Shown here piece after piece: positions 1 to 64,000 of a stretch of 64,000 nt of DNA. The position numbers and the translations under genes were made by a program. The notes under the pieces are model-generated. The model was not told where the DNA came from. It was given only the letters and a program-made list of their open reading frames with translations, and did no database searches. Source of the DNA: Clostridium sp. AT4. Lineage in GTDB: Bacteria; Bacillota; Clostridia; Lachnospirales; Lachnospiraceae. The stretch spans positions 698,303 through 762,302 of the forward strand of contig NZ_LN999828.1 in the NCBI RefSeq assembly GCF_001517625.2, read 5' to 3'. Position 1 is the stretch's first letter; every line of letters starts with the position of its first letter.

Positions 1-654
1 TATGAGCTGGCAAATGTATACCGTCCCAAGGCCCTTCCTTTAACCGAGCTTCCCGATGAGCGGATGCAGTTTACTCTGGGTATGTATGGAAGCGGAGATT
101 TCTTTGATATGAAGGGCGTGGTAGAGGAATTCTTCGACAAGGTGGGAATGGACAAGAAGGTTCATTACGATCCAAAGGGCGACCATCCTTACCTGCATCC
201 GGGCAGAAAGGCAGATATCGTTTATGAGGGCCGCACCGTGGGCTTCTTGGGTGAGATCCATCCGGAGGTGGCTGAAAATTATAAGATCGGCGACAGAGCC
301 TATGTAGCAGTTATTGATATGCCCGCAATGACAGAGTTTACCACCTTTGACCGGAAGTACACCGGAATTGCCAAATTCCCGGCTGTTACCAGAGATATCA
401 GTATGGTTGTTCCAAAGGCAGTTTTGGTAGGGCAGATCGAGGATGTGATCAGCCAGAGAGGCGGAAAGATCTTAGAGAGCTGCAAGCTGTTCGATATTTA
501 TGAGGGAGCACAGGTACTGGAAGGTCATAAGTCCGTGGCATACTCCATTACTTTCAGAGCTAAGGATCACACTCTGGAAGAGAAGGAAGTCACAGCGGTG
601 ATGAATAAGATCTTAAATGGCCTTAAGGATCTTGGAATTGAGCTGAGGGCGTAA
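1..654 (+). CDS. pheT: Phenylalanyl-tRNA synthetase beta subunit, 3' part
   Basis: The frame is open from base 1 and the gene enters from outside the window; about 217 residues remain. The last roughly 100 residues (from KYTGIAKFPAVTRDIS to the end) form the FDX-ACB anticodon-binding domain that closes bacterial PheT. The preceding part, with GDFFDMKGVVEEFFDKVG and HPGRKADIVYEGRTVGFLGEIHPEV, matches the core just before it. The full protein pairs with PheS to charge tRNA-Phe in the cytosol. A good terminator follows 24 bp after the stop, so this is the operon end. The family call is firm. Confidence 0.95.
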   Translation, partial: YELANVYRPKALPLTELPDERMQFTLGMYGSGDFFDMKGVVEEFFDKVGMDKKVHYDPKGDHPYLHPGRKADIVYEGRTVGFLGEIHPEVAENYKIGDRAYVAVIDMPAMTEFTTFDRKYTGIAKFPAVTRDISMVVPKAVLVGQIEDVISQRGGKILESCKLFDIYEGAQVLEGHKSVAYSITFRAKDHTLEEKEVTAVMNKILNGLKDLGIELRA

Positions 655-677
655 AGCAAATAGAAGATTTTTTAAGA

Positions 678-708
678 GGGCAGAGCTGTTTTGGCTTTGC
701 CCTTTTTT
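678..708 (+). terminator. Rho-independent terminator of pheT
   Basis: GGGCAGAGC pairs with GCTTTGCCC (one G-U pair) around a short T-rich loop, directly followed by six T residues. It lies 24 bp after the pheT stop. Confidence 0.85.
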
Positions 709-728
709 AACTGAAAGGGAGAATGTGT

Positions 729-1391
729 ATGGATGGTAAAAGCAGAAGCTATATGAGGGCTGTATGTGCAGTTCTGGCAGCAGGACTTTTGACGGCGGGC
801 TGTGGAAAAGAAGAAACAGCGGCAGCGGAAACAGCGGAGATAGCAGTCCCGGAAGCCGCAAAAAGAGCAGAGGGTTCGGAAACTACCGCATCTGCAGAGT
901 TTTTTTCAGAGTTTAAAAATACGATGTTTATATTTTCAAGCGGTGCAGGTGCATGGAGGACGGAGCTTCAGATCCGGGAAGACGGCAGCTTTTCGGGACG
1001 ATTTGAGGATGCCAATATGGGAGAAATCGGAGAAGAGAATCCGCAGGGAACCATATATGAGTCTGTGTTCACAGGCCGTCTTGGATCTCCTGTCCGGCTG
1101 GATGAAAACAGCTATCAGGTGGACATTTTGGAGATGGAATATGAAAATCCATTGTAAACAGAGGAAATTATGTTGTTGTGAATTCAGTCCATTCTTATGG
1201 CTTTGTGGGAGAGGATCTGGCAGTTCGGATGAGGGAGAGGGTAGCGGGATTGGATCCAAGACAAGGAAACGGATGCAGATGAGGCCGGAAAGGAGTTTGA
1301 AGGAGGAAGTATGCAGCTCATGGCATACAGTTTAAAGGCAATGGAGATTACCAGAGAGAGGGTCTATGAGTTGATGGAGCTGTTGGATTGA
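729..1391 (+). pseudogene. Frameshifted lipoprotein gene
   Basis: ATG at 729 has AAAGGGA eight bases upstream; the in-frame ATG at 723 is too close to that site. The protein opens with a short signal peptide and the lipobox LTAGC, so the product would be a lipid-anchored surface protein. The first frame stops at 1157 (after residues MEYENPL). Similar-looking coding continues in the +1 frame (NYVVVNSVHSYGFVGEDLAV) and then in a third frame (DEAGKEFEGGSMQLMAYSLKAMEIT...), ending with TGA at 1389-1391. I read this as one ancestral gene broken by at least two indels. Function is unknown. A truncated 143-residue lipoprotein could still be made. Confidence 0.6.
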
Positions 1392-1488
1392 TGGCTTGCA
1401 ATGTTAATTACGGAGCATGGAAGATAATAAAGGCTAAAAAGCGGCAAAAAATCTGTTAAAAAATGGCGCAAAAAAGTTAAAAAAGTCG

Positions 1489-1517
1489 TTGACAAATCCG
1501 CTGCTATCCGATATAAT
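1489..1517 (+). promoter_or_regulatory. Consensus promoter for tRNA-Leu
   Basis: TTGACA (1489-1494), exactly 17 bp, then TATAAT (1512-1517). A perfect housekeeping-sigma promoter placed about 60 bp before the tRNA, as expected for a stable RNA gene. Confidence 0.9.
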
Positions 1518-1575
1518 AGTCTTCGTTGCTGAGACAGCCAGTAAGAATTACTGCTAAACAGCAAAAACAGAAAAT

Positions 1576-1659
1576 GCAGAAGTGGCGGAATTGGCAGACG
1601 CGCACGGTTCAGGTCCGTGTGGTAGTAATACCTTGAGGGTTCGACTCCCTTCTTCTGCA
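1576..1659 (+). tRNA. tRNA-Leu, anticodon CAG
   Basis: Acceptor arms GCAGAAG (1576-1582) and CTTCTGC (1652-1658) pair fully. The anticodon stem CACGG/CCGTG encloses loop TTCAGGT with anticodon CAG, reading CUG. The long variable arm (TGGTAGTAATACCT region) is the class II type expected of leucine tRNA. The T-arm GAGGG-TTCGACT-CCCTT is regular. The discriminator is A and CCA is not encoded. Confidence 0.95.
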
Positions 1660-1668
1660 GGATATGAG

Positions 1669-1697
1669 CAGGAAGTCAGAAAACTGGCTTCCTGTTT
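1669..1697 (+). terminator. Terminator after tRNA-Leu
   Basis: CAGGAAGTCAG and CTGGCTTCCTG form a near-perfect stem with an AAAA loop, followed by TTTT, 10 bp after the tRNA. Confidence 0.85.
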
Positions 1698-1721
1698 TGC
1701 TATGTGATAAATGCAGCAGAC

Positions 1722-1750
1722 ATTTTTTACCCTAAGAGGTAAATTATAAT
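1722..1750 (+). promoter_or_regulatory. Likely sufC promoter with a dyad
   Basis: TATAAT at 1745-1750 has only a weak T-rich -35 region near 1722. The interval between them holds a clean dyad, TTTACC (1726-1731) and GGTAAA (1738-1743), six bases apart. That is a good place for a repressor or activator of the Fe-S operon. No regulator gene sits beside it. The dyad is seen; the role is inference. Confidence 0.4.
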
Positions 1751-1852
1751 AGTAATTTGTCCATAAATAGTATATACTGTAAGTTGTGTGGCCATTTGCC
1801 GCAGATGCGGCTGGCCTTAAAACGGGACGAAAAGAGAGGTAGGAGTGTCATT

Positions 1853-2590
1853 ATGCTTAGATTGGAAAATCTCTCCTTTGAAGTAAATGACGACAAAGGA
1901 GAAAAGGGCATTATCAAGGATATAAGCCTGACAGTAGATGATGGGAAATTTGTGGTGATCACAGGACCCAACGGCGGCGGTAAATCCACCACGGCTAAAC
2001 TGATCATGGGAATCGAGCATCCCACAGGGGGAAAGATCTGGTTTGACGGGGAGGACATTACAGAAAAGAGCATTACAGACCGTGCAAAGATGGGTATCAG
2101 TTTTGCATTCCAGCAGCCGGTTCGCTTTAAGGGAGTTCAGGTGATCGATCTTCTCCGTCTGGCTTCCGGCAAGAAGCTTACCGTGTCCGAGGCCTGTCAG
2201 TATTTATCCGAGGTAGGACTCTGTGCCAAGGATTATATTAACCGTGAGGTCAATGGCAGCCTGTCAGGAGGCGAATTAAAGCGCATTGAGATTGCCACTA
2301 TTCTTGCAAGAGGGGCAAAGCTGTCCGTATTTGACGAGCCTGAGGCGGGAATCGACCTTTGGAGCTTCCAGAACCTGATTCAGGTATTTGAGCGCATGCG
2401 CCAGAATACAAAGGGTTCCATCCTGATCATTTCCCATCAGGAGCGTATTTTAAATATTGCCGATGAGATCGTTGTGATCGCAGACGGAAAAATCGTAAAT
2501 CAGGGTACAAGGGATGAGATCATGCCAAAGATCATGGGAACGGCTTCTGCAGTGGATGCCTGCTCCGGTTTCCTTGATTCCGTGCAGTAA
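1853..2590 (+). CDS. sufC: Fe-S cluster assembly ATPase SufC
   Basis: Start chosen at 1853 because GGTAGGAG lies seven bases upstream and it gives the family's usual 245 residues. Longer in-frame starts exist upstream but would add a non-conserved tail. Walker A (GPNGGGKST), signature (LSGGELKRIEIA) and Walker B (LSVFDEPEAGID) are all intact. This is the soluble ABC-type ATPase that drives the SufB scaffold in building Fe-S clusters in the cytosol. The scaffold gene follows after 14 bp, clearly in the same operon. No SufS, SufU or SufD gene is beside it. Confidence 0.93.
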   Translation: MLRLENLSFEVNDDKGEKGIIKDISLTVDDGKFVVITGPNGGGKSTTAKLIMGIEHPTGGKIWFDGEDITEKSITDRAKMGISFAFQQPVRFKGVQVIDLLRLASGKKLTVSEACQYLSEVGLCAKDYINREVNGSLSGGELKRIEIATILARGAKLSVFDEPEAGIDLWSFQNLIQVFERMRQNTKGSILIISHQERILNIADEIVVIADGKIVNQGTRDEIMPKIMGTASAVDACSGFLDSVQ

Positions 2591-2604
2591 GGGAGGACAT
2601 GAGG

Positions 2605-3522
2605 ATGGATCAGATCGAAGAGAGATTATTAGAGGAAGTGGCTGACCTTCACGGAGTGCCGGAGGGAGCCTACAATATCCGTGCCAACGGCCAGATGGCA
2701 GGAAGAAATACAACCGCCAATATTGACATTACCACAAAGACGGACAAGCCGGGAATTGACATCCGCATTAAGGCGGGTACAAAGCATGAGAGCGTGCATA
2801 TTCCGGTGGTATTAAGCGCCAGCGGCTTAAAGGAAGTGGTTTACAATGACTTCTATATCGGGGATGATGCTGATGTGGTGATCGTGGCAGGCTGCGGCAT
2901 CCACAACTGCGGAGTCCAGGATTCGGAGCATGACGGCATCCACCGCTTCTTTGTAGGTAAAAATGCTAAGGTTAAATACGTAGAAAAGCACTATGGCGAG
3001 GGAGACGGGGAAGGAAAACGTTTGTTAAATCCCGTTTCTGAAGTATATATGGAAGAAAATAGCCTGATGGAAATGGAAATGGTTCAGATCAAGGGCGTAG
3101 ATTCCACCAACCGCACTAACAAGGCCGTACTGGCAGCAGGTGCAAAGCTTCTGGTCCGCGAGCGCCTTTTAACCCATGGAGATCAGGTGGCAGAAAGTAC
3201 CTATGATGTGGAATTAAACGGAGACGGCTCCAGCGCAGACGTGGTTTCACGTTCTGTTGCAAAGGATCACTCAAAACAGATATTCAAGTCCAATCTGATC
3301 GGAAATGCAAAGTGCAGCGGCCATACAGAGTGTGACGCCATTATCATGGACGATGCCAAAATCGTAGCAGTTCCCGGTCTGGTGGCTGATAATATTGATG
3401 CGGCCCTGATCCATGAGGCTGCCATCGGAAAGATCGCAGGCGAGCAGATCGTAAAGCTTATGACTCTGGGACTGACAGAGGCAGAGGCAGAGGCCCAGAT
3501 CGTAAATGGCTTCCTGAAATAA
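2605..3522 (+). CDS. sufB: Short SufB/SufD-type Fe-S scaffold protein
   Basis: ATG 2605 (MDQIEERLL) has GGGAGG at a normal distance; the ATG at 2599 is only two bases from it. The 305-residue product has the SufBD beta-helix core, with IRIKAGTKHESVHIPVVLSA, the Cys/His-rich VAGCGIHNCGVQDSEHDGIH, and the C-terminal HEAAIGKIAGEQI typical of SufB/D C-termini. It is much shorter than classical SufB (about 470-500 residues) and stands alone with SufC. That matches the reduced two-gene SUF-like minimal system known from archaea and some Clostridia. It should act as scaffold in a SufB-SufC complex. A SufD label is possible. The gene ends at a terminator shared with the convergent regulator. Confidence 0.85.
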   Translation: MDQIEERLLEEVADLHGVPEGAYNIRANGQMAGRNTTANIDITTKTDKPGIDIRIKAGTKHESVHIPVVLSASGLKEVVYNDFYIGDDADVVIVAGCGIHNCGVQDSEHDGIHRFFVGKNAKVKYVEKHYGEGDGEGKRLLNPVSEVYMEENSLMEMEMVQIKGVDSTNRTNKAVLAAGAKLLVRERLLTHGDQVAESTYDVELNGDGSSADVVSRSVAKDHSKQIFKSNLIGNAKCSGHTECDAIIMDDAKIVAVPGLVADNIDAALIHEAAIGKIAGEQIVKLMTLGLTEAEAEAQIVNGFLK

Positions 3523-3528
3523 AGAGAA

Positions 3529-3570
3529 AGAGCCGGGGAAGGGATTTAACCCTCCTCCGGTTCTTTTTTT
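3529..3570. terminator. Bidirectional terminator between sufB and the AraC gene
   Basis: AGAGCCGG...AAGGG pairs with CCCTCCTCCGGTTCT around a short loop, followed by seven T on the + strand, with an A-rich stretch on the other side. It overlaps the 3' end of the convergent regulator gene. Confidence 0.75.
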
Positions 3571-4526
3571 AACGCCATCCGGTATTGTCTGGGAGTCTGG
3601 CCAAAGGTCTGCTTAAAAATCCGGTGGAAATAGCTGAAATTTTCATACCCCACAGCCATGCTGATATCCAGCACGGACAGAGCGGTGGAACGCAGGAGAA
3701 AGCAGGCCTGGTTCAGCCGCTTTTTTTGAACCAGCTCTGTGTAGGTGCAGCCGGAGAGACGGCGGATGGCCCGGGACAGCCAGGTTAAGTCGCAGTGAAG
3801 CCGTGCGGCAAGAGAAGTCAGCTCTCCGTCCTTATAGTGCTCCTCCACATACTGGTAGACCTGCATGAGAATTTCCTGCTCAAATGAGGTGCGTCCGGCC
3901 TGAATACGGTCAGTGTAATTTAAAAGCTGCAGAAAGAGAAGCCCCATGGTGATCTGGTTCATAAGCCGTTTATTCTGAAGCTCATGGGAAAGGGTCCAGA
4001 GCAGATTTTCCAGCAGATTCTGGACGGGGAGGATGTCGGAAACCTTAAAATGCAGATAGGACAGGGGAGAGTCTGCAGTCTGGAGACAGCCTACCACAAA
4101 ATCCCTCAGCATACTCTGTTCGGAGCCAAGCATTGCAAGGGTCTGATCAAAAAATTCCGGCAGAATGATGAAATTGACGGCCACATCCTCTTTCCCGGCA
4201 GGAAGGATTTCCTGAGAGGCATGCTGATTTAAAATCAGAAGTTCCCCTCTTTGAAGGATAAGTTCTGTGCCATTTATGATATGAGTGGTAGAACCGGAAC
4301 ACATATAGATCATCTCCACGTAGTTGTGAGTGTGTCTGGGAAAATAGACAAAGCGGGTGTGGGGGCGGAACTGGATCAGCCGCCCCTCTTTGAGCATCTT
4401 TTCGCTGGTGATCACAAAATCAGAGCCTTCTGAATAAAGGGTTCGGTCTATGCCTGTTTTTCCATCAAGGATATCCTGTTCTTCTTCTGTAATATGGCTC
4501 AGTTCCCTCAAAAGCCGTTCATTCAT
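3546..4526 (-). CDS. AraC-family regulator of the rhamnose operon
   Basis: Start at 4526 (MNERLLREL) is set by AGGGGAG seven bases upstream; a longer in-frame extension has no such site. The 326-residue protein has an N-terminal cupin sensor (YFPRHTHNYVEMIYMCSG) and a C-terminal pair of helix-turn-helices ending in the AraC signature (YENFSYFHRIFKQTFGQTPRQYR). Family knowledge plus divergent placement next to rhaB suggests an L-rhamnose-responsive activator like RhaS/RhaR. The ligand is inference. Its own promoter may be TATACT near 4572-4577 on the minus strand, with a poor -35. Confidence 0.85.
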   Translation of the reverse strand: MNERLLRELSHITEEEQDILDGKTGIDRTLYSEGSDFVITSEKMLKEGRLIQFRPHTRFVYFPRHTHNYVEMIYMCSGSTTHIINGTELILQRGELLILNQHASQEILPAGKEDVAVNFIILPEFFDQTLAMLGSEQSMLRDFVVGCLQTADSPLSYLHFKVSDILPVQNLLENLLWTLSHELQNKRLMNQITMGLLFLQLLNYTDRIQAGRTSFEQEILMQVYQYVEEHYKDGELTSLAARLHCDLTWLSRAIRRLSGCTYTELVQKKRLNQACFLLRSTALSVLDISMAVGYENFSYFHRIFKQTFGQTPRQYRMALKKEPEEG

Positions 4527-4697
4527 AAATACTCCCCTTATCTGTCTGCAGAAGGCATTTTTGCTGTTCACAGTATACCACAACTCTGCAAATAAGGACA
4601 GTTTTTTAGCCAAAAACCGTTCTTTTTTTGCCCGCTGCCTTCAGGTACAATAAAGCCATGACAAAACGTGTGGTGAAACGGTAAAAGGAGGAGGGCT
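4527..4697. promoter_or_regulatory. Divergent control region between AraC gene and rhaB
   Basis: This 171-bp gap must hold both promoters. On the + strand TACAAT (4646-4651) is a fair -10 with a non-consensus T-run as -35, as often seen at activator-dependent promoters. AAAGGAGGAGGG at 4684-4695 is the rhaB ribosome site. No clear operator repeat could be picked by eye. Confidence 0.4.
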
Positions 4698-6104
4698 ATG
4701 GAACGCTATTATCTGGCCATAGACATCGGAGCTTCCAGTGGCCGTCATATGCTTGGGCATATAGAGGACGGGAAAATGATCCTGGAGGAAATCTGGCGCT
4801 TTGAAAACGGCATGAAGGACCGGGAAGGAAGCCTGTGCTGGGATCTGGATGCGCTGTTTGAGGAAATCAAGACAGGAATGAAGCGATGTAAGGAACTGGG
4901 AAAGATCCCTGTATCTATGGGAATTGACACCTGGGCCGTGGATTATGTGCTTTTGGATGAAAAGGATCAGGTACTGGGAAAAACCTATGGATACCGTGAC
5001 GGCCGCACTCAGGGAGTGGATGAGGATGTATATAAGATCATTTCGGAAGAAGAGCTTTACAGCCGCACCGGAATCCAGAAGCAGAGCTTTAATACCATTT
5101 ATCAGCTGATGGCAGTAAAGAAAAATAATCCGGAGCACCTGAAGGCGGCAAAAACCTTTTTAATGCTGCCGGACTATTTTCATTTTCTGCTCACAGGACA
5201 GAAATGTTCGGAGTACACCAATGCAACTTCGACTCAGCTGATAAATGCACAGACAAATGACTGGGATTGGGAGCTGATTGGACGCCTGGGATATCCCCAG
5301 GAAATGTTCCTTCCCTTAAGCCAGCCGGGAAGGTTGGTGGGAAGCTTTACAAAAGAAATAGAAGAAGAGGTGGGATTTTCCTGCGAAGTAGTTCTTCCCG
5401 CTACCCACGATACGGGCTCTGCTGTTATGGCAGTGCCTGGTGAGGGCGATAAAAACCTCTATATCAGCTCCGGTACCTGGTCCTTGATGGGAATTGAAAA
5501 TAAAACAGCCATCTGTACCGAAGAGAGCCGGAAACGGAATTTCACCAATGAGGGCGGATATGAATATCGTTACCGTTATCTTAAAAACATTATGGGACTG
5601 TGGATGATCCAGTCTGTGAGAAAGGAACTGGAAAATAAGTATTCTTTTGCAGAGCTGTGCGCCATGGCTTCCAGGCGCAGCGATTTCCCCTCCAGAGTGG
5701 ACGTAAATGATCCGGTATTCTTAGCGCCGGATTCCATGATCCGGGCGATCCGGGAAATGTGTGCAAAGACCGGGCATCCGGTTCCTGAAACACCGGATGA
5801 ACTGGCCGCAGTGGTGTATGAAAGCTTAAGCGACAGCTACAGAGAGACCGCAGAGGAAATCGAAGGCCTTACGGGCAGTCATTATAATACTATCTGTATC
5901 GTGGGCGGTGGTTCCAATGCGGAGTATTTAAACCGCCTGACTGCTAAGAAATCTGGCCGCCGGGTGCTTGCAGGGCCGGGAGAAGCCACGGCCATCGGAA
6001 ATCTGATGGCTCAGATGATTCAAAAAGGAGAATTTGACACCTTAGAACAGGCCCGCAGGTGTGTGGGAACGTCATTTTCCATCCATGAATATATGCCGGA
6101 ATGA
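4698..6104 (+). CDS. rhaB: Rhamnulokinase
   Basis: FGGY-family sugar kinase of 468 residues, the usual length for RhaB. The N-terminal ATPase motif is AIDIGASSGRHMLG. TWAVDYVLLD and DGRTQGVDEDVY follow in the sugar-binding lobe. ATHDTGSAVMAVPG, YISSGTWSLMGIE and GGGSNAEYLNRLTA lie in the second lobe and carry nucleotide and catalytic contacts. It phosphorylates L-rhamnulose to rhamnulose-1-phosphate in the cytosol. First gene of rhaB-rhaA-rhaD-rhaM, all with strong ribosome sites. Confidence 0.96.
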   Translation: MERYYLAIDIGASSGRHMLGHIEDGKMILEEIWRFENGMKDREGSLCWDLDALFEEIKTGMKRCKELGKIPVSMGIDTWAVDYVLLDEKDQVLGKTYGYRDGRTQGVDEDVYKIISEEELYSRTGIQKQSFNTIYQLMAVKKNNPEHLKAAKTFLMLPDYFHFLLTGQKCSEYTNATSTQLINAQTNDWDWELIGRLGYPQEMFLPLSQPGRLVGSFTKEIEEEVGFSCEVVLPATHDTGSAVMAVPGEGDKNLYISSGTWSLMGIENKTAICTEESRKRNFTNEGGYEYRYRYLKNIMGLWMIQSVRKELENKYSFAELCAMASRRSDFPSRVDVNDPVFLAPDSMIRAIREMCAKTGHPVPETPDELAAVVYESLSDSYRETAEEIEGLTGSHYNTICIVGGGSNAEYLNRLTAKKSGRRVLAGPGEATAIGNLMAQMIQKGEFDTLEQARRCVGTSFSIHEYMPE

Positions 6105-6134
6105 TAACCAGAATCAATCGAAAGGAGAATTGTT

Positions 6135-7394
6135 ATGAATCAGACAGAACGCTATGAATCAGCAAAAGAGATGTATAAAAGCCTGGGAATCGACACAGAC
6201 CAGGTGATCCAGACCTTAAAAAACATTCCTGTTTCCCTTCACTGCTGGCAGGGAGATGACGTAAAGGGCTTTGATCAGGACGGCCCCCTAACCGGCGGTA
6301 TCCAGACCACAGGAAACTATCCGGGAAGAGCCAGAACGCCTCAGGAGCTGATGGATGACATGGAGATGGCTATGAGCCTGATGCCGGGCAAAAAGAAATT
6401 AAACCTCCATGCAAGCTATGCCATTTTTGAGGAGGGGGAGAATGCAGACAGGGATCAGCTAGAGCCAAAGTATTTTGCGAAGTGGGTGGAATTTGCCAAA
6501 AAGCACAATATGGGCATTGATTTTAACCCTACCTTCTTCTCCCATGAAAAGGTAAAGGACGGACAGACCTTATCCAGTCCTGATAAGGAAACGAGGGAGT
6601 TCTGGATCCGCCATGGAAAGGCCTGCATCCGTATTTCCCAGTATTTCGCTCAGGAGACAGGAGTTCCATGCGTAATGAATATCTGGACAGGCGACGGCTT
6701 TAAGGATGTGCCTGCAGACCGGATGGGTCCCAGAATGCGCTATAAGGAATCGATTGAGGAGATTTTATCAGAGCCGTACGATCCAGAGCTTGTTAAGCCC
6801 TGTGTAGAGTCCAAGGTATTCGGTATCGGCGTTGAATCTTATACGGCAGGCTCCGCCGAATTTGCCCTTTCCTTTGCAGCAACCCATAAAGGAGTACTGC
6901 CCTTAATGGACAACGGACATTATCACCCTACAGAGATGGTCTCTGACAAGATTCCCGCCCTTCTTTGCTTCTTCCCGGAGATTGCCCTTCACGTGACCCG
7001 TCCGGTGCGCTGGGACAGCGACCATGTGGTGCTTTTTGATGATGAGACAAAGGAAATCGCAAAGGAGATCGTAAGAAATAACGCCTTAGACCGTGTTTAT
7101 ATTGCGCTGGATTACTTTGACGCCAGCATCAACCGTATTTCTGCATGGGCTGTGGGCTTTAGAAGCTTCCAGAAAGCACTGCTGTCCGCACTTCTTACGC
7201 CGGCAGCTCTGTTAAAGGAGCTTCAGGATGAGAACCGCATGACAGAGCTTATGATGATGCAGGAGGAGTTAAAGCTGTATCCATTGGGCGATGTATGGAA
7301 TGAATACTGCCGTCAGTGCGGTGTGGAAAGTGACCAGAGCTGGTTTGAAAAAGTAAAAATATATGAGAAAGACGTACTGTCACAGAGAAAATAA
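6135..7394 (+). CDS. rhaA: L-rhamnose isomerase
   Basis: A 419-residue protein of the family's normal length, starting after GAAAGGAG. Recognised from VSLHCWQGDDVKGFD near the N-terminus, LHASYAIFEE, MGIDFNPTFFSHEKV, WIRHGKACIRI, NIWTGDGFKDVPADR, LMDNGHYHPTEMVSDK and VRWDSDHVVLFDDE, which include the metal-binding acidic and histidine residues. It converts L-rhamnose to L-rhamnulose with a divalent metal. It lies 30 bp after rhaB in the same operon. Confidence 0.97.
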   Translation: MNQTERYESAKEMYKSLGIDTDQVIQTLKNIPVSLHCWQGDDVKGFDQDGPLTGGIQTTGNYPGRARTPQELMDDMEMAMSLMPGKKKLNLHASYAIFEEGENADRDQLEPKYFAKWVEFAKKHNMGIDFNPTFFSHEKVKDGQTLSSPDKETREFWIRHGKACIRISQYFAQETGVPCVMNIWTGDGFKDVPADRMGPRMRYKESIEEILSEPYDPELVKPCVESKVFGIGVESYTAGSAEFALSFAATHKGVLPLMDNGHYHPTEMVSDKIPALLCFFPEIALHVTRPVRWDSDHVVLFDDETKEIAKEIVRNNALDRVYIALDYFDASINRISAWAVGFRSFQKALLSALLTPAALLKELQDENRMTELMMMQEELKLYPLGDVWNEYCRQCGVESDQSWFEKVKIYEKDVLSQRK

Positions 7395-7408
7395 GGAGGA
7401 AATTGAAA

Positions 7409-8233
7409 ATGAGATTTTTAGATGCAGAATTTGTTCAGGGTTTTATCCGCATGGCAAACGACGGCTGGGAGCAGGGATGGCATGAGAGAAATGGAGGAAA
7501 TATATCCTACCGTGTAAAGGATGAGGAAGTAGAGAGCGTAAAGGAAGAATTAGAGCCAAAGGAATGGCGTCCCATCGGAACTACAGTTCCAGCTCTGGGC
7601 GGAGAGTATTTCCTTGTAACAGGCAGCGGAAAGTATCTCAGAAATGTAATTATTAAGCCTGAGGATTCCATCTGCATGATCGAGTTAGATCAGGCAGGAG
7701 AGAATTACCGCATCGTATGGGGGTTAGTAAACGGCGGAAAGCCAACCAGCGAGCTCCCTTCCCACCTGATGAACCATGAAGTAAAGAAAATCGCAACAAA
7801 CGGTGCATACCGGGTAATCTATCATGCCCATACGGTGAATGTGATTGCCCTCACCTTTGTACTGCCTCTGAAAGATGAGGTATTTACAAGAGAGCTCTGG
7901 GAAATGGCAACGGAATGTCCGGTCGTATTCCCTGCCGGTATCGGCGTTGTGCCCTGGATGGTTCCCGGCGGCCGGGATATCGCGGTGGCTACCAGTGAGC
8001 TTATGAAACAGTATGATGTGGCTATTTGGGCGCATCATGGAACCTTTGCCGCAGGCGAGGACTTTGACATCACCTTTGGACTGATGCATACCGTAGAAAA
8101 ATCTGCGGAGATTCTGGTTAAGATGCTGTCCATGCGCCCGGATAAGCTTCAGACCATCACTCCTCAGAATTTCAGGGATCTGGCAAAGGATTTTCATGTA
8201 ACTCTGCCGGAGAAGTTTTTATACGAGAAATAA
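7409..8233 (+). CDS. rhaD: Rhamnulose-1-phosphate aldolase
   Basis: ATG 7409 (MRFLDAEF) has AAGGAGG nine bases upstream; a TTG two codons earlier is less likely. The 274-residue class II zinc aldolase has GWHERNGGNISYRVK and TGSGKYLRNV for phosphate binding. HAHTVNVIAL and AHHGTFAAG supply metal-binding histidines. It splits rhamnulose-1-phosphate into DHAP and L-lactaldehyde. No lactaldehyde-handling enzyme is in the operon itself. Confidence 0.96.
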   Translation: MRFLDAEFVQGFIRMANDGWEQGWHERNGGNISYRVKDEEVESVKEELEPKEWRPIGTTVPALGGEYFLVTGSGKYLRNVIIKPEDSICMIELDQAGENYRIVWGLVNGGKPTSELPSHLMNHEVKKIATNGAYRVIYHAHTVNVIALTFVLPLKDEVFTRELWEMATECPVVFPAGIGVVPWMVPGGRDIAVATSELMKQYDVAIWAHHGTFAAGEDFDITFGLMHTVEKSAEILVKMLSMRPDKLQTITPQNFRDLAKDFHVTLPEKFLYEK

Positions 8234-8246
8234 AGGAGGCATCTGC

Positions 8247-8561
8247 ATGATCCGAAAAGCCTTTAAGATGTTTTTATATCCGGGCATGGAAGAGGAGTAT
8301 GAAAAGCGTCACAACCTGCTTTGGCCGGAAATGAAGGAAATGATCCACGCTCACGGAGGCCATAATTATTCCATCTATTTAGACCGGGAAACCCATGTGC
8401 TTTACGGCTATATTGAAATCGAGGATGAAGCGCTCTGGGCCGCCTCCGTCGATACGCCCATTAACAGAAAATGGTGGGACTTTATGGCGGATATTATGGA
8501 AACAAACGAGGATAACAGTCCTGTAAGCGTTGATCTTGCGCCGGTGTTTCATTTGGATTAG
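8247..8561 (+). CDS. rhaM: L-rhamnose mutarotase
   Basis: A 104-residue small ferredoxin-fold protein starting after AAAGGAGG. It has YEKRHNLLWPEMKEMIHAHGGHNYSI (YxxRHxxxWPE start), HVLYGYIEIED and NRKWWDFMADIM, the hallmarks of RhaM. It equilibrates alpha and beta anomers of L-rhamnose to feed RhaA. Last intact rha gene; the next ORF trace is a scar of something else. Confidence 0.94.
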   Translation: MIRKAFKMFLYPGMEEEYEKRHNLLWPEMKEMIHAHGGHNYSIYLDRETHVLYGYIEIEDEALWAASVDTPINRKWWDFMADIMETNEDNSPVSVDLAPVFHLD

Positions 8562-8652
8562 GGGGAACCGGCAGGAACAGAAAACTGAGGAAGCTGCAAA
8601 GTCCTTAATGGAGCAGTATCAGGAGATTTTAGACGAATTGAAAGCAGAATAA
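8560..8652 (+). pseudogene. C-terminal scar of a probable solute-binding protein
   Basis: Right after rhaM the frame reads NRQEQKTEEAAKSLMEQYQEILDELKAE and stops at 8652, with no start codon or ribosome site. The helix resembles the last residues of extracellular sugar-binding lipoproteins of ABC importers. That would fit an ancestral uptake gene here, since no transporter is now present. Seen: the orphan coding-like tail. Inference: its origin. Confidence 0.35.
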
Positions 8653-8673
8653 GAGATACAAAAGGAGAATGAT

Positions 8674-10406
8674 ATGAAGAAGAAAGCGGATTATCAGAAG
8701 ATGCTCCTTAAAATGATACGCCCTCTGACCCGTCATTATACTGATGACGGGTCCGGACTTTATCTGGGAGCATTTTCGGCAGGATATGGAAACCGAATTG
8801 CAGAAATGGAAGGATTTTCCAGGGTTTTATGGGGGCTGGCCTCCTACTGGGCCGGGGGAGGAGAAGACGAAAGCCTTCTTTCAGTTTACCAGAAAGGACT
8901 GGCGGCAGGAACGGATCCTGAGGCTTCTTCCTACTGAGGAGATCTTCACAATAAGGATCAGCGGATGGTGGAAATGGCGGCTATCAGCTATGGCATTTTA
9001 CTGGTGCCGGAAAAGCTGTGGGAGCCGTTAAGTGAGGCATCAAAGGATCATCTGGCAGATTGGCTGTATCAGATCAATCTTTATTCTCAGGCGGATAATA
9101 ACTGGCATTACTTTAAGGTGATTGTCAATCTGGCGCTAAAGAGCGTGGGAAAGAAATGGAATCCTGAAGAAGTGAAAAAAGCCATGGACCGCTATGAGTC
9201 CTTTTATCTGGGAAACGGCTGGTATTCAGACGGAAACGGCCTCAGAAGGATTATTATGTGTCCTTTGGCATTCATTTTTACTGTCTGCTGTATGCACGGT
9301 TTATGGAAAAGGAAGATCCGGAGCATACGGCTCTTTTTAAGGAACGCGCAAAGACATTTTCAGAGAGCTTTATCTACTGGTTTGATGATGAGGGAAAGGC
9401 CCTGCCCTTTGGCCGTTCTCTGACTTACCGGTTTGCACAGGCAGCCTTTTTTTCCGCCTGTGCCCTGGCAGGAGTGGAGTGTATTTCCTGGGGCGTGATG
9501 AAGGGGATTGTGGCCCGTCATCTGGATTACTGGATGAAGCAGCCGATTTTTGATAATGGAGGAATCCTGACGGTAGGTTATACCTATCCAAACCTTCTTA
9601 TGTCTGAGACATATAATGCTCCCGGTTCTCCCTACTGGGCCTTAAAGGCCTTTGTATTTTTGGCTCTGCCGGACGATCATCCCTTCTGGCAGGCAGAGGA
9701 GGAGTCTCTTCCTTCCCTTGAGCCGGTTCAATGTATCCGGGAATGCGATATGCTGATCTGCCACAGGCCTCATGAGGCAGTGGCTCTTACAGCCGGACAG
9801 TATCCTACCATGGAGCATCCCATGGCGGCGGAAAAATATGCCAAGTTTGCTTATTCTACCGTGTTTGGATACTGCGTATCCCGTTCCTTCCATTGTCTGG
9901 AGCAGGCCGGGACAGACAGTATGCTGGCATTTTATGTCCATGGAATGTACTATGTGCGCCGCAGGTGTCTGGAGCATAGGGTAACAGAAACGGAAGTTTA
10001 TGCAAGATGGAGTCCCATAGAGGGAATTGAAGTGGAAACCTGGCTGATTCTGGCAGAGGGAGGCCATCTGTGCAGGCACAGGATTGTAAGCCAGCTGTCT
10101 TGTGAGGCCTATGACTGTGGATTTTCCTATCCGGACTGCATGGAGCAGACCAGCCAGACAGAAGAGGAGCATATGGCGGCAGTGTGGGATGAAAATGGTG
10201 AAAGCCGTCTGAGTGCTTCCATGGGTCAGGGAACGGTGATCCGTCCTTTTTCCAATATGAACCTGATTTTTCCAAATGTGCGTATTCCTGCGGTACATCT
10301 TGCTATTGAGCCGGGCGTTACGGAATTTGAAAGTATGGTTACAGCTTCTTTTACACAGAAGGATATTGTGATCGGAGGAGGAAACTGCTATGCCTTACGG
10401 GATTGA
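8674..10406 (+). pseudogene. DUF2264 family gene with a nonsense codon and a frameshift
   Basis: Starts at ATG 8674 after AAAGGAG. The first frame stops at TGA 8935-8937 (EASSY-stop-GDLHNKDQRMVEM). The same frame then continues to about 9240, where it must shift by one base to continue as KDYYVSFGIHFYCLLYARF to 10406. Together the parts give a full DUF2264-like protein of about 577 residues. At the TGA the family normally has tryptophan (YWG), so TGG to TGA is the likely change. The shift looks like loss of one A near 9244. DUF2264 proteins occur in polysaccharide-use loci with GH88/GH105 enzymes. As sequenced, full product cannot form. Confidence 0.75.
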
Positions 10407-11520
10407 TAATGAAACAGAGGAATGGTTTAAAGGCCTGGAGAAAAAGTTGTATGCAAAGCTTAAGACCCAGTGCCTGAGGCTTGGGAGCATCATGCCCTAT
10501 GTGCCGGAGCATGGCTGTTACTATGATATGGGGGCCAGAGAACTGACTGCCTGGACGAACGGCTTTTATGCCGGTATGCTGTGGCAGATGTATCACGCAT
10601 TTAAAGAGGAAGAGTTCCGCAGGGCCGCAGAGGGGATAGAGGAGCGCCTGGACGCTGCCCTTGAGGAATTTGTAAAACTGGATCATGATGTGGGTTTTCT
10701 GTGGCTTCACACGGCGGTAGCCGACTGGAGGCTTACAGGCAATGAAACCTCCAGAAAGAGAGGCCTCCATGCAGCCGGGATTCTGGCCGGAAGGTACAAT
10801 CCGGCCGGACATTATATCCGGGCCTGGAATGGAGTACGGCAGGGAGTTGCCATTGTGGACTGTCTTATGAATCTGCCGCTTTTATATTGGGCAGCACAGG
10901 AAAATGAGTCTCCTGCCTGGAAGCAGATTGCCATAGAGCATACGGAAATGGCCCTGCACTATATTCTGCGGCCTGACGGTTCCAGTAATCATATGGTGGA
11001 TTTTGATCCCGAAACAGGGGAATATAAAGATAATCCCGGAGGACAGGGATATGAAAGCGGCTCCTCCTGGAGCAGAGGCCAATCCTGGGCCATTTACGGG
11101 ATGGCTCTGGCATACCGTTATACGAAAAATCAGGCCTATCTGGATGCAGCCAAGCGGTCGGCTCATTATTTTATGGCAAATGTTTCTTTAAATGACTATA
11201 TTCCCCTTCTTGATTTCAGGGCGCCGAAGGAGCCGGTTTATATTGACACTACTGCCGGAGCCTGTGCGGCCTGCGGCCTTTTAGAACTCTCAGAGCATGT
11301 GGGAGAATATGAAAAGCCGCTTTATGTACAATCCGCTTTAAGATGCCTGAAGGCGGTTCAGGCATTTTGCGAGTGGGATCCTGATAAGGATTCGATCCTG
11401 GACGGAGGTTCTGCACGGTATGACAGGGCCTCAGACCGCCAGGTTCCGATTATTTACGGCGATTATTTCCTTACAGAGGCTAATCTGCGTTTTAGAGAAA
11501 AAGCATTTTTGATCTGGTAA
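10390..11520 (+). CDS. GH88 unsaturated uronyl hydrolase
   Basis: ATG 10390 with GGAGGAGG just upstream, overlapping the preceding gene by 17 bp. The 376-residue protein reads as an alpha/alpha-barrel GH88 enzyme. WTNGFYAGMLWQMY, HDVGFLWLHT (Asp100), GVAIVDCLMNLPLLYWA (Asp157) and SGSSWSRGQSWAIYGMALAY match the unsaturated glucuronyl hydrolase pattern, with the two catalytic Asp in place. It would remove 4,5-unsaturated uronic acid from oligosaccharides made by polysaccharide lyases, in the cytosol because no signal peptide is seen. GH105 is a relative but the motifs fit GH88 better. Confidence 0.85.
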   Translation: MPYGIDNETEEWFKGLEKKLYAKLKTQCLRLGSIMPYVPEHGCYYDMGARELTAWTNGFYAGMLWQMYHAFKEEEFRRAAEGIEERLDAALEEFVKLDHDVGFLWLHTAVADWRLTGNETSRKRGLHAAGILAGRYNPAGHYIRAWNGVRQGVAIVDCLMNLPLLYWAAQENESPAWKQIAIEHTEMALHYILRPDGSSNHMVDFDPETGEYKDNPGGQGYESGSSWSRGQSWAIYGMALAYRYTKNQAYLDAAKRSAHYFMANVSLNDYIPLLDFRAPKEPVYIDTTAGACAACGLLELSEHVGEYEKPLYVQSALRCLKAVQAFCEWDPDKDSILDGGSARYDRASDRQVPIIYGDYFLTEANLRFREKAFLIW

Positions 11521-11534
11521 AAAATAGGTATAAT
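11507..11534 (+). promoter_or_regulatory. Possible promoter of the subtilase gene
   Basis: TTTTGA (11507-11512), 16 bp, TATAAT (11529-11534), about 70 bp before the start codon. The -10 is perfect, the -35 weak. Confidence 0.4.
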
Positions 11535-11602
11535 ACGAATGCCCGGGACATAGACTCAGAGGGAAAAAGCCCTGCTGAGGGGATGATTCTTCCGGGAGGA
11601 AT

Positions 11603-13390
11603 ATGTCTTTGGATGTAGTGGATCAGAAGCGGGAAAATCTTTTAAATCTGGCTTTAAGTGCTTCAGAGGAAGAACGTCTTAAATCAGAAAATCTGGAAAT
11701 AGGATACGATCCGGAAGATAAAACATGGGAGCTGATCCTGCGTTATTCGGGAAATCTGAACCGCCTGAGAGAGCTTTCGGATCAGGGAGTCACGGTGAGA
11801 GAACTTTTTAACGGATATGCCATTGCCAGAGTTCCCCAGGGGCTCTTAGACCAGGTCAGCGGTATTCGTGAGATTCAGTATATCGAAAAACCAAAGAGGC
11901 TGTTCTTTACCATGGATATGGCAAAGGCAGCCTCTTGTCTTTTGGGGATTCAGCCGGGGAGAAGAGAGGGAGGAAGGCCATCTGGAACGGAGCCGGGCAG
12001 CCTTACAGGCGTCCTGGAGCACGGGCTTACGGGAAAAGGGGTGATCCTGGGAATCATTGATTCAGGAATCGATTATCTTCATCCGGATTTCAGAAATGAA
12101 GACGGCAGTACCCGGATTTTGTATCTGTGGGATCAGGATCTGGGAGAAGTGTATAACAGAGAGGACATAAACCGGGCGCTGGCAGCATATGGGGAACAAA
12201 ATGACAGGAGAGCGGCTCTTAACATAGTGCCTTCTGTGGATGTCAGCGGCCACGGCACCGCAGCGGCAGCCATAGCTGCGGGAAACGGACGGGGAAGTGA
12301 TGGAGTTTACCGGGGAGTGGCCTATGAAAGCGAGCTTATTGCAGTAAAGCTGGGAACTTCTCCCAAGGACAGTTTTCCCAGGACCACTCAGCTTATGGAA
12401 GGCCTGGATTTTATATTAAAGAGAGCCATTCTGCTTGAGCGCCCGGTGGCTGTTAATGTCAGCTTTGGAAATACCTATGGTTCCCATGACGGAACCAGCC
12501 TCCTGGAAACCTTTATGAATGAAGCCTCCAATTACAGCCGAAATGTAATTGTCACAGGTACGGGAAACGAAGGAGCGTCAGCAGGCCACATGGCGGGACA
12601 GCTTGTCATTGGAGAAAGGGAAAGGATTGAGCTGTCTGTAGCTCCCTTTGAGACCAGTTTCAGTGTACAGCTCTGGAAGTCCTATGCAGATCAGTTTTCC
12701 ATTCTCCTTACAGCGCCTGATGGACGGAGCCTGGGGCCGATTGAAGAACGGCTGGGGCCTCAAAGACTGGAAAATGGAAATACACGTATTCTGATCTATT
12801 ATGGAAAGCCCAGTCCCTACAGCCGGGCTCAGGAGGTTTACTTTGATTTTATTCCTTTGAAGGATTACACCGACAGCGGGATCTGGACCTTTCAGCTGAC
12901 ACCAATAGAGCTTGTCACAGGCCATTATGATTTCTGGCTTCCTTCAGGCCGGATTTTAAATCCCTCCACCCGTTTTCTTCGTCCGGTGCCGGAGACAACA
13001 CTTACGATTCCTTCCACAGCATCAGGGGTTATTTCTGTAGGAGCATATAATGATTCAAATCTGGCATATGCGGATTTTTCCGGCCGTGGCTTTACCAGGC
13101 AGACCAGGCAGGTAAAGCCGGATCTGGCTGCTCCCGGAGTCGATATCATCACCGCAAAAGCAGGAGGGGGATATGAAGCGGTGACAGGAACCTCCTTTGC
13201 AGCCCCATTTGTCACGGGGAGCGCGGCGCTTTTGATGCAGTGGGGCATTGTAGACGGAAACGACCCCTTTCTTTATGGGGAAAAGGTAAAGGCCTACCTC
13301 ATCCGCGGCGCCCGCCATCTTCCCGGTTATACAGAATGGCCGAATGAGAGGGTGGGGTATGGGGAGGACGTTATAATAAGGTTACATTGA
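11603..13390 (+). CDS. S8 subtilisin-like protease, Csp-like
   Basis: A 595-residue subtilase starting after GGGAGGA. The catalytic triad is complete: Asp153 in IIDSGIDYLHPDF, His217 in VSGHGTAAAAIAAG, and Ser531 in TGTSFAAPFVTG. A roughly 150-residue insertion sits between His and Ser, and a prodomain-like N-terminus with PKRLFF precedes the core. There is no signal peptide. This layout resembles the Csp germination proteases of Clostridia, though many Lachnospiraceae have several paralogs of unknown role. It is the last host gene before the island; composition turns AT-rich within 150 bp. Confidence 0.85.
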   Translation: MSLDVVDQKRENLLNLALSASEEERLKSENLEIGYDPEDKTWELILRYSGNLNRLRELSDQGVTVRELFNGYAIARVPQGLLDQVSGIREIQYIEKPKRLFFTMDMAKAASCLLGIQPGRREGGRPSGTEPGSLTGVLEHGLTGKGVILGIIDSGIDYLHPDFRNEDGSTRILYLWDQDLGEVYNREDINRALAAYGEQNDRRAALNIVPSVDVSGHGTAAAAIAAGNGRGSDGVYRGVAYESELIAVKLGTSPKDSFPRTTQLMEGLDFILKRAILLERPVAVNVSFGNTYGSHDGTSLLETFMNEASNYSRNVIVTGTGNEGASAGHMAGQLVIGERERIELSVAPFETSFSVQLWKSYADQFSILLTAPDGRSLGPIEERLGPQRLENGNTRILIYYGKPSPYSRAQEVYFDFIPLKDYTDSGIWTFQLTPIELVTGHYDFWLPSGRILNPSTRFLRPVPETTLTIPSTASGVISVGAYNDSNLAYADFSGRGFTRQTRQVKPDLAAPGVDIITAKAGGGYEAVTGTSFAAPFVTGSAALLMQWGIVDGNDPFLYGEKVKAYLIRGARHLPGYTEWPNERVGYGEDVIIRLH

Positions 13391-13509
13391 AGAAAGTCAG
13401 TAAAATCAAGTGTTTCCGTTCATTTTCCCAACACAGAAACGAAGCACTTTTACCATGATTTTGAAGAAAATCTGCCCGGGTTGGATTCAAAATGATATGG
13501 AAAGAAAGA

Positions 13510-13530
13510 TTTGTAGCAATGACGTAACAT
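13510..13530 (+). repeat. Island motif copy A
   Basis: TTTGTAGCAATGACGTAACAT. It shares TTTGTAGCAATGAC and ACAT with the copy at 38324. It sits at the left island edge, between the last host gene and the first element gene. See copies at 35982, 38211, 38245 and 38324. Confidence 0.5.
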
Positions 13531-13585
13531 GAACAGTTGGTTCTGTTACAGACAACAGTTTAAACGAAAGAGAGGTCATAGGGAT

Positions 13586-13933
13586 ATGAAACTGACTTAT
13601 ACAAATGTAAATGGATACCTGATTCCGAATCTCACCTATAAATCCGGTGAGCAGATGGAGCAACTTGGCAAATATGGATTTCTTCGCAGAGATTATCTGA
13701 AGAACCATCGAAACTCAACGTATCAGGTGATGCTTTTACAGGATACGATTGGCGAGCATCTTCTGGAAGTGGACAAGGCAGCAAGAGAACGGGAAGAAGT
13801 AATCTTGGAGCAGTTGGAAGAAAAAGAACCACTGCCAGATAAGGAGAAAGATCAGATGGCATGGGTAAGAGCAGCTAATCAGCACAGAGCGATTGCAGAG
13901 GAGATTATCTTGAAAGAATTGATTTATGCATAA
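13586..13933 (+). CDS. TnpV-like transposon-encoded protein
   Basis: Start at 13586 (MKLTYTNVNGYLIPNL) because the family begins this way and GAAAGAGAGG lies upstream; an in-frame ATG at 13529 adds a non-family tail. The 115-residue product has the typical ending (DQMAWVRAANQHRAIAEEIILKELIYA). TnpV proteins are small conserved proteins of clostridial mobilizable elements with serine recombinases; their function is not established. It marks the left side of the mobile element. Confidence 0.8.
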   Translation: MKLTYTNVNGYLIPNLTYKSGEQMEQLGKYGFLRRDYLKNHRNSTYQVMLLQDTIGEHLLEVDKAAREREEVILEQLEEKEPLPDKEKDQMAWVRAANQHRAIAEEIILKELIYA

Positions 13934-13993
13934 GGATTGCCAGTAACCAATCTGGCAGGTAACTGATAAAAATAGAATATTGTGAGCGAAGTA

Positions 13994-14029
13994 AGGCGTG
14001 AGTCATAAAATATGGCTTGCGTCTTTTTC
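13994..14029 (+). terminator. Terminator between TnpV gene and primase
   Basis: AGGCGTGAGTCAT pairs with ATGGCTTGCGTCT (several G-U pairs) around AAAT, followed by a T run. Confidence 0.6.
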
Positions 14030-14053
14030 TTTGCCTGAAAGGAAGTGATAAGT

Positions 14054-15883
14054 TTGAACAAGAAGTTTTTGAAGCATTATATGGAAACCAATCCAGAAGG
14101 GACAGCACAAACCTATATCTTTCTGGTGGACAATCAGGATATAGCGTTGAATATTGTAATGTCAGGATATCAGGCAATCTGTCTGGTGCAGGAAGATGAC
14201 GGATATTATTTCAGTGCAGATTCTTTTATAGAGGAAATGAGGTCTATTCAGTTTACTGGAAGCTGTCAGAGTGCCTATCATTATGTGGCTGCCTGTACAG
14301 TGAAGTGGATGAATGATAAGTTACAGACATTTTTCAAAGACGCTGGTCTCGACGGAAAAGCAGGCTGGCAGTTGTTCAAAGAGAAAGAGTATCTTGGCAA
14401 ACTGGATAATCAGAAAGAAGTTGAGAAATTACTGGAACAGTATATTCTGCGTTTTGAACGAGATCCGAGAGAAGAACCGGAACTGAGTCGTTTTCACTTA
14501 TTTGATGCAAAAGGAAATGTGAAAGGCGTTCGGGATATGGAGATTGTAGATTATCTGGTGGAGAATGTTCAGTTTTTTGTGGTAGGAATCACACCGTATT
14601 ATTATGAGCATGGTGTTTTCCTGGAAGACCATGATGGGGTAAGAATGAAATACCGTATCCAGAAGCTGATCTATCGTGACCAGGTACAGAGTGGAGTGAT
14701 CAAAAGAATCTATAATCTGCTGATCGCACAGCCAAAAGTTCACCGAGAGGCATATGAACTAAATAAACAACCTGTGAGGTGGATCAACTTCAAAAATGGA
14801 TATTATGATCCGGTTACGGGTGAAATGCTGGAACACAATCCGGATTATCTGACAATCAATCAGATTCCATTTCCCTATTATCCAGAGGATTGTGAGCAGG
14901 TGTTACAAGGTGGAGAAAATATCAAAAAGTATCTGGCATCGTCTCTTCCAAATAAAGAAGAACAGCAGACATTCTGGGAGTATTTTGGATACTGCATGAC
15001 ACAGGATACGCAGTTTCAGAAATTCCTTACATTGAAAGGAAATGGTGGAACCGGAAAGTCTGTGGCAGTATCACTGATCCAGCATGTAGTTGGAATCACC
15101 AATATGTCCAGCATTTCTTTACAGGATTTGAACAAACGATTCTATGCGACTGGAATGTATGGAAAGCTGTTAAATGCCTGTGCGGATATTCCATGCAAGG
15201 CAATGGAGAATACAGATGTATTAAAGAAAGCAGTCGGTGAGGACACACTGATTTATGAGAAAAAAGGACAGGATGCAATTCATTTCCACTCTTATGCAAA
15301 GCTGCTTTTTTCTACCAATGAAATGCCGCAGAATCTTGAGGATAAGTCAGATGCTTTTTACCGTAGACTACTGATTCTTGATATGAACCGGGTAGTAAAA
15401 AGTGGTGAAAAAGATCTGCACTTAAAGGAAAAGGTACAGGCAGAATCCGATTATGCAATTCATATGGCGATGATTGCATTGAAAAATCTGTACGAACAGG
15501 GAAAGTTCACGGAGAGCGAACACAGCAAAGAATGTGTAAGAGAGGTACAGCGGTCATCTGACAGTATCTGTGCTTTTATTGATGAGTCATTGGTGCGTGC
15601 CAAAGGAAAACGTCTGAAACGAAGTGAAGTGTTCCATATGTATGAGGAATACTGCAAAGATAATGGCAGACAGGGGCATGGTAAATCCAACTTTTTCAGG
15701 AATATGACAGATAAAGGTTTCCTTCTGAAGCAGTACAATGGTGAGTTCTATTATCAGGATATTGCAGTTAAGGAAGAAGATTTTTGTCCTGTAGATCCAG
15801 AAGAAAGAATACCTTTTGAAGAAACAGATACAGATTATAAACAGTTACAATTAAATATGAATCAGGGAATTAAGGGTATTTAG
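14054..15883 (+). CDS. P4/D5-type phage-plasmid primase-helicase
   Basis: I choose TTG 14054 (MNKKFLKHY) because AAAGGAAG sits eight bases before it; GTG 14045 overlaps that site. The 609-residue protein has a D5_N-like middle (VRWINFKNGYYDPVTGE) and a superfamily 3 ATPase with Walker A GNGGTGKS (residues 329-336), Walker B-type LLNACADIP and sensor LFSTNEMPQ. A C-terminal winged-helix-like part follows. Such proteins start replication of phages, plasmids and satellites. Here it suggests the element replicates after excision or transfer. An AEP primase domain is not obvious in the N-terminus, so helicase loading may be the main job. Confidence 0.85.
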   Translation: MNKKFLKHYMETNPEGTAQTYIFLVDNQDIALNIVMSGYQAICLVQEDDGYYFSADSFIEEMRSIQFTGSCQSAYHYVAACTVKWMNDKLQTFFKDAGLDGKAGWQLFKEKEYLGKLDNQKEVEKLLEQYILRFERDPREEPELSRFHLFDAKGNVKGVRDMEIVDYLVENVQFFVVGITPYYYEHGVFLEDHDGVRMKYRIQKLIYRDQVQSGVIKRIYNLLIAQPKVHREAYELNKQPVRWINFKNGYYDPVTGEMLEHNPDYLTINQIPFPYYPEDCEQVLQGGENIKKYLASSLPNKEEQQTFWEYFGYCMTQDTQFQKFLTLKGNGGTGKSVAVSLIQHVVGITNMSSISLQDLNKRFYATGMYGKLLNACADIPCKAMENTDVLKKAVGEDTLIYEKKGQDAIHFHSYAKLLFSTNEMPQNLEDKSDAFYRRLLILDMNRVVKSGEKDLHLKEKVQAESDYAIHMAMIALKNLYEQGKFTESEHSKECVREVQRSSDSICAFIDESLVRAKGKRLKRSEVFHMYEEYCKDNGRQGHGKSNFFRNMTDKGFLLKQYNGEFYYQDIAVKEEDFCPVDPEERIPFEETDTDYKQLQLNMNQGIKGI

Positions 15884-15987
15884 GGCAAAATAAGCAAAAA
15901 GAAATGTTACCGGAGCAGGAGAAATAACAAAGATAGCTGCCAGAGTACATAAAATTTTGCTTTTTTTACACTGACTGCCCTTTTTAT

Positions 15988-16035
15988 GTATCAACATTTT
16001 AGCTGATACAAATATAGGTTTTTCCCAAATTTGGG
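15988..16035. promoter_or_regulatory. Palindromes upstream of the partition genes
   Basis: GTATCA...TGATAC (15988-15993, 16004-16009) and the perfect palindrome CCCAAATTTGGG (16024-16035) lie in the 194-bp gap before the ParM-like gene. They could be the ParR-binding centromere/operator or a replication site. The palindromes are seen; the role is inference. No direct-repeat array typical of parC was found by eye. Confidence 0.4.
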
Positions 16036-16077
16036 AGAAAGTCAAAAATAAATATTAAGAAAGTATGAGGTATGATT

Positions 16078-17022
16078 ATGAGAATGATGAAAAACAACAA
16101 TAATGAGACAGTTATGGTGATCGGGATTGATCATGGGTATGGAAACATGAAAACAGCCACCAGATGCTTTCCATCCGGTGTAGCCAGATATGACAAGGAG
16201 CCAATCTTTCAGAACAATCTTCTTGTTTACAATGGCATGTATTACCAGATCGGAGAGGAACACAAGGAGTTCTGTGCAGAAAAAACGCAGGACGAGGACT
16301 ATTATGTGCTGACACTGGCGGCTATCGCAAGGGAACTGGATGGGAAAGGTATGAATCGGGCAAAGGTACACATTGCAGCCGGACTTCCACTTACCTGGGT
16401 AGCTACACAGAAAGAAGATTTCCAGAAATATCTTCTCCAGAATGAATGTGTGGATTTTACATTCCGCAATAAAGAATATCATGTGGAGTTTGCAGGTGCT
16501 GATATTTACCCACAGGGATTTGCAGCAGCCTTTTACCGCTTACAGGATTTTAAAGGTATCAACATGCTGGCAGATATTGGAAACGGAACTATGAATATCA
16601 TGTATATCAATAATTCCCGTCCATTAGAGAAGAAATGCTTTACAGAGAAATATGGAACGCACCAGTGTGTGCTTGCAGTCAGGGAATCTTTGTTGAAAGA
16701 ACTGGGCACAGTGGTGGATGATCTGGTGATTGAGCAGGTGATCCGTACCGGGACAGCAGATATTGGTGAGAAATATCTGACAGTCATTCGCAAAGCTGCC
16801 GGAGATTATACGAAAGAAATTTTCCATAAGCTGAGAGAACGGGAATATAATCCAGAACTGATGCGTCTGTATGTAGTGGGCGGTGGCGGTTGTATGATCC
16901 AGAACTTCGGAGAATATGACAAGAACCGAGTGACGATTGTACGGGACATCTGTGCCACAGCGAAAGGTTATGAAGCAATGACCGTAAGGAAAATCCAGAG
17001 AAACGGAGGGATGCTTGTATGA
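16078..17022 (+). CDS. ParM-like actin-fold partition ATPase
   Basis: GAGG at 16067-16070 favours ATG 16078 among four clustered ATGs. The roughly 314-residue protein has actin-fold signatures: phosphate 1 IGIDHGYGNMKTA, phosphate 2 LADIGNGTMNIMYI and the adenosine motif VVGGGGCMI. ParM/StbA proteins form filaments that push plasmid copies apart, with a DNA-binding adaptor. The next gene overlaps by 4 bp (ATGA) and looks like that adaptor. Its presence on a chromosomal element suggests a plasmid-like stage. Confidence 0.8.
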   Translation: MRMMKNNNNETVMVIGIDHGYGNMKTATRCFPSGVARYDKEPIFQNNLLVYNGMYYQIGEEHKEFCAEKTQDEDYYVLTLAAIARELDGKGMNRAKVHIAAGLPLTWVATQKEDFQKYLLQNECVDFTFRNKEYHVEFAGADIYPQGFAAAFYRLQDFKGINMLADIGNGTMNIMYINNSRPLEKKCFTEKYGTHQCVLAVRESLLKELGTVVDDLVIEQVIRTGTADIGEKYLTVIRKAAGDYTKEIFHKLREREYNPELMRLYVVGGGGCMIQNFGEYDKNRVTIVRDICATAKGYEAMTVRKIQRNGGMLV

Positions 17023-17471
17023 GAAAAGAACGGAAAATCATCAATACAAATATCCGTTTGAATCTTAGTGATGAACAAGACAGGCAGGCATGGGAATATT
17101 TGCAGACGATGGACAGGGAAAAATATAAATCATACACCAGAGCAGTTGTAGTTGCTTTAAACGATTATTTTTCCAAAGAGTACAGGAATGAAGCAGATCC
17201 GTATCTGGAAACCAGAGAAAAGGAAGATGCGTTTCTGGAAAGGGTGGAAACAGCTATCCGGGATGGAGTGAAAGAATCCGTCCCGATGGCTATAGCGAAG
17301 AATCTGATGGAAATGCTTGTACCGTTTGTAAAAGAATCGGTAGGAGAAATTAATCTGCCGGACAGAACACTAACAATGGAGAAAACGGATGGAGAGATTG
17401 CAGAAGATAATCTGGACTGGGAGAAAGAAGCTGATATGGATGCAGCACTGGATTTTGCAGACAGTTTTTAG
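17019..17471 (+). CDS. ParR-like ribbon-helix-helix adaptor
   Basis: A 150-residue protein whose start overlaps the ParM stop. The N-terminal 50 residues (INTNIRLNLSDEQDRQAWEY... SYTRAVVVALNDYF) have the beta-helix-helix pattern of RHH DNA-binding proteins. The C-terminus is acidic and helical, suited to binding the actin-like partner. By position and fold it is the probable ParR centromere-binding protein. No close family name is recognised. Confidence 0.6.
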   Translation: MRKERKIINTNIRLNLSDEQDRQAWEYLQTMDREKYKSYTRAVVVALNDYFSKEYRNEADPYLETREKEDAFLERVETAIRDGVKESVPMAIAKNLMEMLVPFVKESVGEINLPDRTLTMEKTDGEIAEDNLDWEKEADMDAALDFADSF

Positions 17472-17889
17472 ATAATTACGAAATAGCAGTAACAGGAAAA
17501 CAGACTGACAGTAAGGAATAGCTTTACAAAAACAGAATAGCAGAAAAAGACAATGGCAGTGATGGCATTTCAGACATTATGAATTGGAGAAATGTTTATG
17601 ACTGCTATTTTTAGGTCTTTTAGCAGAGATGGAAAGAGAGTCAGAAAAAGACAGACAGAAATTACAGGAAAATATAACAGAAAAGCGTTGGCAGATGGGT
17701 GGATGGAACAAGCAAGGCGAAGAAAAGAATAGAGTGCCGGATACGGCACATGATTGTCCGATACTTCGCATCGGAGTGATGCATGAACAGCCTGTTTCAG
17801 AAAGAGAAAATCTATCGAAATGGGAGCTTTTCTATTTTTTTCACAGTCTGTCCCTGCACCACAAAACCACCGTCATCTCCATTTTGATC
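17472..17889. other. Gap between parR-like gene and oriT region
   Basis: About 400 bp of A-rich sequence without a convincing gene. An 87-codon ORF from 17629 lacks a ribosome site and resembles nothing I know. The repeats GACAGT/TGGCAGTGATGGC are not regular. I see no terminator hairpin. Confidence 0.4.
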
Positions 17890-17950
17890 TGATAACGTAG
17901 AGTGGAAAATATGGCTTGGTGGGTGTCGGTTCAGTGGTGGGGAGATGACA

Positions 17951-18162
17951 GGCAAGTTTCGCAAAGTGGCAAGCCACTCTGCACCGGAGACAGCCTTTGG
18001 GCTGTTCCTAAACTTGCCAGAGGGATCTGCCCCTTGGAACCCCGGCACGTCAATGACGTAAGTATTTCTGCGAAATGTCCACTGGACATTCCTACGGAAT
18101 ACTTACGGATTGACTAGGACTCTGTCCTGCACCTGTATAAGAGAGCGTTGCACTCTCTTATA
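17951..18162 (+). other. oriT: Candidate origin of transfer with nested hairpins
   Basis: The 350 bp before mobC are GC-richer than their surroundings, non-coding and full of dyads. GGCAAGTTT (17951) and AAACTTGCC (18010-18018) enclose two hairpins, GTGGCAAGCCAC and ACAGCC/GGCTGT, giving a cloverleaf-like fold. Next, GTCAAT..CGTAAGTATT (18049-18066) pairs with AATACTTACG.ATTGAC (18098-18114), with AATGTCC/GGACATT nested inside. Then TATAAGAGAG (18136) and CTCTCTTATA (18153-18162) form a perfect 10-bp hairpin. Position directly before MobC and relaxase genes makes oriT the best reading; the nick site cannot be named. Confidence 0.65.
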
Positions 18163-18243
18163 AATCTCCTGCCAATATGCCACCAGAACGCTGTGGCTGT
18201 TAACAAAGAATGAAAATCAAGCAATGAAAGGAGACAAAAGCCT

Positions 18244-18624
18244 ATGAGAAAACGAAATCATACAGTAACCATACGGATGAATAAAGAGGAATACGATTTG
18301 TTTCAGAGCAAGGTTAAAGAATCCGGAAGAACACAGCAGGAAGTTGTGATAAAAGCAATCGCAGACTTGAAGATAGCATCGGCAGAGGAAATAGAAGAAC
18401 TGAAAAGACTGAACCAGATGTTTGCGGATATCCTTTGTCAGCTCCGGGGAGCTACGACAAATATCAACCAGATTGCAAGAAAACTGCATACAGATGGAGA
18501 AATCCCAAACGACAGTATGTTGTATTTCCTCAATAAAAATATTCTCAAGTATCGGAAGGAGAGTGAAAGGATATGGCAGTTAATAAGACGATTAATAAGC
18601 GGACAAATACACATGGAGCAATGA
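18244..18624 (+). CDS. mobC: MobC-like mobilization accessory protein
   Basis: A 126-residue protein starting after AAAGGAGACAAAAGCCT. The RHH-type N-terminus (RNHTVTIRMNKEEYDLFQSKVKESG) and the MobC-like middle (LRGATTNINQIARKLHTDG) match relaxosome accessory proteins that bind oriT and help the relaxase. It overlaps the relaxase start by 52 bp, so translation is coupled. Confidence 0.85.
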   Translation: MRKRNHTVTIRMNKEEYDLFQSKVKESGRTQQEVVIKAIADLKIASAEEIEELKRLNQMFADILCQLRGATTNINQIARKLHTDGEIPNDSMLYFLNKNILKYRKESERIWQLIRRLISGQIHMEQ

Positions 18625-19814
18625 GAAATTGTATTGAATATGTTTTACGGCAGGACAAGACAAGTGAGCTGCTTACTTATGTAACAGGCCCGTACTGTCA
18701 CAATGAAATTAATTATGATCTGGTGTACAGAACCTTTTTGGAAGAAAAGAAGATGTGGAATAAAGATACAGGGAGAATGTATGCCCACAACATTATTTCC
18801 TGGCATAAGGATGAGCAGATCACCCCGGAGCAGGCATTTGAATTTGGAAAAGAGTTTGCAGAAAATTGGTTCAGTGGATTCCAGACCTTAGTGGCTGTGC
18901 ATAAGGATAAAGACCATGTCCACTGCCATTTGGTTACTAATTCAGTGAGTTATGAAGATGGGAGAAAGCTGCATAACACCAGAAAAGATCTGGAACGTAT
19001 GAAACAGCTTACCAATCAGATGTGCCGGGAACGAGGACTGACCGTTGCCGAAAAAGGAAAGCATTTTGATGGAAGTCAGATTGAAAAAGGGGAAGTCATT
19101 GCATGGAGCAAAGACAAATATAATCTGTTCCGTCAGCAGGTAAAGGATAGCTTTGTAGCGGACTGTGCAATGGCAGTGTTAAAAGCACTGGAAAATTGTA
19201 TCAGCAAAGAAAAGTTTATAGAAAAAATGAAGCAGTTCGGATGGAACGTAAACTGGACAGAGAAACGGAAGCACATTACTTTTCAGAACCAAGAGGGAAA
19301 GAAAGTACGTGACAGTAATCTGTTCAAAACATTTCATTTGGATATCAGCAAGGAGGGACTAGAGAATGAATTTAATGGAAATAGGGAAAAATCCAGAGTT
19401 GCAGCCGACAGAGACAGCAGAGCAGACGAAGAACTCAGAAACTATTACAGAGAGCTTGACGCAGCCATCAAAGACGCCAGAGGAATCGCCGATCAAACTC
19501 AAAGTGGAGAGGGATATTCTCGTACAGAGTTTCGAGAAAGCGAAAGCGTTCATGCGAACACAGAAAAAGCAGATCCAGACACTGGAAGAAGAGAAACAGA
19601 CGATCTTATCCGACAGGCAGAGATTGCGAGAAGAAGTTCGGAAATCAACCGTAGAAATTCAGCGTCTGACAACCGAACTGTCCGAAACGCAGAAGCTGAA
19701 TCAATCGCTTCAGCAGAACAACGACGATCTGAGAAACAGAAATGGCTTAATGAGCAGGAGCGAGCAAGAGCAGCTCGAAGAAGAAATAAAAGACGTTCGG
19801 GACCAGAACTCTAA
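18573..19814 (+). CDS. MobA/VirD2-type relaxase
   Basis: A 413-residue protein starting after GAAAGGAT. The N-terminal 250 residues form the relaxase domain: THGAMRNCIEYVL near the start, and the three-His motif HKDKDHVHCHLVTNSV with His110, His115, His117 and His119. It nicks oriT and pilots the strand to the recipient. The remaining 150 residues are Arg/Glu/Ser-rich and probably disordered; they are encoded by DNA that also codes the next protein in the +1 frame. No VirB/VirD4 or TraG genes are visible, so transfer needs a helper. Confidence 0.9.
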   Translation: MAVNKTINKRTNTHGAMRNCIEYVLRQDKTSELLTYVTGPYCHNEINYDLVYRTFLEEKKMWNKDTGRMYAHNIISWHKDEQITPEQAFEFGKEFAENWFSGFQTLVAVHKDKDHVHCHLVTNSVSYEDGRKLHNTRKDLERMKQLTNQMCRERGLTVAEKGKHFDGSQIEKGEVIAWSKDKYNLFRQQVKDSFVADCAMAVLKALENCISKEKFIEKMKQFGWNVNWTEKRKHITFQNQEGKKVRDSNLFKTFHLDISKEGLENEFNGNREKSRVAADRDSRADEELRNYYRELDAAIKDARGIADQTQSGEGYSRTEFRESESVHANTEKADPDTGRRETDDLIRQAEIARRSSEINRRNSASDNRTVRNAEAESIASAEQRRSEKQKWLNEQERARAARRRNKRRSGPEL

Positions 19815-20457
19815 ATTACAGATACAGGTGAATAAATCATCTGTTGAAGCAGTGGATGAAGCACAGAAGAAACAAAAAGAAGCAGAGAAAAAGATGGAGC
19901 AGGCAGAATCCAAAGCCCGTAACGAAAAGAAACGTGCTGAGCTGGAAATCCGTAAAGCGAAAAAAGAAGTAAAGGACAGAACGGAAAACATGAAGGCTAT
20001 GGAGTATTTCTGGGGAATGGGATACATTACGGTAGTTCTGTTTGCAATTCTACAGAATGGTGCTTTTCAACATGATTTCATAGATTTTTTCATGACTCCA
20101 TTCATGTGGTATGTTCAATTTTGTAAATGGCTGGTATATCCAACTTATGATAATGGATTTAACCAGAAAATAGCATATGCAGGTGGAGAAGTATGGGTTA
20201 TCAGGATTCTGGCAATCGTAGCTGTGCTTTTCATTGCGGGAATCTTAATGGCGATAATTATGGAAACAATAAAACAATACAAAAAAATGTGGAACGAAAT
20301 TTCACAAATGTTTTTGATTGGAAGCCTTTCATGTATAGCAGTGCTTGGAGATGTAATCAGAGGGTATCTACCTGTGAATTTGATCCTGTTATTTGTGTTT
20401 GTCAATATGGGAATCGTGTTGCTCAGAGTGTACCGGGCGTCCCTGACATGCAATTGA
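19366..20457 (+). CDS. Membrane coiled-coil protein overlapping the relaxase gene (DUF6040-like)
   Basis: Starts inside the relaxase gene at ATG 19366, about ten bases after AGGAGGG, and shares 449 bp with it in a different frame. The 363-residue protein has a long charged coiled coil (about residues 45-210). Then come two or more hydrophobic segments (ITVVLFAILQNGAF, VIRILAIVAVLFIAGILMAI) and two further ones near the C-terminus (MFLIGSLSCIAVLGDVI, LILLFVFVNMGIVLL). It looks like an inner-membrane protein with a large cytoplasmic coiled coil, possibly a relaxosome partner. I recall similar DUF6040 proteins next to relaxases in this family of elements; function unknown. Confidence 0.75.
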   Translation: MNLMEIGKNPELQPTETAEQTKNSETITESLTQPSKTPEESPIKLKVERDILVQSFEKAKAFMRTQKKQIQTLEEEKQTILSDRQRLREEVRKSTVEIQRLTTELSETQKLNQSLQQNNDDLRNRNGLMSRSEQEQLEEEIKDVRDQNSKLQIQVNKSSVEAVDEAQKKQKEAEKKMEQAESKARNEKKRAELEIRKAKKEVKDRTENMKAMEYFWGMGYITVVLFAILQNGAFQHDFIDFFMTPFMWYVQFCKWLVYPTYDNGFNQKIAYAGGEVWVIRILAIVAVLFIAGILMAIIMETIKQYKKMWNEISQMFLIGSLSCIAVLGDVIRGYLPVNLILLFVFVNMGIVLLRVYRASLTCN

Positions 20458-20517
20458 ATCCATGCTACTAAATAGACAAGGAAGCAAGTTTATAATATAT
20501 CTTCCAAATCAGGATTA

Positions 20518-20550
20518 GGAAAAATCACAGTTTTGTGATTTTTCCTTCTT
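20518..20550 (+). terminator. Terminator of the mobilization operon
   Basis: GGAAAAATCACA and TGTGATTTTTCC form a perfect 12-bp stem with a 4-base loop, followed by TTCTT. Confidence 0.75.
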
Positions 20551-20646
20551 GGATATGTTTATACAGTACATATCATTAGCCAAAATATTTCCTATTATGT
20601 ATTTAAGAAATTCTATTTTCTTTATGAAATCTTCAAAATTTGCAGT

Positions 20647-20677
20647 TATCCTTTTAGCATAATCAAAAGAAAGGATA
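20647..20677 (+). promoter_or_regulatory. Hairpin covering the lanF ribosome site
   Basis: TATCCTTT (20647-20654) is the exact reverse complement of AAAGGATA (20670-20677), which contains the AAAGGA ribosome site of the next gene. If transcribed together they could pair and lower translation. The pairing is seen; regulation is inference. Confidence 0.4.
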
Positions 20678-20686
20678 GTGTAAAAT

Positions 20687-21388
20687 ATGAGTATAATCTT
20701 GAAAACAACAAATCTCTGTAAATCATTCAGCAGGCAGACAGTTGTAAATAACATATCGCTGAATATTGAAAAAAATTCCGTCTATGGATTGTTGGGACCA
20801 AACGGAGCTGGAAAATCTACCACATTAAAAATGATTACCGGGATTCTCCGGCCTACATCTGGGAGCATTGAGTTTGACGGCCACGCTTGGAGCCGAAAAG
20901 ATTTGAATGACATAGGAACCTTAATCGAAACCCCGCCTCTTTATGAGAACCTGACTGCATTCGAGAATTTAAAAGTGAGGACGGAGCTTCTCGGCTTACC
21001 AGATAAACGCTGCCATGAAGCGCTTGATATTGTCGGCCTTACGAATACCGGAAAGAAACGGGCAGGACAATTTTCTCTTGGCATGAAACAGAGGTTGGGA
21101 ATTGCGATTGCAATTTTAAACAATCCCCGCCTGCTGATTTTAGACGAACCTACAAACGGCCTCGATCCTGTTGGTATAGAAGAACTCCGTGAATTGATTC
21201 GTTCCTTCCCCTCTAAAGGAATTACGGTAATTCTTTCCAGCCACATTCTTACAGAAGTACAACAGATTGCCGACCATATCGGCATTATCTCGGAGGGCGT
21301 CTTGGGGTATGAGGGTGTTTTACATGCCGAAGAAAACCTCGAAAAATTATTCATGGATATTGTGAAAAAGAACAGAAAGGAAATGTAA
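20687..21388 (+). CDS. Lantibiotic-immunity ABC transporter, ATPase subunit
   Basis: A 233-residue ABC ATPase with Walker A GPNGAGKST, the signature QFSLGMKQRLGIA, Walker B LLILDEPTNGLD and switch His in SSHIL. The short, NisF/SpaF-like form and the run of two six-helix permeases, a lipoprotein and a two-component pair downstream identify a LanFEG-type exporter. It powers expulsion of lantibiotics from the membrane. No lantibiotic precursor or modification gene is nearby, so it is resistance cargo rather than self-immunity. Confidence 0.85.
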   Translation: MSIILKTTNLCKSFSRQTVVNNISLNIEKNSVYGLLGPNGAGKSTTLKMITGILRPTSGSIEFDGHAWSRKDLNDIGTLIETPPLYENLTAFENLKVRTELLGLPDKRCHEALDIVGLTNTGKKRAGQFSLGMKQRLGIAIAILNNPRLLILDEPTNGLDPVGIEELRELIRSFPSKGITVILSSHILTEVQQIADHIGIISEGVLGYEGVLHAEENLEKLFMDIVKKNRKEM

Positions 21389-21392
21389 GAGT

Positions 21393-22121
21393 ATGAAATA
21401 CCTTAAATCAGAACATTTAAAATTCAGAAGAACCTTTTCCAATAAATTGTTGATAATTGCCCCATTGATTACAGCAGTTTTTGCTTGGCTTATGGCTGGA
21501 TTTACTGGATTCCAATATATGACCTTGTATTGGTGGTATTCCTTTTTACTTCCGGGAACAATTACAGTTCTTTGCTATTTGTCCAATCAAAAAGAAATAC
21601 GTGCAGATAAATACTATTCTGTATATTCTATGTCTATCAATCTGAAAAAATTTTGGATTAGTAAAAATCTGATTCTGATTGAAAAAATGATATTTGCGGC
21701 TTTTATATTGGCATTGTTGGTATGTGTTAGCAATATTATCTCCCCGTCAACCGTTATTTTCACACCGGGACAATCCTTTATAGGCAGTGTTGCTATTATG
21801 ATAGCTTCTATATGGCAGATTCCGCTTTGCTTATTCTTGATTTTTAAAATAGGATTGTTTATGCCGCTTGCAGTAAATACTGCCTTTGGAATTTTTCTTC
21901 CCGGCTTTTTTGGAACTACCTCCTTATGGTGGCTGTGTCCATATTGTTGGGCTCCAAAGCTGGCGGAATCACTAATGGGAATTGGTATCAATGGAACATT
22001 GAATGACACTCCTAACGTTTCCATATTACCTGTTGCATTATCTTTAATTTTATCATTCATACTTTTTTTCGTACTTACTTATCTGGGTGCAGGTAATTTT
22101 AGCAGACAGGAGGCAAAATAG
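21393..22121 (+). CDS. Lantibiotic-immunity ABC permease, LanE-like
   Basis: A 242-residue membrane protein with about six helices, starting 4 bp after the ATPase stop. The opening MKYLKSEHLKFRRTFSNKLLIIAPLITAVFAWL is characteristic of LanE/MutE permeases. Composition is clearly more AT-rich than the host genes. It works with the preceding ATPase and following permease. Confidence 0.82.
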   Translation: MKYLKSEHLKFRRTFSNKLLIIAPLITAVFAWLMAGFTGFQYMTLYWWYSFLLPGTITVLCYLSNQKEIRADKYYSVYSMSINLKKFWISKNLILIEKMIFAAFILALLVCVSNIISPSTVIFTPGQSFIGSVAIMIASIWQIPLCLFLIFKIGLFMPLAVNTAFGIFLPGFFGTTSLWWLCPYCWAPKLAESLMGIGINGTLNDTPNVSILPVALSLILSFILFFVLTYLGAGNFSRQEAK

Positions 22122-22122
22122 A

Positions 22123-22854
22123 ATGACACTATATAGAGCAATTCGTTCAGAATTGGTAAAATTGCGCCACACACCACTATTACCAATTCATATATTCGTA
22201 CCGATAGTCGGTGCAATCCTTTTTACAAGCTATTTTGGCTTATACAGTTTCCGGCCAGACTACAATAAATATAAGCTGATTTTTGAGATTACAGCTACGT
22301 TTTTTCCAATTCTTATCAGCATAATTACCGGGTTAAATACGTTTATGGAAGATCACACCGCACATTCACAGCCGATTCTATCCGTTCCAAACAGGATAAC
22401 CATTTTCTGCGGAAAGTTTCTTGTCCTTTTTGGTGGAGGCGTTCTTTCACTGATTAGTTTGGTGCTATTATTTTCTATACTGGTAGCAATACAAGGACTT
22501 ATTCCACATCCACCCTATGTCATGCTGTTAGAAACAATAATAGTCCTTGCCTTTGGAAATATTATACTTTACATTTTCCATTTATTTATTGGCTTTAAAT
22601 TTGGACTTGGGCCGTCATTATTTTTAGGTGTATTTGAAAGCCTACAGGTAATTATGTACAGTAATATTGTCTTAGCGGGAGTTTGGAAGTATATCCCTTT
22701 CGCTTGGGCGATTGATTTAAGCCATTATGTGTTAGACGATAAACTATCCCTACACAAAAATGAGGTTTTTATAATGGGACTTATTACAATAATTGCTTTT
22801 ATTGCAGTGACTTTTTGGATTTCACAATGGGAAGGAAGGAAAAACGATGATTAA
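22123..22854 (+). CDS. Lantibiotic-immunity ABC permease, LanG-like
   Basis: ATG 22123 follows ACAGGAGG by nine bases and is one base past the LanE stop; a longer frame from 22087 overlaps LanE needlessly. The 243-residue protein has six predicted helices and the typical start TLYRAIRSELVKLRHTPLLPIHIFVP seen in LanG/MutG. It completes the FEG exporter. Confidence 0.82.
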   Translation: MTLYRAIRSELVKLRHTPLLPIHIFVPIVGAILFTSYFGLYSFRPDYNKYKLIFEITATFFPILISIITGLNTFMEDHTAHSQPILSVPNRITIFCGKFLVLFGGGVLSLISLVLLFSILVAIQGLIPHPPYVMLLETIIVLAFGNIILYIFHLFIGFKFGLGPSLFLGVFESLQVIMYSNIVLAGVWKYIPFAWAIDLSHYVLDDKLSLHKNEVFIMGLITIIAFIAVTFWISQWEGRKNDD

Positions 22855-23668
22855 GAAAATGATTTTACTGGTTGTTGCTATTCTGCTGATGGGAGCAAGT
22901 ATGACTGGCTGTTCTATTTTGGAAAAGGGAATTGATGAATATTCCAAAGACAAAGAAGAATGTGTGCTGAATACGGATAATGTGACACAGTTTACCTACA
23001 AGGGAGACAGCTTCACCATTCTTGATGATACGCTGTCAAATTCAGAACTTGGAGAATGGGTTGGCTATATCAGAAAACTTGCGGTTATAGATTCAAACGG
23101 GAAAATCCTGATTCAACAGGATACAGAAAAGGCCACTTTTAAAACTTTAGCTGATATTGCTGATTTAGAACAAGACGCCGCCTATATCATTCCATTTTTA
23201 AATGTCTATACGGTCAAAGCTGGAAATACGCAGGAGCTTATTGTTGACGCAAATGGAGGCTACCACAAAGCTATTCTTAATAGCTCTGTTACAGACAAAG
23301 ATACTATTTTTCGATACAACCAAAAAGTAGAGGTAGCAGCAGAAGGAGATTTTACAATAAATACGCAAAATTGTACACAGTTGCTATGTGGGGATAAAGT
23401 TTATCAGATAACAGATGAAACCGTTCCCGATGAAAATATTGGAGAATATATTGATATAATTGCTGAATCCTATACATTTGATAGTGAAACAAAATTACAA
23501 ATTCCCAAAGAGGAACTATATCATATTGATTGGAGCGGAAAAGAGAAGAGCTCACAAAAACGAGAGCAGTGGACAATAGGCGGTATATATGAAATCTTGG
23601 ACAAAGATAGAACTGATTCCGTGGCAGTAGAAGTAAATTCTGAATACCGAGTGGCAAAATGTCAGTAA
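22847..23668 (+). CDS. NisI/SpaI-like lantibiotic-immunity lipoprotein
   Basis: A 273-residue protein overlapping LanG by 8 bp. It has a signal peptide ending in lipobox MTGC, then two similar halves: TQFTYKGDSFTILDDTLSNSELGEWVGYI and TQLLCGDKVYQITDETVPDENIGEYIDII. This two-repeat layout is typical of NisI, which binds the lantibiotic at the cell surface. Placement directly after LanFEG supports this. Confidence 0.8.
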   Translation: MIKKMILLVVAILLMGASMTGCSILEKGIDEYSKDKEECVLNTDNVTQFTYKGDSFTILDDTLSNSELGEWVGYIRKLAVIDSNGKILIQQDTEKATFKTLADIADLEQDAAYIIPFLNVYTVKAGNTQELIVDANGGYHKAILNSSVTDKDTIFRYNQKVEVAAEGDFTINTQNCTQLLCGDKVYQITDETVPDENIGEYIDIIAESYTFDSETKLQIPKEELYHIDWSGKEKSSQKREQWTIGGIYEILDKDRTDSVAVEVNSEYRVAKCQ

Positions 23669-23726
23669 AATTTGCAAAATAATATGATGGTGCTAAATAG
23701 TACCGGAGTGAAAGGAGGTGCATTTT

Positions 23727-24392
23727 ATGGCAAATATCCTTGCTATAGATGATGAAATTCCTATTTTGGAATTGATAAAAAATGGATTGCAGAAAGACGG
23801 ACACACCGTTTCCACATATCCATCTGTTTCACAGATTCCCTTAGAGTACTTAAACCGATATGATTTGATAATGCTTGACATTATGATGCCTGACACAGAC
23901 GGCTTTACATTCTGTAAAAAAATCCGCTCCCTTGTGGATTGCCCCATACTATTTCTTACTGCTAAAACATTGGAGAACGATATCACTTTTGGCTTGGGAA
24001 TTGGAGCTGATGACTATTTGACAAAGCCCTTCCGTATAGCTGAATTGCGGGCACGTGTAAACGCCCATCTGCGGCGGGAAACAAGAGAAAAACACAGCAC
24101 AATCGTTTTTGAACATATTAAGGTCGATTTATCCGCAAAAGAAATCCGGGTTGATGACTGCCCGGTTCCCTTTACAAAGAGCGAATATTTAATTTGTGAA
24201 TATCTTGCTAATAATAAAGGACAGGTTTTTTCTAAAGAACAGATTTATGAGGCTGTATTCAGTATTGACGGAGACAGCGATAACTCAACAATTTCTACTC
24301 ACATTAAAAATGTACGGGCAAAGTTTAATAAGATGGGGGTACAGCCAATCATTACAGTTTGGGGGATAGGTTACAAATGGGAACAAAGATAG
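23727..24392 (+). CDS. OmpR-family response regulator of the immunity operon
   Basis: ATG 23727 has AAAGGAGGTG just upstream; the GTG at 23718 lies inside that site. The 221-residue protein has a receiver domain with phospho-acceptor Asp51 in LDIMMPDTDG and switch Lys in TKPF, and a winged-helix DNA-binding domain (PFTKSEYLICEYLANNKGQV). It likely activates lanFEG-I on lantibiotic exposure, as NisR/CprR do. Confidence 0.88.
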   Translation: MANILAIDDEIPILELIKNGLQKDGHTVSTYPSVSQIPLEYLNRYDLIMLDIMMPDTDGFTFCKKIRSLVDCPILFLTAKTLENDITFGLGIGADDYLTKPFRIAELRARVNAHLRRETREKHSTIVFEHIKVDLSAKEIRVDDCPVPFTKSEYLICEYLANNKGQVFSKEQIYEAVFSIDGDSDNSTISTHIKNVRAKFNKMGVQPIITVWGIGYKWEQR

Positions 24393-25744
24393 CGACATTA
24401 AGGACAGCTTTTATAAAATACCTTGTTATGCTGATAGGCGGTTTGGCATTATCCGTAATCACTCCATTTCTTATATTTACGATATTTGCTAGTTTGGGGA
24501 TTGTTAATTATGCTAATCAAAGTGAAGAATTTGTGAAAACAATAGCTCCTGTTCTTGCTTCAACACCTGATTTGGCAGATGTAACAGAAAATATGCCCCC
24601 CGGGTGTGATTACCTTTTACTGGATAAATCATACACAATACTGGAAACCTCCTTAAAAAATGATGATGTGAAATCAGCATTAAGATATGCGACCGATGGT
24701 GTTAATACTGCAAATAACGGAAAGCAGTTTCTGCTGATTACAAGGGATAAGGAATTGATTGTTTTACAATACTATATTGGTTCACGCTTTATAAACCCAT
24801 GGTTGAACAAATATTTTCCTTCACCGGAAATGATACTTTACTCTCTAATTGCTCTGAATTGCGTGTTTGTATGTATACTATTAACCATTCGTTTTTCAAG
24901 GCGTCTACAAAAACAATTAGTGCCTATTATGAACGCGACCGAAGAAATTTCATCACAAAATCTTGATTTTGAAATAGGCCATTCTAATATTAAAGAATTT
25001 GAAGATGTTCTGCTTTCTTTCTCTAAAATGCGGGATGATCTGAAAATGTCTTTAGAGAAGCAATGGCACGCGGAACAATTACAGAGAGAACAGATTGCAG
25101 CATTAGCCCACGATTTGAAAACACCTTTGACAGTTATTCAAGGAAATATTGATTTGATAAATGAAACGGAACTTGATGACGAACAACGTCTATATGCAGA
25201 TTATATCACTGAAAGCTCCAGTCAAATAAGCATTTATATTAAGACGCTGATTGATATTTCCCGGACTGTTGCTGGGTATCAGCTTCATTTGGAAGAAATT
25301 GATATTTCTGGTTATATGGGACAGATTGAAGCACAGGCAAACTCTTTATGTCTTGCAAAAGGAATTTGTCTGCACATGGAAAAGGAAGTTGACTTGGGTA
25401 TATTCAAAACGGATAAACTTCTGTTAGAACGGGCAATTATGAATGTGATAAGCAACGCCGTAGACTATTCTCCACCACTGGGAACAATTTATGTAACAAC
25501 ACAAAAGGTAGACCGTTTTTTACACATATCCATAACAGACGAGGGAACCGGCTTCACATCAGAAGCTATACACCATGCACAAGAACAATTTTTTATGGGC
25601 GACAAAAGCAGAACTTCTAATATGCACTTTGGTATGGGACTTTATATCACAAACAGCATTATCAAACAACATAACGGGCAACTTATTTTAAGCAATTCTA
25701 AAAAGACTGGTGGTGCGCAGGTAATAATTAAAATTCCATATTAA
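24377..25744 (+). CDS. Sensor histidine kinase of the immunity operon
   Basis: ATG 24377 overlaps the regulator gene by 16 bp. The 455-residue kinase has two membrane helices (about residues 13-35 and 150-172) flanking an extracellular sensor, then a HAMP-like region. Phospho-acceptor His245 lies in LAHDLKTPLTVIQ, and the ATPase motifs NVISNAVDYSP, DEGTGF and FGMGLYI follow. The exposed loop of about 110 residues fits a lantibiotic sensor of the NisK/SpaK kind. Confidence 0.88.
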   Translation: MGTKIATLRTAFIKYLVMLIGGLALSVITPFLIFTIFASLGIVNYANQSEEFVKTIAPVLASTPDLADVTENMPPGCDYLLLDKSYTILETSLKNDDVKSALRYATDGVNTANNGKQFLLITRDKELIVLQYYIGSRFINPWLNKYFPSPEMILYSLIALNCVFVCILLTIRFSRRLQKQLVPIMNATEEISSQNLDFEIGHSNIKEFEDVLLSFSKMRDDLKMSLEKQWHAEQLQREQIAALAHDLKTPLTVIQGNIDLINETELDDEQRLYADYITESSSQISIYIKTLIDISRTVAGYQLHLEEIDISGYMGQIEAQANSLCLAKGICLHMEKEVDLGIFKTDKLLLERAIMNVISNAVDYSPPLGTIYVTTQKVDRFLHISITDEGTGFTSEAIHHAQEQFFMGDKSRTSNMHFGMGLYITNSIIKQHNGQLILSNSKKTGGAQVIIKIPY

Positions 25745-25755
25745 GAAATTAGAGG

Positions 25756-25773
25756 GCGATACTGCGGTATCGC
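25756..25773. terminator. Small hairpin after the kinase gene
   Basis: GCGATAC and GTATCGC (25756-25773) form a 7-bp hairpin 12 bp after the kinase stop, with no T run of its own. Probably part of the composite end of the operon. Confidence 0.4.
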
Positions 25774-25774
25774 T

Positions 25775-25835
25775 CAGACTGTAGACAAACTTGGTGCTGG
25801 GCATAACACCCAACACCAAGTTTGTCTACAGTCTG
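25775..25835. repeat. Perfect 22-bp inverted repeat
   Basis: The arm at 25775-25796 (CAGACTGTAGACAAACTTGG and two more bases) is exactly complementary to 25814-25835, with a 17-base loop that can itself fold (TGGG/CCCA). It lies between two convergent genes. It is longer than needed for a terminator and has no T run. Confidence 0.7.
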
Positions 25836-25873
25836 AAAGCACTGAAAACCGTTGGGTTTACAGTGCTTTTTCT
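25836..25873. terminator. Terminator between kinase and XRE genes
   Basis: AAAGCACTG and CAGTGCTTT form a 9-bp stem, followed by TTTTC and flanked by A residues on the other strand. It suits both convergent genes. Confidence 0.75.
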
Positions 25874-25911
25874 TTTGGCAAAGAGGAAAAATGCAGTGAA
25901 TTTAAGTTTTG

Positions 25912-26487
25912 CTAAGTTTCACTGAGTTCTGATTTTACAGAGCGCCATTGTTTCTTAGGCTCATATTTTCCACATCCGTCACAAGTCTGCGGCCAGTTGA
26001 TTTTCCACTCAAAATACTCATCTCTGGTAATCTCACAGGATTTCAGTTCTTCTTTTCTGAGAACCCATTCTTTCATAAAATCATTGAGAACTCCATAATT
26101 GAACCACATACCAACAGGTGGATGAGCAGGCCAGTTATCTGAATCGTGATAACGGACAGAGGTATCTTCGCTGGAATTGCATTTCTCTCTTGGATAAGTT
26201 TCTAACTGGAAGAGATTGATAGCTGTCGGATTAAATTCATCAATCCAGAACAGAATTTCCATAAGTTCAGAAGCATCCATAGTAGTAGGTTCATGCAGTG
26301 CTAGTGGATTCACATCCAGAATCTTAGCCATTTCAGTTACCAAATCTTTTCGGGGAACCCGGTAATTTGTTTCATATTGGGCAAGACGGTTTGCGCCTTT
26401 ATCGCCCCAACCGAGGGCGGCCCCCAGTTCTGCCTGTGTCATATTCCGGAATGTCCGGATTTTTTTTATTTTATCACCGATTGTCAT
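25912..26487 (-). CDS. XRE-family regulator with C-terminal domain
   Basis: Start at 26487 (MTIGDKIKKIRTFRNMTQ), where the helix-turn-helix begins; a longer frame upstream runs through the operator region and is unlikely. The 191-residue protein has an N-terminal HTH (TQAELGAALGWGDKGANRLAQYE). The C-terminal 120 residues carry a Cys pair in CDGCGKYEPKKQW, which may be a small metal or structural site. Three operators lie just upstream of its gene, so it probably represses itself and the divergent promoter facing the recombinases. Confidence 0.75.
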   Translation of the reverse strand: MTIGDKIKKIRTFRNMTQAELGAALGWGDKGANRLAQYETNYRVPRKDLVTEMAKILDVNPLALHEPTTMDASELMEILFWIDEFNPTAINLFQLETYPREKCNSSEDTSVRYHDSDNWPAHPPVGMWFNYGVLNDFMKEWVLRKEELKSCEITRDEYFEWKINWPQTCDGCGKYEPKKQWRSVKSELSET

Positions 26488-26555
26488 ATCAGATTTCCAA
26501 CTTTCTTTTTGATAAATCCATTTTACTACTAAAAACAAGGAATGTAAACAGAAAG

Positions 26556-26642
26556 ATTCGCATTGAAGCGAATAAAATACTTGACATTCGCATAAATGCG
26601 AATTAAAATGACAGTACGATAAAGGTTCGCATGAAAGCGAAT
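26556..26642. promoter_or_regulatory. Three XRE-type operators
   Basis: Three dyads with the same half-site: ATTCGC-N6-GCGAAT (26556-26573), ATTCGCAT-AA-ATGCGAAT (26586-26603, perfect) and GTTCGC-N6-GCGAAT (26625-26642). Centre spacings are about 30 and 39 bp, close to three and four helical turns. They lie between the XRE gene and the rightward promoter. Binding by that XRE protein is inference. Confidence 0.75.
26581..26609 (+). promoter_or_regulatory. Rightward promoter blocked by the middle operator
   Basis: TTGACA (26581-26586), exactly 17 bp, TAAAAT (26604-26609). The whole spacer is the middle operator, so a bound repressor would exclude polymerase. It reads toward the small proteins and serine recombinases. 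Confidence 0.7.
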
Positions 26643-27131
26643 GCACAGATAAGGATAAATACTTTTTGCAAATTATTGCAAAATGAGGTTGGTAAAATCC
26701 TTCTGTCAGGCTTTATTAGTGAGAGGTTTTTTTGAAGCGAACAACATTTTGGTGTTTCCAGGCTGTAATAAGTGAAAGGATATTCAAAAAACTCTCTTTT
26801 GTACCTTGAAAACTGCATGAGCTGTATAATTTGATTCCACAGATGCCATAACCCTGTAAATGATTTTACTGGCGAGCGTCGAAGATACTCCGGAAACGGC
26901 TGGTAAGTTTGCGAAGAAGCTGCTAGCATTCAGAAATATTCTGATAGAGGTTGGACGTAACGCTGACAACAGATTATACGAATGGAAGCCAACACGCCGA
27001 ACAGAATATGCAATGCCATAGTAATAGATAAAATTTGAGAACAAAATGCGAAAGGTAAGGTGATGTGATTGAGAAAATTGTAGGTATAGGACGACTTATA
27101 CAAAGAATATGTTGGAAAAGAGGTGAGCATC
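26643..27131 (+). other. Long leader between promoter and first recombinase-operon gene
   Basis: About 490 bp that, if transcribed from 26609, would be an untranslated leader or contain tiny genes. It holds GTACCTTGAAAACTGCAT (from about 26801), similar in style to rRNA-spacer sequence, a TATAAT at 26825-26830, and one 53-codon ORF listed separately. I see no clear riboswitch fold. Confidence 0.3.
26860..27021 (+). CDS. Possible 53-residue small protein
   Basis: ATG 26860 to TAG 27021 gives MILLASVEDTPETAGKFAKK followed by a basic, protein-like tail ending WKPTRRTEYAMP. Codon use looks coding, but there is no ribosome site and a stop codon sits immediately before the ATG. It may be a real micro-gene or a fragment of a larger decayed gene. 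No family recognised. Confidence 0.3.
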   Translation: MILLASVEDTPETAGKFAKKLLAFRNILIEVGRNADNRLYEWKPTRRTEYAMP

Positions 27132-27377
27132 ATGGTGAATCAGTCAGTAATAGATTCCAGTGTTAATCTGGAGCAGTTAAAGGACATTGAAGATTTAATT
27201 CCTGATATGGATAAAGCTATTTCTGAAAAAGTGGAAACTTTTCTGGATAAATCTGGCGATCAGCCGTATGCTCACATGAATGAAGGGTATGTGGTAGTCG
27301 TGGAAATGACAGGAGAAATGGATGCTACAGATGCAATCAGTGATTATTTAAGAAAAAGAACGGAGTTGATGTATTAG
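27132..27377 (+). CDS. Small acidic protein before the recombinases
   Basis: ATG 27132 follows GAGGTG at a normal distance. The 81-residue acidic protein (MVNQSVIDSSVNLEQLKDIE...) has no recognised domain. It lies 130 bp before the first recombinase, downstream of the regulated promoter. A directionality factor or antirepressor is conceivable; nothing in the sequence proves it. Confidence 0.55.
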   Translation: MVNQSVIDSSVNLEQLKDIEDLIPDMDKAISEKVETFLDKSGDQPYAHMNEGYVVVVEMTGEMDATDAISDYLRKRTELMY

Positions 27378-27427
27378 ATGCAAGTCTTGAAAAAATATCT
27401 TGCGAAGCTACAGATGTTATGTTAATG

Positions 27428-27470
27428 TGAAGTCAGGGAAAATGAACGTGATACATGGTTTCTGACTTCA
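27428..27470. repeat. Hairpin upstream of the first recombinase
   Basis: TGAAGTCAG (27428-27436) and CTGACTTCA (27462-27470) are perfect inverted repeats, 25 bases apart, in the gap before the first recombinase gene. They could be an operator or attenuator; no T run follows. Confidence 0.45.
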
Positions 27471-27506
27471 AATTCAATGGAATAAGTAAGTTGGGAGCGA
27501 TGTAAA

Positions 27507-29180
27507 ATGGAACAGATGCAAATGAATATGCCAGATATATACGATGCTGCATTGTATCTTCGATTATCGAAAGATGATATGGAAGAGGGCGGTGCGAAGT
27601 CAGAGAGCAACAGCATTGCAAATCAGAGAGAGTTACTTCGGAGCTTTGTAAAAAGCCAGCCGGATATTCAGATCTTTGATATATATGTGGATGACGGATA
27701 CTCAGGAGGAAATTTTGATCGACCTGAGTTTAAACGAATGACAACTGATATAGAAGCTGGAAAAGTAAATTGCGTGATTGTAAAAGACTTATCCAGATTC
27801 GGAAGAGAATATATAGAAGCCGGGCGATGGATCGAAAAGACCTACCCGGCTTTAAATGTGCGTTTTATTTCAGTTACAGACCAGTTTGACAGTAAAACAG
27901 CAGATTTTTCAGAGAAGTCATTTGTAGTTCCAATCAAAAATTTCGTAAATGAAAGCTATTGTCGGGACATTTCCGGTAAAGTGCGAAGCCACCAGAAAAT
28001 CAAACGTGAAAAAGGTGAATTTATTGGAGCGTTTGCCCCGTATGGTTACTGCAAAGATCCAGAGAATAAGAATTGTCTGGTGATTGATTCTTATGCATCA
28101 GATATTGTAAGAAAAATATTTTCGTGGAAAATTGATGGATTCAGTCTTGGAGCAATCGCAGAAAAACTGAATGTACGTCATGTGCAGTCGCCAAAAGAAT
28201 ATAAAAAGGCAAATGGCGAGAATTATAATTCTGGATTTCACAGCTCAGACACACCGAAATGGTCGGCAGTGCAGATTAAAAGGATTCTGACCAATGAGGT
28301 TTACATTGGAAACATGGTACAAGGCAAGCAGGAACGAATCAGCTATAAGGTAAAGCAACGTCTGGATAAGCCAGAATCAGAGTGGGTGAAAGTAGAAAAT
28401 ACGCATCCGGCAATAATCAGGCAGAGTGATTTTGATGTGGTGCAGAAGCTACTTCAGTATGATGGCAGGGCATCGAAAACATCGGACAGTGCAAACTTTT
28501 TTTCAGGTTTTGTATTTTGCGGAGATTGCCATACACCGATGATACGCAGGGTAAATCAGTATAAGGGAAAGAAAAAAGCCTTTTATATTTGCCAGACAAA
28601 AAATAAAGGTGGAGATTGCACCAGACACAGTATTCCGGAAGAGGTGCTGAAAAGGATTGTATTGAAAGAGATTCAGGCATATACGGCACTTTTCGTAGAC
28701 TATCAGATGATTATGGAAGAACTTTGTGAAATGAAAGTCAGTTACGATCAGGTAATCGGTTATGATACGCAGATTAGTAAGTTGCAGGAAGAATATGACC
28801 GTTATTACAGCCTGAAAGCATCTTTGGGTGATGACTTGAAAGAGGGACTGATCAGCAAAGAGGAGTTCGATGATTTTCGGGAAAGTTACAGAAGAAAATG
28901 TGAAGAACTGGAGCAGATGATTGAAAACCAGAAAAAACTGGTAAAGCAAATGTTTGAGGGTGGAGTGTCTGCAACTGTTCAGTTGGAGGACTGGAAGAAA
29001 TCACTGGAAATCAAAGAACTGGATCGCACATTGCTGGCACTGACTGTAGATAAAATCTATATTTATGAGAACAAGCAAATTAAAATTCACATCCGCTATC
29101 AGGATATGATTGAGAAGATGAAAGTCATAAGACGGTTTTATGCGGAACACAGGACAGAGTACAGGAAAGAGGTGGGATAA
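27507..29180 (+). CDS. Large serine recombinase 1
   Basis: A 557-residue protein with resolvase domain (catalytic Ser21 in YLRLSKDD, then NSIANQR, DDGYSGGNFDRPEF, and VKDLSRFGREYIEAG with conserved Arg). A Recombinase domain with GAFAPYGYCKDP follows, then a zinc-ribbon Cys set (CGDCHTPMI... YICQTKNKGGDC) and a coiled coil (about residues 410-480). It should catalyse integration/excision by a Ser-linked break. The next gene starts directly after the stop, so the three recombinases form one operon. Confidence 0.92.
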   Translation: MEQMQMNMPDIYDAALYLRLSKDDMEEGGAKSESNSIANQRELLRSFVKSQPDIQIFDIYVDDGYSGGNFDRPEFKRMTTDIEAGKVNCVIVKDLSRFGREYIEAGRWIEKTYPALNVRFISVTDQFDSKTADFSEKSFVVPIKNFVNESYCRDISGKVRSHQKIKREKGEFIGAFAPYGYCKDPENKNCLVIDSYASDIVRKIFSWKIDGFSLGAIAEKLNVRHVQSPKEYKKANGENYNSGFHSSDTPKWSAVQIKRILTNEVYIGNMVQGKQERISYKVKQRLDKPESEWVKVENTHPAIIRQSDFDVVQKLLQYDGRASKTSDSANFFSGFVFCGDCHTPMIRRVNQYKGKKKAFYICQTKNKGGDCTRHSIPEEVLKRIVLKEIQAYTALFVDYQMIMEELCEMKVSYDQVIGYDTQISKLQEEYDRYYSLKASLGDDLKEGLISKEEFDDFRESYRRKCEELEQMIENQKKLVKQMFEGGVSATVQLEDWKKSLEIKELDRTLLALTVDKIYIYENKQIKIHIRYQDMIEKMKVIRRFYAEHRTEYRKEVG

Positions 29181-30836
29181 ATGGCAAGAACAGCAAAAAG
29201 ATATAAGAAAAACACAGAGAAGAAAGTTTCTGGTATTCCGGTATGTATGGCTGCAATTTATGCCAGATTATCCGTAGATAGTGATGAAAAAAAGTCAGAA
29301 TCTATTGAAACACAGGTTACGCTGATAAAAGAATTCATTCAGAAGAACAATGAAAATCCAGACAGAGAGTATGAGATTGCTGTATATGATATTTATTCTG
29401 ATTTGGGAAAAACCGGAACAAATTTTGACAGACCGGGATTTGAACGGATGATGAATGATGTCAGGGCAGGTAAAATAAATGGTATTCTGGTAAAGGATTT
29501 CTCACGATTTGGAAGAAATTATATCGAAACCGGAAATTATTTGGAAAAGATTCTCCCTTTTATGAAAGTGCGGTTTGTTTCTGTATGTGACAACTATGAC
29601 TCCTATGCACCGGATGCCAAGAATCAGGAATTATCCATGAATATCAAGAATCTGGTGAATGATGCTTATGCGAAAGACATTTCTGCAAAAGAACGGGCAG
29701 CGAAACGTATTGCACAGAAAAATGGTGAGTATGTGGGATCTACAGCTCCATATGGATATTGTGTGGAAAAGATAAATGGAATTTATAAGTTGATGGTGGA
29801 AGCGGAAGCTGCAAAGATTGTCCGCAGGATTTTTGAAGAATATGCTTCGGGAGATGGCATACAGAGCATTATTGACAGGCTGTTTGAGGATAGGGTACAT
29901 CGGATTTCAGATTATAACCAATATCATCATGTGTACTGTCAGGACGGAGAGAACCTTCATCAGTGGGGAAATTCTTCGATACGTGCAGTACTGAACCGGA
30001 ATAATTATTATGGAGATCTGGTTCAGAGAAAATATGAATCCAGATTTCAAAGAGGTGAAAAATGGTGTGACATACTGGACGAAAGTCAGTGGATTATTAC
30101 GCCAAATGCTCATGAGCCGATTATCAGCAGAGAATTGTTTGACAAAGCACGGGTCAGGTTAAAAGCAGCACAACAGAAAGCAGCAAAAAATACGGTAGGA
30201 TGGGAAGAGGATGAAAGAGCATTTTACAATGTATTCTATTGTGGAGACTGCAAGCGGAAAATGTGTACACGCAGATACAGAGGCAATGTGTATTATTTTT
30301 GCAACGCTGCTCAGTATCGGGATGAAAGGAAATGTAGTCATAAATCTATCTCTGAAGAAAAATTGCAGAAAATTGTCCGCTCGGAGCTGACCAGACAGTT
30401 TCAGTTATCTGGCTTACGGAAAAAGGATATGTCTGCTATAAGCAGTGCGGTATTTCTTTCCAAAATCAAAGAAGTTCAAACAGAAATCAGAAAATTGGAT
30501 GTAGATATGGAAAAACGTTCAGAAAAACTGGCACAGGCATTTATGCAATATAAAGAGGGGGAACTTTCCAAAGAAGCCTATATAGAAATGAAAGATGACC
30601 GTAATAGCTGGAAAGAGTTTTGCGAAGAGAGAAAGAAGTTTTTAGAGCAAACCATACGAAAGCTGGAAAAACAGCAGAAAGAAGAAGCCAGATTTTTACG
30701 AAGTCTGCTGGAATTGGATGGGACAACCAGAATCAATGCGGAACTTGCAGAGGACTTGGTTGAAAGTATGTATCTGTATGGTGATGGCAGACTGGAAATT
30801 AATTTCGGGTTTAAGGGGGCGGTAGAACATGAGTGA
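29181..30836 (+). CDS. Large serine recombinase 2
   Basis: A 551-residue protein starting at the base after recombinase 1 ends. Catalytic Ser31 lies in YARLSVDSD; KDFSRFGRNYIETGNY carries the Arg. The recombinase motif GSTAPYGYCVE, zinc-ribbon cysteines (CGDCKRKMCTRR... FCNAAQY) and a C-terminal coiled coil are all present. All expected residues are intact, so it is probably active together with, or regulated by, its neighbours. Confidence 0.92.
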   Translation: MARTAKRYKKNTEKKVSGIPVCMAAIYARLSVDSDEKKSESIETQVTLIKEFIQKNNENPDREYEIAVYDIYSDLGKTGTNFDRPGFERMMNDVRAGKINGILVKDFSRFGRNYIETGNYLEKILPFMKVRFVSVCDNYDSYAPDAKNQELSMNIKNLVNDAYAKDISAKERAAKRIAQKNGEYVGSTAPYGYCVEKINGIYKLMVEAEAAKIVRRIFEEYASGDGIQSIIDRLFEDRVHRISDYNQYHHVYCQDGENLHQWGNSSIRAVLNRNNYYGDLVQRKYESRFQRGEKWCDILDESQWIITPNAHEPIISRELFDKARVRLKAAQQKAAKNTVGWEEDERAFYNVFYCGDCKRKMCTRRYRGNVYYFCNAAQYRDERKCSHKSISEEKLQKIVRSELTRQFQLSGLRKKDMSAISSAVFLSKIKEVQTEIRKLDVDMEKRSEKLAQAFMQYKEGELSKEAYIEMKDDRNSWKEFCEERKKFLEQTIRKLEKQQKEEARFLRSLLELDGTTRINAELAEDLVESMYLYGDGRLEINFGFKGAVEHE

Positions 30837-32400
30837 TCAGAAACTGATTATTGGATATTACCGTCTTTCCATGGAAGATGACTCAGAGGGAGAAAGTAAC
30901 AGCATTATTAATCAGAGAAAACTGGTAAAAGATTATATTTCCAATATTCCGGAACTGGATTCTATGCCATTTCAGGAGTTCTACGACGATGGATATTCTG
31001 GTTCTAGTATGGAGCGTCCAGCAATTAAGCAGGTTTTGGAGCTTGCCAGAGAGAACAAAGTGCAGTGCATTGTGGTAAAAGATTTTTCACGTTTTGCCAG
31101 AAACTATATTGAGATGGGAACTTATCTGGAGCAGATTTTTCCATTTCTGGGAGTACGATTCATTTCTATTTCAGACCGATATGATTCTAAAGATTATAAA
31201 GGAAAGAGTTCAGACATCGAAGTACAGTTTAAAGGATTGATCGCAGACTTCTATGTGAAAGATCAGTCTGTAAAGGTAAAGGCAGCAGTCAGCACCAGAC
31301 GGGGAAAAGGTGAGTATTGTTGTGGTTCTGCACCTTATGGGTATCGAATCAATCCAGAAAATAAGAAAGAACTGGTGATTGTAGAGGACGAAGCGGAAGT
31401 GATTCGCAGAGTATTTGAACTGACCAATCAGCGATATTCCAAGATGGAGATTTGTAAGTTATTCAATGAAGAGGGGGTATTGACTCCCTTGCAGTCTATG
31501 AGCAGACGACAGAAATCAGACAGCAAGAAAGCTACATCAAGAGGATTGCAGTGGACGAGTGATATGATACGGAAGATTGTGGATGATAAGACTTATATAG
31601 GCTGTATGGTCTATGGAAAGACAAAGATTCCAGAACCAGGGACAGGGAAAGAAGTACCAGTGCCGAGAAATCAGTGGAAAGTGATGGAAAATCACCATGA
31701 GCCGATTGTATCAAAAGACATCTTTGAGAAAGCACAGTCCCTGCAGATCAGATACACTAAAAAAAGCAAATTTGACAGGGAGATAACACTATTAGGTGGC
31801 TATGTGAAGTGTGGAAATTGTCATAGAAGTCTGACTTCAAGCAGTCCGGTTCATGGTCATATTCTTTATAGCTGTGCTTACAGTAAAGGAAAAGAAGATA
31901 CAGGGTGTTTTGCCGGGAAAGCGGATAACAAAATGCTAGAGCATATCGTACTGGCAGAAATAAAGGCATATTTACGCCAGAATATCAGCCAGGAACAGAT
32001 GCAGCAATCTATGAGAAAACAGCAAGAGGACAGTATAGAAGCCTATAAGACGGAAAGTGCAGACTGTGAAAAACGTCAGGAGCAGATAAAGATTCAGAAC
32101 CGCCAGAACTATGAGAAGTATCATGAGGGACAGATGAATCAGAAACAGTTCATGGAAGCAAAGAAGCAGTTGGAAGAAGAAAGAGAACGACTGCAGAAAC
32201 GTGTACAGGAACTGGATGAACTGATAAACGGAGAGAAAGAAATTCTGATGAAAAAAAATGTTCCGGTGGAGCAGATGTTGAAGTATTTAGGCTATGAGAA
32301 GTTGACACGAGAAATGCTGGAAGAATATGTGCAGGGAATATATGTGTATGATGACGGGAGAGTGGAGGTGGAATGGAGGGCACTTAAATTAGCACGATGA
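30829..32400 (+). CDS. Large serine recombinase 3
   Basis: A 523-residue protein overlapping recombinase 2 by 8 bp. Catalytic Ser14 lies in YYRLSMEDD; VKDFSRFARNYIEMGTY, CCGSAPYGYRINPE, the zinc-ribbon CGNCHRSL and CAYSKGKEDTGC, and a long coiled coil (about residues 400-470) follow. It is the last gene of the mobilizable element; the right attachment site should lie close by, but I could not find a convincing core repeat with the left edge. Confidence 0.92.
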   Translation: MSDQKLIIGYYRLSMEDDSEGESNSIINQRKLVKDYISNIPELDSMPFQEFYDDGYSGSSMERPAIKQVLELARENKVQCIVVKDFSRFARNYIEMGTYLEQIFPFLGVRFISISDRYDSKDYKGKSSDIEVQFKGLIADFYVKDQSVKVKAAVSTRRGKGEYCCGSAPYGYRINPENKKELVIVEDEAEVIRRVFELTNQRYSKMEICKLFNEEGVLTPLQSMSRRQKSDSKKATSRGLQWTSDMIRKIVDDKTYIGCMVYGKTKIPEPGTGKEVPVPRNQWKVMENHHEPIVSKDIFEKAQSLQIRYTKKSKFDREITLLGGYVKCGNCHRSLTSSSPVHGHILYSCAYSKGKEDTGCFAGKADNKMLEHIVLAEIKAYLRQNISQEQMQQSMRKQQEDSIEAYKTESADCEKRQEQIKIQNRQNYEKYHEGQMNQKQFMEAKKQLEEERERLQKRVQELDELINGEKEILMKKNVPVEQMLKYLGYEKLTREMLEEYVQGIYVYDDGRVEVEWRALKLAR

Positions 32401-32426
32401 CAATATTTAATGTGCTATGGTAGAAT
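32397..32426 (+). promoter_or_regulatory. Likely promoter of the SIR2 gene
   Basis: ATGACA (32397-32402), 18 bp, TAGAAT (32421-32426), about 47 bp before the SIR2 start and overlapping the last codons of recombinase 3. Confidence 0.5.
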
Positions 32427-32473
32427 AAATATAGATTTAGATAATGTTTTTATGTTGAAAGAAAGGTGAGAAC

Positions 32474-35400
32474 ATGAATATGAATTATATTAGAGAAATT
32501 GCAGAAGCTTTGTCTGAGAATCATGCTGCATTGATGGTAGGGGCTGGATTTTCAAAAAATGCTGAAAAGGTTTCTATTACAGATAAAAAATTCTTAAATT
32601 GGAATGAGCTTTCTGATTTGTTTTATGAAACAGTTTATGGGAAAGAAGGGCCAGGGAAGCAATATAATAGTTCTCTGAGGCTTGCTCAGGAGGTAGAGAT
32701 TACGGTAGGACGTCCCAAATTGGAAAAAATAATTAAAGATGCAGTACCGGATTTGGAATACGCTCCTTCTGAAGTGTATGTGAAGTTAATGGAAATGCCA
32801 TGGAAGGATGTATTCACTACAAATTATGATACTTTATTAGAGCGTGCAGCAGATAAGGTAACAAACCGTCGATATAATGTTGTCATTTGCCAAGAAGATT
32901 TAGTCAATAGTAACAATGCTCCCAGAATTTTAAAATTACATGGTTCGTTTCCATCATACCGTCCATTTATAATTACCGAAGAAGATTATAGAACATATCC
33001 AGTGAAGTTTGCTGCAATGGTTAATACAGTTCAGCAAGCATTATTAGAGAATGTATTTTGCATGTTAGGTTTTTCTTGTGAGGATCCTAATTTCATAAAG
33101 TGGATTGGATGGATACATGATAATCTTGGAAAGAGTAGCTCGCAAAAGATATATATGGTATCAGTTACTCATATTGCTGAGGCAAAACGTAAATTACTTT
33201 TTGAACGTAATATTATTGTTATTGATTTACAAGAACTATGGCCAGACAAAAATATTGGTGATAGATTGAATTCTTTTTTAGAAGAATTAAAATTAAGAGT
33301 GGAAGAAAAGCGGAGAAAAGATAATTGGTTTGATTTAAGACAGTTGCATTTACAGTATGATACTGATTTTGTGAAAAAAACAGAAATAATGAAAAAATTA
33401 AATGAATCATATCCGGGTTGGATTTTTTTACCGTGGAAAATGAAAAATAAGGTAAGTTATGTATTAAATGAACTCGATAATATGAATGAATTTGAACATA
33501 TTTCATTCACAGATCAAGTAAACTATATGTATGAATATGTAAAGTTTATGGATATCGCAGGAAGACCGATTCTTTCTCAGGTAGTGGATCAGTTTTTGAA
33601 TGTATTGGAGAAAAAAGAAGGGGATGAACTAGTTGACAGTTTTGGAACAGAATTAGAATACAAAGAACAAGTAATATATTTGCATCTCTTACGTTCTTAT
33701 AGAGAGTTGGCAGAATGGGAAAAGTATGAAGCATGTCATGAAAAAATAAAAGATGCATATTTAGACTATGATAATAAGCAATTTTTATATGCGTGCGATT
33801 GTCGGAAACAGCTATTTAGATTTCAAGCTGAAAAATTAGCGGGAATGCTGGATTCGTGGAATTTGGTAAACGGTGATATGTACTGGCCTTTGGTTAAAGC
33901 CAATATGTATGCACTTATTGGAGAAATATCAAAAGCGGATGCAATCCTATCGGATGTACTTACCTTGGTGAGGAAACAGTTGGTCAAAGCAAGTGGAAAC
34001 GAATATTTGTCTTCGATAGAAGAAAGTATTGTATCATTAATTAATTTTATCAGACAAGGAAATATTGTAGATGAGACAGAAGAATGTATACATGAAAGTG
34101 ATGTATCTTGGTGGAATGAAAATGATAAGTATTGTTTATATTTAAATACAGAAGAAAAAGGTAATAAGAGTTTTGAAACAAAAGATAATTTCGATTTGTC
34201 CTCTACATATACAATGCATATGGGAAGGGATAATACAAATGTGTTTTATGCACTGGAATATTTGAGGTTTCTAGAACAAACAGGTCATCCATTTCGGTTG
34301 CAGAATGTTACTAATACTAAAGGATTACACAGCACAGTAAAACTATTAGCACCATATTATCCACACTGGTGCCTTATGCAAATTTTAATAGCACAGGATA
34401 ATAAACATATAGATTTAATGTTTGGACGAGTTAAGTTGTATGAGTTATCACAAGAAGAAGTTGATGATATTGCGAAAGAATATTTAAGAATATTTCAGAT
34501 TGTGATGAAAAATGTTAAGCCAGAGAATTTCTTTTTTGCAAAGTCTATATATGAGCAGTCAGCAGTAGTTCTTCCAGATATTATAGCGAGATTATGTTAT
34601 AAATGTTCAATTAATATATTGGATGAAATTTTCGATTCAATTCTTGATTTGTGCTTAAGTAATGTTCGAACAAATTTCAAGGGTATTCGAAAAATATTTA
34701 AAGGATTGTTTGAAGCATTTTCACTTCAAGATCAAGAAAATCGAATCGAGAAAATACTACAATTTCCGGTGGATGTAGATCGAATGAGTGATTATTGCGA
34801 TCCAATAGTATTTATATCAAAACCGAGAGAAAAATATGTGCTTGATATTGAAATATATAACAGGATACTTTTCCAAATTAAACAAACAATAAAAGAAGCA
34901 GAAAATGAAAAAAGACAAGCTGCAGTGAATCGTTTGGTTATACTTGCACAAGTTATTATACTAAATGAGGAGGATTTGAGATATTTATGTAAGGTATTAG
35001 AAAAAGAAGAAACACTAGAAAATAAGTCTATATTATATGTGTTGGATAAACAAAAGTATGAGAAAAATAAAAAAGAAATATTTGAAGATACATTAAAAAG
35101 AATGAAATCAGATTCAAATACGCAAATGTTTTCGGCTGGAGGAAATAATTATAGAGACTTAATAGGAATTCTTAATGATATAGATATTAGTAAAATTAAT
35201 CTGGAAGAAGCGTTGGAAGTGCTGACGAATTTAGTGAAAACTAACCAATCATGGGTTGAGAGAAATCAACCAAATGCTAGTGAAAGAATTCGTCAGAGCT
35301 TTTTAGTTGTCATGGGATTGATTATTTTACGTGAGAGTAAAAATATTGATTTATCCGAGACAGAAAAAGAAAAGGTGTATGCATATTTTGAAGCTTTAAG

Positions 35401-35959
35401 CGAGCTGTATAAAAATTCCATTGCAATTGACATGATAGAAGCATGTTTTGTTGATGATAGCAAATTTTATTTTGAAGATTTTCAAAATAAAATTTGGTTA
35501 AGTAATGAGCAAGAGTTGGGGTTGATTAAAGATTTTTATGATGTACTTTATATAAATGATTTTAAGTTACAAAACAATGACATGTTGTTGAAGTGTTCAA
35601 ATATGCTTTTTAGGATTTCGATATATAGAGTGATAAGTAGTGAAATACTTCACAATATGGCTGCATTGAAATTGTGTTATGCAATAATAAAAAATGAAAT
35701 TGTTTTAAAAACAGAAATACAGACTTTACTTGTATGTTTGCTAAAGCTTCAAGATGAGACGGTAATAAAACAAACAGATTCTGAACAAGAAGCTTTGTAT
35801 AAATTAAGATGTCGAATAATATCTTGCAAGATTGCGAAAGAACTGTATGTAAGAGGAATAAAATCTGATATTGTAGATGGGTGGAAAAGAATTAGTGAGA
35901 ATAAAAATGAATTTATAGAAATAAGAAATGTTGTTTTTGATACTACAGGAGATGAGTAA
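32474..35959 (+). CDS. SIR2-domain anti-phage defence protein
   Basis: A 1161-residue protein starting after AAAGGTGAG. The N-terminal 280 residues are a SIR2-type NAD-binding domain: GAGFSKNAE for NAD, FTTNYDTLLE with Asn117, LKLHGSF with catalytic-type His156, and MLGFSCEDPNFIKWI. The remaining 880 residues are helical and repeat-like, with no P-loop. This is the architecture of defence-associated sirtuins (DSR-type), which sense a phage protein through the long C-terminus and then deplete NAD to stop infection. Strong AT-richness marks it as foreign. The exact DSR class cannot be told without a search. Confidence 0.8.
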   Translation: MNMNYIREIAEALSENHAALMVGAGFSKNAEKVSITDKKFLNWNELSDLFYETVYGKEGPGKQYNSSLRLAQEVEITVGRPKLEKIIKDAVPDLEYAPSEVYVKLMEMPWKDVFTTNYDTLLERAADKVTNRRYNVVICQEDLVNSNNAPRILKLHGSFPSYRPFIITEEDYRTYPVKFAAMVNTVQQALLENVFCMLGFSCEDPNFIKWIGWIHDNLGKSSSQKIYMVSVTHIAEAKRKLLFERNIIVIDLQELWPDKNIGDRLNSFLEELKLRVEEKRRKDNWFDLRQLHLQYDTDFVKKTEIMKKLNESYPGWIFLPWKMKNKVSYVLNELDNMNEFEHISFTDQVNYMYEYVKFMDIAGRPILSQVVDQFLNVLEKKEGDELVDSFGTELEYKEQVIYLHLLRSYRELAEWEKYEACHEKIKDAYLDYDNKQFLYACDCRKQLFRFQAEKLAGMLDSWNLVNGDMYWPLVKANMYALIGEISKADAILSDVLTLVRKQLVKASGNEYLSSIEESIVSLINFIRQGNIVDETEECIHESDVSWWNENDKYCLYLNTEEKGNKSFETKDNFDLSSTYTMHMGRDNTNVFYALEYLRFLEQTGHPFRLQNVTNTKGLHSTVKLLAPYYPHWCLMQILIAQDNKHIDLMFGRVKLYELSQEEVDDIAKEYLRIFQIVMKNVKPENFFFAKSIYEQSAVVLPDIIARLCYKCSINILDEIFDSILDLCLSNVRTNFKGIRKIFKGLFEAFSLQDQENRIEKILQFPVDVDRMSDYCDPIVFISKPREKYVLDIEIYNRILFQIKQTIKEAENEKRQAAVNRLVILAQVIILNEEDLRYLCKVLEKEETLENKSILYVLDKQKYEKNKKEIFEDTLKRMKSDSNTQMFSAGGNNYRDLIGILNDIDISKINLEEALEVLTNLVKTNQSWVERNQPNASERIRQSFLVVMGLIILRESKNIDLSETEKEKVYAYFEALSELYKNSIAIDMIEACFVDDSKFYFEDFQNKIWLSNEQELGLIKDFYDVLYINDFKLQNNDMLLKCSNMLFRISIYRVISSEILHNMAALKLCYAIIKNEIVLKTEIQTLLVCLLKLQDETVIKQTDSEQEALYKLRCRIISCKIAKELYVRGIKSDIVDGWKRISENKNEFIEIRNVVFDTTGDE

Positions 35960-35981
35960 ATATTATTGTTGAGCTCTTATA

Positions 35982-36037
35982 CTGTATGACAATGACATGA
36001 CATCCTAGAGACAATTAAGTATTGTTGAGAGCATACC
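35982..36037 (+). repeat. Island repeat copy B, left flank of the ATPase/nuclease cassette
   Basis: Contains TGACAATGACATGACATCCT, 20 bases, then GAGAGCATACC. The copy at 38324 has the same two blocks with the same 20-base spacing. It lies in the 246-bp gap after the SIR2 gene; the rest of that gap is AT-rich with no clear promoter. Confidence 0.6.
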
Positions 36038-36205
36038 ATACGCTACTTGAAGAGAATGTGATAAGTGGAGTTGTTGAAAAAGAAAAGTGCATATGTTACT
36101 ATTAAAATGGATATAATTCATGAGAAACAAAAGAATAATTAAAGTATAAAAAGCGTATATTTGGGGAAATATATAAGAGCAATATGTACGAGAAGGGAGA
36201 CTGGA

Positions 36206-37534
36206 ATGAATAAAAAATGGACACTCCATGTTGAAAATTTTGCAAAAATAAAAAGTGCGGATGTTACTGTTGCACCGTTGATGTGTTTTGTGGGTGATAA
36301 TAATAGTGGAAAAAGTTATTTAATGAGTATATTATGGGGGATTTTAACATTAGGAAAAGATATTTTTCCCAAGAAGCCTTCAGAAGCCAGAGTATATAAA
36401 CAGTGTGAAGATTGGTTAAAAGCACATATCAATACAGAGATTGAATTATCTGAGAATGATATGGAACTATATATAAATTGGTTTAATGAATTGTTAAATA
36501 CTCAAAAAAAGTCTTTAGTTAGAAAGATTTTTAATTACGATGTTGAGGTTGAAAAATTAAAGATTACTAATTATGAAAGAACTAAACCTATTAAAATTGT
36601 CTGGGAAAAATCAGGATCTAGATATTCTGTAACAAACAATTATATTAAATTTCCGGAAGTAGATTTACCTAATAGGGATGAGTTGCTTCGGATGAATGCG
36701 TATATTTGTTGGAATTTATTAATGGAGGGTATTGCTGCTCCACTATATACACCAATTGTAAAGGGAAGAAGAATTGGCGAGCCAATTTATCTTCCGGCTT
36801 CGAGAACAGGCTTTATGCTTACATACTCGCAGCTGATTGAAAATTCGTTACAAATTAGTTTTTCGGCAGAATTACATGAAAATACAAGTACTCTTACACT
36901 TCCATATGTAGATTTCTTACAGCTGATAACGAAGTTTGAAATTAATAAAAAAGATAGCAAAAAGTATTCAGGCATAATTGAATATATTGAAAAAAATATG
37001 ACAAAAGGAAATTTGTCAGTAAAAAAAGATATGTTACCAGTTATCCAATATCAGCCGGAGGGAAGTGATAAAGAAATTCCATTGTATGTTGCATCATCTA
37101 TTGTTTCGGAAATTTCACCATTACTTTTGGTACTGAAATCCGGCATTAATTTTAAAGCAATGATTATTGAAGAACCAGAAGCTCATTTACATCCAGAGTT
37201 ACAACAAAAAATGGCTAGACTGATTATTAATATGATGAATTTGGGTATACCGGTATGGATTACTACTCATAGCGATACCATTTTGCAACATATAAATAAT
37301 ATGATGAAATTAAAAAATCATGTACGAAGCAATGAGTTGCAGCAGGAATATGGATATAAAAAGGAAGATCTTCTTTCTAGAGAAGATATTCAAATGTATC
37401 AGTTTGTTACGGAAAATAGTGGGAAAACAAGATTGATACCATTGGAGGCAACAAAATATGGATTTGTTGTTCCAACATTTAATAATGCTCTTGAAAAAAT
37501 AGTTGAGGAAGTATACGCATTTCAGGAGGACTGA
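36206..37534 (+). CDS. AAA ATPase of a candidate two-gene defence system
   Basis: ATG 36206 follows AAGGGAGA; an in-frame ATG at 36161 has no site. The 442-residue ABC/SMC-like ATPase has Walker A GDNNSGKS (residues 30-37), a signature-like region (ASSIVSEISPLLLVL), Walker B with EEPEAHLHPE (from residue 322) and the switch His355 in TTHSD. It belongs to the AAA_15/AAA_21 (OLD-like) group but lacks a TOPRIM nuclease domain. A small PD-(D/E)XK-like gene follows 3 bp later, so the pair probably forms an ATPase-nuclease unit, comparable in logic to Septu, PARIS or AbiL, without matching them clearly. Confidence 0.8.
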   Translation: MNKKWTLHVENFAKIKSADVTVAPLMCFVGDNNSGKSYLMSILWGILTLGKDIFPKKPSEARVYKQCEDWLKAHINTEIELSENDMELYINWFNELLNTQKKSLVRKIFNYDVEVEKLKITNYERTKPIKIVWEKSGSRYSVTNNYIKFPEVDLPNRDELLRMNAYICWNLLMEGIAAPLYTPIVKGRRIGEPIYLPASRTGFMLTYSQLIENSLQISFSAELHENTSTLTLPYVDFLQLITKFEINKKDSKKYSGIIEYIEKNMTKGNLSVKKDMLPVIQYQPEGSDKEIPLYVASSIVSEISPLLLVLKSGINFKAMIIEEPEAHLHPELQQKMARLIINMMNLGIPVWITTHSDTILQHINNMMKLKNHVRSNELQQEYGYKKEDLLSREDIQMYQFVTENSGKTRLIPLEATKYGFVVPTFNNALEKIVEEVYAFQED

Positions 37535-37537
37535 TAA

Positions 37538-38161
37538 ATGATTGAAGAACGGATACAGTATGGAATTGATAATTTTTTAGAAGATAATTTTTTCCTGCCC
37601 TTTAGCAATTCCTATTGTTTAGAGGAAAAAAGTGAGACAGGAAGAAGCAAATTGCACGTAGATGTACAAGGGGATAATTTATGTAGTGAGGATTATGACC
37701 ATAAAGGAAAGTGCAATTTTCTTAAGAAAAAAAGTCCATTTAAATTAAGAAGAAGTGTTGATCATGTTTTGCTTCAAAAAAAGGAAGAGAAATGGATATT
37801 GCATCTTATTGAAATGAAGAGTAAGGTTGATAACAAAAAATGGCATGAAATAAAACAAAAAATACGTGCTAGTTATTTTAATGTTCGTGCATTGGAAGGG
37901 GTATTGGGAATACATATTGATGAGATTAGGACATATACAACGTATGAGAGTACTGGATTTTGGAATACAGATAGAAGTGAAGATCCTAAAATAATGGTTG
38001 CACCTTTAGGAAAACCAATGCCACCAGCACCAGAGAAAGAATGGGAAAATAATATTATTAGCGTAGATGTTGGCGCTGTGATGAAGTTTCAACATGTTGC
38101 AGTTAAGATGCAGAGAACAGAAGAGGGAGATAAGCTAATAGGAAATTTGCGTATTTGCTGA
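37538..38161 (+). CDS. Putative PD-(D/E)XK nuclease partner
   Basis: A 207-residue protein whose ATG follows AGGAGG and lies 3 bp after the ATPase stop. The centre reads RSVDHVLLQ (Asp75), a beta-hairpin, then LHLIEMKSK (Glu92, Lys94). D-X16-E-X-K on two adjacent strands is the core of PD-(D/E)XK nucleases. A Cys pair (LCSEDYDHKGKC) in the N-terminal part might bind metal. No exact family recognised. Paired with the ATPase it is a likely effector; the nuclease call is inference from motif spacing. Confidence 0.55.
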   Translation: MIEERIQYGIDNFLEDNFFLPFSNSYCLEEKSETGRSKLHVDVQGDNLCSEDYDHKGKCNFLKKKSPFKLRRSVDHVLLQKKEEKWILHLIEMKSKVDNKKWHEIKQKIRASYFNVRALEGVLGIHIDEIRTYTTYESTGFWNTDRSEDPKIMVAPLGKPMPPAPEKEWENNIISVDVGAVMKFQHVAVKMQRTEEGDKLIGNLRIC

Positions 38162-38210
38162 TTTGAGAATTCTCTGTACTGTTGCTTGCATAGAATGGAT
38201 AATATTAAGT

Positions 38211-38236
38211 TTTGTGACAATAACGTTACATCCTCC
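38211..38236 (+). repeat. Island motif copy C
   Basis: TTTGTGACAATAACGTTACATCCTCC, 50 bp after the nuclease gene, same strand as the other copies. Confidence 0.55.
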
Positions 38237-38244
38237 CCACCCAC

Positions 38245-38270
38245 TTTGTGACAATTATATAACGTCCTCT
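38245..38270 (+). repeat. Island motif copy D
   Basis: TTTGTGACAATTATATAACGTCCTCT, 34 bp downstream of copy C. C and D share TTTGTGACAAT and TCCTC. Confidence 0.55.
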
Positions 38271-38276
38271 ATACAG

Positions 38277-38326
38277 AAATATGCGGTTTTAAGCCATTTT
38301 CTTGGCAAAAAAGCCGCATATTTTTT
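38277..38326 (+). terminator. Strong terminator after the defence cassette
   Basis: AAATATGCGG (38277-38286) pairs with CCGCATATTT (38314-38323), with inner TTTT..GCC/GGC..AAAA pairing, and the stem runs into six T. It probably ends the ATPase/nuclease transcript. Confidence 0.7.
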
Positions 38327-38378
38327 GTAGCAATGACTTGACATCCTCGGGGGCACTGTGCGTGGAGGAGAGTATACC
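38324..38378 (+). repeat. Island repeat copy E, right flank of the cassette
   Basis: TTTGTAGCAATGACTTGACATCCT, 20 bases, then GAGAGTATACC. Matches copy B in both blocks and in their spacing, and matches copy A in the first 14 bases. Confidence 0.6.
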
Positions 38379-38557
38379 GAAATGATTTTTTTCTTTTTGT
38401 GAAAGAAAGGTAAGCGCAAAATAATTCGACGGATTGTGTTGCCCTAAAAATTATTCCATAATAATCATTAGAGAATGCAAGCATTTCACTTCATCTTCTC
38501 TTGCTAGAAATGATAGATGCGAGCATTTTATTCTATCCGATTTATGGAGGTGTGCTC

Positions 38558-38952
38558 ATGAGAAGCAAAAGAATACCTGCCGAAAAACAATACCGTCTCA
38601 TCATGGAATGCCGTCAAAGTGGATTGACAGATCATCAATGGTGTGTGGAACACGACATCAAACCGGGAACTTTTTACAACTGGGTAAAAAGGCTGCGTCA
38701 GAAAGGTTGTATGGATGCAGCTATCGTGCACCGGAAAGCCAGGAAGTTGTCAGAGTGGATTTTCATGATACTGACCCGCTCCCATATGAACAGCCATTAA
38801 ATGTGATTCCAGTAACTACGGAAAGAAATAACCTTTCCGTAACAGAACCAATGAAGCTGTCTGTAGGAAGTTTTCATCTAACAATACCAAATGGAACAGA
38901 TCCTCAGCTTCTGGCTCAAACACTTCGCATTGTGAAGGAGTTGGAATGTTAG
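38558..38952 (+). pseudogene. tnpA: IS66 TnpA with a frameshift
   Basis: ATG 38558 with GGAGGTG upstream opens the IS66 OrfA HTH (QYRLIMECRQSGLTDHQWCVEHD, TFYNWVKRLRQKG). Around 38715-38735 the family sequence moves to the -1 frame: YRAPESQEVVRVDF and then LSVGSFHLTIPNGTDPQLLAQTL to the stop at 38952, which overlaps tnpB. One base seems to be missing. As sequenced only an 80-residue fragment with a nonsense tail would be made, so the copy may not transpose unless TnpA is supplied elsewhere. Confidence 0.75.
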
Positions 38953-39290
38953 GGGATATCACAGCCGCCGATGAAATCTATATCGTAACAGGCAGAACGG
39001 ATATGCGGAAATCCATTGACGGGCTGTGTGCTATTGTAGAGGATCAACTCCATATGGAGCCAAGGCGAAGCGCCCTTTATCTTTTCTGTGGAAAACGTTG
39101 TGACAGGATCAAAGCTTTGCTCTGGGAATCTGACGGATTTGTGTTGCTGTATAAACGTATGGAAGTCCAGGGCAGATTCCGCTGGCCCAGAAATCAGTTG
39201 GAAGTAAAGCAACTGACCTGGCAGCAATTCGACTGGCTCATGTCCGGTCTTGAAATCGAACAACCAAAAGCATTCAAACCTACGGAATGA
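38946..39290 (+). CDS. tnpB: IS66 TnpB (Orf2)
   Basis: A 114-residue protein overlapping the tnpA end by 7 bp. IYIVTGRTDMRKSIDGL, YLFCGKRCDRIKALLWESDGF and RFRWPRNQ are the standard IS66 Orf2 motifs. It is required for IS66 transposition, but its exact role is not settled. Intact. Confidence 0.94.
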   Translation: MLGDITAADEIYIVTGRTDMRKSIDGLCAIVEDQLHMEPRRSALYLFCGKRCDRIKALLWESDGFVLLYKRMEVQGRFRWPRNQLEVKQLTWQQFDWLMSGLEIEQPKAFKPTE

Positions 39291-39441
39291 TCGTGTAAAA
39301 TCTCTATGCCAACCAACAAAAATGGAGAGCTTTCCACACCCTGTATCATATCTGCAATCCCTTATAAATACTGGGTGTCCTGCTTCTTTTTCATTGCTTT
39401 TTATGGTATAATAAGAGCAGTAAAAAAGGAGCAGAAAACAT

Positions 39442-41058
39442 ATGGCTGGTAATTCAAAAGATTCAAAAATCCTTGCGTACAAGGACATGATCAACCAACT
39501 GAATAAAACGATTTCCGCACAGACAGAACTGATCCAGTCTTTACAAAAAACATTGGAAGCAGGCCGTCTGGAAAAAGAAAATCTTCGTCAGCAGATTGAA
39601 TATCTCACGAAGAAGCTCTTTGGTACTTCCAGTGAAAAACGGAAAGATATCGATGGTCAGCTGAATCTTTTTGATGAAGCCGAGCAGGAAGCAGATCCGA
39701 CATGGAAACAGGAACTTCCTGATGACATCACTGTTCCGGAACATAAGCGAAAAGCACGACGGACACATGCGGATCTCTTTAAAAATATCCCTTCCTGCGA
39801 CGAGATCATTTCTCTTCCGGAGGAGGAGCGAAACTGTCCAACCTGCGGAACGCAGATGGAATGTATTGGGAAAGAATTCGTCCGCCATGAATTCCGGTTT
39901 ACCCCTGCCAAAGGGAAAGTAGTAAATATCTATCGTGAAACCTATAAATGCCCGGAGTGTGCCATATCAGAGGAACACCCGGATGAGCAGACATTTGTCA
40001 AAGCGCCTGTTCAGGACCCATTGATCCCGGAAAGTTATGCATCGGAATCTGTTGTAGGATGGGCAATGCACCAGAAGTACCAGAATGGTCTGCCATTAAA
40101 CCGGCAAGAATCGGAATGGACGCAGCTGGGTGTCCCATTAAGCCGGGCTACGCTTGCTAACTGGATCATTTACTGTGCCGAGAATTACCTCTGTCATGTT
40201 TATGATTATTTTCACCGTCAGTTACGGATGCGTAAATATCTGATGGCAGATGAAACTCGAGTTCAGGTACTGAATGAGCCGGAGCGCAATCCTGAAACAG
40301 ATTCCTGGATGTGGCTCTTCCGCAGTGGAGAAGATGGGCTTCCGCCGATCCTGCTCTATCATTACACAGAGACAAGGGCAAAGTTCCATGCAGCATCTTT
40401 CCTGAATGGGTTCCGTGGATATCTGGAGACCGACGGATACCAGGGTTATAACAATCTGCCGGATATCAAACGCTGCTCTTGCTGGGCACATGTGAGACGT
40501 TATTTCACAGATGCCATACCGAAAGGGAAGGAGTATGATTACAGCCTTCCGGCGGTGCAGGGAGTACAATTCTGCTCCAAGCTGTTTGATTGTGAGCGGT
40601 ACTCAAAAGCAAAAAATCATACTGCGGAGCAGAGAAAACAGTTCCGTCTTGAAAAGGAGAAGCCGATACTGGAGGCATTCTGGAATTGGCTGGATCAACA
40701 GCGTCCAAACAAGGGAACCCGTTTGGCGAAAGCGGTGAACTATGCCCAAAATCGGAAAGACACCCTGATGACCTATCTGGAAGACGGTCATTGCAGTTTA
40801 TCCAATAATCTTAGCGAGAATGCAATCAGACCATTCACTGTTGGGCGGAAAAACTGGCTGTTCAGTGCCAGTCCGAAGGGAGCTGCCTCTAGCGCTATTG
40901 TGTATACAATGGTTGAGATGGCAAAAGCGAATGACCTGAATACCTACAAATATCTGACATACCTCTTATCACAGCGACCAGACGCTAAAATGTCAGATGA
41001 ACAGCTGGAACAGCTTGCCCCATGGAGCGAGACTGCGAAAGCGAACTGTCAAAACTAA
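39442..41058 (+). CDS. tnpC: IS66 transposase TnpC
   Basis: A 538-residue DDE transposase. An N-terminal leucine-rich coiled coil comes first, then a zinc finger (Cys132, Cys135, Cys170, Cys173). The catalytic triad is Asp270 in LMADETRVQV, Asp331 in LETDGYQGYNN and Glu459 in NLSENAIRPF, followed by VGRKNWLFSAS. Full length and intact. It performs the strand cutting and joining. Confidence 0.96.
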   Translation: MAGNSKDSKILAYKDMINQLNKTISAQTELIQSLQKTLEAGRLEKENLRQQIEYLTKKLFGTSSEKRKDIDGQLNLFDEAEQEADPTWKQELPDDITVPEHKRKARRTHADLFKNIPSCDEIISLPEEERNCPTCGTQMECIGKEFVRHEFRFTPAKGKVVNIYRETYKCPECAISEEHPDEQTFVKAPVQDPLIPESYASESVVGWAMHQKYQNGLPLNRQESEWTQLGVPLSRATLANWIIYCAENYLCHVYDYFHRQLRMRKYLMADETRVQVLNEPERNPETDSWMWLFRSGEDGLPPILLYHYTETRAKFHAASFLNGFRGYLETDGYQGYNNLPDIKRCSCWAHVRRYFTDAIPKGKEYDYSLPAVQGVQFCSKLFDCERYSKAKNHTAEQRKQFRLEKEKPILEAFWNWLDQQRPNKGTRLAKAVNYAQNRKDTLMTYLEDGHCSLSNNLSENAIRPFTVGRKNWLFSASPKGAASSAIVYTMVEMAKANDLNTYKYLTYLLSQRPDAKMSDEQLEQLAPWSETAKANCQN

Positions 41059-41146
41059 ACATAGAGCAAAACGCTTGCATCTATCATTTTGGTGCAAGCG
41101 TGATTCATGGGCAGCGTAGCAATATTTTGCGCTTACAAAGAAAGAA

Positions 41147-41176
41147 TTGAATTGACCTATCTTTTACAAGTATAAT
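41147..41176 (+). promoter_or_regulatory. Promoter just outside the IS66 right end
   Basis: TTGAAT (41147-41152), 18 bp, TATAAT (41171-41176). The IS66 insertion ends only 10 bp upstream, so it left this core promoter whole but removed any upstream control sites. Confidence 0.6.
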
Positions 41177-41327
41177 ATCATTATAAGCCTGTTTGTTATT
41201 TGTACTTTTATGAGAGAGGTGAAGAAAAAATGGCAAATCTTATGACAGATTAATTGCTGCCGGATATTCTGTACAGGAAGCGAAAGAAAAGATTGGCGCT
41301 GTTGTAATAGAAGAGATTTACGATGTC

Positions 41328-42140
41328 ATGAAGGAAAATCAACCATATGATGAGCAAAGATATGCCGGTGCATTAGAAAATATGGTACGGCAGTGTATTG
41401 ACTATGAAGATACACATGAAATTCTGACAGAATGGAACAAATGGGATAATCTGGTTCAGGAAGGATATGAGACCCTCGTTGATCAAAATTTCGAAAAAAT
41501 GATTCCGTTATGGTGGAAAACATGGGAAATTTTTCAGAAAATTGTTAAAACGGCAGAATATAAAATAGGCATTAGTGGACTTATGGAATCTCAGGACTAT
41601 GAATATCCAATAGATGCATGGCTGCAGGATATGGAAATGGAACTGGGAAATGCAGGTGAACACGAAAAGCGTGTAGAATTTTGCCGGAGAATCCTGGAAA
41701 TGCTGGACTGGAGCTTTGATGATGGCAGTAATTTTAAATCCGCAATCGGGGAAGAGTTATATGCAGAAGGAAAAGCGGAACAGGGGAGAACGTGGTTTGA
41801 AGACTGGCTAAAGGAGGAACCGCATAACCAGAATGCTCTGAATGTCTGGAGCTGGTGTATTCAGGAAGAAAAAGGAGCAGAAGAAGCCTATAAAATTATT
41901 CGCAGGGAAGTTATAGGTGTCGCATGTACGTTTAAAAATGAACTCCTATTCGGGCGGGCGAAATTACTGGCAGAAAAACTGGGAAAATCAGAAGATCTGG
42001 AATGGATAAAGTCACAACTGGAGACTTTTTCAAAGGCGGTTGAAAAAGCTGATCTTATATCCAAACGATCCCTGCCCCTGCGGCAGTGGGAAAAAATACA
42101 AGAAATGCTGTGGAAGAAAACAGTAAGGGAGATTTCTTAA
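41328..42140 (+). CDS. Helical TPR-like accessory protein, N-terminus frameshifted
   Basis: The open frame from ATG 41328 gives 270 residues. However, the real start is probably ATG 41230, which has GAGAGGTGAAG upstream and a promoter before it. From 41235 the frame KSYDRLIAAGYSVQEAKEKIGAVV runs without a stop into this protein, but it is one base out of phase with that ATG. Loss of one base in codon 2 explains it. The protein is acidic, all-helical, Trp-rich and repeat-like ([36 protein letters not shown]), suggesting TPR-type scaffolding. Its partner is the next gene, 1 bp away. Function unknown. Confidence 0.6.
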
Positions 42141-42141
42141 G

Positions 42142-43260
42142 ATGACCGAAGAAGATATAAAAAATTTATCGAAAAAAGAATTGCAGGACATCATTTTTAA
42201 AGTACAGAAATTATTGTCAGATAAACAGAAAAAGGAATTCCAGAAGATAGTTAAAGAGGCTGGAATACAGCCTGGGAATAAGAAATCACAGGCAGCGTTA
42301 GTGAGAATGTCGGATGATTTTGTGAATGAGAAAATGATACAAATACAGAATTGGAAGGATCAGATTGATGAAGGGGAGCTTTACCTTGATACAGAAGAGT
42401 ATGAAGACTACTCCAGCGGATACTGGGAAGCAGACTGGATTACAGAGTATTATGATAATCAGGGAATCGGCGATAAGATCATGTCTATGATTCGGTTTGC
42501 GGAGGATTGTGTCGATGACAGACGGTATCAGGAAGCAAATGAGATATATGAATGGCTGTGGCAAATGTCTGTTTCTACAGACAGTGAGTACGAAGACTAC
42601 GTGGATCTGGAAATGCTGGAAGAAAATAATCTGATACATACAGACATGAAACATCTGGCGCTGCTGACTTTATATGCGGATTATCAGGTGCTGCCGGCAA
42701 AGGAGCGCGCTAGGGATATCTATCTATATTTTTCCAGCAGTGCATTTACAAAATTACATTTGGAAGAAATGTTCCATGTCGGAAGAGAAGAACTGGAGGA
42801 AACAGAACAGTTCTGGGAAGACTGGTTTACCCTGGGAATCTTGGATTACATTGATATGTTTGAGGGTACTATGAATGCAGGCTTAAAAACATTTATCATA
42901 GATACCTATAAGGCTCAGGTGGAGAAGCTTAAGGAGCTTCAGGATCTCAAAACCGGACTGTGGCATACGGTTCTCACAGACCCGGACAGCTATGTGGAAA
43001 CCTCAGGTACTGCAGCGATTACAGCGGGGATTCTCAAGGAGATCCTCTGCGGCATACTGGATGATTCCTATCTTCCATGCGCTGTAAAGGCCATTCGGGG
43101 AATTTTAGACCGTATTGATTCAGACGGAACGGTTCTTGAAGTGTCCGGAGGCACAGGAATGGGGATGGATGCAGAACATTACAAAAATATCCTGATTGCT
43201 CCTATGACATATGGACAGTCTCTTACCATACTGGCCCTGGCAGAAGCATTGAACGTTTAA
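42142..43260 (+). CDS. Chimeric ORF: accessory helical protein fused to GH105 C-terminal half
   Basis: The 372-residue ORF has two unrelated parts. Residues 1 to about 227 (MTEEDIKNLSKKELQDIIFK... DEGELYLDTEEYEDYSSGYWEADW...) are an acidic helical protein of the same style as the previous gene. From about residue 228 the sequence is the C-terminal half of a GH105 unsaturated rhamnogalacturonyl hydrolase: WFTLGILDYIDMFEG, QDLKTGLWHTVL, SYVETSGTAAI, GGTGMGMDAEHYKNI and YGQSLTILALAEAL. The catalytic N-terminal half of the barrel is missing. Codon use becomes host-like after about 42,830. This is a recombination join that happens to stay in frame, and marks the right island edge. Enzyme activity is very unlikely. 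Confidence 0.75.
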   Translation: MTEEDIKNLSKKELQDIIFKVQKLLSDKQKKEFQKIVKEAGIQPGNKKSQAALVRMSDDFVNEKMIQIQNWKDQIDEGELYLDTEEYEDYSSGYWEADWITEYYDNQGIGDKIMSMIRFAEDCVDDRRYQEANEIYEWLWQMSVSTDSEYEDYVDLEMLEENNLIHTDMKHLALLTLYADYQVLPAKERARDIYLYFSSSAFTKLHLEEMFHVGREELEETEQFWEDWFTLGILDYIDMFEGTMNAGLKTFIIDTYKAQVEKLKELQDLKTGLWHTVLTDPDSYVETSGTAAITAGILKEILCGILDDSYLPCAVKAIRGILDRIDSDGTVLEVSGGTGMGMDAEHYKNILIAPMTYGQSLTILALAEALNV

Positions 43261-43372
43261 ACCGGAGTTTACAGGCAGATGAATACAGGAACCCAAGGGC
43301 TTCTTGATTGCGAAAGCACAGGCAGTATGGTAAAATGAAGGCAGTTATTTCAAAATATCAGGAGGTCGTTTC

Positions 43373-44419
43373 ATGCTTGCGTATACCTATGTGGAAAAGG
43401 GAAAATTTAAACTTCTTGACAAACCGGTTCCAAAACTTTCAGATGCAAGAGATGCGATTGTGCGTGTTACCATGTCCAGCATCTGCAGCAGTGATCTTCA
43501 TATCAAGCACGGTTCTGTACCCCGGGCAGTTCCGGGAATTACAGTGGGCCATGAGATGGTGGGAATCGTGGAAGAAACAGGAAAAGATGTAACCGGGGTA
43601 AAGCCGGGAGACAGGGTAACGGTAAATGTGGAAACGTTTTGCGGAACCTGTTTTTTCTGTCAAAATGGATATGTAAACAACTGTACCGATCCAAACGGCG
43701 GCTGGGCCCTGGGATGCCGGATCGACGGCGGGCAGGCAGAATATGTGCGTGTTCCCTATGCGGATCAGGGATTAAATAAAATTCCGGATGAGGTCAGTGA
43801 TGAGCAGGCTCTTTTTGTGGGGGATGTGCTGGCGACCGGCTTCTGGGCAGCCAGAATATCAGAAATTACAGAAGAAGACACCGTGCTGATCATTGGCGGC
43901 GGCCCCACAGGCATCTGTACCCTGCTGTGCGTGATGTTAAAGAAGCCGGAAAAGATTCTGCTCTGTGAACAGGATGAAGACAGACGCCGTTTTATAAAGG
44001 AGCATTATCCAGAGGTAATTATCCTTTCTCCAGAGCAGATCCGGGAAGCGGTAAAGAGAGAAAGCCGCCATGGAGGGGCCGATGTGGTTCTGGAGGTAGC
44101 AGGGACAGAGGATACCTTCCGCATGGCCTGGGAGTGTGCCCGCCCCAATGGAGTTGTAACAATAGTGGCTCTCTATGACAAGCCTCAGGTATTGCCTCTT
44201 CCTGAAATGTATGGGAAAAATCTGACCTTTAAAACCGGCGGCGTAGATGGCTGTGACTGTGAGGAAATTCTTTCGCTGATCCGGGAGGGGAAGATTGATA
44301 CCACACCATTAATTACACACCGGTTTGCTCTGTCAGAGATTGACGCTGCCTATGATGTGTTTGAAAACCGCAAAGATCATGTGATCAAGGCAGCGGTAGT
44401 GCCGGACAGGCAGATGTAG
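43373..44419 (+). CDS. Zinc-dependent alcohol dehydrogenase
   Basis: A 348-residue medium-chain dehydrogenase starting after CAGGAGG. Catalytic zinc ligands lie in SSICSSDLHIKHG and GHEMVG. The structural zinc loop CGTCFFCQNGYVNNC has four Cys. The Rossmann motif is VLIIGGGPTGI. Substrate is unknown. Its position beside a GH105 remnant, and the rhamnose operon across the island, makes a sugar alcohol or lactaldehyde-type substrate plausible, which is inference only. Confidence 0.85.
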   Translation: MLAYTYVEKGKFKLLDKPVPKLSDARDAIVRVTMSSICSSDLHIKHGSVPRAVPGITVGHEMVGIVEETGKDVTGVKPGDRVTVNVETFCGTCFFCQNGYVNNCTDPNGGWALGCRIDGGQAEYVRVPYADQGLNKIPDEVSDEQALFVGDVLATGFWAARISEITEEDTVLIIGGGPTGICTLLCVMLKKPEKILLCEQDEDRRRFIKEHYPEVIILSPEQIREAVKRESRHGGADVVLEVAGTEDTFRMAWECARPNGVVTIVALYDKPQVLPLPEMYGKNLTFKTGGVDGCDCEEILSLIREGKIDTTPLITHRFALSEIDAAYDVFENRKDHVIKAAVVPDRQM

Positions 44420-44433
44420 GGGAAAAGCCGCGC

Positions 44434-44462
44434 TGTTCATTCAAATACATTTGTGATATAAT
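44434..44462 (+). promoter_or_regulatory. Possible promoter of dgt-dnaG
   Basis: TATAAT at 44457-44462 with a weak TGTTCA at 17 bp. It lies about 80 bp before the dgt start. Confidence 0.45.
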
Positions 44463-44540
44463 AAGAGCATCGACTGCAAAAAGACGCAGCCGGTGCTTTT
44501 GTTTACAGATCAGGCAGATATAAGAGAAAAGAGGTGCGGA

Positions 44541-45548
44541 ATGAATGTTAGAGAGTCATTAGAGGCCCTGGAGGAACAGACCTTAAGTCCATATGCTTCC
44601 TTTTCTTCCCGGACGAGAGGAAGGGATCATGCAGAACCGCTCTGTGATATACGGCCGGAGTATCAGAGAGACAGGGATCGGATCCTCCACTGTAAGGCAT
44701 TCCGCAGGCTGAAGCATAAAACCCAGGTGTTTTTGGCGCCGGAGGGAGATCATTACCGCACCCGGCTGACGCATACCCTGGAGGTATCCCAGATTGCCAG
44801 AACCATTGCCAAGTCTCTGCGTCTGAATGAAAGCCTCACAGAGGCCATTGCCTTAGGACACGATCTGGGCCATACGCCCTTTGGACATTCGGGAGAAGCT
44901 GTTTTAGATCAGATCTGTGAGGACGGCTTTACCCATTACGAACAGAGCGTCCGCATCGTAGAGGTTCTGGAAAAAGATGGAAAGGGCCTTAATTTAACCT
45001 GGGAAGTCCGGGACGGGATTTTAAATCACCGGACCGCAGGCCATCCATCCACGCTGGAGGGTGCCATTGTCCGGTTGTCGGATAAGATTGCCTATATCAA
45101 TCACGATATTGATGATGCGATCCGTGCCCGTATGTTTGCAGAAGAGGAGCTCCCAAAGGAGTATACGGATGTTCTTGGAAACAGTGTGCGGGAACGGTTG
45201 AACCGTATGATACGGGATCTTATTTTAAACAGTATGGATCAGCCTCAGATTATCATGTCTTCAGATATGGAGGAGGCGATGAAGGGCCTGCGCCGGTGGA
45301 TGTTTGAACATGTATATAGAAATGACATTCCAAAGGCAGAAGAAAGCAAGGCCCAGGAGATGATCGCCAGACTGTATGAATATTATATGAAGCATGCGGA
45401 CCGTCTTCCCATGGAGTATATTCTTTTAATGGTAAATGGGGAGAAAAAGTCCCGGGTGGTCTGCGACTATATTGCGGGAATGAGTGACATTTATGCCATT
45501 GACCGGTTTGAGGCGCTGTTTGTGCCTAAACGGTGGAATGTATACTAA
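44541..45548 (+). CDS. dgt: Deoxyguanosinetriphosphate triphosphohydrolase-like protein
   Basis: ATG 44541 (MNVRESLEALEEQ) follows AAGAGGTG; an in-frame ATG at 44493 has no site. The 335-residue HD-domain protein has RDRILHCKAFRRLKHKTQVF, then the metal motif RLTHTLEVSQIA...GHDLGHTPFGHSGE and SDKIAYINHDIDDA. These enzymes hydrolyse dGTP or other dNTPs to nucleoside and triphosphate. The Firmicute position directly before dnaG is conserved. Confidence 0.9.
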   Translation: MNVRESLEALEEQTLSPYASFSSRTRGRDHAEPLCDIRPEYQRDRDRILHCKAFRRLKHKTQVFLAPEGDHYRTRLTHTLEVSQIARTIAKSLRLNESLTEAIALGHDLGHTPFGHSGEAVLDQICEDGFTHYEQSVRIVEVLEKDGKGLNLTWEVRDGILNHRTAGHPSTLEGAIVRLSDKIAYINHDIDDAIRARMFAEEELPKEYTDVLGNSVRERLNRMIRDLILNSMDQPQIIMSSDMEEAMKGLRRWMFEHVYRNDIPKAEESKAQEMIARLYEYYMKHADRLPMEYILLMVNGEKKSRVVCDYIAGMSDIYAIDRFEALFVPKRWNVY

Positions 45549-45572
45549 AACAAGTCGGAAGGGAGAAGATGC

Positions 45573-47429
45573 ATGTACTATCCGGATGAAGTCATAGAAG
45601 AAGTGAGAATGAAAAATGACATCGTGGATGTGATCTCAGGATATGTAAAACTGCAGAAAAAAGGAGCTAACTATTTCGGCCTGTGCCCGTTTCACAATGA
45701 AAAATCGCCTTCCTTTTCCGTTTCTCCGGGCAAGCAGATGTACTACTGCTTTGGCTGCGGGGCGGGCGGAAATGTGCTTACCTTTGTGATGGAATACGAA
45801 AACTATACCTTTCAGGAGGCGCTTACCGCTCTGGCAGACCGGGCCGGGGTCAGTCTCCCCAAGATGGAGTACAGCAAAGAGGCCAGAGAACAGGCAGAGT
45901 TTCGCTCCAGGCTCCTTGAGGTAAACAAGCTGGCTGCCAATTATTTTTATTATCAGTTGAAGCAGCCCCAGGGAAAGGCCGGATATGAGTATTTTAAGGA
46001 AAAGCGCGGGCTTACGGATGAGACCATCCTGCGCTTTGGTTTGGGCTATTCCAATAAGACCAGTGATGACCTGTACCGGTTTTTAAGGGAAAAGGGCTAT
46101 GAGGACAGCTTTTTAAAGGAAACAGGCCTTGTGACCGTAGAAGAACGCGGCGGCAGGGACAAGTTCTGGAACCGTGTCATGTTTCCCATTATGGATGTAA
46201 ATAACCGTGTGATCGGCTTTGGAGGCCGTGTGATGGGAGAAGGGGAGCCAAAGTATCTAAATTCTCCGGAAACCAGGCTCTTTGATAAAAGCCGCAGCCT
46301 TTACGGCTTAAATTATGCCAGGACCACCAGGGAGAAGTTTATGCTGATCTGCGAGGGTTATCTGGATGTGATCTCTTTGCATCAGGCCGGTTTTACCAAT
46401 GCAGTGGCCTCTCTTGGGACTGCCTTTACCAGTCAGCATGCGGGGATTTTGAAGCGGTATACGGATCAGGTGATCTTAACCTATGACAGCGATGGAGCCG
46501 GTGTAAAAGCAGCCTTAAGAGCCATTCCTATTCTCAGGGAAGCAGGGCTTTCAGCCAGAATTTTAAATATGAGCCCCTGTAAGGATCCGGATGAATTTAT
46601 CAAACAGATGGGGCCGGATGCGTTCAGAAAGCGGATTTTGGAGGCGAAAAACAGCTTCCTGTTTGAGATTGATGTGCTGAAACGGCAGTATGCGCTGGAT
46701 GATCCGGAGCAGAAAACGAAGTTTTATCAGGAAACAGCCAGAAAGCTGCTCCAGTTCGGGGAACCCTTAGAGCGGGACAATTATCTTCAGGCAGTAGCCA
46801 GAGAGCATATGATTAAAGAGGATGAGCTGCGCCAGCTGGTAAACCGCATGGGTATGCAGCTTGGATTAAAGGCAGGCGACAGCTACCGAGAAGAAACGGG
46901 AGGACGGGGCTACAAAGAAACTGCACCGGATGAAGGGGCTTCCTTTAAAGGCGTGTCTGAAGGTCGGACAGGGAACGGGGATGGAACGAAATCCCGCCGC
47001 CGTCCGGAAAGAGAAGACGGTATACGCCGCTCCCAGCGTCTGCTTTTAACATGGCTGATCGAGGATCCGGCTCTGTTTGATAAGATCCGCGGAGTTATAA
47101 CCGCAGATGATTTTGTGGAAGAGCTGTATCATCAGGTGGCGGTGATGGTCTTTGAAGGCCATGAGCAGGGCAGTTTAAATCCGGCTGCGATCCTCAGCCG
47201 TTTTATCAATGATGACGACCAGTACCGGGAGGTGGCGGCTCTTTTTAACGCCAGCCTGAAGGAGTCTTTAAGCAATGAGGAGCAGAAAAAAGCTTTTTCA
47301 GAAACGGTTTTAAAGGTGCGCAGACACAGTCTTGACACGGCCAGCCGCAATGCAAAGGATATCGCCCAGCTGCAGGAGATCATAAAGCAGCAGGCTGCCT
47401 TAAAGCAGATCAGCATTTCTCTGGATTAG
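45573..47429 (+). CDS. dnaG: DNA primase
   Basis: A 618-residue primase. The CHC2 zinc finger uses Cys38, His41, Cys59 and Cys62. The TOPRIM part has LICEGYLDVISLHQAGF and ILTYDSDGAG, with conserved Glu and Asp residues, after FWNRVMFPIMDVNNRVIGFGGR. A glycine-rich linker near residues 430-480 leads to the helical DnaB-binding domain. It makes RNA primers at the replication fork. The sigma factor gene rpoD, which usually comes next in Firmicutes, is absent here. Confidence 0.96.
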   Translation: MYYPDEVIEEVRMKNDIVDVISGYVKLQKKGANYFGLCPFHNEKSPSFSVSPGKQMYYCFGCGAGGNVLTFVMEYENYTFQEALTALADRAGVSLPKMEYSKEAREQAEFRSRLLEVNKLAANYFYYQLKQPQGKAGYEYFKEKRGLTDETILRFGLGYSNKTSDDLYRFLREKGYEDSFLKETGLVTVEERGGRDKFWNRVMFPIMDVNNRVIGFGGRVMGEGEPKYLNSPETRLFDKSRSLYGLNYARTTREKFMLICEGYLDVISLHQAGFTNAVASLGTAFTSQHAGILKRYTDQVILTYDSDGAGVKAALRAIPILREAGLSARILNMSPCKDPDEFIKQMGPDAFRKRILEAKNSFLFEIDVLKRQYALDDPEQKTKFYQETARKLLQFGEPLERDNYLQAVAREHMIKEDELRQLVNRMGMQLGLKAGDSYREETGGRGYKETAPDEGASFKGVSEGRTGNGDGTKSRRRPEREDGIRRSQRLLLTWLIEDPALFDKIRGVITADDFVEELYHQVAVMVFEGHEQGSLNPAAILSRFINDDDQYREVAALFNASLKESLSNEEQKKAFSETVLKVRRHSLDTASRNAKDIAQLQEIIKQQAALKQISISLD

Positions 47430-47458
47430 CGCATAAAAATTATTACACGAACAGGAAA

Positions 47459-48199
47459 ATGAATATGACGAATCATACAGCAAATTTTGTTCCCCGTCTG
47501 TCTGAGCGCCTGAAGCTGGTGGCTTCCTTTGTGCCCCAGGACAGCCGGATCGCAGACATCGGTACGGACCACGGCTTTGTTCCCATCTGTCTGGCAAAAG
47601 AAGGCCGCATAAAAAGCGCCCTTGCCATGGATGTGCGGACAGGCCCTCTGGAACGGGCGGAAGCTCACATAAAGGAGGCGGGAATTTCAGATATCCCTAT
47701 AAGCACCCGTTTAAGCGACGGATTAAAAGAGTTAAAGCCCCAAGAGGCAGACACGGTGATCATCGCCGGAATGGGAGGCGAATTGGAGATAAAGATCCTG
47801 CAGGAGGGAAGGCATCTATGGAGCACGATCCGGCGTTTTATCCTTTCGCCTCAGTCAGATCTTGAAAAGGTACGCCGCTTCCTTTCAGAAGAGGGGTTTC
47901 TCATTGAAAAAGAGGCCATGCTCCGGGAGGAAGGAAAATACTATACGGTTATGAGCGTGGTGCGGGGAGCTATGGTTTATAACAGGACCATTGAATACCG
48001 CTATGGAAAATACCTTCTTGAACAGAAGGAACCCGTTTTAAAAGAATATTTAAAAAAAGAGGAGGAACGGGTTTTGGCAATCCTTGCATCGCTTTCCGCA
48101 AAAGAGGAAGGGGAGCTTACAAAAGGGCAGGAAAAAGCCAGACAGTCCCTTTTAGAAGAATTATCACAGATCAGGGAGGCAGAATATGAAGTGCAGTGA
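47459..48199 (+). CDS. trmK: tRNA (adenine22-N1)-methyltransferase
   Basis: A 246-residue class I methyltransferase with SAM motif IADIGTDHGFVPICLA, then VIIAGMGGELEIKIL and LSPQSDLEKVRRFL, and a C-terminal coiled coil, the layout of TrmK. It methylates A22 of tRNA. ATG at 47465 is an alternative start. It overlaps the Nif3 gene by 14 bp, as in many Firmicutes. Confidence 0.9.
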   Translation: MNMTNHTANFVPRLSERLKLVASFVPQDSRIADIGTDHGFVPICLAKEGRIKSALAMDVRTGPLERAEAHIKEAGISDIPISTRLSDGLKELKPQEADTVIIAGMGGELEIKILQEGRHLWSTIRRFILSPQSDLEKVRRFLSEEGFLIEKEAMLREEGKYYTVMSVVRGAMVYNRTIEYRYGKYLLEQKEPVLKEYLKKEEERVLAILASLSAKEEGELTKGQEKARQSLLEELSQIREAEYEVQ

Positions 48200-48995
48200 C
48201 ATCATAAAGATATTACAGGAAACGGCTCCGGAAAGCTGCGCCTGCGATTGGGATAATCCCGGTCTGTTAGCGGGAAGAAGCGATAAGGAGGTAAAAAAGA
48301 TATACATTGCCTTGGATGCCACGGATGAGGTTGTAGATGCAGCCATTCGTGAAAAGGCGGATCTTCTTCTTACCCATCATCCCCTTATTTTCCGTCCTGT
48401 TAAGAAGGTAAATGACCAGAATTTTATTACAAGGCGGCTGGTGCGGCTGATCCAGGCAGATATTTCCCTGTATGCCATGCATACAAATTTTGACGCCGCG
48501 CCTGAGGGAATGGCAGCTCTGGCAGCAGAGCGGCTGGATATAAGGGAAATACGTCCTTTAGAGTGTATGGGGGAGATGAAAGAAAATGGAACATCCGTCC
48601 CCTACGGGATCGGGGCTGTGGGCAGCCTTTATGAGCCTATGACGGTGAACGGTCTGGCGGAGAAGGTAAAGAAAGCTTTTGATCTTCCTTTTGTGCTGGT
48701 TTACGGGCCGGGACTGATGGACAAGGAAGTGAAAAGGGCAGCTCTCTGTCCCGGCTCCGGATCAAGCGTTATTGAGCAGGCGGTTTTGGCAGGAGCCGAT
48801 GTTTTGATCACCGGTGATATCGGCCATCATCCGGGAATTGACGCGGCAGCCAGGGGACTTGCCGTCATTGACGGAGGCCATTACGGGCTGGAGCATATTT
48901 TTATCCAGCATATGGCTGAGGTTCTGCGGGAAAAACTAAAAGGTGAGGCAGCGCTTGTTCTGGCAGAGCCGGCCTGGCCGTCCGTTCTTTTATAG
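48186..48995 (+). CDS. Nif3-like dinuclear metal-binding protein
   Basis: A 269-residue protein. Metal ligands are in LLLTHHPLIF, YAMHTNFDAAPEGM and GDIGHHPGIDAAARGLAVIDGGHYGLEHIF. This is the NIF3/YqfO family of hexameric metalloproteins, often described as a GTP cyclohydrolase I type 2 homolog, whose function is not settled. Pairing with trmK is conserved. Confidence 0.92.
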   Translation: MKCSDIIKILQETAPESCACDWDNPGLLAGRSDKEVKKIYIALDATDEVVDAAIREKADLLLTHHPLIFRPVKKVNDQNFITRRLVRLIQADISLYAMHTNFDAAPEGMAALAAERLDIREIRPLECMGEMKENGTSVPYGIGAVGSLYEPMTVNGLAEKVKKAFDLPFVLVYGPGLMDKEVKRAALCPGSGSSVIEQAVLAGADVLITGDIGHHPGIDAAARGLAVIDGGHYGLEHIFIQHMAEVLREKLKGEAALVLAEPAWPSVLL

Positions 48996-49051
48996 GAAAG
49001 CGGCAGCTGCTTATAGCGGCAGCAGAAAATCAGAAGTGGGGAGGTAAGCAT

Positions 49052-50704
49052 ATGGTACGGGTGAAAATTGGAACAGACATAAGAGAATATCCTCAGGGAA
49101 CGACCTGGGCGCAGGTGGCAGAAGAGTATCAGAGTGGTTTTGAACATGATATTTTGCTGGTACAGATTGGTGGAAAGCTCCAGGAACTTCACAAGGCCGT
49201 CAGGGACGGCAGTCTGCGCTTTATCACTGCAGAGGAAAAGCCGGGAATGTCTGCCTATCAGCGCAGCGCTACCCTGCTGATGCTAAAGGCCCTCTATGCA
49301 GTGGCCGGGGCAGAACGGGTGGAAAAGGTGATCGTGGATTTTTCCGTAGGAAAGGGTTTTTTCGTAGAGGCAAGAGGCGCATTTACTGTGGACGATGGTT
49401 TTTTGGAGCAGGTAAAGGCAAAAATGGAAGAATATGTAAATCGGAAAATTCCCATCCAAAAGCGCAGCGTATCCACGGATGATGCGATCGAGCTGTTTCA
49501 TGATCATCATATGTATGATAAAGAGCGGCTGTTCCGTTACCGCCGTGTCTCCCGTGTGAACATGTACAGCATTGACGGCTTTGAGGATTACTATTACGGG
49601 TATATGGTGCCGGATACGGGATATCTGAAATATTTTGATTTAAAGCGGTATCAGTATGGCTTTGTCCTCCTTCTTCCGACAATGGGAAAACCAAAAGAAC
49701 TGCCTGAGTTTGTACCCCAGGATAAGCTGTTTGCCACGCTGGCCGAGTCCGCCTGGTGGGGCAGGGGAACGGATCTGGAGACCGTAGGAGCTTTAAATGA
49801 TACCATCGCCGCAGGAGGGATGGCTCATCTGATTTTAATTCAGGAGGCGCTTCAGGAAAAGAAGATCGCGGAGATCGCGGCGCAGATCGCGGAGAAGAAA
49901 ACTGCGAAATTTGTTATGATCGCAGGCCCGTCCTCTTCTGGAAAGACCACCTTTTCCCATCGTTTGTCTATTCAGCTTGAGGCTGCCGGGCTGCGTCCCC
50001 ATCCCATTGCGGTAGACAATTATTTTGTAAACCGGGCAGACAGTCCAAGGGATGCGGAGGGAAATTATGACTATGAGAGCATTAAATGCCTGGATGTAGA
50101 GCAGTTTAACCGGGATATGACGGCTCTGATGGCAGGAGAACGGGTAGAACTTCCGTATTATAATTTCAAAAAGGGCATACGGGAGTATAAGGGTGATTTT
50201 CTGCAGCTGGGAAAGGACGATATCCTTGTGATCGAGGGCATCCACTGCCTCAATGACGAGCTGTCCTATGCTCTTCCGAGAGAAAGCAAATTTAAGATTT
50301 ATATCAGTGCATTAACCCAGTTAAATATTGACGAGCACAACCGGATTCCTACCACGGACGGGCGGCTGATCCGCCGCATGGTCCGGGATGCTAGGACACG
50401 GGGCTCTTCTGCCAGAGAAACCATCCGTATGTGGCCTTCTGTTCGCAGAGGAGAGGAACAGAACATTTTCCCCTATCAGGAGGAGGCGGATGCCATGTTT
50501 AACTCTGCTCTTATCTATGAACTGGCAGTATTAAAGCAGTATGTGGAGCCGCTGCTTTTTGGAATCCCAAGAGACTGTGATGAGTATGTGGAAGCAAAAC
50601 GGCTGCTGAAATTTCTGGATTATTTTATCGGGGTCAGCAGTGAGGATATACCGAAAAATTCCATTCTTCGGGAATTTATCGGGGGAAGCTGTCTGGATGT
50701 ATAA
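49052..50704 (+). CDS. TGS-domain nucleoside (uridine) kinase
   Basis: A 550-residue protein with an N-terminal TGS-like domain (VKIGTDIREYPQGTTWAQVA). A threonyl-tRNA-synthetase-like editing region carries FHDHHMYDKERLFRYRR. The C-terminal uridine-kinase fold has P-loop GPSSSGKTTFSHRL and YDYESIKCLDVEQFNRDM. Clostridial proteins of this architecture are annotated as nucleoside kinases. The substrate is probably uridine/cytidine, by homology only. Confidence 0.85.
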   Translation: MVRVKIGTDIREYPQGTTWAQVAEEYQSGFEHDILLVQIGGKLQELHKAVRDGSLRFITAEEKPGMSAYQRSATLLMLKALYAVAGAERVEKVIVDFSVGKGFFVEARGAFTVDDGFLEQVKAKMEEYVNRKIPIQKRSVSTDDAIELFHDHHMYDKERLFRYRRVSRVNMYSIDGFEDYYYGYMVPDTGYLKYFDLKRYQYGFVLLLPTMGKPKELPEFVPQDKLFATLAESAWWGRGTDLETVGALNDTIAAGGMAHLILIQEALQEKKIAEIAAQIAEKKTAKFVMIAGPSSSGKTTFSHRLSIQLEAAGLRPHPIAVDNYFVNRADSPRDAEGNYDYESIKCLDVEQFNRDMTALMAGERVELPYYNFKKGIREYKGDFLQLGKDDILVIEGIHCLNDELSYALPRESKFKIYISALTQLNIDEHNRIPTTDGRLIRRMVRDARTRGSSARETIRMWPSVRRGEEQNIFPYQEEADAMFNSALIYELAVLKQYVEPLLFGIPRDCDEYVEAKRLLKFLDYFIGVSSEDIPKNSILREFIGGSCLDV

Positions 50705-50781
50705 GGGGTACGGACAGAATATGACATCAGAGGGCAGAAAAAATACAGACTTGTAGCTCTGCCGGGAAGGAAGTATATAAT

Positions 50782-51654
50782 ATGGAAGCAATTGGAGCAG
50801 ATCTCAGCTTTGTAAACCTTGGGATTACCTTTACCCACCTGCCAAACAGCATTTCCGTTTTTGGATTTCGGATTGCTTTTTACGGGGTCATCATCGGGCT
50901 TGGGATGTTAGCCGGCATGGCGGTGGCATTTTCAGATGCAAAGCGCAGAGGGCAGGATCCGGATCTCTATCTGGATTTTGCCCTTTACGCCATTGTGTTT
51001 TCCATTATAGGGGCCAGACTTTACTATGTGGCCTTTGAGTGGGACAACTATAAAAATGATCTTCTTCAGATCTTTAATCTCCGGGCCGGAGGTCTGGCAA
51101 TCTACGGCGGAGTGATTGGTGCGGTAATTACGCTTATCGTATTTACCAAAGTACGCCATCAGTCCTTTTTCTCCATGGCAGATACGGGAGTTTTAGGACT
51201 GCTGACAGGACAGATCATCGGCCGGTGGGGGAATTTCTTTAACTGCGAGGCCTTTGGAGGATATACAGACAGTCTGTTTGCCATGCGCATTAAGGAAAGC
51301 ATCGTAAACCCGTCCATGATCTCGCAGGAGCTGATCGACCACAGGATTGTGGAAAATGGGATATCCTATATCCAGGTACATCCCACCTTTTTATACGAAT
51401 CGGTGTGGAATCTGAGCGTCCTTCTCTTTATGCTATGGTACAGAAAACGCAAGCGTTTTGACGGGGAAATGCTCTGGATCTACTTTTTGGGCTACGGCGT
51501 GGGACGTTTCTGGATCGAGGGCCTGCGGACAGATCAGCTGAAGGTTCCGGGAACCGCTCTGGCTGTGTCGCAGCTTCTTTCTGCTACTTTGGCGGGAGCG
51601 GCAGTGGGAGCTTTGACCTATCATTATAAAAAATTAAGCAAAAAAGAAATATAA
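50782..51654 (+). CDS. lgt: Prolipoprotein diacylglyceryl transferase
   Basis: A 290-residue membrane protein with seven predicted helices. It has the Lgt signature GRWGNFFNCEAFGG, the YGVIIGLGMLAG start and the HPTFLYESVWNL motif. It attaches diacylglycerol to the lipobox cysteine of lipoproteins, such as the two found in this window. The ribosome site is GGAAGGAAG eight bases before ATG. It ends at a strong terminator and is not part of the division operon. Confidence 0.95.
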   Translation: MEAIGADLSFVNLGITFTHLPNSISVFGFRIAFYGVIIGLGMLAGMAVAFSDAKRRGQDPDLYLDFALYAIVFSIIGARLYYVAFEWDNYKNDLLQIFNLRAGGLAIYGGVIGAVITLIVFTKVRHQSFFSMADTGVLGLLTGQIIGRWGNFFNCEAFGGYTDSLFAMRIKESIVNPSMISQELIDHRIVENGISYIQVHPTFLYESVWNLSVLLFMLWYRKRKRFDGEMLWIYFLGYGVGRFWIEGLRTDQLKVPGTALAVSQLLSATLAGAAVGALTYHYKKLSKKEI

Positions 51655-51673
51655 AATCCATATATGGATCAAA

Positions 51674-51718
51674 AGAGGCAGACAGGAGGCGAAAGCCGTT
51701 GTCTGTCTCTCATTTTTT
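51674..51718 (+). terminator. Terminator of lgt
   Basis: AGAG.CAGAC..GGC pairs with GCC..GTCTG.CTCT around GAAA, followed by six T. Confidence 0.85.
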
Positions 51719-51763
51719 CCAGAAAATTCCTTCTCTTTTTTGAAAGAAAAACGTAAAAACTTC

Positions 51764-51792
51764 TTGCCAATTCCCAGTTTCTGTACTATTAT
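51764..51792 (+). promoter_or_regulatory. Promoter of the mraZ division/cell-wall operon
   Basis: TTGCCA (51764-51769), 17 bp, TATTAT (51787-51792). MraZ-binding repeats start 9 bp downstream. Confidence 0.7.
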
Positions 51793-51800
51793 GGACGTAC

Positions 51801-51830
51801 AAGTGGTAGAAAGTGGTGCAAAGTGGTAGA
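51801..51830 (+). promoter_or_regulatory. MraZ boxes, three 10-bp repeats
   Basis: AAGTGGTAGA, AAGTGGTGCA and AAGTGGTAGA in direct tandem. Known MraZ operators are short GTG-rich direct repeats spaced one helical turn apart upstream of mraZ. Here they overlap the transcription start, so bound MraZ should repress its own operon. Confidence 0.85.
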
Positions 51831-51918
51831 GGATGGTTGTTGCGTGGATGAACGGGGGATTTGGGATTTTCCTCCGGCCGCGCTGATTTGCCATGGGATG
51901 TACAGCAGGTGATGAGCT

Positions 51919-52344
51919 ATGTTCATGGGTGAATACAATCATACAGTTGACGCAAAGGGACGTCTGATCGTTCCGTCGCGGTTCAGGGAGCAGTTAGGGG
52001 AGGAGTTCGTGATCACGAAGGGACTCGATAACTGCCTTTTTGTGTATGATCATTCAGAATGGACCGCTCTTGAAGAGAAGCTTCGCTCCCTGCCTCTTAC
52101 CAATGCTGCCGGACGTAAATTTTCACGTTTTCTTTTAGGAAGCGCTGCCACCTGTGAAGTGGACAGACAGGGAAGGATCCTGCTGCCCTCTGTTTTACGG
52201 GAATTTGCAGGCATCGAAAAGGATGCCGTGCTTGTAGGTGTTGGAAGCCGCATTGAAATCTGGAATAAGGATAAATGGGCTGAGGCCAATACCTTTGATG
52301 ATATGGAAGAAATCGCAGAACATATGGAAGGCTTGGGTATTTGA
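51919..52344 (+). CDS. mraZ: Transcriptional regulator MraZ
   Basis: A 141-residue protein with two AbrB-like SpoVT domains: [19 protein letters not shown] and [19 protein letters not shown]. It forms a ring that binds the repeats at 51801 and controls the operon. The stop overlaps the rsmH start by one base. Confidence 0.96.
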
Positions 52345-53288
52345 TGGAGGAACATGGATTTGTACATAAGTCCGTACTGTTATATGAAACAGTGGGCAGC
52401 CTGAATATAAAGCCGGGGGGCATTTATGTAGACGGCACACTGGGCGGAGGCGGCCATGCATACGAGGTATGCAAGCGTTTAGGAAGCGGCCGGCTTATTG
52501 GGATCGATCAGGATGCGGACGCTATTGAGGCGGCGGGACGCCGTCTGGCTCCATTTAAGGACAAGGTTACCATTGTCAGGAGCAATTACCGCAGCATGGC
52601 TGATGTTTTAAAGGAACTGGATATCCCGCGAGTGGACGGAATCTATCTGGATCTGGGAGTTTCTTCCTACCAGTTAGATACAGCTTCCAGGGGATTTACA
52701 TACAGAGAGGACGCGCCTCTTGATATGCGGATGGATCAGAGAAAGGAAGAGACAGCCGCTGATATTGTAAATGGATACAGCGAGATGGAGCTGTTCCGCA
52801 TTATCCGTGATTACGGAGAAGACCGCTTTGCCAAAAACATTGCAAAGCATATCGTAAAGGCACGGCAGGAAAAGCCGGTTGCCACTACAGGAGAGCTGTG
52901 CGAGATCATAAAGGCAGCCATTCCCGCCAAGGTGAGAGCCACAGGCGGTCATCCTGCCAAGAGAACCTTTCAGGCTATCCGCATTGAGCTGAATCATGAG
53001 CTGGATGTGCTGGAGGAGTCCATCGACGGTATGATAAGACTGTTAAATCCAGGAGGAAGACTCAGTATTATTACATTCCATTCTCTGGAAGACCGTATCG
53101 TGAAGAGCCGGTTCAGGATCAATGAGGATCCCTGTATCTGCCCTCCCGATTTTCCGGTCTGTGTCTGCGGAAGGAAAAGCAGGGGCAGGGTGATTACGCG
53201 AAAGCCCATCCTTCCTTCAGAGGAGGAATTGGAGGAAAACAGCCGCTCAAAGAGTGCGAAGCTGAGAGTGTTTGAACGGGGAGAGTGA
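52344..53288 (+). CDS. rsmH: 16S rRNA (cytosine1402-N4)-methyltransferase
   Basis: ATG 52344 overlaps the mraZ TGA; a TTG one codon earlier is possible. The 314-residue protein has [10 protein letters not shown], the SAM motif [23 protein letters not shown] and [13 protein letters not shown], all typical of RsmH/MraW. It methylates C1402 in the ribosomal P site. Confidence 0.95.
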
Positions 53289-53334
53289 GAAGAAAATCAG
53301 GCAGGACAGAAGATTATGAAGGGAGGAATCAGCC

Positions 53335-53856
53335 ATGGCCCAGAGAATGGGAAGACCCACAGGCAGAAGTGGGGCGTACAACAGAAGAAATACCCGTGAT
53401 ATGGCTTATATCGGGGGTACAGCCGCACCAAAGCTGGAACCGGAGTACAGACCGGAAAGAAAAGCTCCGGTCAGACGGAAAAAGACAGGGCTGCATCAAA
53501 ATCAGCAGCTGCGCCGTAACCGGGAGAGAGCCATGGCTATGGATCTGCCCTATGTATTTCTTTTGGCAGCTGCCTGTATCTGTACATTATATATTTGTGT
53601 CAGCTATCTGCACCTGCAGTCCGGAATTACAGCCAGAATGCACAATATTGAACATCTGGAAGCGCAGCTTGAGAAAATGAAAACGGAAAATGACGCGCTG
53701 GAAACGAGCATCAACAGCAGCATTGATCTGAATAAAATCTATGAGATTGCAACCAAGGAGCTGGGCATGGTTTATGCCAGGAGAGATCAGGTGCTCTTAT
53801 ATGATAAGACAGAAAGCGAGTATGTAAGACAGTATGAAGACATCCCGGAACACTAG
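53335..53856 (+). CDS. ftsL: FtsL-like cell-division protein
   Basis: A 173-residue protein starting after GAAGGGAGG. A basic cytoplasmic tail of about 65 residues, one membrane helix (LPYVFLLAAACICTLYICVSYL), then a leucine-zipper-type coiled coil and YEIATKELGMVYARRDQV. This is the bitopic FtsL/DivIC layout. It would bridge FtsQ, FtsW and the PBP at the septum. Position between rsmH and the PBP gene confirms it. Confidence 0.85.
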   Translation: MAQRMGRPTGRSGAYNRRNTRDMAYIGGTAAPKLEPEYRPERKAPVRRKKTGLHQNQQLRRNRERAMAMDLPYVFLLAAACICTLYICVSYLHLQSGITARMHNIEHLEAQLEKMKTENDALETSINSSIDLNKIYEIATKELGMVYARRDQVLLYDKTESEYVRQYEDIPEH

Positions 53857-56167
53857 GCCGTCCCCTTATGGGGATCGGTCTGAGGGCCGTAAAAGGGGAT
53901 CGAAAAGCGGCCATTCTAAAAGAGTATTTACAGAGCATATGAGGGGGAAGCTGGCAATCACGGCAATCGTGATCACGCTGGCTTTATTTGCACTTATATG
54001 GGTATTGTATGGAATTATAAAGGAAAATAACGATCAGTACAGCAAGATCGTTTTAAGCCAGAGGCAGCAGGAATTTTCCAGCCGGATCCTTTCGTACAGA
54101 CGGGGGGATATTGTAGACCGCAATGGAACGCTGCTTGCTACCAGTGAAAAGGTGTATAACCTGATCCTGGATCCCCAGCAGATCATGAAAAAGCCGGAAT
54201 ACTATTTAGAGCCGACCATTCAGGCTCTGGTGGACTGCTTCGGTTTTGATTCCGGGGAAATCCGCAGCCTGATCCAGGAAAAGAGCGACCGGGCATATGT
54301 TCCTTATAAAAAGGGCAAACAGTTAAGCTATGATCAGAAGGTAGCCTTTGAAACCATGCGCAAAGAGCGCAATGCCGCCTATTATGCAAGTGAGGATGAG
54401 AGCCAGTCACGCTTAAGGATCATGGGTGTGTGGTTTGAGGATCAGTACCGGAGAGTATATCCCTACGGTTCAGCCGCCTGCAGTGTGATCGGTTTTTCCA
54501 GTGCGGACGGCACGGTGGGAACGGGCGGGATCGAGCAGTTTTACAATGAAGATCTGATGGGAGTAAACGGCCGTGAATACGGCTATCTGGATGAGGAAAA
54601 TAATCTGGAAGGCGTGTTAAAAGAGCCGACAAACGGAAAAACCGTTGTTTCCACCATTGATCTGAATATCCAGAACATCCTCCAGAAGTATATTGATGAA
54701 TGGCAGACTACTGTGGGAAGCCATGTGACGGCTGCCATTGCCATGAATCCCAAAAACGGAGAGATCCTGGGAATGGCAACCAGCAATAAATTTGATCTGA
54801 ATGACCCCAGAAAGATCGAGGGCTATAGTGATGACCAGCTTTATGAGCTTGGGAAAAAGGATGCGGTTTCTGTATACAAAAGGGAGCATCCGGATACAAC
54901 CCTGACCCAGGAGCAGATGATCGCGGATACGAAACGGGAGGATGTGATCTCCTATGGACGTCAGGTGGTCTGGAACCAGATCTGGAGAAATTTCTGTGTC
55001 AGTGATACCTATGAACCCGGTTCTCCGTCCAAGATCCTTACTGTAGCGTCAGGACTGGAGGAAGGCGTTTTAAAAGGAAATGAATATTTTGACTGTGAAG
55101 GTCTTTTAAATGTGGGCGGCTGGCCCATTAAGTGTACGGCTTATGTAAAAGGCGGCCATGGCTCCTTAAGCCTTCAGGAGTCCATCATGCAGTCCTGCAA
55201 TGTAGCTATGATGCGGATCGGCGCCATGATGGGAAAGGATATTTTCACAAAGTACCAGGCCATTTTTGGAATGGGGCAGAAAACAGGAGTAGATCTTCCC
55301 GGTGAGGCGGATGGCGCAGGCCTGATCTACAGCGCGGAAAATATGGGGCCGACGGAGCTTGCCACCAATGCCTTCGGACAGAATTACAACTGTACCATGA
55401 TCCAGATGGCTGCCGCACTCTGTTCTGTCATCAATGGAGGCTCCTATTATGAGCCCCATGTTATGCGCCAGATCATGAATGAGCAGGGTTCCGTGGTAGA
55501 GACAAAGGATCCGGTTCTGGTTCGTGAGACCGTATCCTCTTCCACTTCGGAATTTCTGAAAGAGGCCATGTTTCAGACCGTGGAAAATGGTACGGGAGGA
55601 GCTGCAAAAGTAGCGGGTTATCACGTTGGAGGAAAGACGGGAACCGCAGAAAAGCAGCCACGTTCGGCTAAAAATTATCTGTTGTCTTTCGCAGGCTTTG
55701 CTCCTGCAGAGGATCCGCAGCTTTTTGTCTATGTTGTGGTGGATGTACCCAATTATCCTCCGGGTCCCCAGCAGGCTCACAGCTCCTTTGCCAGCGGCAT
55801 TTTCGCCAAAATTATGGCAGAGGCCCTTCCATATATGAATGTATTTCCTGAAGCGGGCGCTGAGGAGGAACAGGCTGGCGATACGGCGGCGGACGAGGGT
55901 ATCAATGAGCCTTCCGGATCGGAAGGCGAAGAAACAGAGCCGGAGACTGAAACACAGGAAACAGAAAAGGTATATGAAACAGACGAAACCATAGGAGACG
56001 GCTATGAAAGCGGCCTTCCCGATGGGGTACCGGCAGATCCAAACGCACCTTCCCTGTCGTTAGAGGAAACATCGGATGGATGGAAGAAAAAGAAAGAGAG
56101 CCAGTCAGAAGAGAAGGAAGACCTGGAAGGCACTGCTGGTGAAACAAAAGCTTCCTCTGAAGCCTGA
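53834..56167 (+). CDS. Class B penicillin-binding protein (FtsI-type)
   Basis: A 777-residue transpeptidase whose ATG overlaps ftsL by 23 bp. It has one N-terminal membrane helix and a dimerisation domain (RGDIVDRNGTLLATSEKVYNL). The active site is Ser397 in EPGSPSK, SCN at 454-456 and KTG at 601-603. SPSK instead of STFK is unusual but keeps Ser and Lys. The last roughly 120 residues are a Glu/Thr-rich acidic tail with no fold. It cross-links septal or elongation peptidoglycan with FtsW. Confidence 0.92.
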   Translation: MKTSRNTRPSPYGDRSEGRKRGSKSGHSKRVFTEHMRGKLAITAIVITLALFALIWVLYGIIKENNDQYSKIVLSQRQQEFSSRILSYRRGDIVDRNGTLLATSEKVYNLILDPQQIMKKPEYYLEPTIQALVDCFGFDSGEIRSLIQEKSDRAYVPYKKGKQLSYDQKVAFETMRKERNAAYYASEDESQSRLRIMGVWFEDQYRRVYPYGSAACSVIGFSSADGTVGTGGIEQFYNEDLMGVNGREYGYLDEENNLEGVLKEPTNGKTVVSTIDLNIQNILQKYIDEWQTTVGSHVTAAIAMNPKNGEILGMATSNKFDLNDPRKIEGYSDDQLYELGKKDAVSVYKREHPDTTLTQEQMIADTKREDVISYGRQVVWNQIWRNFCVSDTYEPGSPSKILTVASGLEEGVLKGNEYFDCEGLLNVGGWPIKCTAYVKGGHGSLSLQESIMQSCNVAMMRIGAMMGKDIFTKYQAIFGMGQKTGVDLPGEADGAGLIYSAENMGPTELATNAFGQNYNCTMIQMAAALCSVINGGSYYEPHVMRQIMNEQGSVVETKDPVLVRETVSSSTSEFLKEAMFQTVENGTGGAAKVAGYHVGGKTGTAEKQPRSAKNYLLSFAGFAPAEDPQLFVYVVVDVPNYPPGPQQAHSSFASGIFAKIMAEALPYMNVFPEAGAEEEQAGDTAADEGINEPSGSEGEETEPETETQETEKVYETDETIGDGYESGLPDGVPADPNAPSLSLEETSDGWKKKKESQSEEKEDLEGTAGETKASSEA

Positions 56168-56230
56168 TGGGAATAAAATCCCCCGGGAATCCGTATATTT
56201 AATATCAATGGCGGATGGGGAAGTTATCAA

Positions 56231-57994
56231 ATGAATCCAAATTTGACAAAGCATAGAAAAAACATAGCCGTCCTGGGCCTGCTCATTGCTGTAGCGATGA
56301 CCGGACTTTTAGGGCGGCTTGGTTTTCTTATGCTGGTCCGGGCGGATCACTATGGTGAGATGGCCCGGGATCTTCATGAAAGAGAGCGTACCATCAAGGC
56401 GGCCAGAGGACGGATTCTGGATGCAGGGGGAAATGTGATCGCAGATAACAGGACGGTTTGTACTATTTCCGTGATCTATAATCAGGTCACGGATCGGGAA
56501 GAGGTGATCCGCTCCCTTTGCAGCATATTGGAGCTTTCAGAGGAGCCGGTCCGAAAAAAGGTAGAAAAACGCAGTTCCAGGGAGATCATAAAGACAAATG
56601 TGGATAAGGAAACCGGAGATAAGATACGGGCATTAAAGCTGGATGGAGTAAAAGTGGATGAGGACTATAAACGGTATTATCCCATGGGCAGTCTGGCTTC
56701 CAAGGTTTTGGGCTTTACTGGAGGAGACAATCAGGGGATTATCGGCCTGGAGGTTATGTATGAAAAGTATTTAAAGGGAAAAAACGGAGTGATTCTTACG
56801 CTGACAGATGCAAGGGGAGTGGAGCTTGACAAAGCAGCAGAAGACAGGATCGAACCGGTGGCGGGAAATGATCTTCAGATCAGCCTGGACGTAAATATCC
56901 AGCTGTACGCCCAGCAGCTTGCCTATCAGGTTATGGAACAAAAAAATGCGAAAAAAGTTTCTGTGATCGTGATGGATCCCCGGAACGGCGAGCTTCTTGC
57001 AATGGTCAATGCGCCGGAATTTGACTTAAATGATCCTTTTACGCCGGATCAGAATTTAAAAAGCCAGAGCCTTAAGGAAGAGGCGGCGGCCCGGTCGCAG
57101 ACCATGGGGCTCCAGGACCGGCTGAATGCCATGTGGAGAAATACCTGCATCAATGATACATATGAGCCGGGCTCTACCTTTAAGATCATCACAGCGGCAG
57201 CCGGTCTGGAGGCGGGGACAGTAACGCTTGAGGATACCTTCAGCTGTCCGGGCTTTCGCGTAGTGGAAGACCGGAGGATCCGGTGCCATAAGGCAGGAGG
57301 CCATGGAACAGAAACTTTTCTTCAGGGAGCAATGAATTCCTGCAATCCTGTGTTTATTGATGTGGGACAGCGGCTGGGAGTGGACCGGTACTATAAGTAT
57401 TTTACCCAGTTTGGTCTTAAGGGAAAAACAGGGATCGATCTTCCGGGAGAGGCAGCCACGATCATGCATAAAAAGGAGAAAATGGGTGCTGTGGAATTAG
57501 CTACCGTATCCTTCGGACAGTCCTTTCAGATCACACCCATTCAGCTTATTACGACAGCGGCTTCCATTGTAAACGGCGGACGCCGGGTTACGCCTCATTT
57601 TGGCGTAAGGGTGATCCGCTCGGATGGAGGTGCTGTAAAGGAACTTTCTTATCCTCAGGGAAAGCAGATCCTGTCTTCTGAGACCAGCGCTTCCATGCGG
57701 TATGTATTAGAACAGGTTGTGGCAGAGGGAAGCGGCAAACGGGCGGCGTTAGAGGGGTTCCGCATTGGAGGAAAGACAGCTACCTCAGAGAAACTTCCAA
57801 GAAGCCTCAAAAAATATATTTCCTCTTTTCTTGGCTTTGCCCCGGCGGACGATCCCAGGGTAATGGCCCTGATCACCATTGACGAACCCCAGGGAATCTA
57901 TTACGGAGGAACCATTGCGGCTCCCGTGATCGGAGAATTATTTAAAAATATTCTTCCATATATGGGAATCCGGCCGGAGCCGAAAGCTGGTTGA
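56231..57994 (+). CDS. SpoVD-like class B penicillin-binding protein
   Basis: A 587-residue class B PBP. It has an N-terminal helix, the dimerisation motif AARGRILDAGGNVIADN, Ser315 in EPGSTFK, SCN at 370-372 and the third motif as KTA (515-517) in place of KTG, in GGKTATSEKLPRS. No PASTA domain follows. Two class B PBPs side by side is the usual Clostridial arrangement, the second being SpoVD or a vegetative PBP2. Whether it acts in division or sporulation cannot be decided. Confidence 0.9.
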   Translation: MNPNLTKHRKNIAVLGLLIAVAMTGLLGRLGFLMLVRADHYGEMARDLHERERTIKAARGRILDAGGNVIADNRTVCTISVIYNQVTDREEVIRSLCSILELSEEPVRKKVEKRSSREIIKTNVDKETGDKIRALKLDGVKVDEDYKRYYPMGSLASKVLGFTGGDNQGIIGLEVMYEKYLKGKNGVILTLTDARGVELDKAAEDRIEPVAGNDLQISLDVNIQLYAQQLAYQVMEQKNAKKVSVIVMDPRNGELLAMVNAPEFDLNDPFTPDQNLKSQSLKEEAAARSQTMGLQDRLNAMWRNTCINDTYEPGSTFKIITAAAGLEAGTVTLEDTFSCPGFRVVEDRRIRCHKAGGHGTETFLQGAMNSCNPVFIDVGQRLGVDRYYKYFTQFGLKGKTGIDLPGEAATIMHKKEKMGAVELATVSFGQSFQITPIQLITTAASIVNGGRRVTPHFGVRVIRSDGGAVKELSYPQGKQILSSETSASMRYVLEQVVAEGSGKRAALEGFRIGGKTATSEKLPRSLKKYISSFLGFAPADDPRVMALITIDEPQGIYYGGTIAAPVIGELFKNILPYMGIRPEPKAG

Positions 57995-58072
57995 TTATTC
58001 TCCGAAAAAGACGTATACTATTATTGCTGTCCGGCGTTTGCCGGCAGAATACATATGAGATTGAGGTGCCCT

Positions 58073-59041
58073 ATGATTCATGAGACGATATTAGCGATTA
58101 TTATTGCATTTGCCATCAGCGCCCTGCTGTGTCCGATTATCATTCCCTTTCTTCACAAGCTGAAATTCGGCCAGCAGGTCCGGGATGACGGGCCTCAGAG
58201 CCATTTAAAAAAGCAGGGAACTCCTACCATGGGAGGACTGATCATTTTATCCAGCATTATTATCACATCCCTGTTTTATATTCCTTCTTATCCGAAGATC
58301 ATTCCGGTGCTTTTTATGACGGCCGGTTTTGGGATCATCGGCTTTCTGGACGATTATATCAAGATCATCCTGAAGCGTTCGGAAGGATTGACTCCGCTCC
58401 AGAAGCTGGCAGGACAGATCGTGATCACAGGCATTTTTGCCTGGTATGTGCTTAACAGCGGCGAGGTGGGAACCGATATGCTCATTCCCTTTACAGGCGG
58501 GTTTGAGGATGGAAAATTCCTTTCTCTGGGTATCCTGTTTGTTCCGGCTCTGTTTTTTGTAACGCTGGGAACGGATAACGGTGTGAATTTTACCGATGGA
58601 CTGGACGGTCTGTGCACCAGCGTAACCATACTTGTAGCGACTTTTTTAACCATTGTGGCCATTGGGGAGGATATGGGGATCAGCCCCATTACAGGAGCTG
58701 TGGTGGGAAGCCTTCTGGGTTTTCTGCTTTTTAATGTATATCCGGCAAAGGTGTTCATGGGAGACACTGGGTCTCTGGCGCTGGGGGGCTTTGTGGCTTC
58801 TGCAGCATATATGATGCGTCTGCCTCTGTTTATTCCCATAATCGGTCTGATCTATCTGGTAGAGGTTCTGTCTGTTATTATTCAGGTAACGTATTTTAAA
58901 AAGACAGGGGGAAAGAGAATCTTTAAAATGGCACCCATCCATCATCACTTTGAACTGTGCGGATGGTCTGAAACAAGGGTTGTAGCCGTATTTTCCATTG
59001 TTACGGCCATTTTATGCATGGTCGCTTATCTGGGACTGTAA
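58073..59041 (+). CDS. mraY: Phospho-MurNAc-pentapeptide translocase
   Basis: ATG 58073 (MIHETILAI) follows GAGGTG; the ATG at 58055 precedes that site. The 322-residue protein has about ten helices with KKQGTPTMGG, FLDDYIKI, NFTDGLDGL, MGDTGSLALGG and the histidine motif MAPIHHHFELCGW, all MraY hallmarks. It makes lipid I on undecaprenyl phosphate. Confidence 0.96.
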   Translation: MIHETILAIIIAFAISALLCPIIIPFLHKLKFGQQVRDDGPQSHLKKQGTPTMGGLIILSSIIITSLFYIPSYPKIIPVLFMTAGFGIIGFLDDYIKIILKRSEGLTPLQKLAGQIVITGIFAWYVLNSGEVGTDMLIPFTGGFEDGKFLSLGILFVPALFFVTLGTDNGVNFTDGLDGLCTSVTILVATFLTIVAIGEDMGISPITGAVVGSLLGFLLFNVYPAKVFMGDTGSLALGGFVASAAYMMRLPLFIPIIGLIYLVEVLSVIIQVTYFKKTGGKRIFKMAPIHHHFELCGWSETRVVAVFSIVTAILCMVAYLGL

Positions 59042-59082
59042 GAGCGCCGGCAGCTTAGGCAAAGAAGGAGGTTTAACCACGA

Positions 59083-60441
59083 ATGGATCAAAGTCAGAGA
59101 GTATTAGTTGCGGGAACCGGCAAAAGCGGCATTGCTGCGGCAAAGCTGATTCTTAACCGGGGAGGAGAGGTAGTTCTCTATGATGGGAATACAGCTCTGG
59201 ATGAAAAAGAGATCAAGGCCCGGTTTGAAGAGGGCGCTAAGGTAAACGTTGTTTTAGGGGAGATCAAGCGCTCCGACCTTCTTGGGGTGGAGCTGTGCAT
59301 TATCAGTCCGGGAATTCCTCTTACAAGTCCTTTTGTGGCAGTAGTAGATGAGGCCAGGATCCCAATCCTTGGAGAAGTCGAACTAGCCTATCAGTGCAGC
59401 GCAGGAAAGCTGGCTGCCATTACGGGAACAAACGGAAAGACGACCACCACAGCTTTGACGGGAGCGATGGTAAGGAAAAAATATGAGGAAACTTTTGTAG
59501 TGGGAAATATCGGCGAACCTTTTACTGCAAAAGCAGCAGAAATGACAGAGGATTCGGTTGCCGTAGCTGAGATCAGCAGCTTTCAGCTGGAAACCATTAT
59601 GGATTTTAAGCCCAATGTAAGCGTTATTTTAAATATTACGCCTGATCATCTGGATCGTCACGGAACCATGGAAACGTATACTCAGATCAAAGAGTGCATC
59701 ACCATGAACCAGACGGAGGAGGATACGGTTGTCCTGAATTTTGACGATCCCATTTTAAAGGAATTTGGTAAAAAAGAGGGGCTGAAGCCAAAGGTAATCT
59801 GGTTTTCGTCAAAAGAGAGCTTAAAGGACGGATTTTTCCTGAAAGGAGAAGAAATCATATATGCAAAGGCCGGAAAAGAAACGGTTCTTTTAAATGTGAA
59901 GGAGCTTCAGCTTTTAGGCCAGCATAACTATGAAAATGTGATGGCTGCCGCTGCTGCTGCCATGACCCTTGGCATATCCCTTGAGGCGATTGGAGAAGCG
60001 GCCAGGGAGTTTAAGCCGGTCGAGCATCGGATCGAGTTTGTGCGGGAACGCACCGGGGTCCGCTATTATAATGATTCCAAGGGAACGAATCCGGAGGCTG
60101 CCATCCGGGCTCTTAAGGCTATGCCGGGGCCGGTGCTCCTGATCGCAGGAGGGTATGACAAACACAGTGATTACAGTGACTGGGCCAAGGAATTTTCCGG
60201 CAGGGTAAAGTATCTGGTGCTGATCGGACAGACCAGGGATCGGATTGCGGCCTGTGCCAGGGAGCACGGCTTTACAGATGTTATGTATGCGGAGGATCTT
60301 CAGGAGGCAGTGCAGGTCTGCGCTGTTTATGCTGATTCCGGAGACTGTGTGCTTTTAAGCCCGGCCTGTGCCAGCTGGGGGATGTTTAAGGATTTTGAGG
60401 AACGGGGGCGCGTCTTTAAGGAATGCGTGATGGCTCTGTAG
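59083..60441 (+). CDS. murD: UDP-MurNAc-L-alanine:D-glutamate ligase
   Basis: A 452-residue Mur ligase starting after AGAAGGAGG. It has the Rossmann start VAGTGKSGIAAAKL, P-loop ITGTNGKTTTTAL, AEISSFQLETI, NITPDHLDRHG and YNDSKGTNPEA. It adds D-Glu in cytoplasmic peptidoglycan precursor synthesis. The other Mur ligases are not in the window. Confidence 0.96.
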   Translation: MDQSQRVLVAGTGKSGIAAAKLILNRGGEVVLYDGNTALDEKEIKARFEEGAKVNVVLGEIKRSDLLGVELCIISPGIPLTSPFVAVVDEARIPILGEVELAYQCSAGKLAAITGTNGKTTTTALTGAMVRKKYEETFVVGNIGEPFTAKAAEMTEDSVAVAEISSFQLETIMDFKPNVSVILNITPDHLDRHGTMETYTQIKECITMNQTEEDTVVLNFDDPILKEFGKKEGLKPKVIWFSSKESLKDGFFLKGEEIIYAKAGKETVLLNVKELQLLGQHNYENVMAAAAAAMTLGISLEAIGEAAREFKPVEHRIEFVRERTGVRYYNDSKGTNPEAAIRALKAMPGPVLLIAGGYDKHSDYSDWAKEFSGRVKYLVLIGQTRDRIAACAREHGFTDVMYAEDLQEAVQVCAVYADSGDCVLLSPACASWGMFKDFEERGRVFKECVMAL

Positions 60442-60454
60442 GAGGTAGAAAGGA

Positions 60455-61957
60455 ATGGCTGGAAATAAGCGCCGGGCAGCGAGGCCGGAAGGAATGACGG
60501 GAGCAGCGGCGGCCAGAGTGCCGGCGCGGTATGATGCAGCCCCGGTGAGAGACGTCCGGTCTGCGCAAAGACCCGGAGGCAGTAAAAAGAGAAAGACAGG
60601 GACCGGCAGTCGTACGGTGCAGAGGACTTCCCGGAACAGCCGGTATGAGCAGGATGAAAGAAGGCGTCAGAGCGGACGTTCCCCTCAGGCCCAGAGGGTG
60701 CAGAGAGAGCCCCGCCAGGGACAGGGTCAGAGAATGCAGCAGGGCAGCAGGACGCAGGCGGCCCGTGCAGCGTATGAGTATGGGAATCAGAAGCAGGCTT
60801 ATGAGGCAGGAACGGTTCCAAAAAAGAAAAGGGAACGCAGCTTTTACGATCTGAGCCTGGTGGTGATCATTATTGTCCTCACCGTTTTCGGACTGGTAAT
60901 GATCTACAGCGCCAGTTCCTATACGGCCCAGCTGAATGATGACCTGAATAATAACAGCGCCTATTTTATGCAGCGCCAGGGTGGAATCGCCCTGGGAGGC
61001 TTTATCTTTATGCTGATCATTTCCAAGATGGACTATCACTGGCTCTACCGGCTGGCCGTGCCGTCCTATATATTGTCTCATATTCTTATGGTTATTGTAA
61101 CCTTGGTGGGACGGGAGGTAAACGGAAAAAAAAGATGGCTGGATATAGGCCCCATCGGATTTCAGCCTTCTGAGTTTGCAAAAATTGCGTTGATCATCAT
61201 GCTGGCAGCAGTGATTACGAAGCTGGGAGGAAAAATTAACCAGTGGGCCGTTATGGGAAAGGTATTTTTGCTGGCGGTTGCCATTGGCGCGATCGTAGCG
61301 GCAAATAACCTGAGTACAGGTATTATCCTGGTGGGAATCGGCTTTGTTATGCTGTTTGTAGCCTGTAAGGTGAAGTGGCCCTTTTTCATGGCCGGAGGAG
61401 GGGCGCTGGGTATCCTTATGACCGCCGGGCCTCTGGGTAAATTCCTTTTAAATATCCATGTTCTTAAGCCGTATCAGTATAACCGGATCGAGGCATGGCT
61501 GAATCCGGAGCTGGATCCGGAGGGAAAGAGCTTCCAGATCCTTCAGGGACTTTATGCTATTGGCTCCGGAGGCCTGATGGGGCAGGGACTGGGCGAAAGT
61601 ATCCAGAAGCTGGGATTCCTTCCTGAATCACAGAATGATATGATTTTTGCCATCATCTGTGAGGAACTGGGACTTTTTGGAGCCATTGCGGTTATCATGC
61701 TGTTCCTTCTGATGATTTACCGGTTCGTGATGATCGCCAATGATGCGCCGGATCTGTTTGGCGCTCTTTTGGTTGTGGGAGTGATGGCCCATATTGCCAT
61801 TCAGGTTATTTTAAATATTGCCGTAGTAACCAATACGATCCCCAATACGGGAATTACCCTTCCCTTTATCAGCTATGGAGGGACGTCTGTGCTGTTTCTT
61901 ATGGTAGAAATGGGGATCGTGCTCAGTGTATCCAATCAGATACGGGCAGCCGTATAG
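60455..61957 (+). CDS. ftsW: FtsW peptidoglycan polymerase
   Basis: A 500-residue SEDS protein. The first roughly 128 residues are a basic, Gln/Arg/Gly-rich disordered tail, unusual in length. Then about ten helices follow, with MIYSASSY, REVNGKKRWLDIGPIGFQPSEFAKI, the extracellular loop LGFLPESQNDMIFAIICEELG that bears the catalytic-type Asp, and TGITLPFISYGGTS. It polymerises lipid II with its partner PBP at the septum. Confidence 0.94.
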   Translation: MAGNKRRAARPEGMTGAAAARVPARYDAAPVRDVRSAQRPGGSKKRKTGTGSRTVQRTSRNSRYEQDERRRQSGRSPQAQRVQREPRQGQGQRMQQGSRTQAARAAYEYGNQKQAYEAGTVPKKKRERSFYDLSLVVIIIVLTVFGLVMIYSASSYTAQLNDDLNNNSAYFMQRQGGIALGGFIFMLIISKMDYHWLYRLAVPSYILSHILMVIVTLVGREVNGKKRWLDIGPIGFQPSEFAKIALIIMLAAVITKLGGKINQWAVMGKVFLLAVAIGAIVAANNLSTGIILVGIGFVMLFVACKVKWPFFMAGGGALGILMTAGPLGKFLLNIHVLKPYQYNRIEAWLNPELDPEGKSFQILQGLYAIGSGGLMGQGLGESIQKLGFLPESQNDMIFAIICEELGLFGAIAVIMLFLLMIYRFVMIANDAPDLFGALLVVGVMAHIAIQVILNIAVVTNTIPNTGITLPFISYGGTSVLFLMVEMGIVLSVSNQIRAAV

Positions 61958-62044
61958 GTGCGGCAGCGAACAAAACATAAATGCACAAACAGCGGATGAA
62001 GGGCATATACTTTCGTATAGTATAATTGCTGCGGAGGTGGTCTT

Positions 62045-63352
62045 TTGTCCGCAATCCGTGTCAGTGGATGCATACCCTTAAAGGGGGAAATTTCCATACA
62101 GGGATCAAAAAATGCGGCCCTTCCCATGATGGCGGCCGCTCTCCTGCATAAAGGCCTTACGGTTCTTACCAATGTGCCGAAGATCCAGGATACTGCCTGC
62201 ATGATGAGGATCCTGGAGGCTCTGGGCTGCAGCTGTATCCGCCGCGGAGGAAGTATAGTGATTGACGCCGGTGAGATAAAAAGCACACAGGTGCCCCAGG
62301 AATATGTCCGGTCCATGCGTTCTTCCATTATTTTACTGGGAGCTCTTCTGGGCCGTATGGGCCAGGGAAGCTGCTGTTATCCCGGCGGCTGCCTGATCGG
62401 AGCAAGACCCATAGATCTTCATCTTATGGCATTAAAAAAACTGGGAGCTGTGATCAGTGAAGAAGATGGGATCATAGAGGCCTGCGTAGGAGCAGGCGGG
62501 CGTCTTAAGGGGACGGAGATCATTTTTTCCTATCCCAGCGTGGGAGCCACCGAGCAGGCGGTTTTGGCCGCTGTGCTCGCAGAGGGAGTGACGGTAATCC
62601 GTGGAGCTGCCATGGAGCCGGAGATCTGCCAGCTGTGCGGCTTCCTTAATAATATGGGAGCCGTGATCTGCGGCGCAGGTACAAAAACCCTGATGATTCA
62701 GGGGGTACGGTCTTTAAAAGACAGCGCCTTTCGGGTAGAAGGGGATCGGATCGTGGCAGGAACCTATGGGGCGGCGGTGATGGCAGCCGGAGGCGATGTG
62801 ACCTTAAAAGGTGTTCGTCCGTCGGCTTTGAAGCTTCCTCTGGCTCTGATAGCCCGGTCCGGAGGAACTGTTACGGTTTCGGAAAGCAGCGGTCGGCTTC
62901 AGGCGACAGGGATCGGCTCTGAGGAAGAGGGACGGATTCGGATCAGAAACGAAGGTCCTGCCGGGCCTCTCACTCTTAAAACCGGGCCTTATCCGGAATT
63001 CCCTACGGATCTGCAGTCTCCGTTCATGGCCTTTCTGGCTGCGGGACGGGGCGTGAGCCGGATAGAAGAGCGTGTGTTTGAAGGACGGTTTGGTACGGCC
63101 GGAGAACTTGAAAAAATGGGGGCCTTAATTCGGCTGGAGGGGAAAACGGCCGTTATTTACGGAGCCGGTTCCCTAAAGGGCTCTGCCGTAAAGGCAGCAG
63201 ATCTTCGGGGCGGGGCGGCGCTTGCGGTAGCGGCGCTGACTGCAAAGGGAGAAACGGTCATCGGGGACTGCCGGCATATTGAACGGGGGTATGAGGACAT
63301 CTGTCGGGATTTATCGGCTCTCGGAGCCAGGATCCAATGGATAGGAGAGTGA
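62045..63352 (+). CDS. murA: UDP-GlcNAc 1-carboxyvinyltransferase
   Basis: The start is TTG 62045, fixed by GGAGGTGG six bases upstream and by the family start (IRVSGCIPLKGEISIQGSKNAALPMM). The 435-residue protein has catalytic Cys116 in PGGCLIGARPIDLH, SYPSVGATEQAVLAA and PYPEFPTDLQSPFMA. It transfers enolpyruvate to UDP-GlcNAc, the first committed step of peptidoglycan synthesis. A Cys at 116 predicts fosfomycin sensitivity. Firmicutes often have two MurA paralogs; which one this is cannot be said. Confidence 0.94.
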   Translation: MSAIRVSGCIPLKGEISIQGSKNAALPMMAAALLHKGLTVLTNVPKIQDTACMMRILEALGCSCIRRGGSIVIDAGEIKSTQVPQEYVRSMRSSIILLGALLGRMGQGSCCYPGGCLIGARPIDLHLMALKKLGAVISEEDGIIEACVGAGGRLKGTEIIFSYPSVGATEQAVLAAVLAEGVTVIRGAAMEPEICQLCGFLNNMGAVICGAGTKTLMIQGVRSLKDSAFRVEGDRIVAGTYGAAVMAAGGDVTLKGVRPSALKLPLALIARSGGTVTVSESSGRLQATGIGSEEEGRIRIRNEGPAGPLTLKTGPYPEFPTDLQSPFMAFLAAGRGVSRIEERVFEGRFGTAGELEKMGALIRLEGKTAVIYGAGSLKGSAVKAADLRGGAALAVAALTAKGETVIGDCRHIERGYEDICRDLSALGARIQWIGE

Positions 63353-63360
63353 TATACCGC

Positions 63361-64000
63361 ATGAGAAAAACAAACGAAAAACAGCATATGATCCTGGGGA
63401 TTGCCGTGGCGGTTTTTCTGCTCACGGCGATCCTTGTGCTGTCTGTCCGCATCCAGACGATTACGGTATCAGGAAGCAGCCGTTACAGTGCACAGCAGGC
63501 GGAGGAGCTGCTCTTTTCCGGCCGGATGGGAAAAAATTCGGTCATTGCCTATATAAGGGACAGGCTCAATCCCCATAAACAGATTCCCTTTGTGGAAGAC
63601 TATAAAATCGTGTTTCACGGCCCGTTTCATGCGGAGGTCATTATTTATGATAAAAGCATTGTAGGCTACGTTTCCTATATGAGCAGCTATATGTACTTTG
63701 ACCGCGAAGGCATTGTAGTAGAAAGCTCAGGCAGAAAGCTGGAGGGAATCCCATGGATCACGGGAATGGATCTGGGAAGGGTGGTGCTCTATCAGCCGCT
63801 TCCGGTTGCAGACCGCCGCATCTTTGAGGAAATTTTAAACCTGACCCAGCAGCTTTCCCTTTATGAGATCCAGGCGGATCAGATCCGCTTTGACGCCTAT
63901 AATCAGCCGGTTTTAACCATCGGACAGATGGAAGTGATCCTGGAAAGTATGGGAAATATTGACAGTAAGCTTTCTGTTTTAAATGATATCCTCACAGATC
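63361..64000 (+). CDS. ftsQ: FtsQ/DivIB cell-division protein, 5' part
   Basis: Open from ATG 63361 to the window end, at least 213 residues, so incomplete. A short cytoplasmic tail and one membrane helix (MILGIAVAVFLLTAILVL) lead into a POTRA domain (IQTITVSGSSRYSAQQAEELL, IPFVEDYKIVFHGPFHAEV) and an FtsQ-like beta domain (MYFDREGIVVESS). It scaffolds the divisome. It starts 8 bp after murA in the same operon. Confidence 0.85.
   Translation, partial: MRKTNEKQHMILGIAVAVFLLTAILVLSVRIQTITVSGSSRYSAQQAEELLFSGRMGKNSVIAYIRDRLNPHKQIPFVEDYKIVFHGPFHAEVIIYDKSIVGYVSYMSSYMYFDREGIVVESSGRKLEGIPWITGMDLGRVVLYQPLPVADRRIFEEILNLTQQLSLYEIQADQIRFDAYNQPVLTIGQMEVILESMGNIDSKLSVLNDILTD

Follow-up and report, generated by a model that had tools for sequence, protein, structure and literature searches.

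The window, i.e., the whole stretch of 64,000 nucleotides from contig NZ_LN999828.1 of Clostridium sp. AT4 that was analyzed here, carries an integrative mobilizable element (IME) of about 25 kb (13365–38349, borders to within a few bases), which was delimited by blastn collinearity with the related genomes G579, G472, G545, and G274 and by its att junctions. The element interrupts an S8 (subtilase) peptidase gene with a CspB-type prodomain (11603–13390; Pfam Peptidase_S8 E 1e-34, CspB_prodomain E 3e-30), which is located on the plus strand, as are all genes of the element named in the following. These include genes for a MobC/NikA-like mobilisation protein (18244–18624; Pfam) and a MobA/VirD2-type relaxase (18573–19814; Pfam Relaxase E 1e-32), as well as for three large serine recombinases, of which the first (27507–29180) shows the Pfam domains Resolvase, Recombinase, and Zn_ribbon_recom, the second (29181–30836) was assigned by Pfam, and the third (30829–32400) by Pfam together with its DNA identity in relatives. 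With three serine recombinases, a relaxase plus MobC, and both an attL and an attR, the element classifies as an IME that sits within the 3'-terminal part of the S8 gene, whereby its mobility is predicted from the gene content. Downstream of recombinase 3 lies the first cargo gene (32474–35959), which encodes a SIR2 defence protein of 1161 aa with a nearly full-length match to Dsr2 in PADLOC (E 1e-204). Its NCBIfam Dsr2 score of 696.6 bits is below the curated cut-off of 1400, and the protein was therefore labelled DSR2-like; it corresponds to the SIR2 neighbor already named in the initial annotation of this locus. No DSR2 was found in the viral contigs.

The second cargo consists of an ATPase gene (cargo 2a, 36206–37534) and, directly 3' of it, a gene for a partner protein of 207 aa (cargo 2b, 37538–38161), and thus forms a tight two-gene unit as initially described. 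The ATPase gene starts with ATG at 36206 and stops at 37534, whereby an in-frame TTG is also present upstream at 36161; for the searches, positions 36209–37534 were used as query, leaving out the first Met. The gene product is an AAA_15/OLD-ABC-type ATPase of 442 aa, in which the Walker A motif GDNNSGKS, the stretch EEPEAHLHPE with the Walker B motif EEPE, and the H-loop motif THSD were read in the sequence. Its type, too, agrees with the initial annotation, as it matches Pfam AAA_15 (E 7e-23) and AAA_21 (E 3e-14). In PADLOC the best match is PD-T4-4_A with 138.8 bits (E 7e-41), compared to 87.1 bits for AriA. The partner carries D75, E92, and K94 as previously noted, and an alignment of 12 sequences revealed E29, D54, D75, and [ED]92-x-K94 as conserved columns. 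HNH, TOPRIM, and DUF4435 gave no match in the partner with Pfam or PADLOC, so that these effector types were ruled out, again in line with the first description. A search of plasmids, phages, and PDB sequences with the partner yielded no match, and the profile of the 12 partners led to a single weak match among PDB sequences (E 0.67).

The PD-T4-4_B and PDC-M47B HMMs did not recognize the partner either (0 families matched, E up to 10). However, comparison of the partner profile with eight PD-T4-4_B/PDC-M47B-type proteins by hhalign resulted in a probability of 93.9% (E 1.5e-7) over 113 columns, which include D75 and E92-x-K94, whereas the negative control, a comparison with the ATPase profile, gave 0.2%. 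In the predicted model of the partner, which is of low confidence, the order strand-strand-helix-strand is found around D75 and E92-x-K94. By profile comparison, the partner, a putative PD-(D/E)XK nuclease, shares the D..[DE]xK nuclease core with the PD-T4-4/PDC-M47 superfamily. Hence, the part of the initial annotation that assigned an ATPase–nuclease pair of the defence type is upheld by homology and linkage, whereas the suggestion that the partner falls outside the known effectors has to be given up. Since the PD-T4-4_B HMM does not match, the pair was filed as a relative of PD-T4-4 and not as PD-T4-4 proper. It looks like a divergent relative of PD-T4-4, PDC-M47, and WonAB, i.e., a putative phage-defence ATPase–nuclease system, and might constitute a divergent branch of the ATPase–nuclease family that is missed by present HMMs.

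Both genes are linked in seven of the seven homologous loci that were found (L012, L013, and L018–L022, some probably from the same strains). Among 33 records of more distant ATPase homologues eight were opened, all with an ORF of 176–210 aa directly downstream, and the partner is 14–22% identical to the partners in L120–L127. A genome search matched six genomes, with full-length matches in G000 and G320 only; the four short matches (E 3.5e-5 to 8.4e-4) were dropped. In a profile search of 245 genomes of the class, the own genome was the sole match.

The pair is bracketed by two plus-strand copies of a composite repeat, which consists of TGACATCCT and, after 20 nt, GAGAGNATACC (35998–36037 and 38339–38378). 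With the upstream block included, CAATGACNTGACATCCT is present exactly at 35990 and 38331. The two direct repeats are 2341 bp apart, with exactly two genes between them. Two copies occur in the window compared to a mean of 0.00 in 100 window shuffles, and the block at the 20-nt spacing is restricted to these two reported sites within the window. In the whole own genome (3.41 Mb) they are the only exact matches (two, reversed control 0), which substantiates the earlier observation of matching two-block repeats on both sides. Among 250 family genomes, the composite repeat was found, besides the own genome, only in G472, where it is located behind the same recombinases but after different cargo. 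Around homologous pairs it was absent in five of the five loci scanned, and the viral contigs, which hold two further pairs, gave 0 exact matches. Since the repeats accompany the right end of the IME irrespective of which cargo is present and were absent at the homologous pairs scanned, they are not a property of the pair; judged from these comparisons, they mark the element. By the refuting condition given in the initial annotation itself, namely a lack of repeats at homologous pairs, the claim that the flanking repeats carry the pair as a self-contained cassette could thus not be maintained. The repeats were also considered as ends of the adjacent IS66 element (38410–41136), but this was rejected, as IS66 has its own GTAAGCG ends and an 8-bp duplication, AAAGAAAG; the IS66 end occurs at four other places in the genome, three of which were viewed, whereas no further copy of the composite repeat exists in the genome.

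The right repeat (38331–38385, plus strand) is composed of the P-arm and the displaced 3' end of the S8 gene (38350–38385), which encodes GALCVEESIPK followed by a stop codon. In the interrupted gene itself, element DNA has taken the place of the native 3' end, so that it now ends in VGYGEDVIIRLH and a stop. The attL, GTGGGGTATGGGGAGGACGTTATAATAAGGTTACATTGA, is located at 13352–13390 on the plus strand. In the left-junction comparison, which covers the window, G579, and G274, the junction GTGGGGTATGGGGAGGACGTTATAATAAGG inside the S8 gene is common to all three, whereas the upstream S8 coding sequence differs between them. The corresponding attR tails, each ending with a stop codon, read GVLCLSESIPK in G472, GRLCLAESIPD in G545, GALCLENSFPK in G579, GALCVRDSLPG in G579 locus 2, and GAFCTAQSLPEI in G712. 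A survey of S8 genes in 61 genomes gave matches in 51, from which the best 30 loci were fetched, one of them being the interrupted gene of the window itself. Of the 29 others, 20 end in G[ATK]LC[VL]..S (15 in a first and 5 in a second pass), G021 fits more loosely, and 8 could not be assigned. As these loci end like the attR tails, the GAGAGNATACC block corresponds to the terminus of the gene that was interrupted. By sequence comparison, the right repeat is thus the attR of an IME that has integrated within the 3'-terminal part of the S8 peptidase gene. A tRNA as target was rejected, with the only tRNA of the window located at 1575.

The right copy of the repeat is part of a larger structure, the conserved right end of the element (38211–38353, plus strand), which comprises three related P-type units (38213, 38247, and 38326) and an inverted repeat recognized by eye. 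This three-unit structure is absent from the initial annotation. A further P-type unit lies within the left end of the element (13512), and the P-arm pattern was seen in 13 viral stretches. When 397 genomes of the family were searched at the DNA level with recombinase 3, 77 of them (own included) gave matches, most of which were short. Nearly full-length matches of 93–94% identity were obtained in G472, G579, and G545, and the identity in G274 amounts to 72%. The right end is 95–96% identical in G545, G472, and G579 locus 2 and 77% identical in G579 locus 1. In G472, G579, and G545, this region of about 140 bp follows recombinase 3 with different or no cargo in between. In G579 locus 1 it is found about 50 bases after recombinase 3, i.e., the slot is empty, and the window region 32400–38211 therefore represents optional cargo. 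Right ends or slots were viewed in seven cases (window, G472, G274, G545, G712, and two in G579), and cargo is present in six of them, whereby the right end of G274 itself lies beyond the contig end and the recombinase fragment and the right end of G712 sit on separate contigs. In the window, the slot contains, in this order, the DSR2-like gene, the left repeat, and the ATPase–partner pair, with DSR2-like and PD-T4-4_A as PADLOC matches. PADLOC recognized Menshen NsnA, NsnB, and NsnC in G472, NsnA in G274, a PD-T4-6-like kinase in G545, where two further genes were unmatched, AbiLi and AbiLii in G712, and AbiEi together with a KilA-N protein (PDC-S22) in G579 locus 2. The GC content amounts to 31–34% for the window cargo, 39–40% for the element, and 48–50% for the chromosome. 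Sequence comparison shows that what lies between recombinase 3 and the right end differs from genome to genome, and that this slot is mostly filled with predicted anti-phage genes.

In G579 locus 2, two right ends with identical attR sequence are spaced 2191 bp apart and enclose a segment of three ORFs in the same direction (AbiEi-like, 196 aa; 109 aa; KilA-N, 300 aa). Upstream of this segment follow an ORF of 130 aa, whose PLDc_2 match falls slightly short of the Pfam cut-off, and then large genes, and no recombinase was found in the 21 kb between locus 2 and locus 1. Short segments of defence type that are flanked by an attR site on either side therefore occur in two genomes, and they provide a case in which such bracketing of modules without a recombinase can be tested. 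In this family of gut IMEs, the right end might be a dock where defence systems are swapped, which is a checkable rule. The repertoire of this dock would include DSR2-like, PD-T4-4-like, Menshen, AbiL, AbiEi/KilA-N, and PD-T4-6-like systems, and it could provide a route to unknown defence genes in related gut bacteria, such as the two unmatched cargo genes of G545.

The left repeat (35990–36050, plus strand) is attR-like, consisting of the element P-arm CAATGACATGACATCCT and what appears to be a diverged S8-gene tail, RQLSIVESIPYAT with stop codon. Its P-arm equals that of the right repeat except for one base, and the tail is in the same register. With an attR matrix trained on six other attR sites, which themselves score 43–76 bits, and with the left repeat excluded from training, the left repeat scored 26.7 bits, compared to 10.3 for the next non-att site of the window and 6.3 for the best of 60 mononucleotide shuffles of 32400–38420. 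Two features speak against an att junction, namely that its middle 20 bases score -7.1 and that its tail has Ser where the 15 tabulated empty-site tails have Cys. The tail was not found in 397 genomes, the ten other matches all starting at 36070 or later and none covering the repeat, and none of the 15 readable S8 paralogues, out of 16, showed ESIP as a possible source. We interpret the left repeat as a junction of the attR-like type that is either diverged or foreign in origin.

Overall, we regard it as probable that the bracket is made up of two IME att junctions, the inner one being a scar, and that the pair is an exchangeable defence module on the IME. The IME would insert into the 3' end of the S8 (CspB-type) gene, presumably via its three large serine recombinases, and upon excision the element circle would join TGACATCCTC to GGGGAGGACGTTATAA, with the junction TGACATCCTC-GGGG-AGGACGTTATAA. 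The inner site may be an accretion scar, left behind after the resident attR had received a segment that terminated in a right end of its own, similar to what has been described for cis-mobilizable elements. Either the recombinases or homologous recombination could have brought about the joining of such a P-B' circle to the resident attR; in the available text on serine integrases (PMC3783163), these do not recombine other attachment-site pairings, which speaks against the recombinase route. The resulting order would be IME, DSR2-like gene, P-B' with foreign tail, pair, right end, and P-B' with native tail, and the pair would travel with the IME, being one among several defence modules that can be exchanged. 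A narrower form of this explanation, to which we give about even chances, is that two tandem IMEs were present, the second of which was mostly deleted, so that pair and right end move only with the first. Tandem accretion and decay, with loss of integration genes and retention of att sites, have been described for IME and CIME units in the accessible part of PMC5704250, the central part of the inner site shows sequence drift, and G579 locus 2, with its 130-aa ORF, looks like a truncated element. Taken alone, however, such a relic leaves it unexplained that a B'-type tail and not an attP-like P-P' junction stands between the units, and the same geometry recurs in two genomes.

The sequence would fit a fixed relic and an active cassette alike. 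As for the latter, it is conceivable, though rather doubtful, that defence modules without recombinase move as attR-bearing satellite cassettes on which the three serine recombinases of the IME act in trans. A circle with one P-B' site would then join the resident attR and leave the unit between two attR sites, and satellite cassettes could stack at the same dock and build a growing defence array.

With regard to the function of the pair, the ATPase, by inference from homologues, would act as an OLD-ABC sensor in dimeric form and, once infection occurs, would license the putative PD-(D/E)XK nuclease of 207 aa in the way that has been proposed for WonAB, so that the pair may sense infection via the ATPase and cut nucleic acid via the partner. 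By analogy to homologues and from its company in the slot, its function looks like phage defence. Another ATPase–nuclease function, e.g., in element stability or as a toxin–antitoxin, seems unlikely to us. It would suit two homologous loci with plain chromosomal settings, namely L018 between TetR-type and MMPL-type genes and L021, which is adjacent to a pyrB-type gene (gene names assigned by eye), as well as L013, L020, and L021, where the nuclease frame is broken or altered and the ATPase frame is intact; the nearest families are, however, defence systems, and the DSR2-like neighbor and the defence systems that relatives carry in this slot point in the same direction.

Even less probable is that the left repeat is an internal recombinase- or regulator-binding site that resembles an att site by chance or function. 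P-type units do occur inside the element ends (13512, 38213, and 38247), and the left repeat is mismatched in its mid-region, but both blocks match at the same 20-nt spacing, which is found only at the two reported sites of the window, and the tail is in frame as L-x-x-x-E-S-I-P with a stop. An S8 gene ending in QLSIVESIPYAT would be the expected origin of this tail and would contradict an internal site. Least probable of all, to the point of being very hard to sustain, is the self-contained two-gene cassette moved by its own flanking repeats, as initially proposed, which could appeal to the two matching direct repeats around exactly two genes and to the similar two-site segment of G579, but which is contradicted by the absence of repeats around the five homologous pairs scanned and of exact matches in viral contigs, by their presence at right ends of the IME where the cargo is different or missing, and by a shared B block that is coding sequence of the target gene. 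Thus, from the initial interpretation as a whole, the ATPase–nuclease defence type persists alongside the preferred reading of two att junctions, whereas the repeats as a feature of the pair do not.

Among known systems, PD-T4-4 of E. coli and the PADLOC candidate PDC-M47 likewise have an ATPase gene directly followed by a gene for a nuclease of about 200 aa, and the eight PD-T4-4_B/PDC-M47B proteins share E29, D54, D75, and [ED]92-x-K94 with the partner, although their HMMs do not match it even at E 10. Septu and PARIS also combine an AAA_15/21-type ATPase with a small neighboring effector, but the partner differs from theirs in having no HNH, TOPRIM, or DUF4435 match. Membership in Septu was rejected as no HNH partner (PtuB) is present, and membership in PARIS as there is no TOPRIM/DUF4435 partner (AriB) and AriA scores lower than PD-T4-4_A. 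In the parts of the literature available, PD-T4-4 is listed with a PD(D/E)XK domain (PMC10952713) and was found in an ICE-like locus (PMC9519451).

With respect to the carrier, the small unit of the window resembles the CIMEs in the accessible text of PMC5704250 in having no integration genes, in its retained att sites, and in its tandem position with an element, but both of its flanks are attR-type (P-B'), each with a target-gene-type tail. IME_Rho_tet, compared by description only, has 21-bp inverted repeats according to the available portion of PMC12904643. In the literature searched, which included few subscription papers, no S8-peptidase-targeting IME with a defence slot was found. Streptococcal ICEs with a serine integrase triplet, as far as the available text of PMC4701971 describes them, likewise have three adjacent large serine recombinases at one end and insert inside a gene, but their targets are mutT, traG, and hsdM instead of an S8 peptidase gene, and the window IME differs from them by its defence cargo slot beyond the recombinases. 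The pair itself can be likened, by architecture and not by WonB sequence, to WonAB from the WASA-1 prophage of Vibrio cholerae (PMC12137116, in part), which is likewise an operon of an OLD-ABC ATPase and a PD-(D/E)xK nuclease, although host phylum and carrier element differ. According to the same text, phage protection by WonAB is lost unless both genes are present and the ATPase motifs as well as the lysine of the nuclease are intact. In the model given there, WonB is placed on the C-terminal extensions of WonA, which are dimerised.

Sequence units from the element side (P-arm) are repeated at both ends of the integrative mobilizable element (IME), at window positions 38213-38348 and 13512, and this repetition suggests several binding sites for recombinases there. 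Directly beyond the right junction, attR, lies an insertion that was assigned by eye to the IS66 family (window 38410-41136), with the ends GTAAGCG and an 8-bp target duplication, AAAGAAAG. Four further sites in the same genome match end fragments of this insertion. The DNA immediately to its right (41230-41330) resembles a gene next to attR in the related genome G472; in the DNA comparison, the similarity comprised window 41236-41311 and 42058-42132, and the window counterpart of this gene is apparently broken.

Within the IME body, an ABC-transporter set together with a two-component system was recognized by Pfam (window 20687-25744). DNA comparison yielded no matching DNA for this region in the related genomes G579, G472 or G274. 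In three other loci with a homologous pair, the reading frame of the putative nuclease is altered or interrupted (L013:5001-5600, L020:8001-8600 and L021:8001-8623), whereas the ATPase frame is intact in all of them.

In G579, two IME-family right ends are separated by ~21 kb of large genes (G579:C1:2680050-2701100), which by eye look like sugar-polymer degradation genes and might be either cargo or chromosome. The cargo slot of G545, located between recombinase 3 and the right end, encodes a PD-T4-6-like kinase between a 242-aa and a 398-aa protein (L055:11919-14712). Neither of the latter two was matched by PADLOC or Pfam models at E 0.001, and they are candidates for an unknown defence system.
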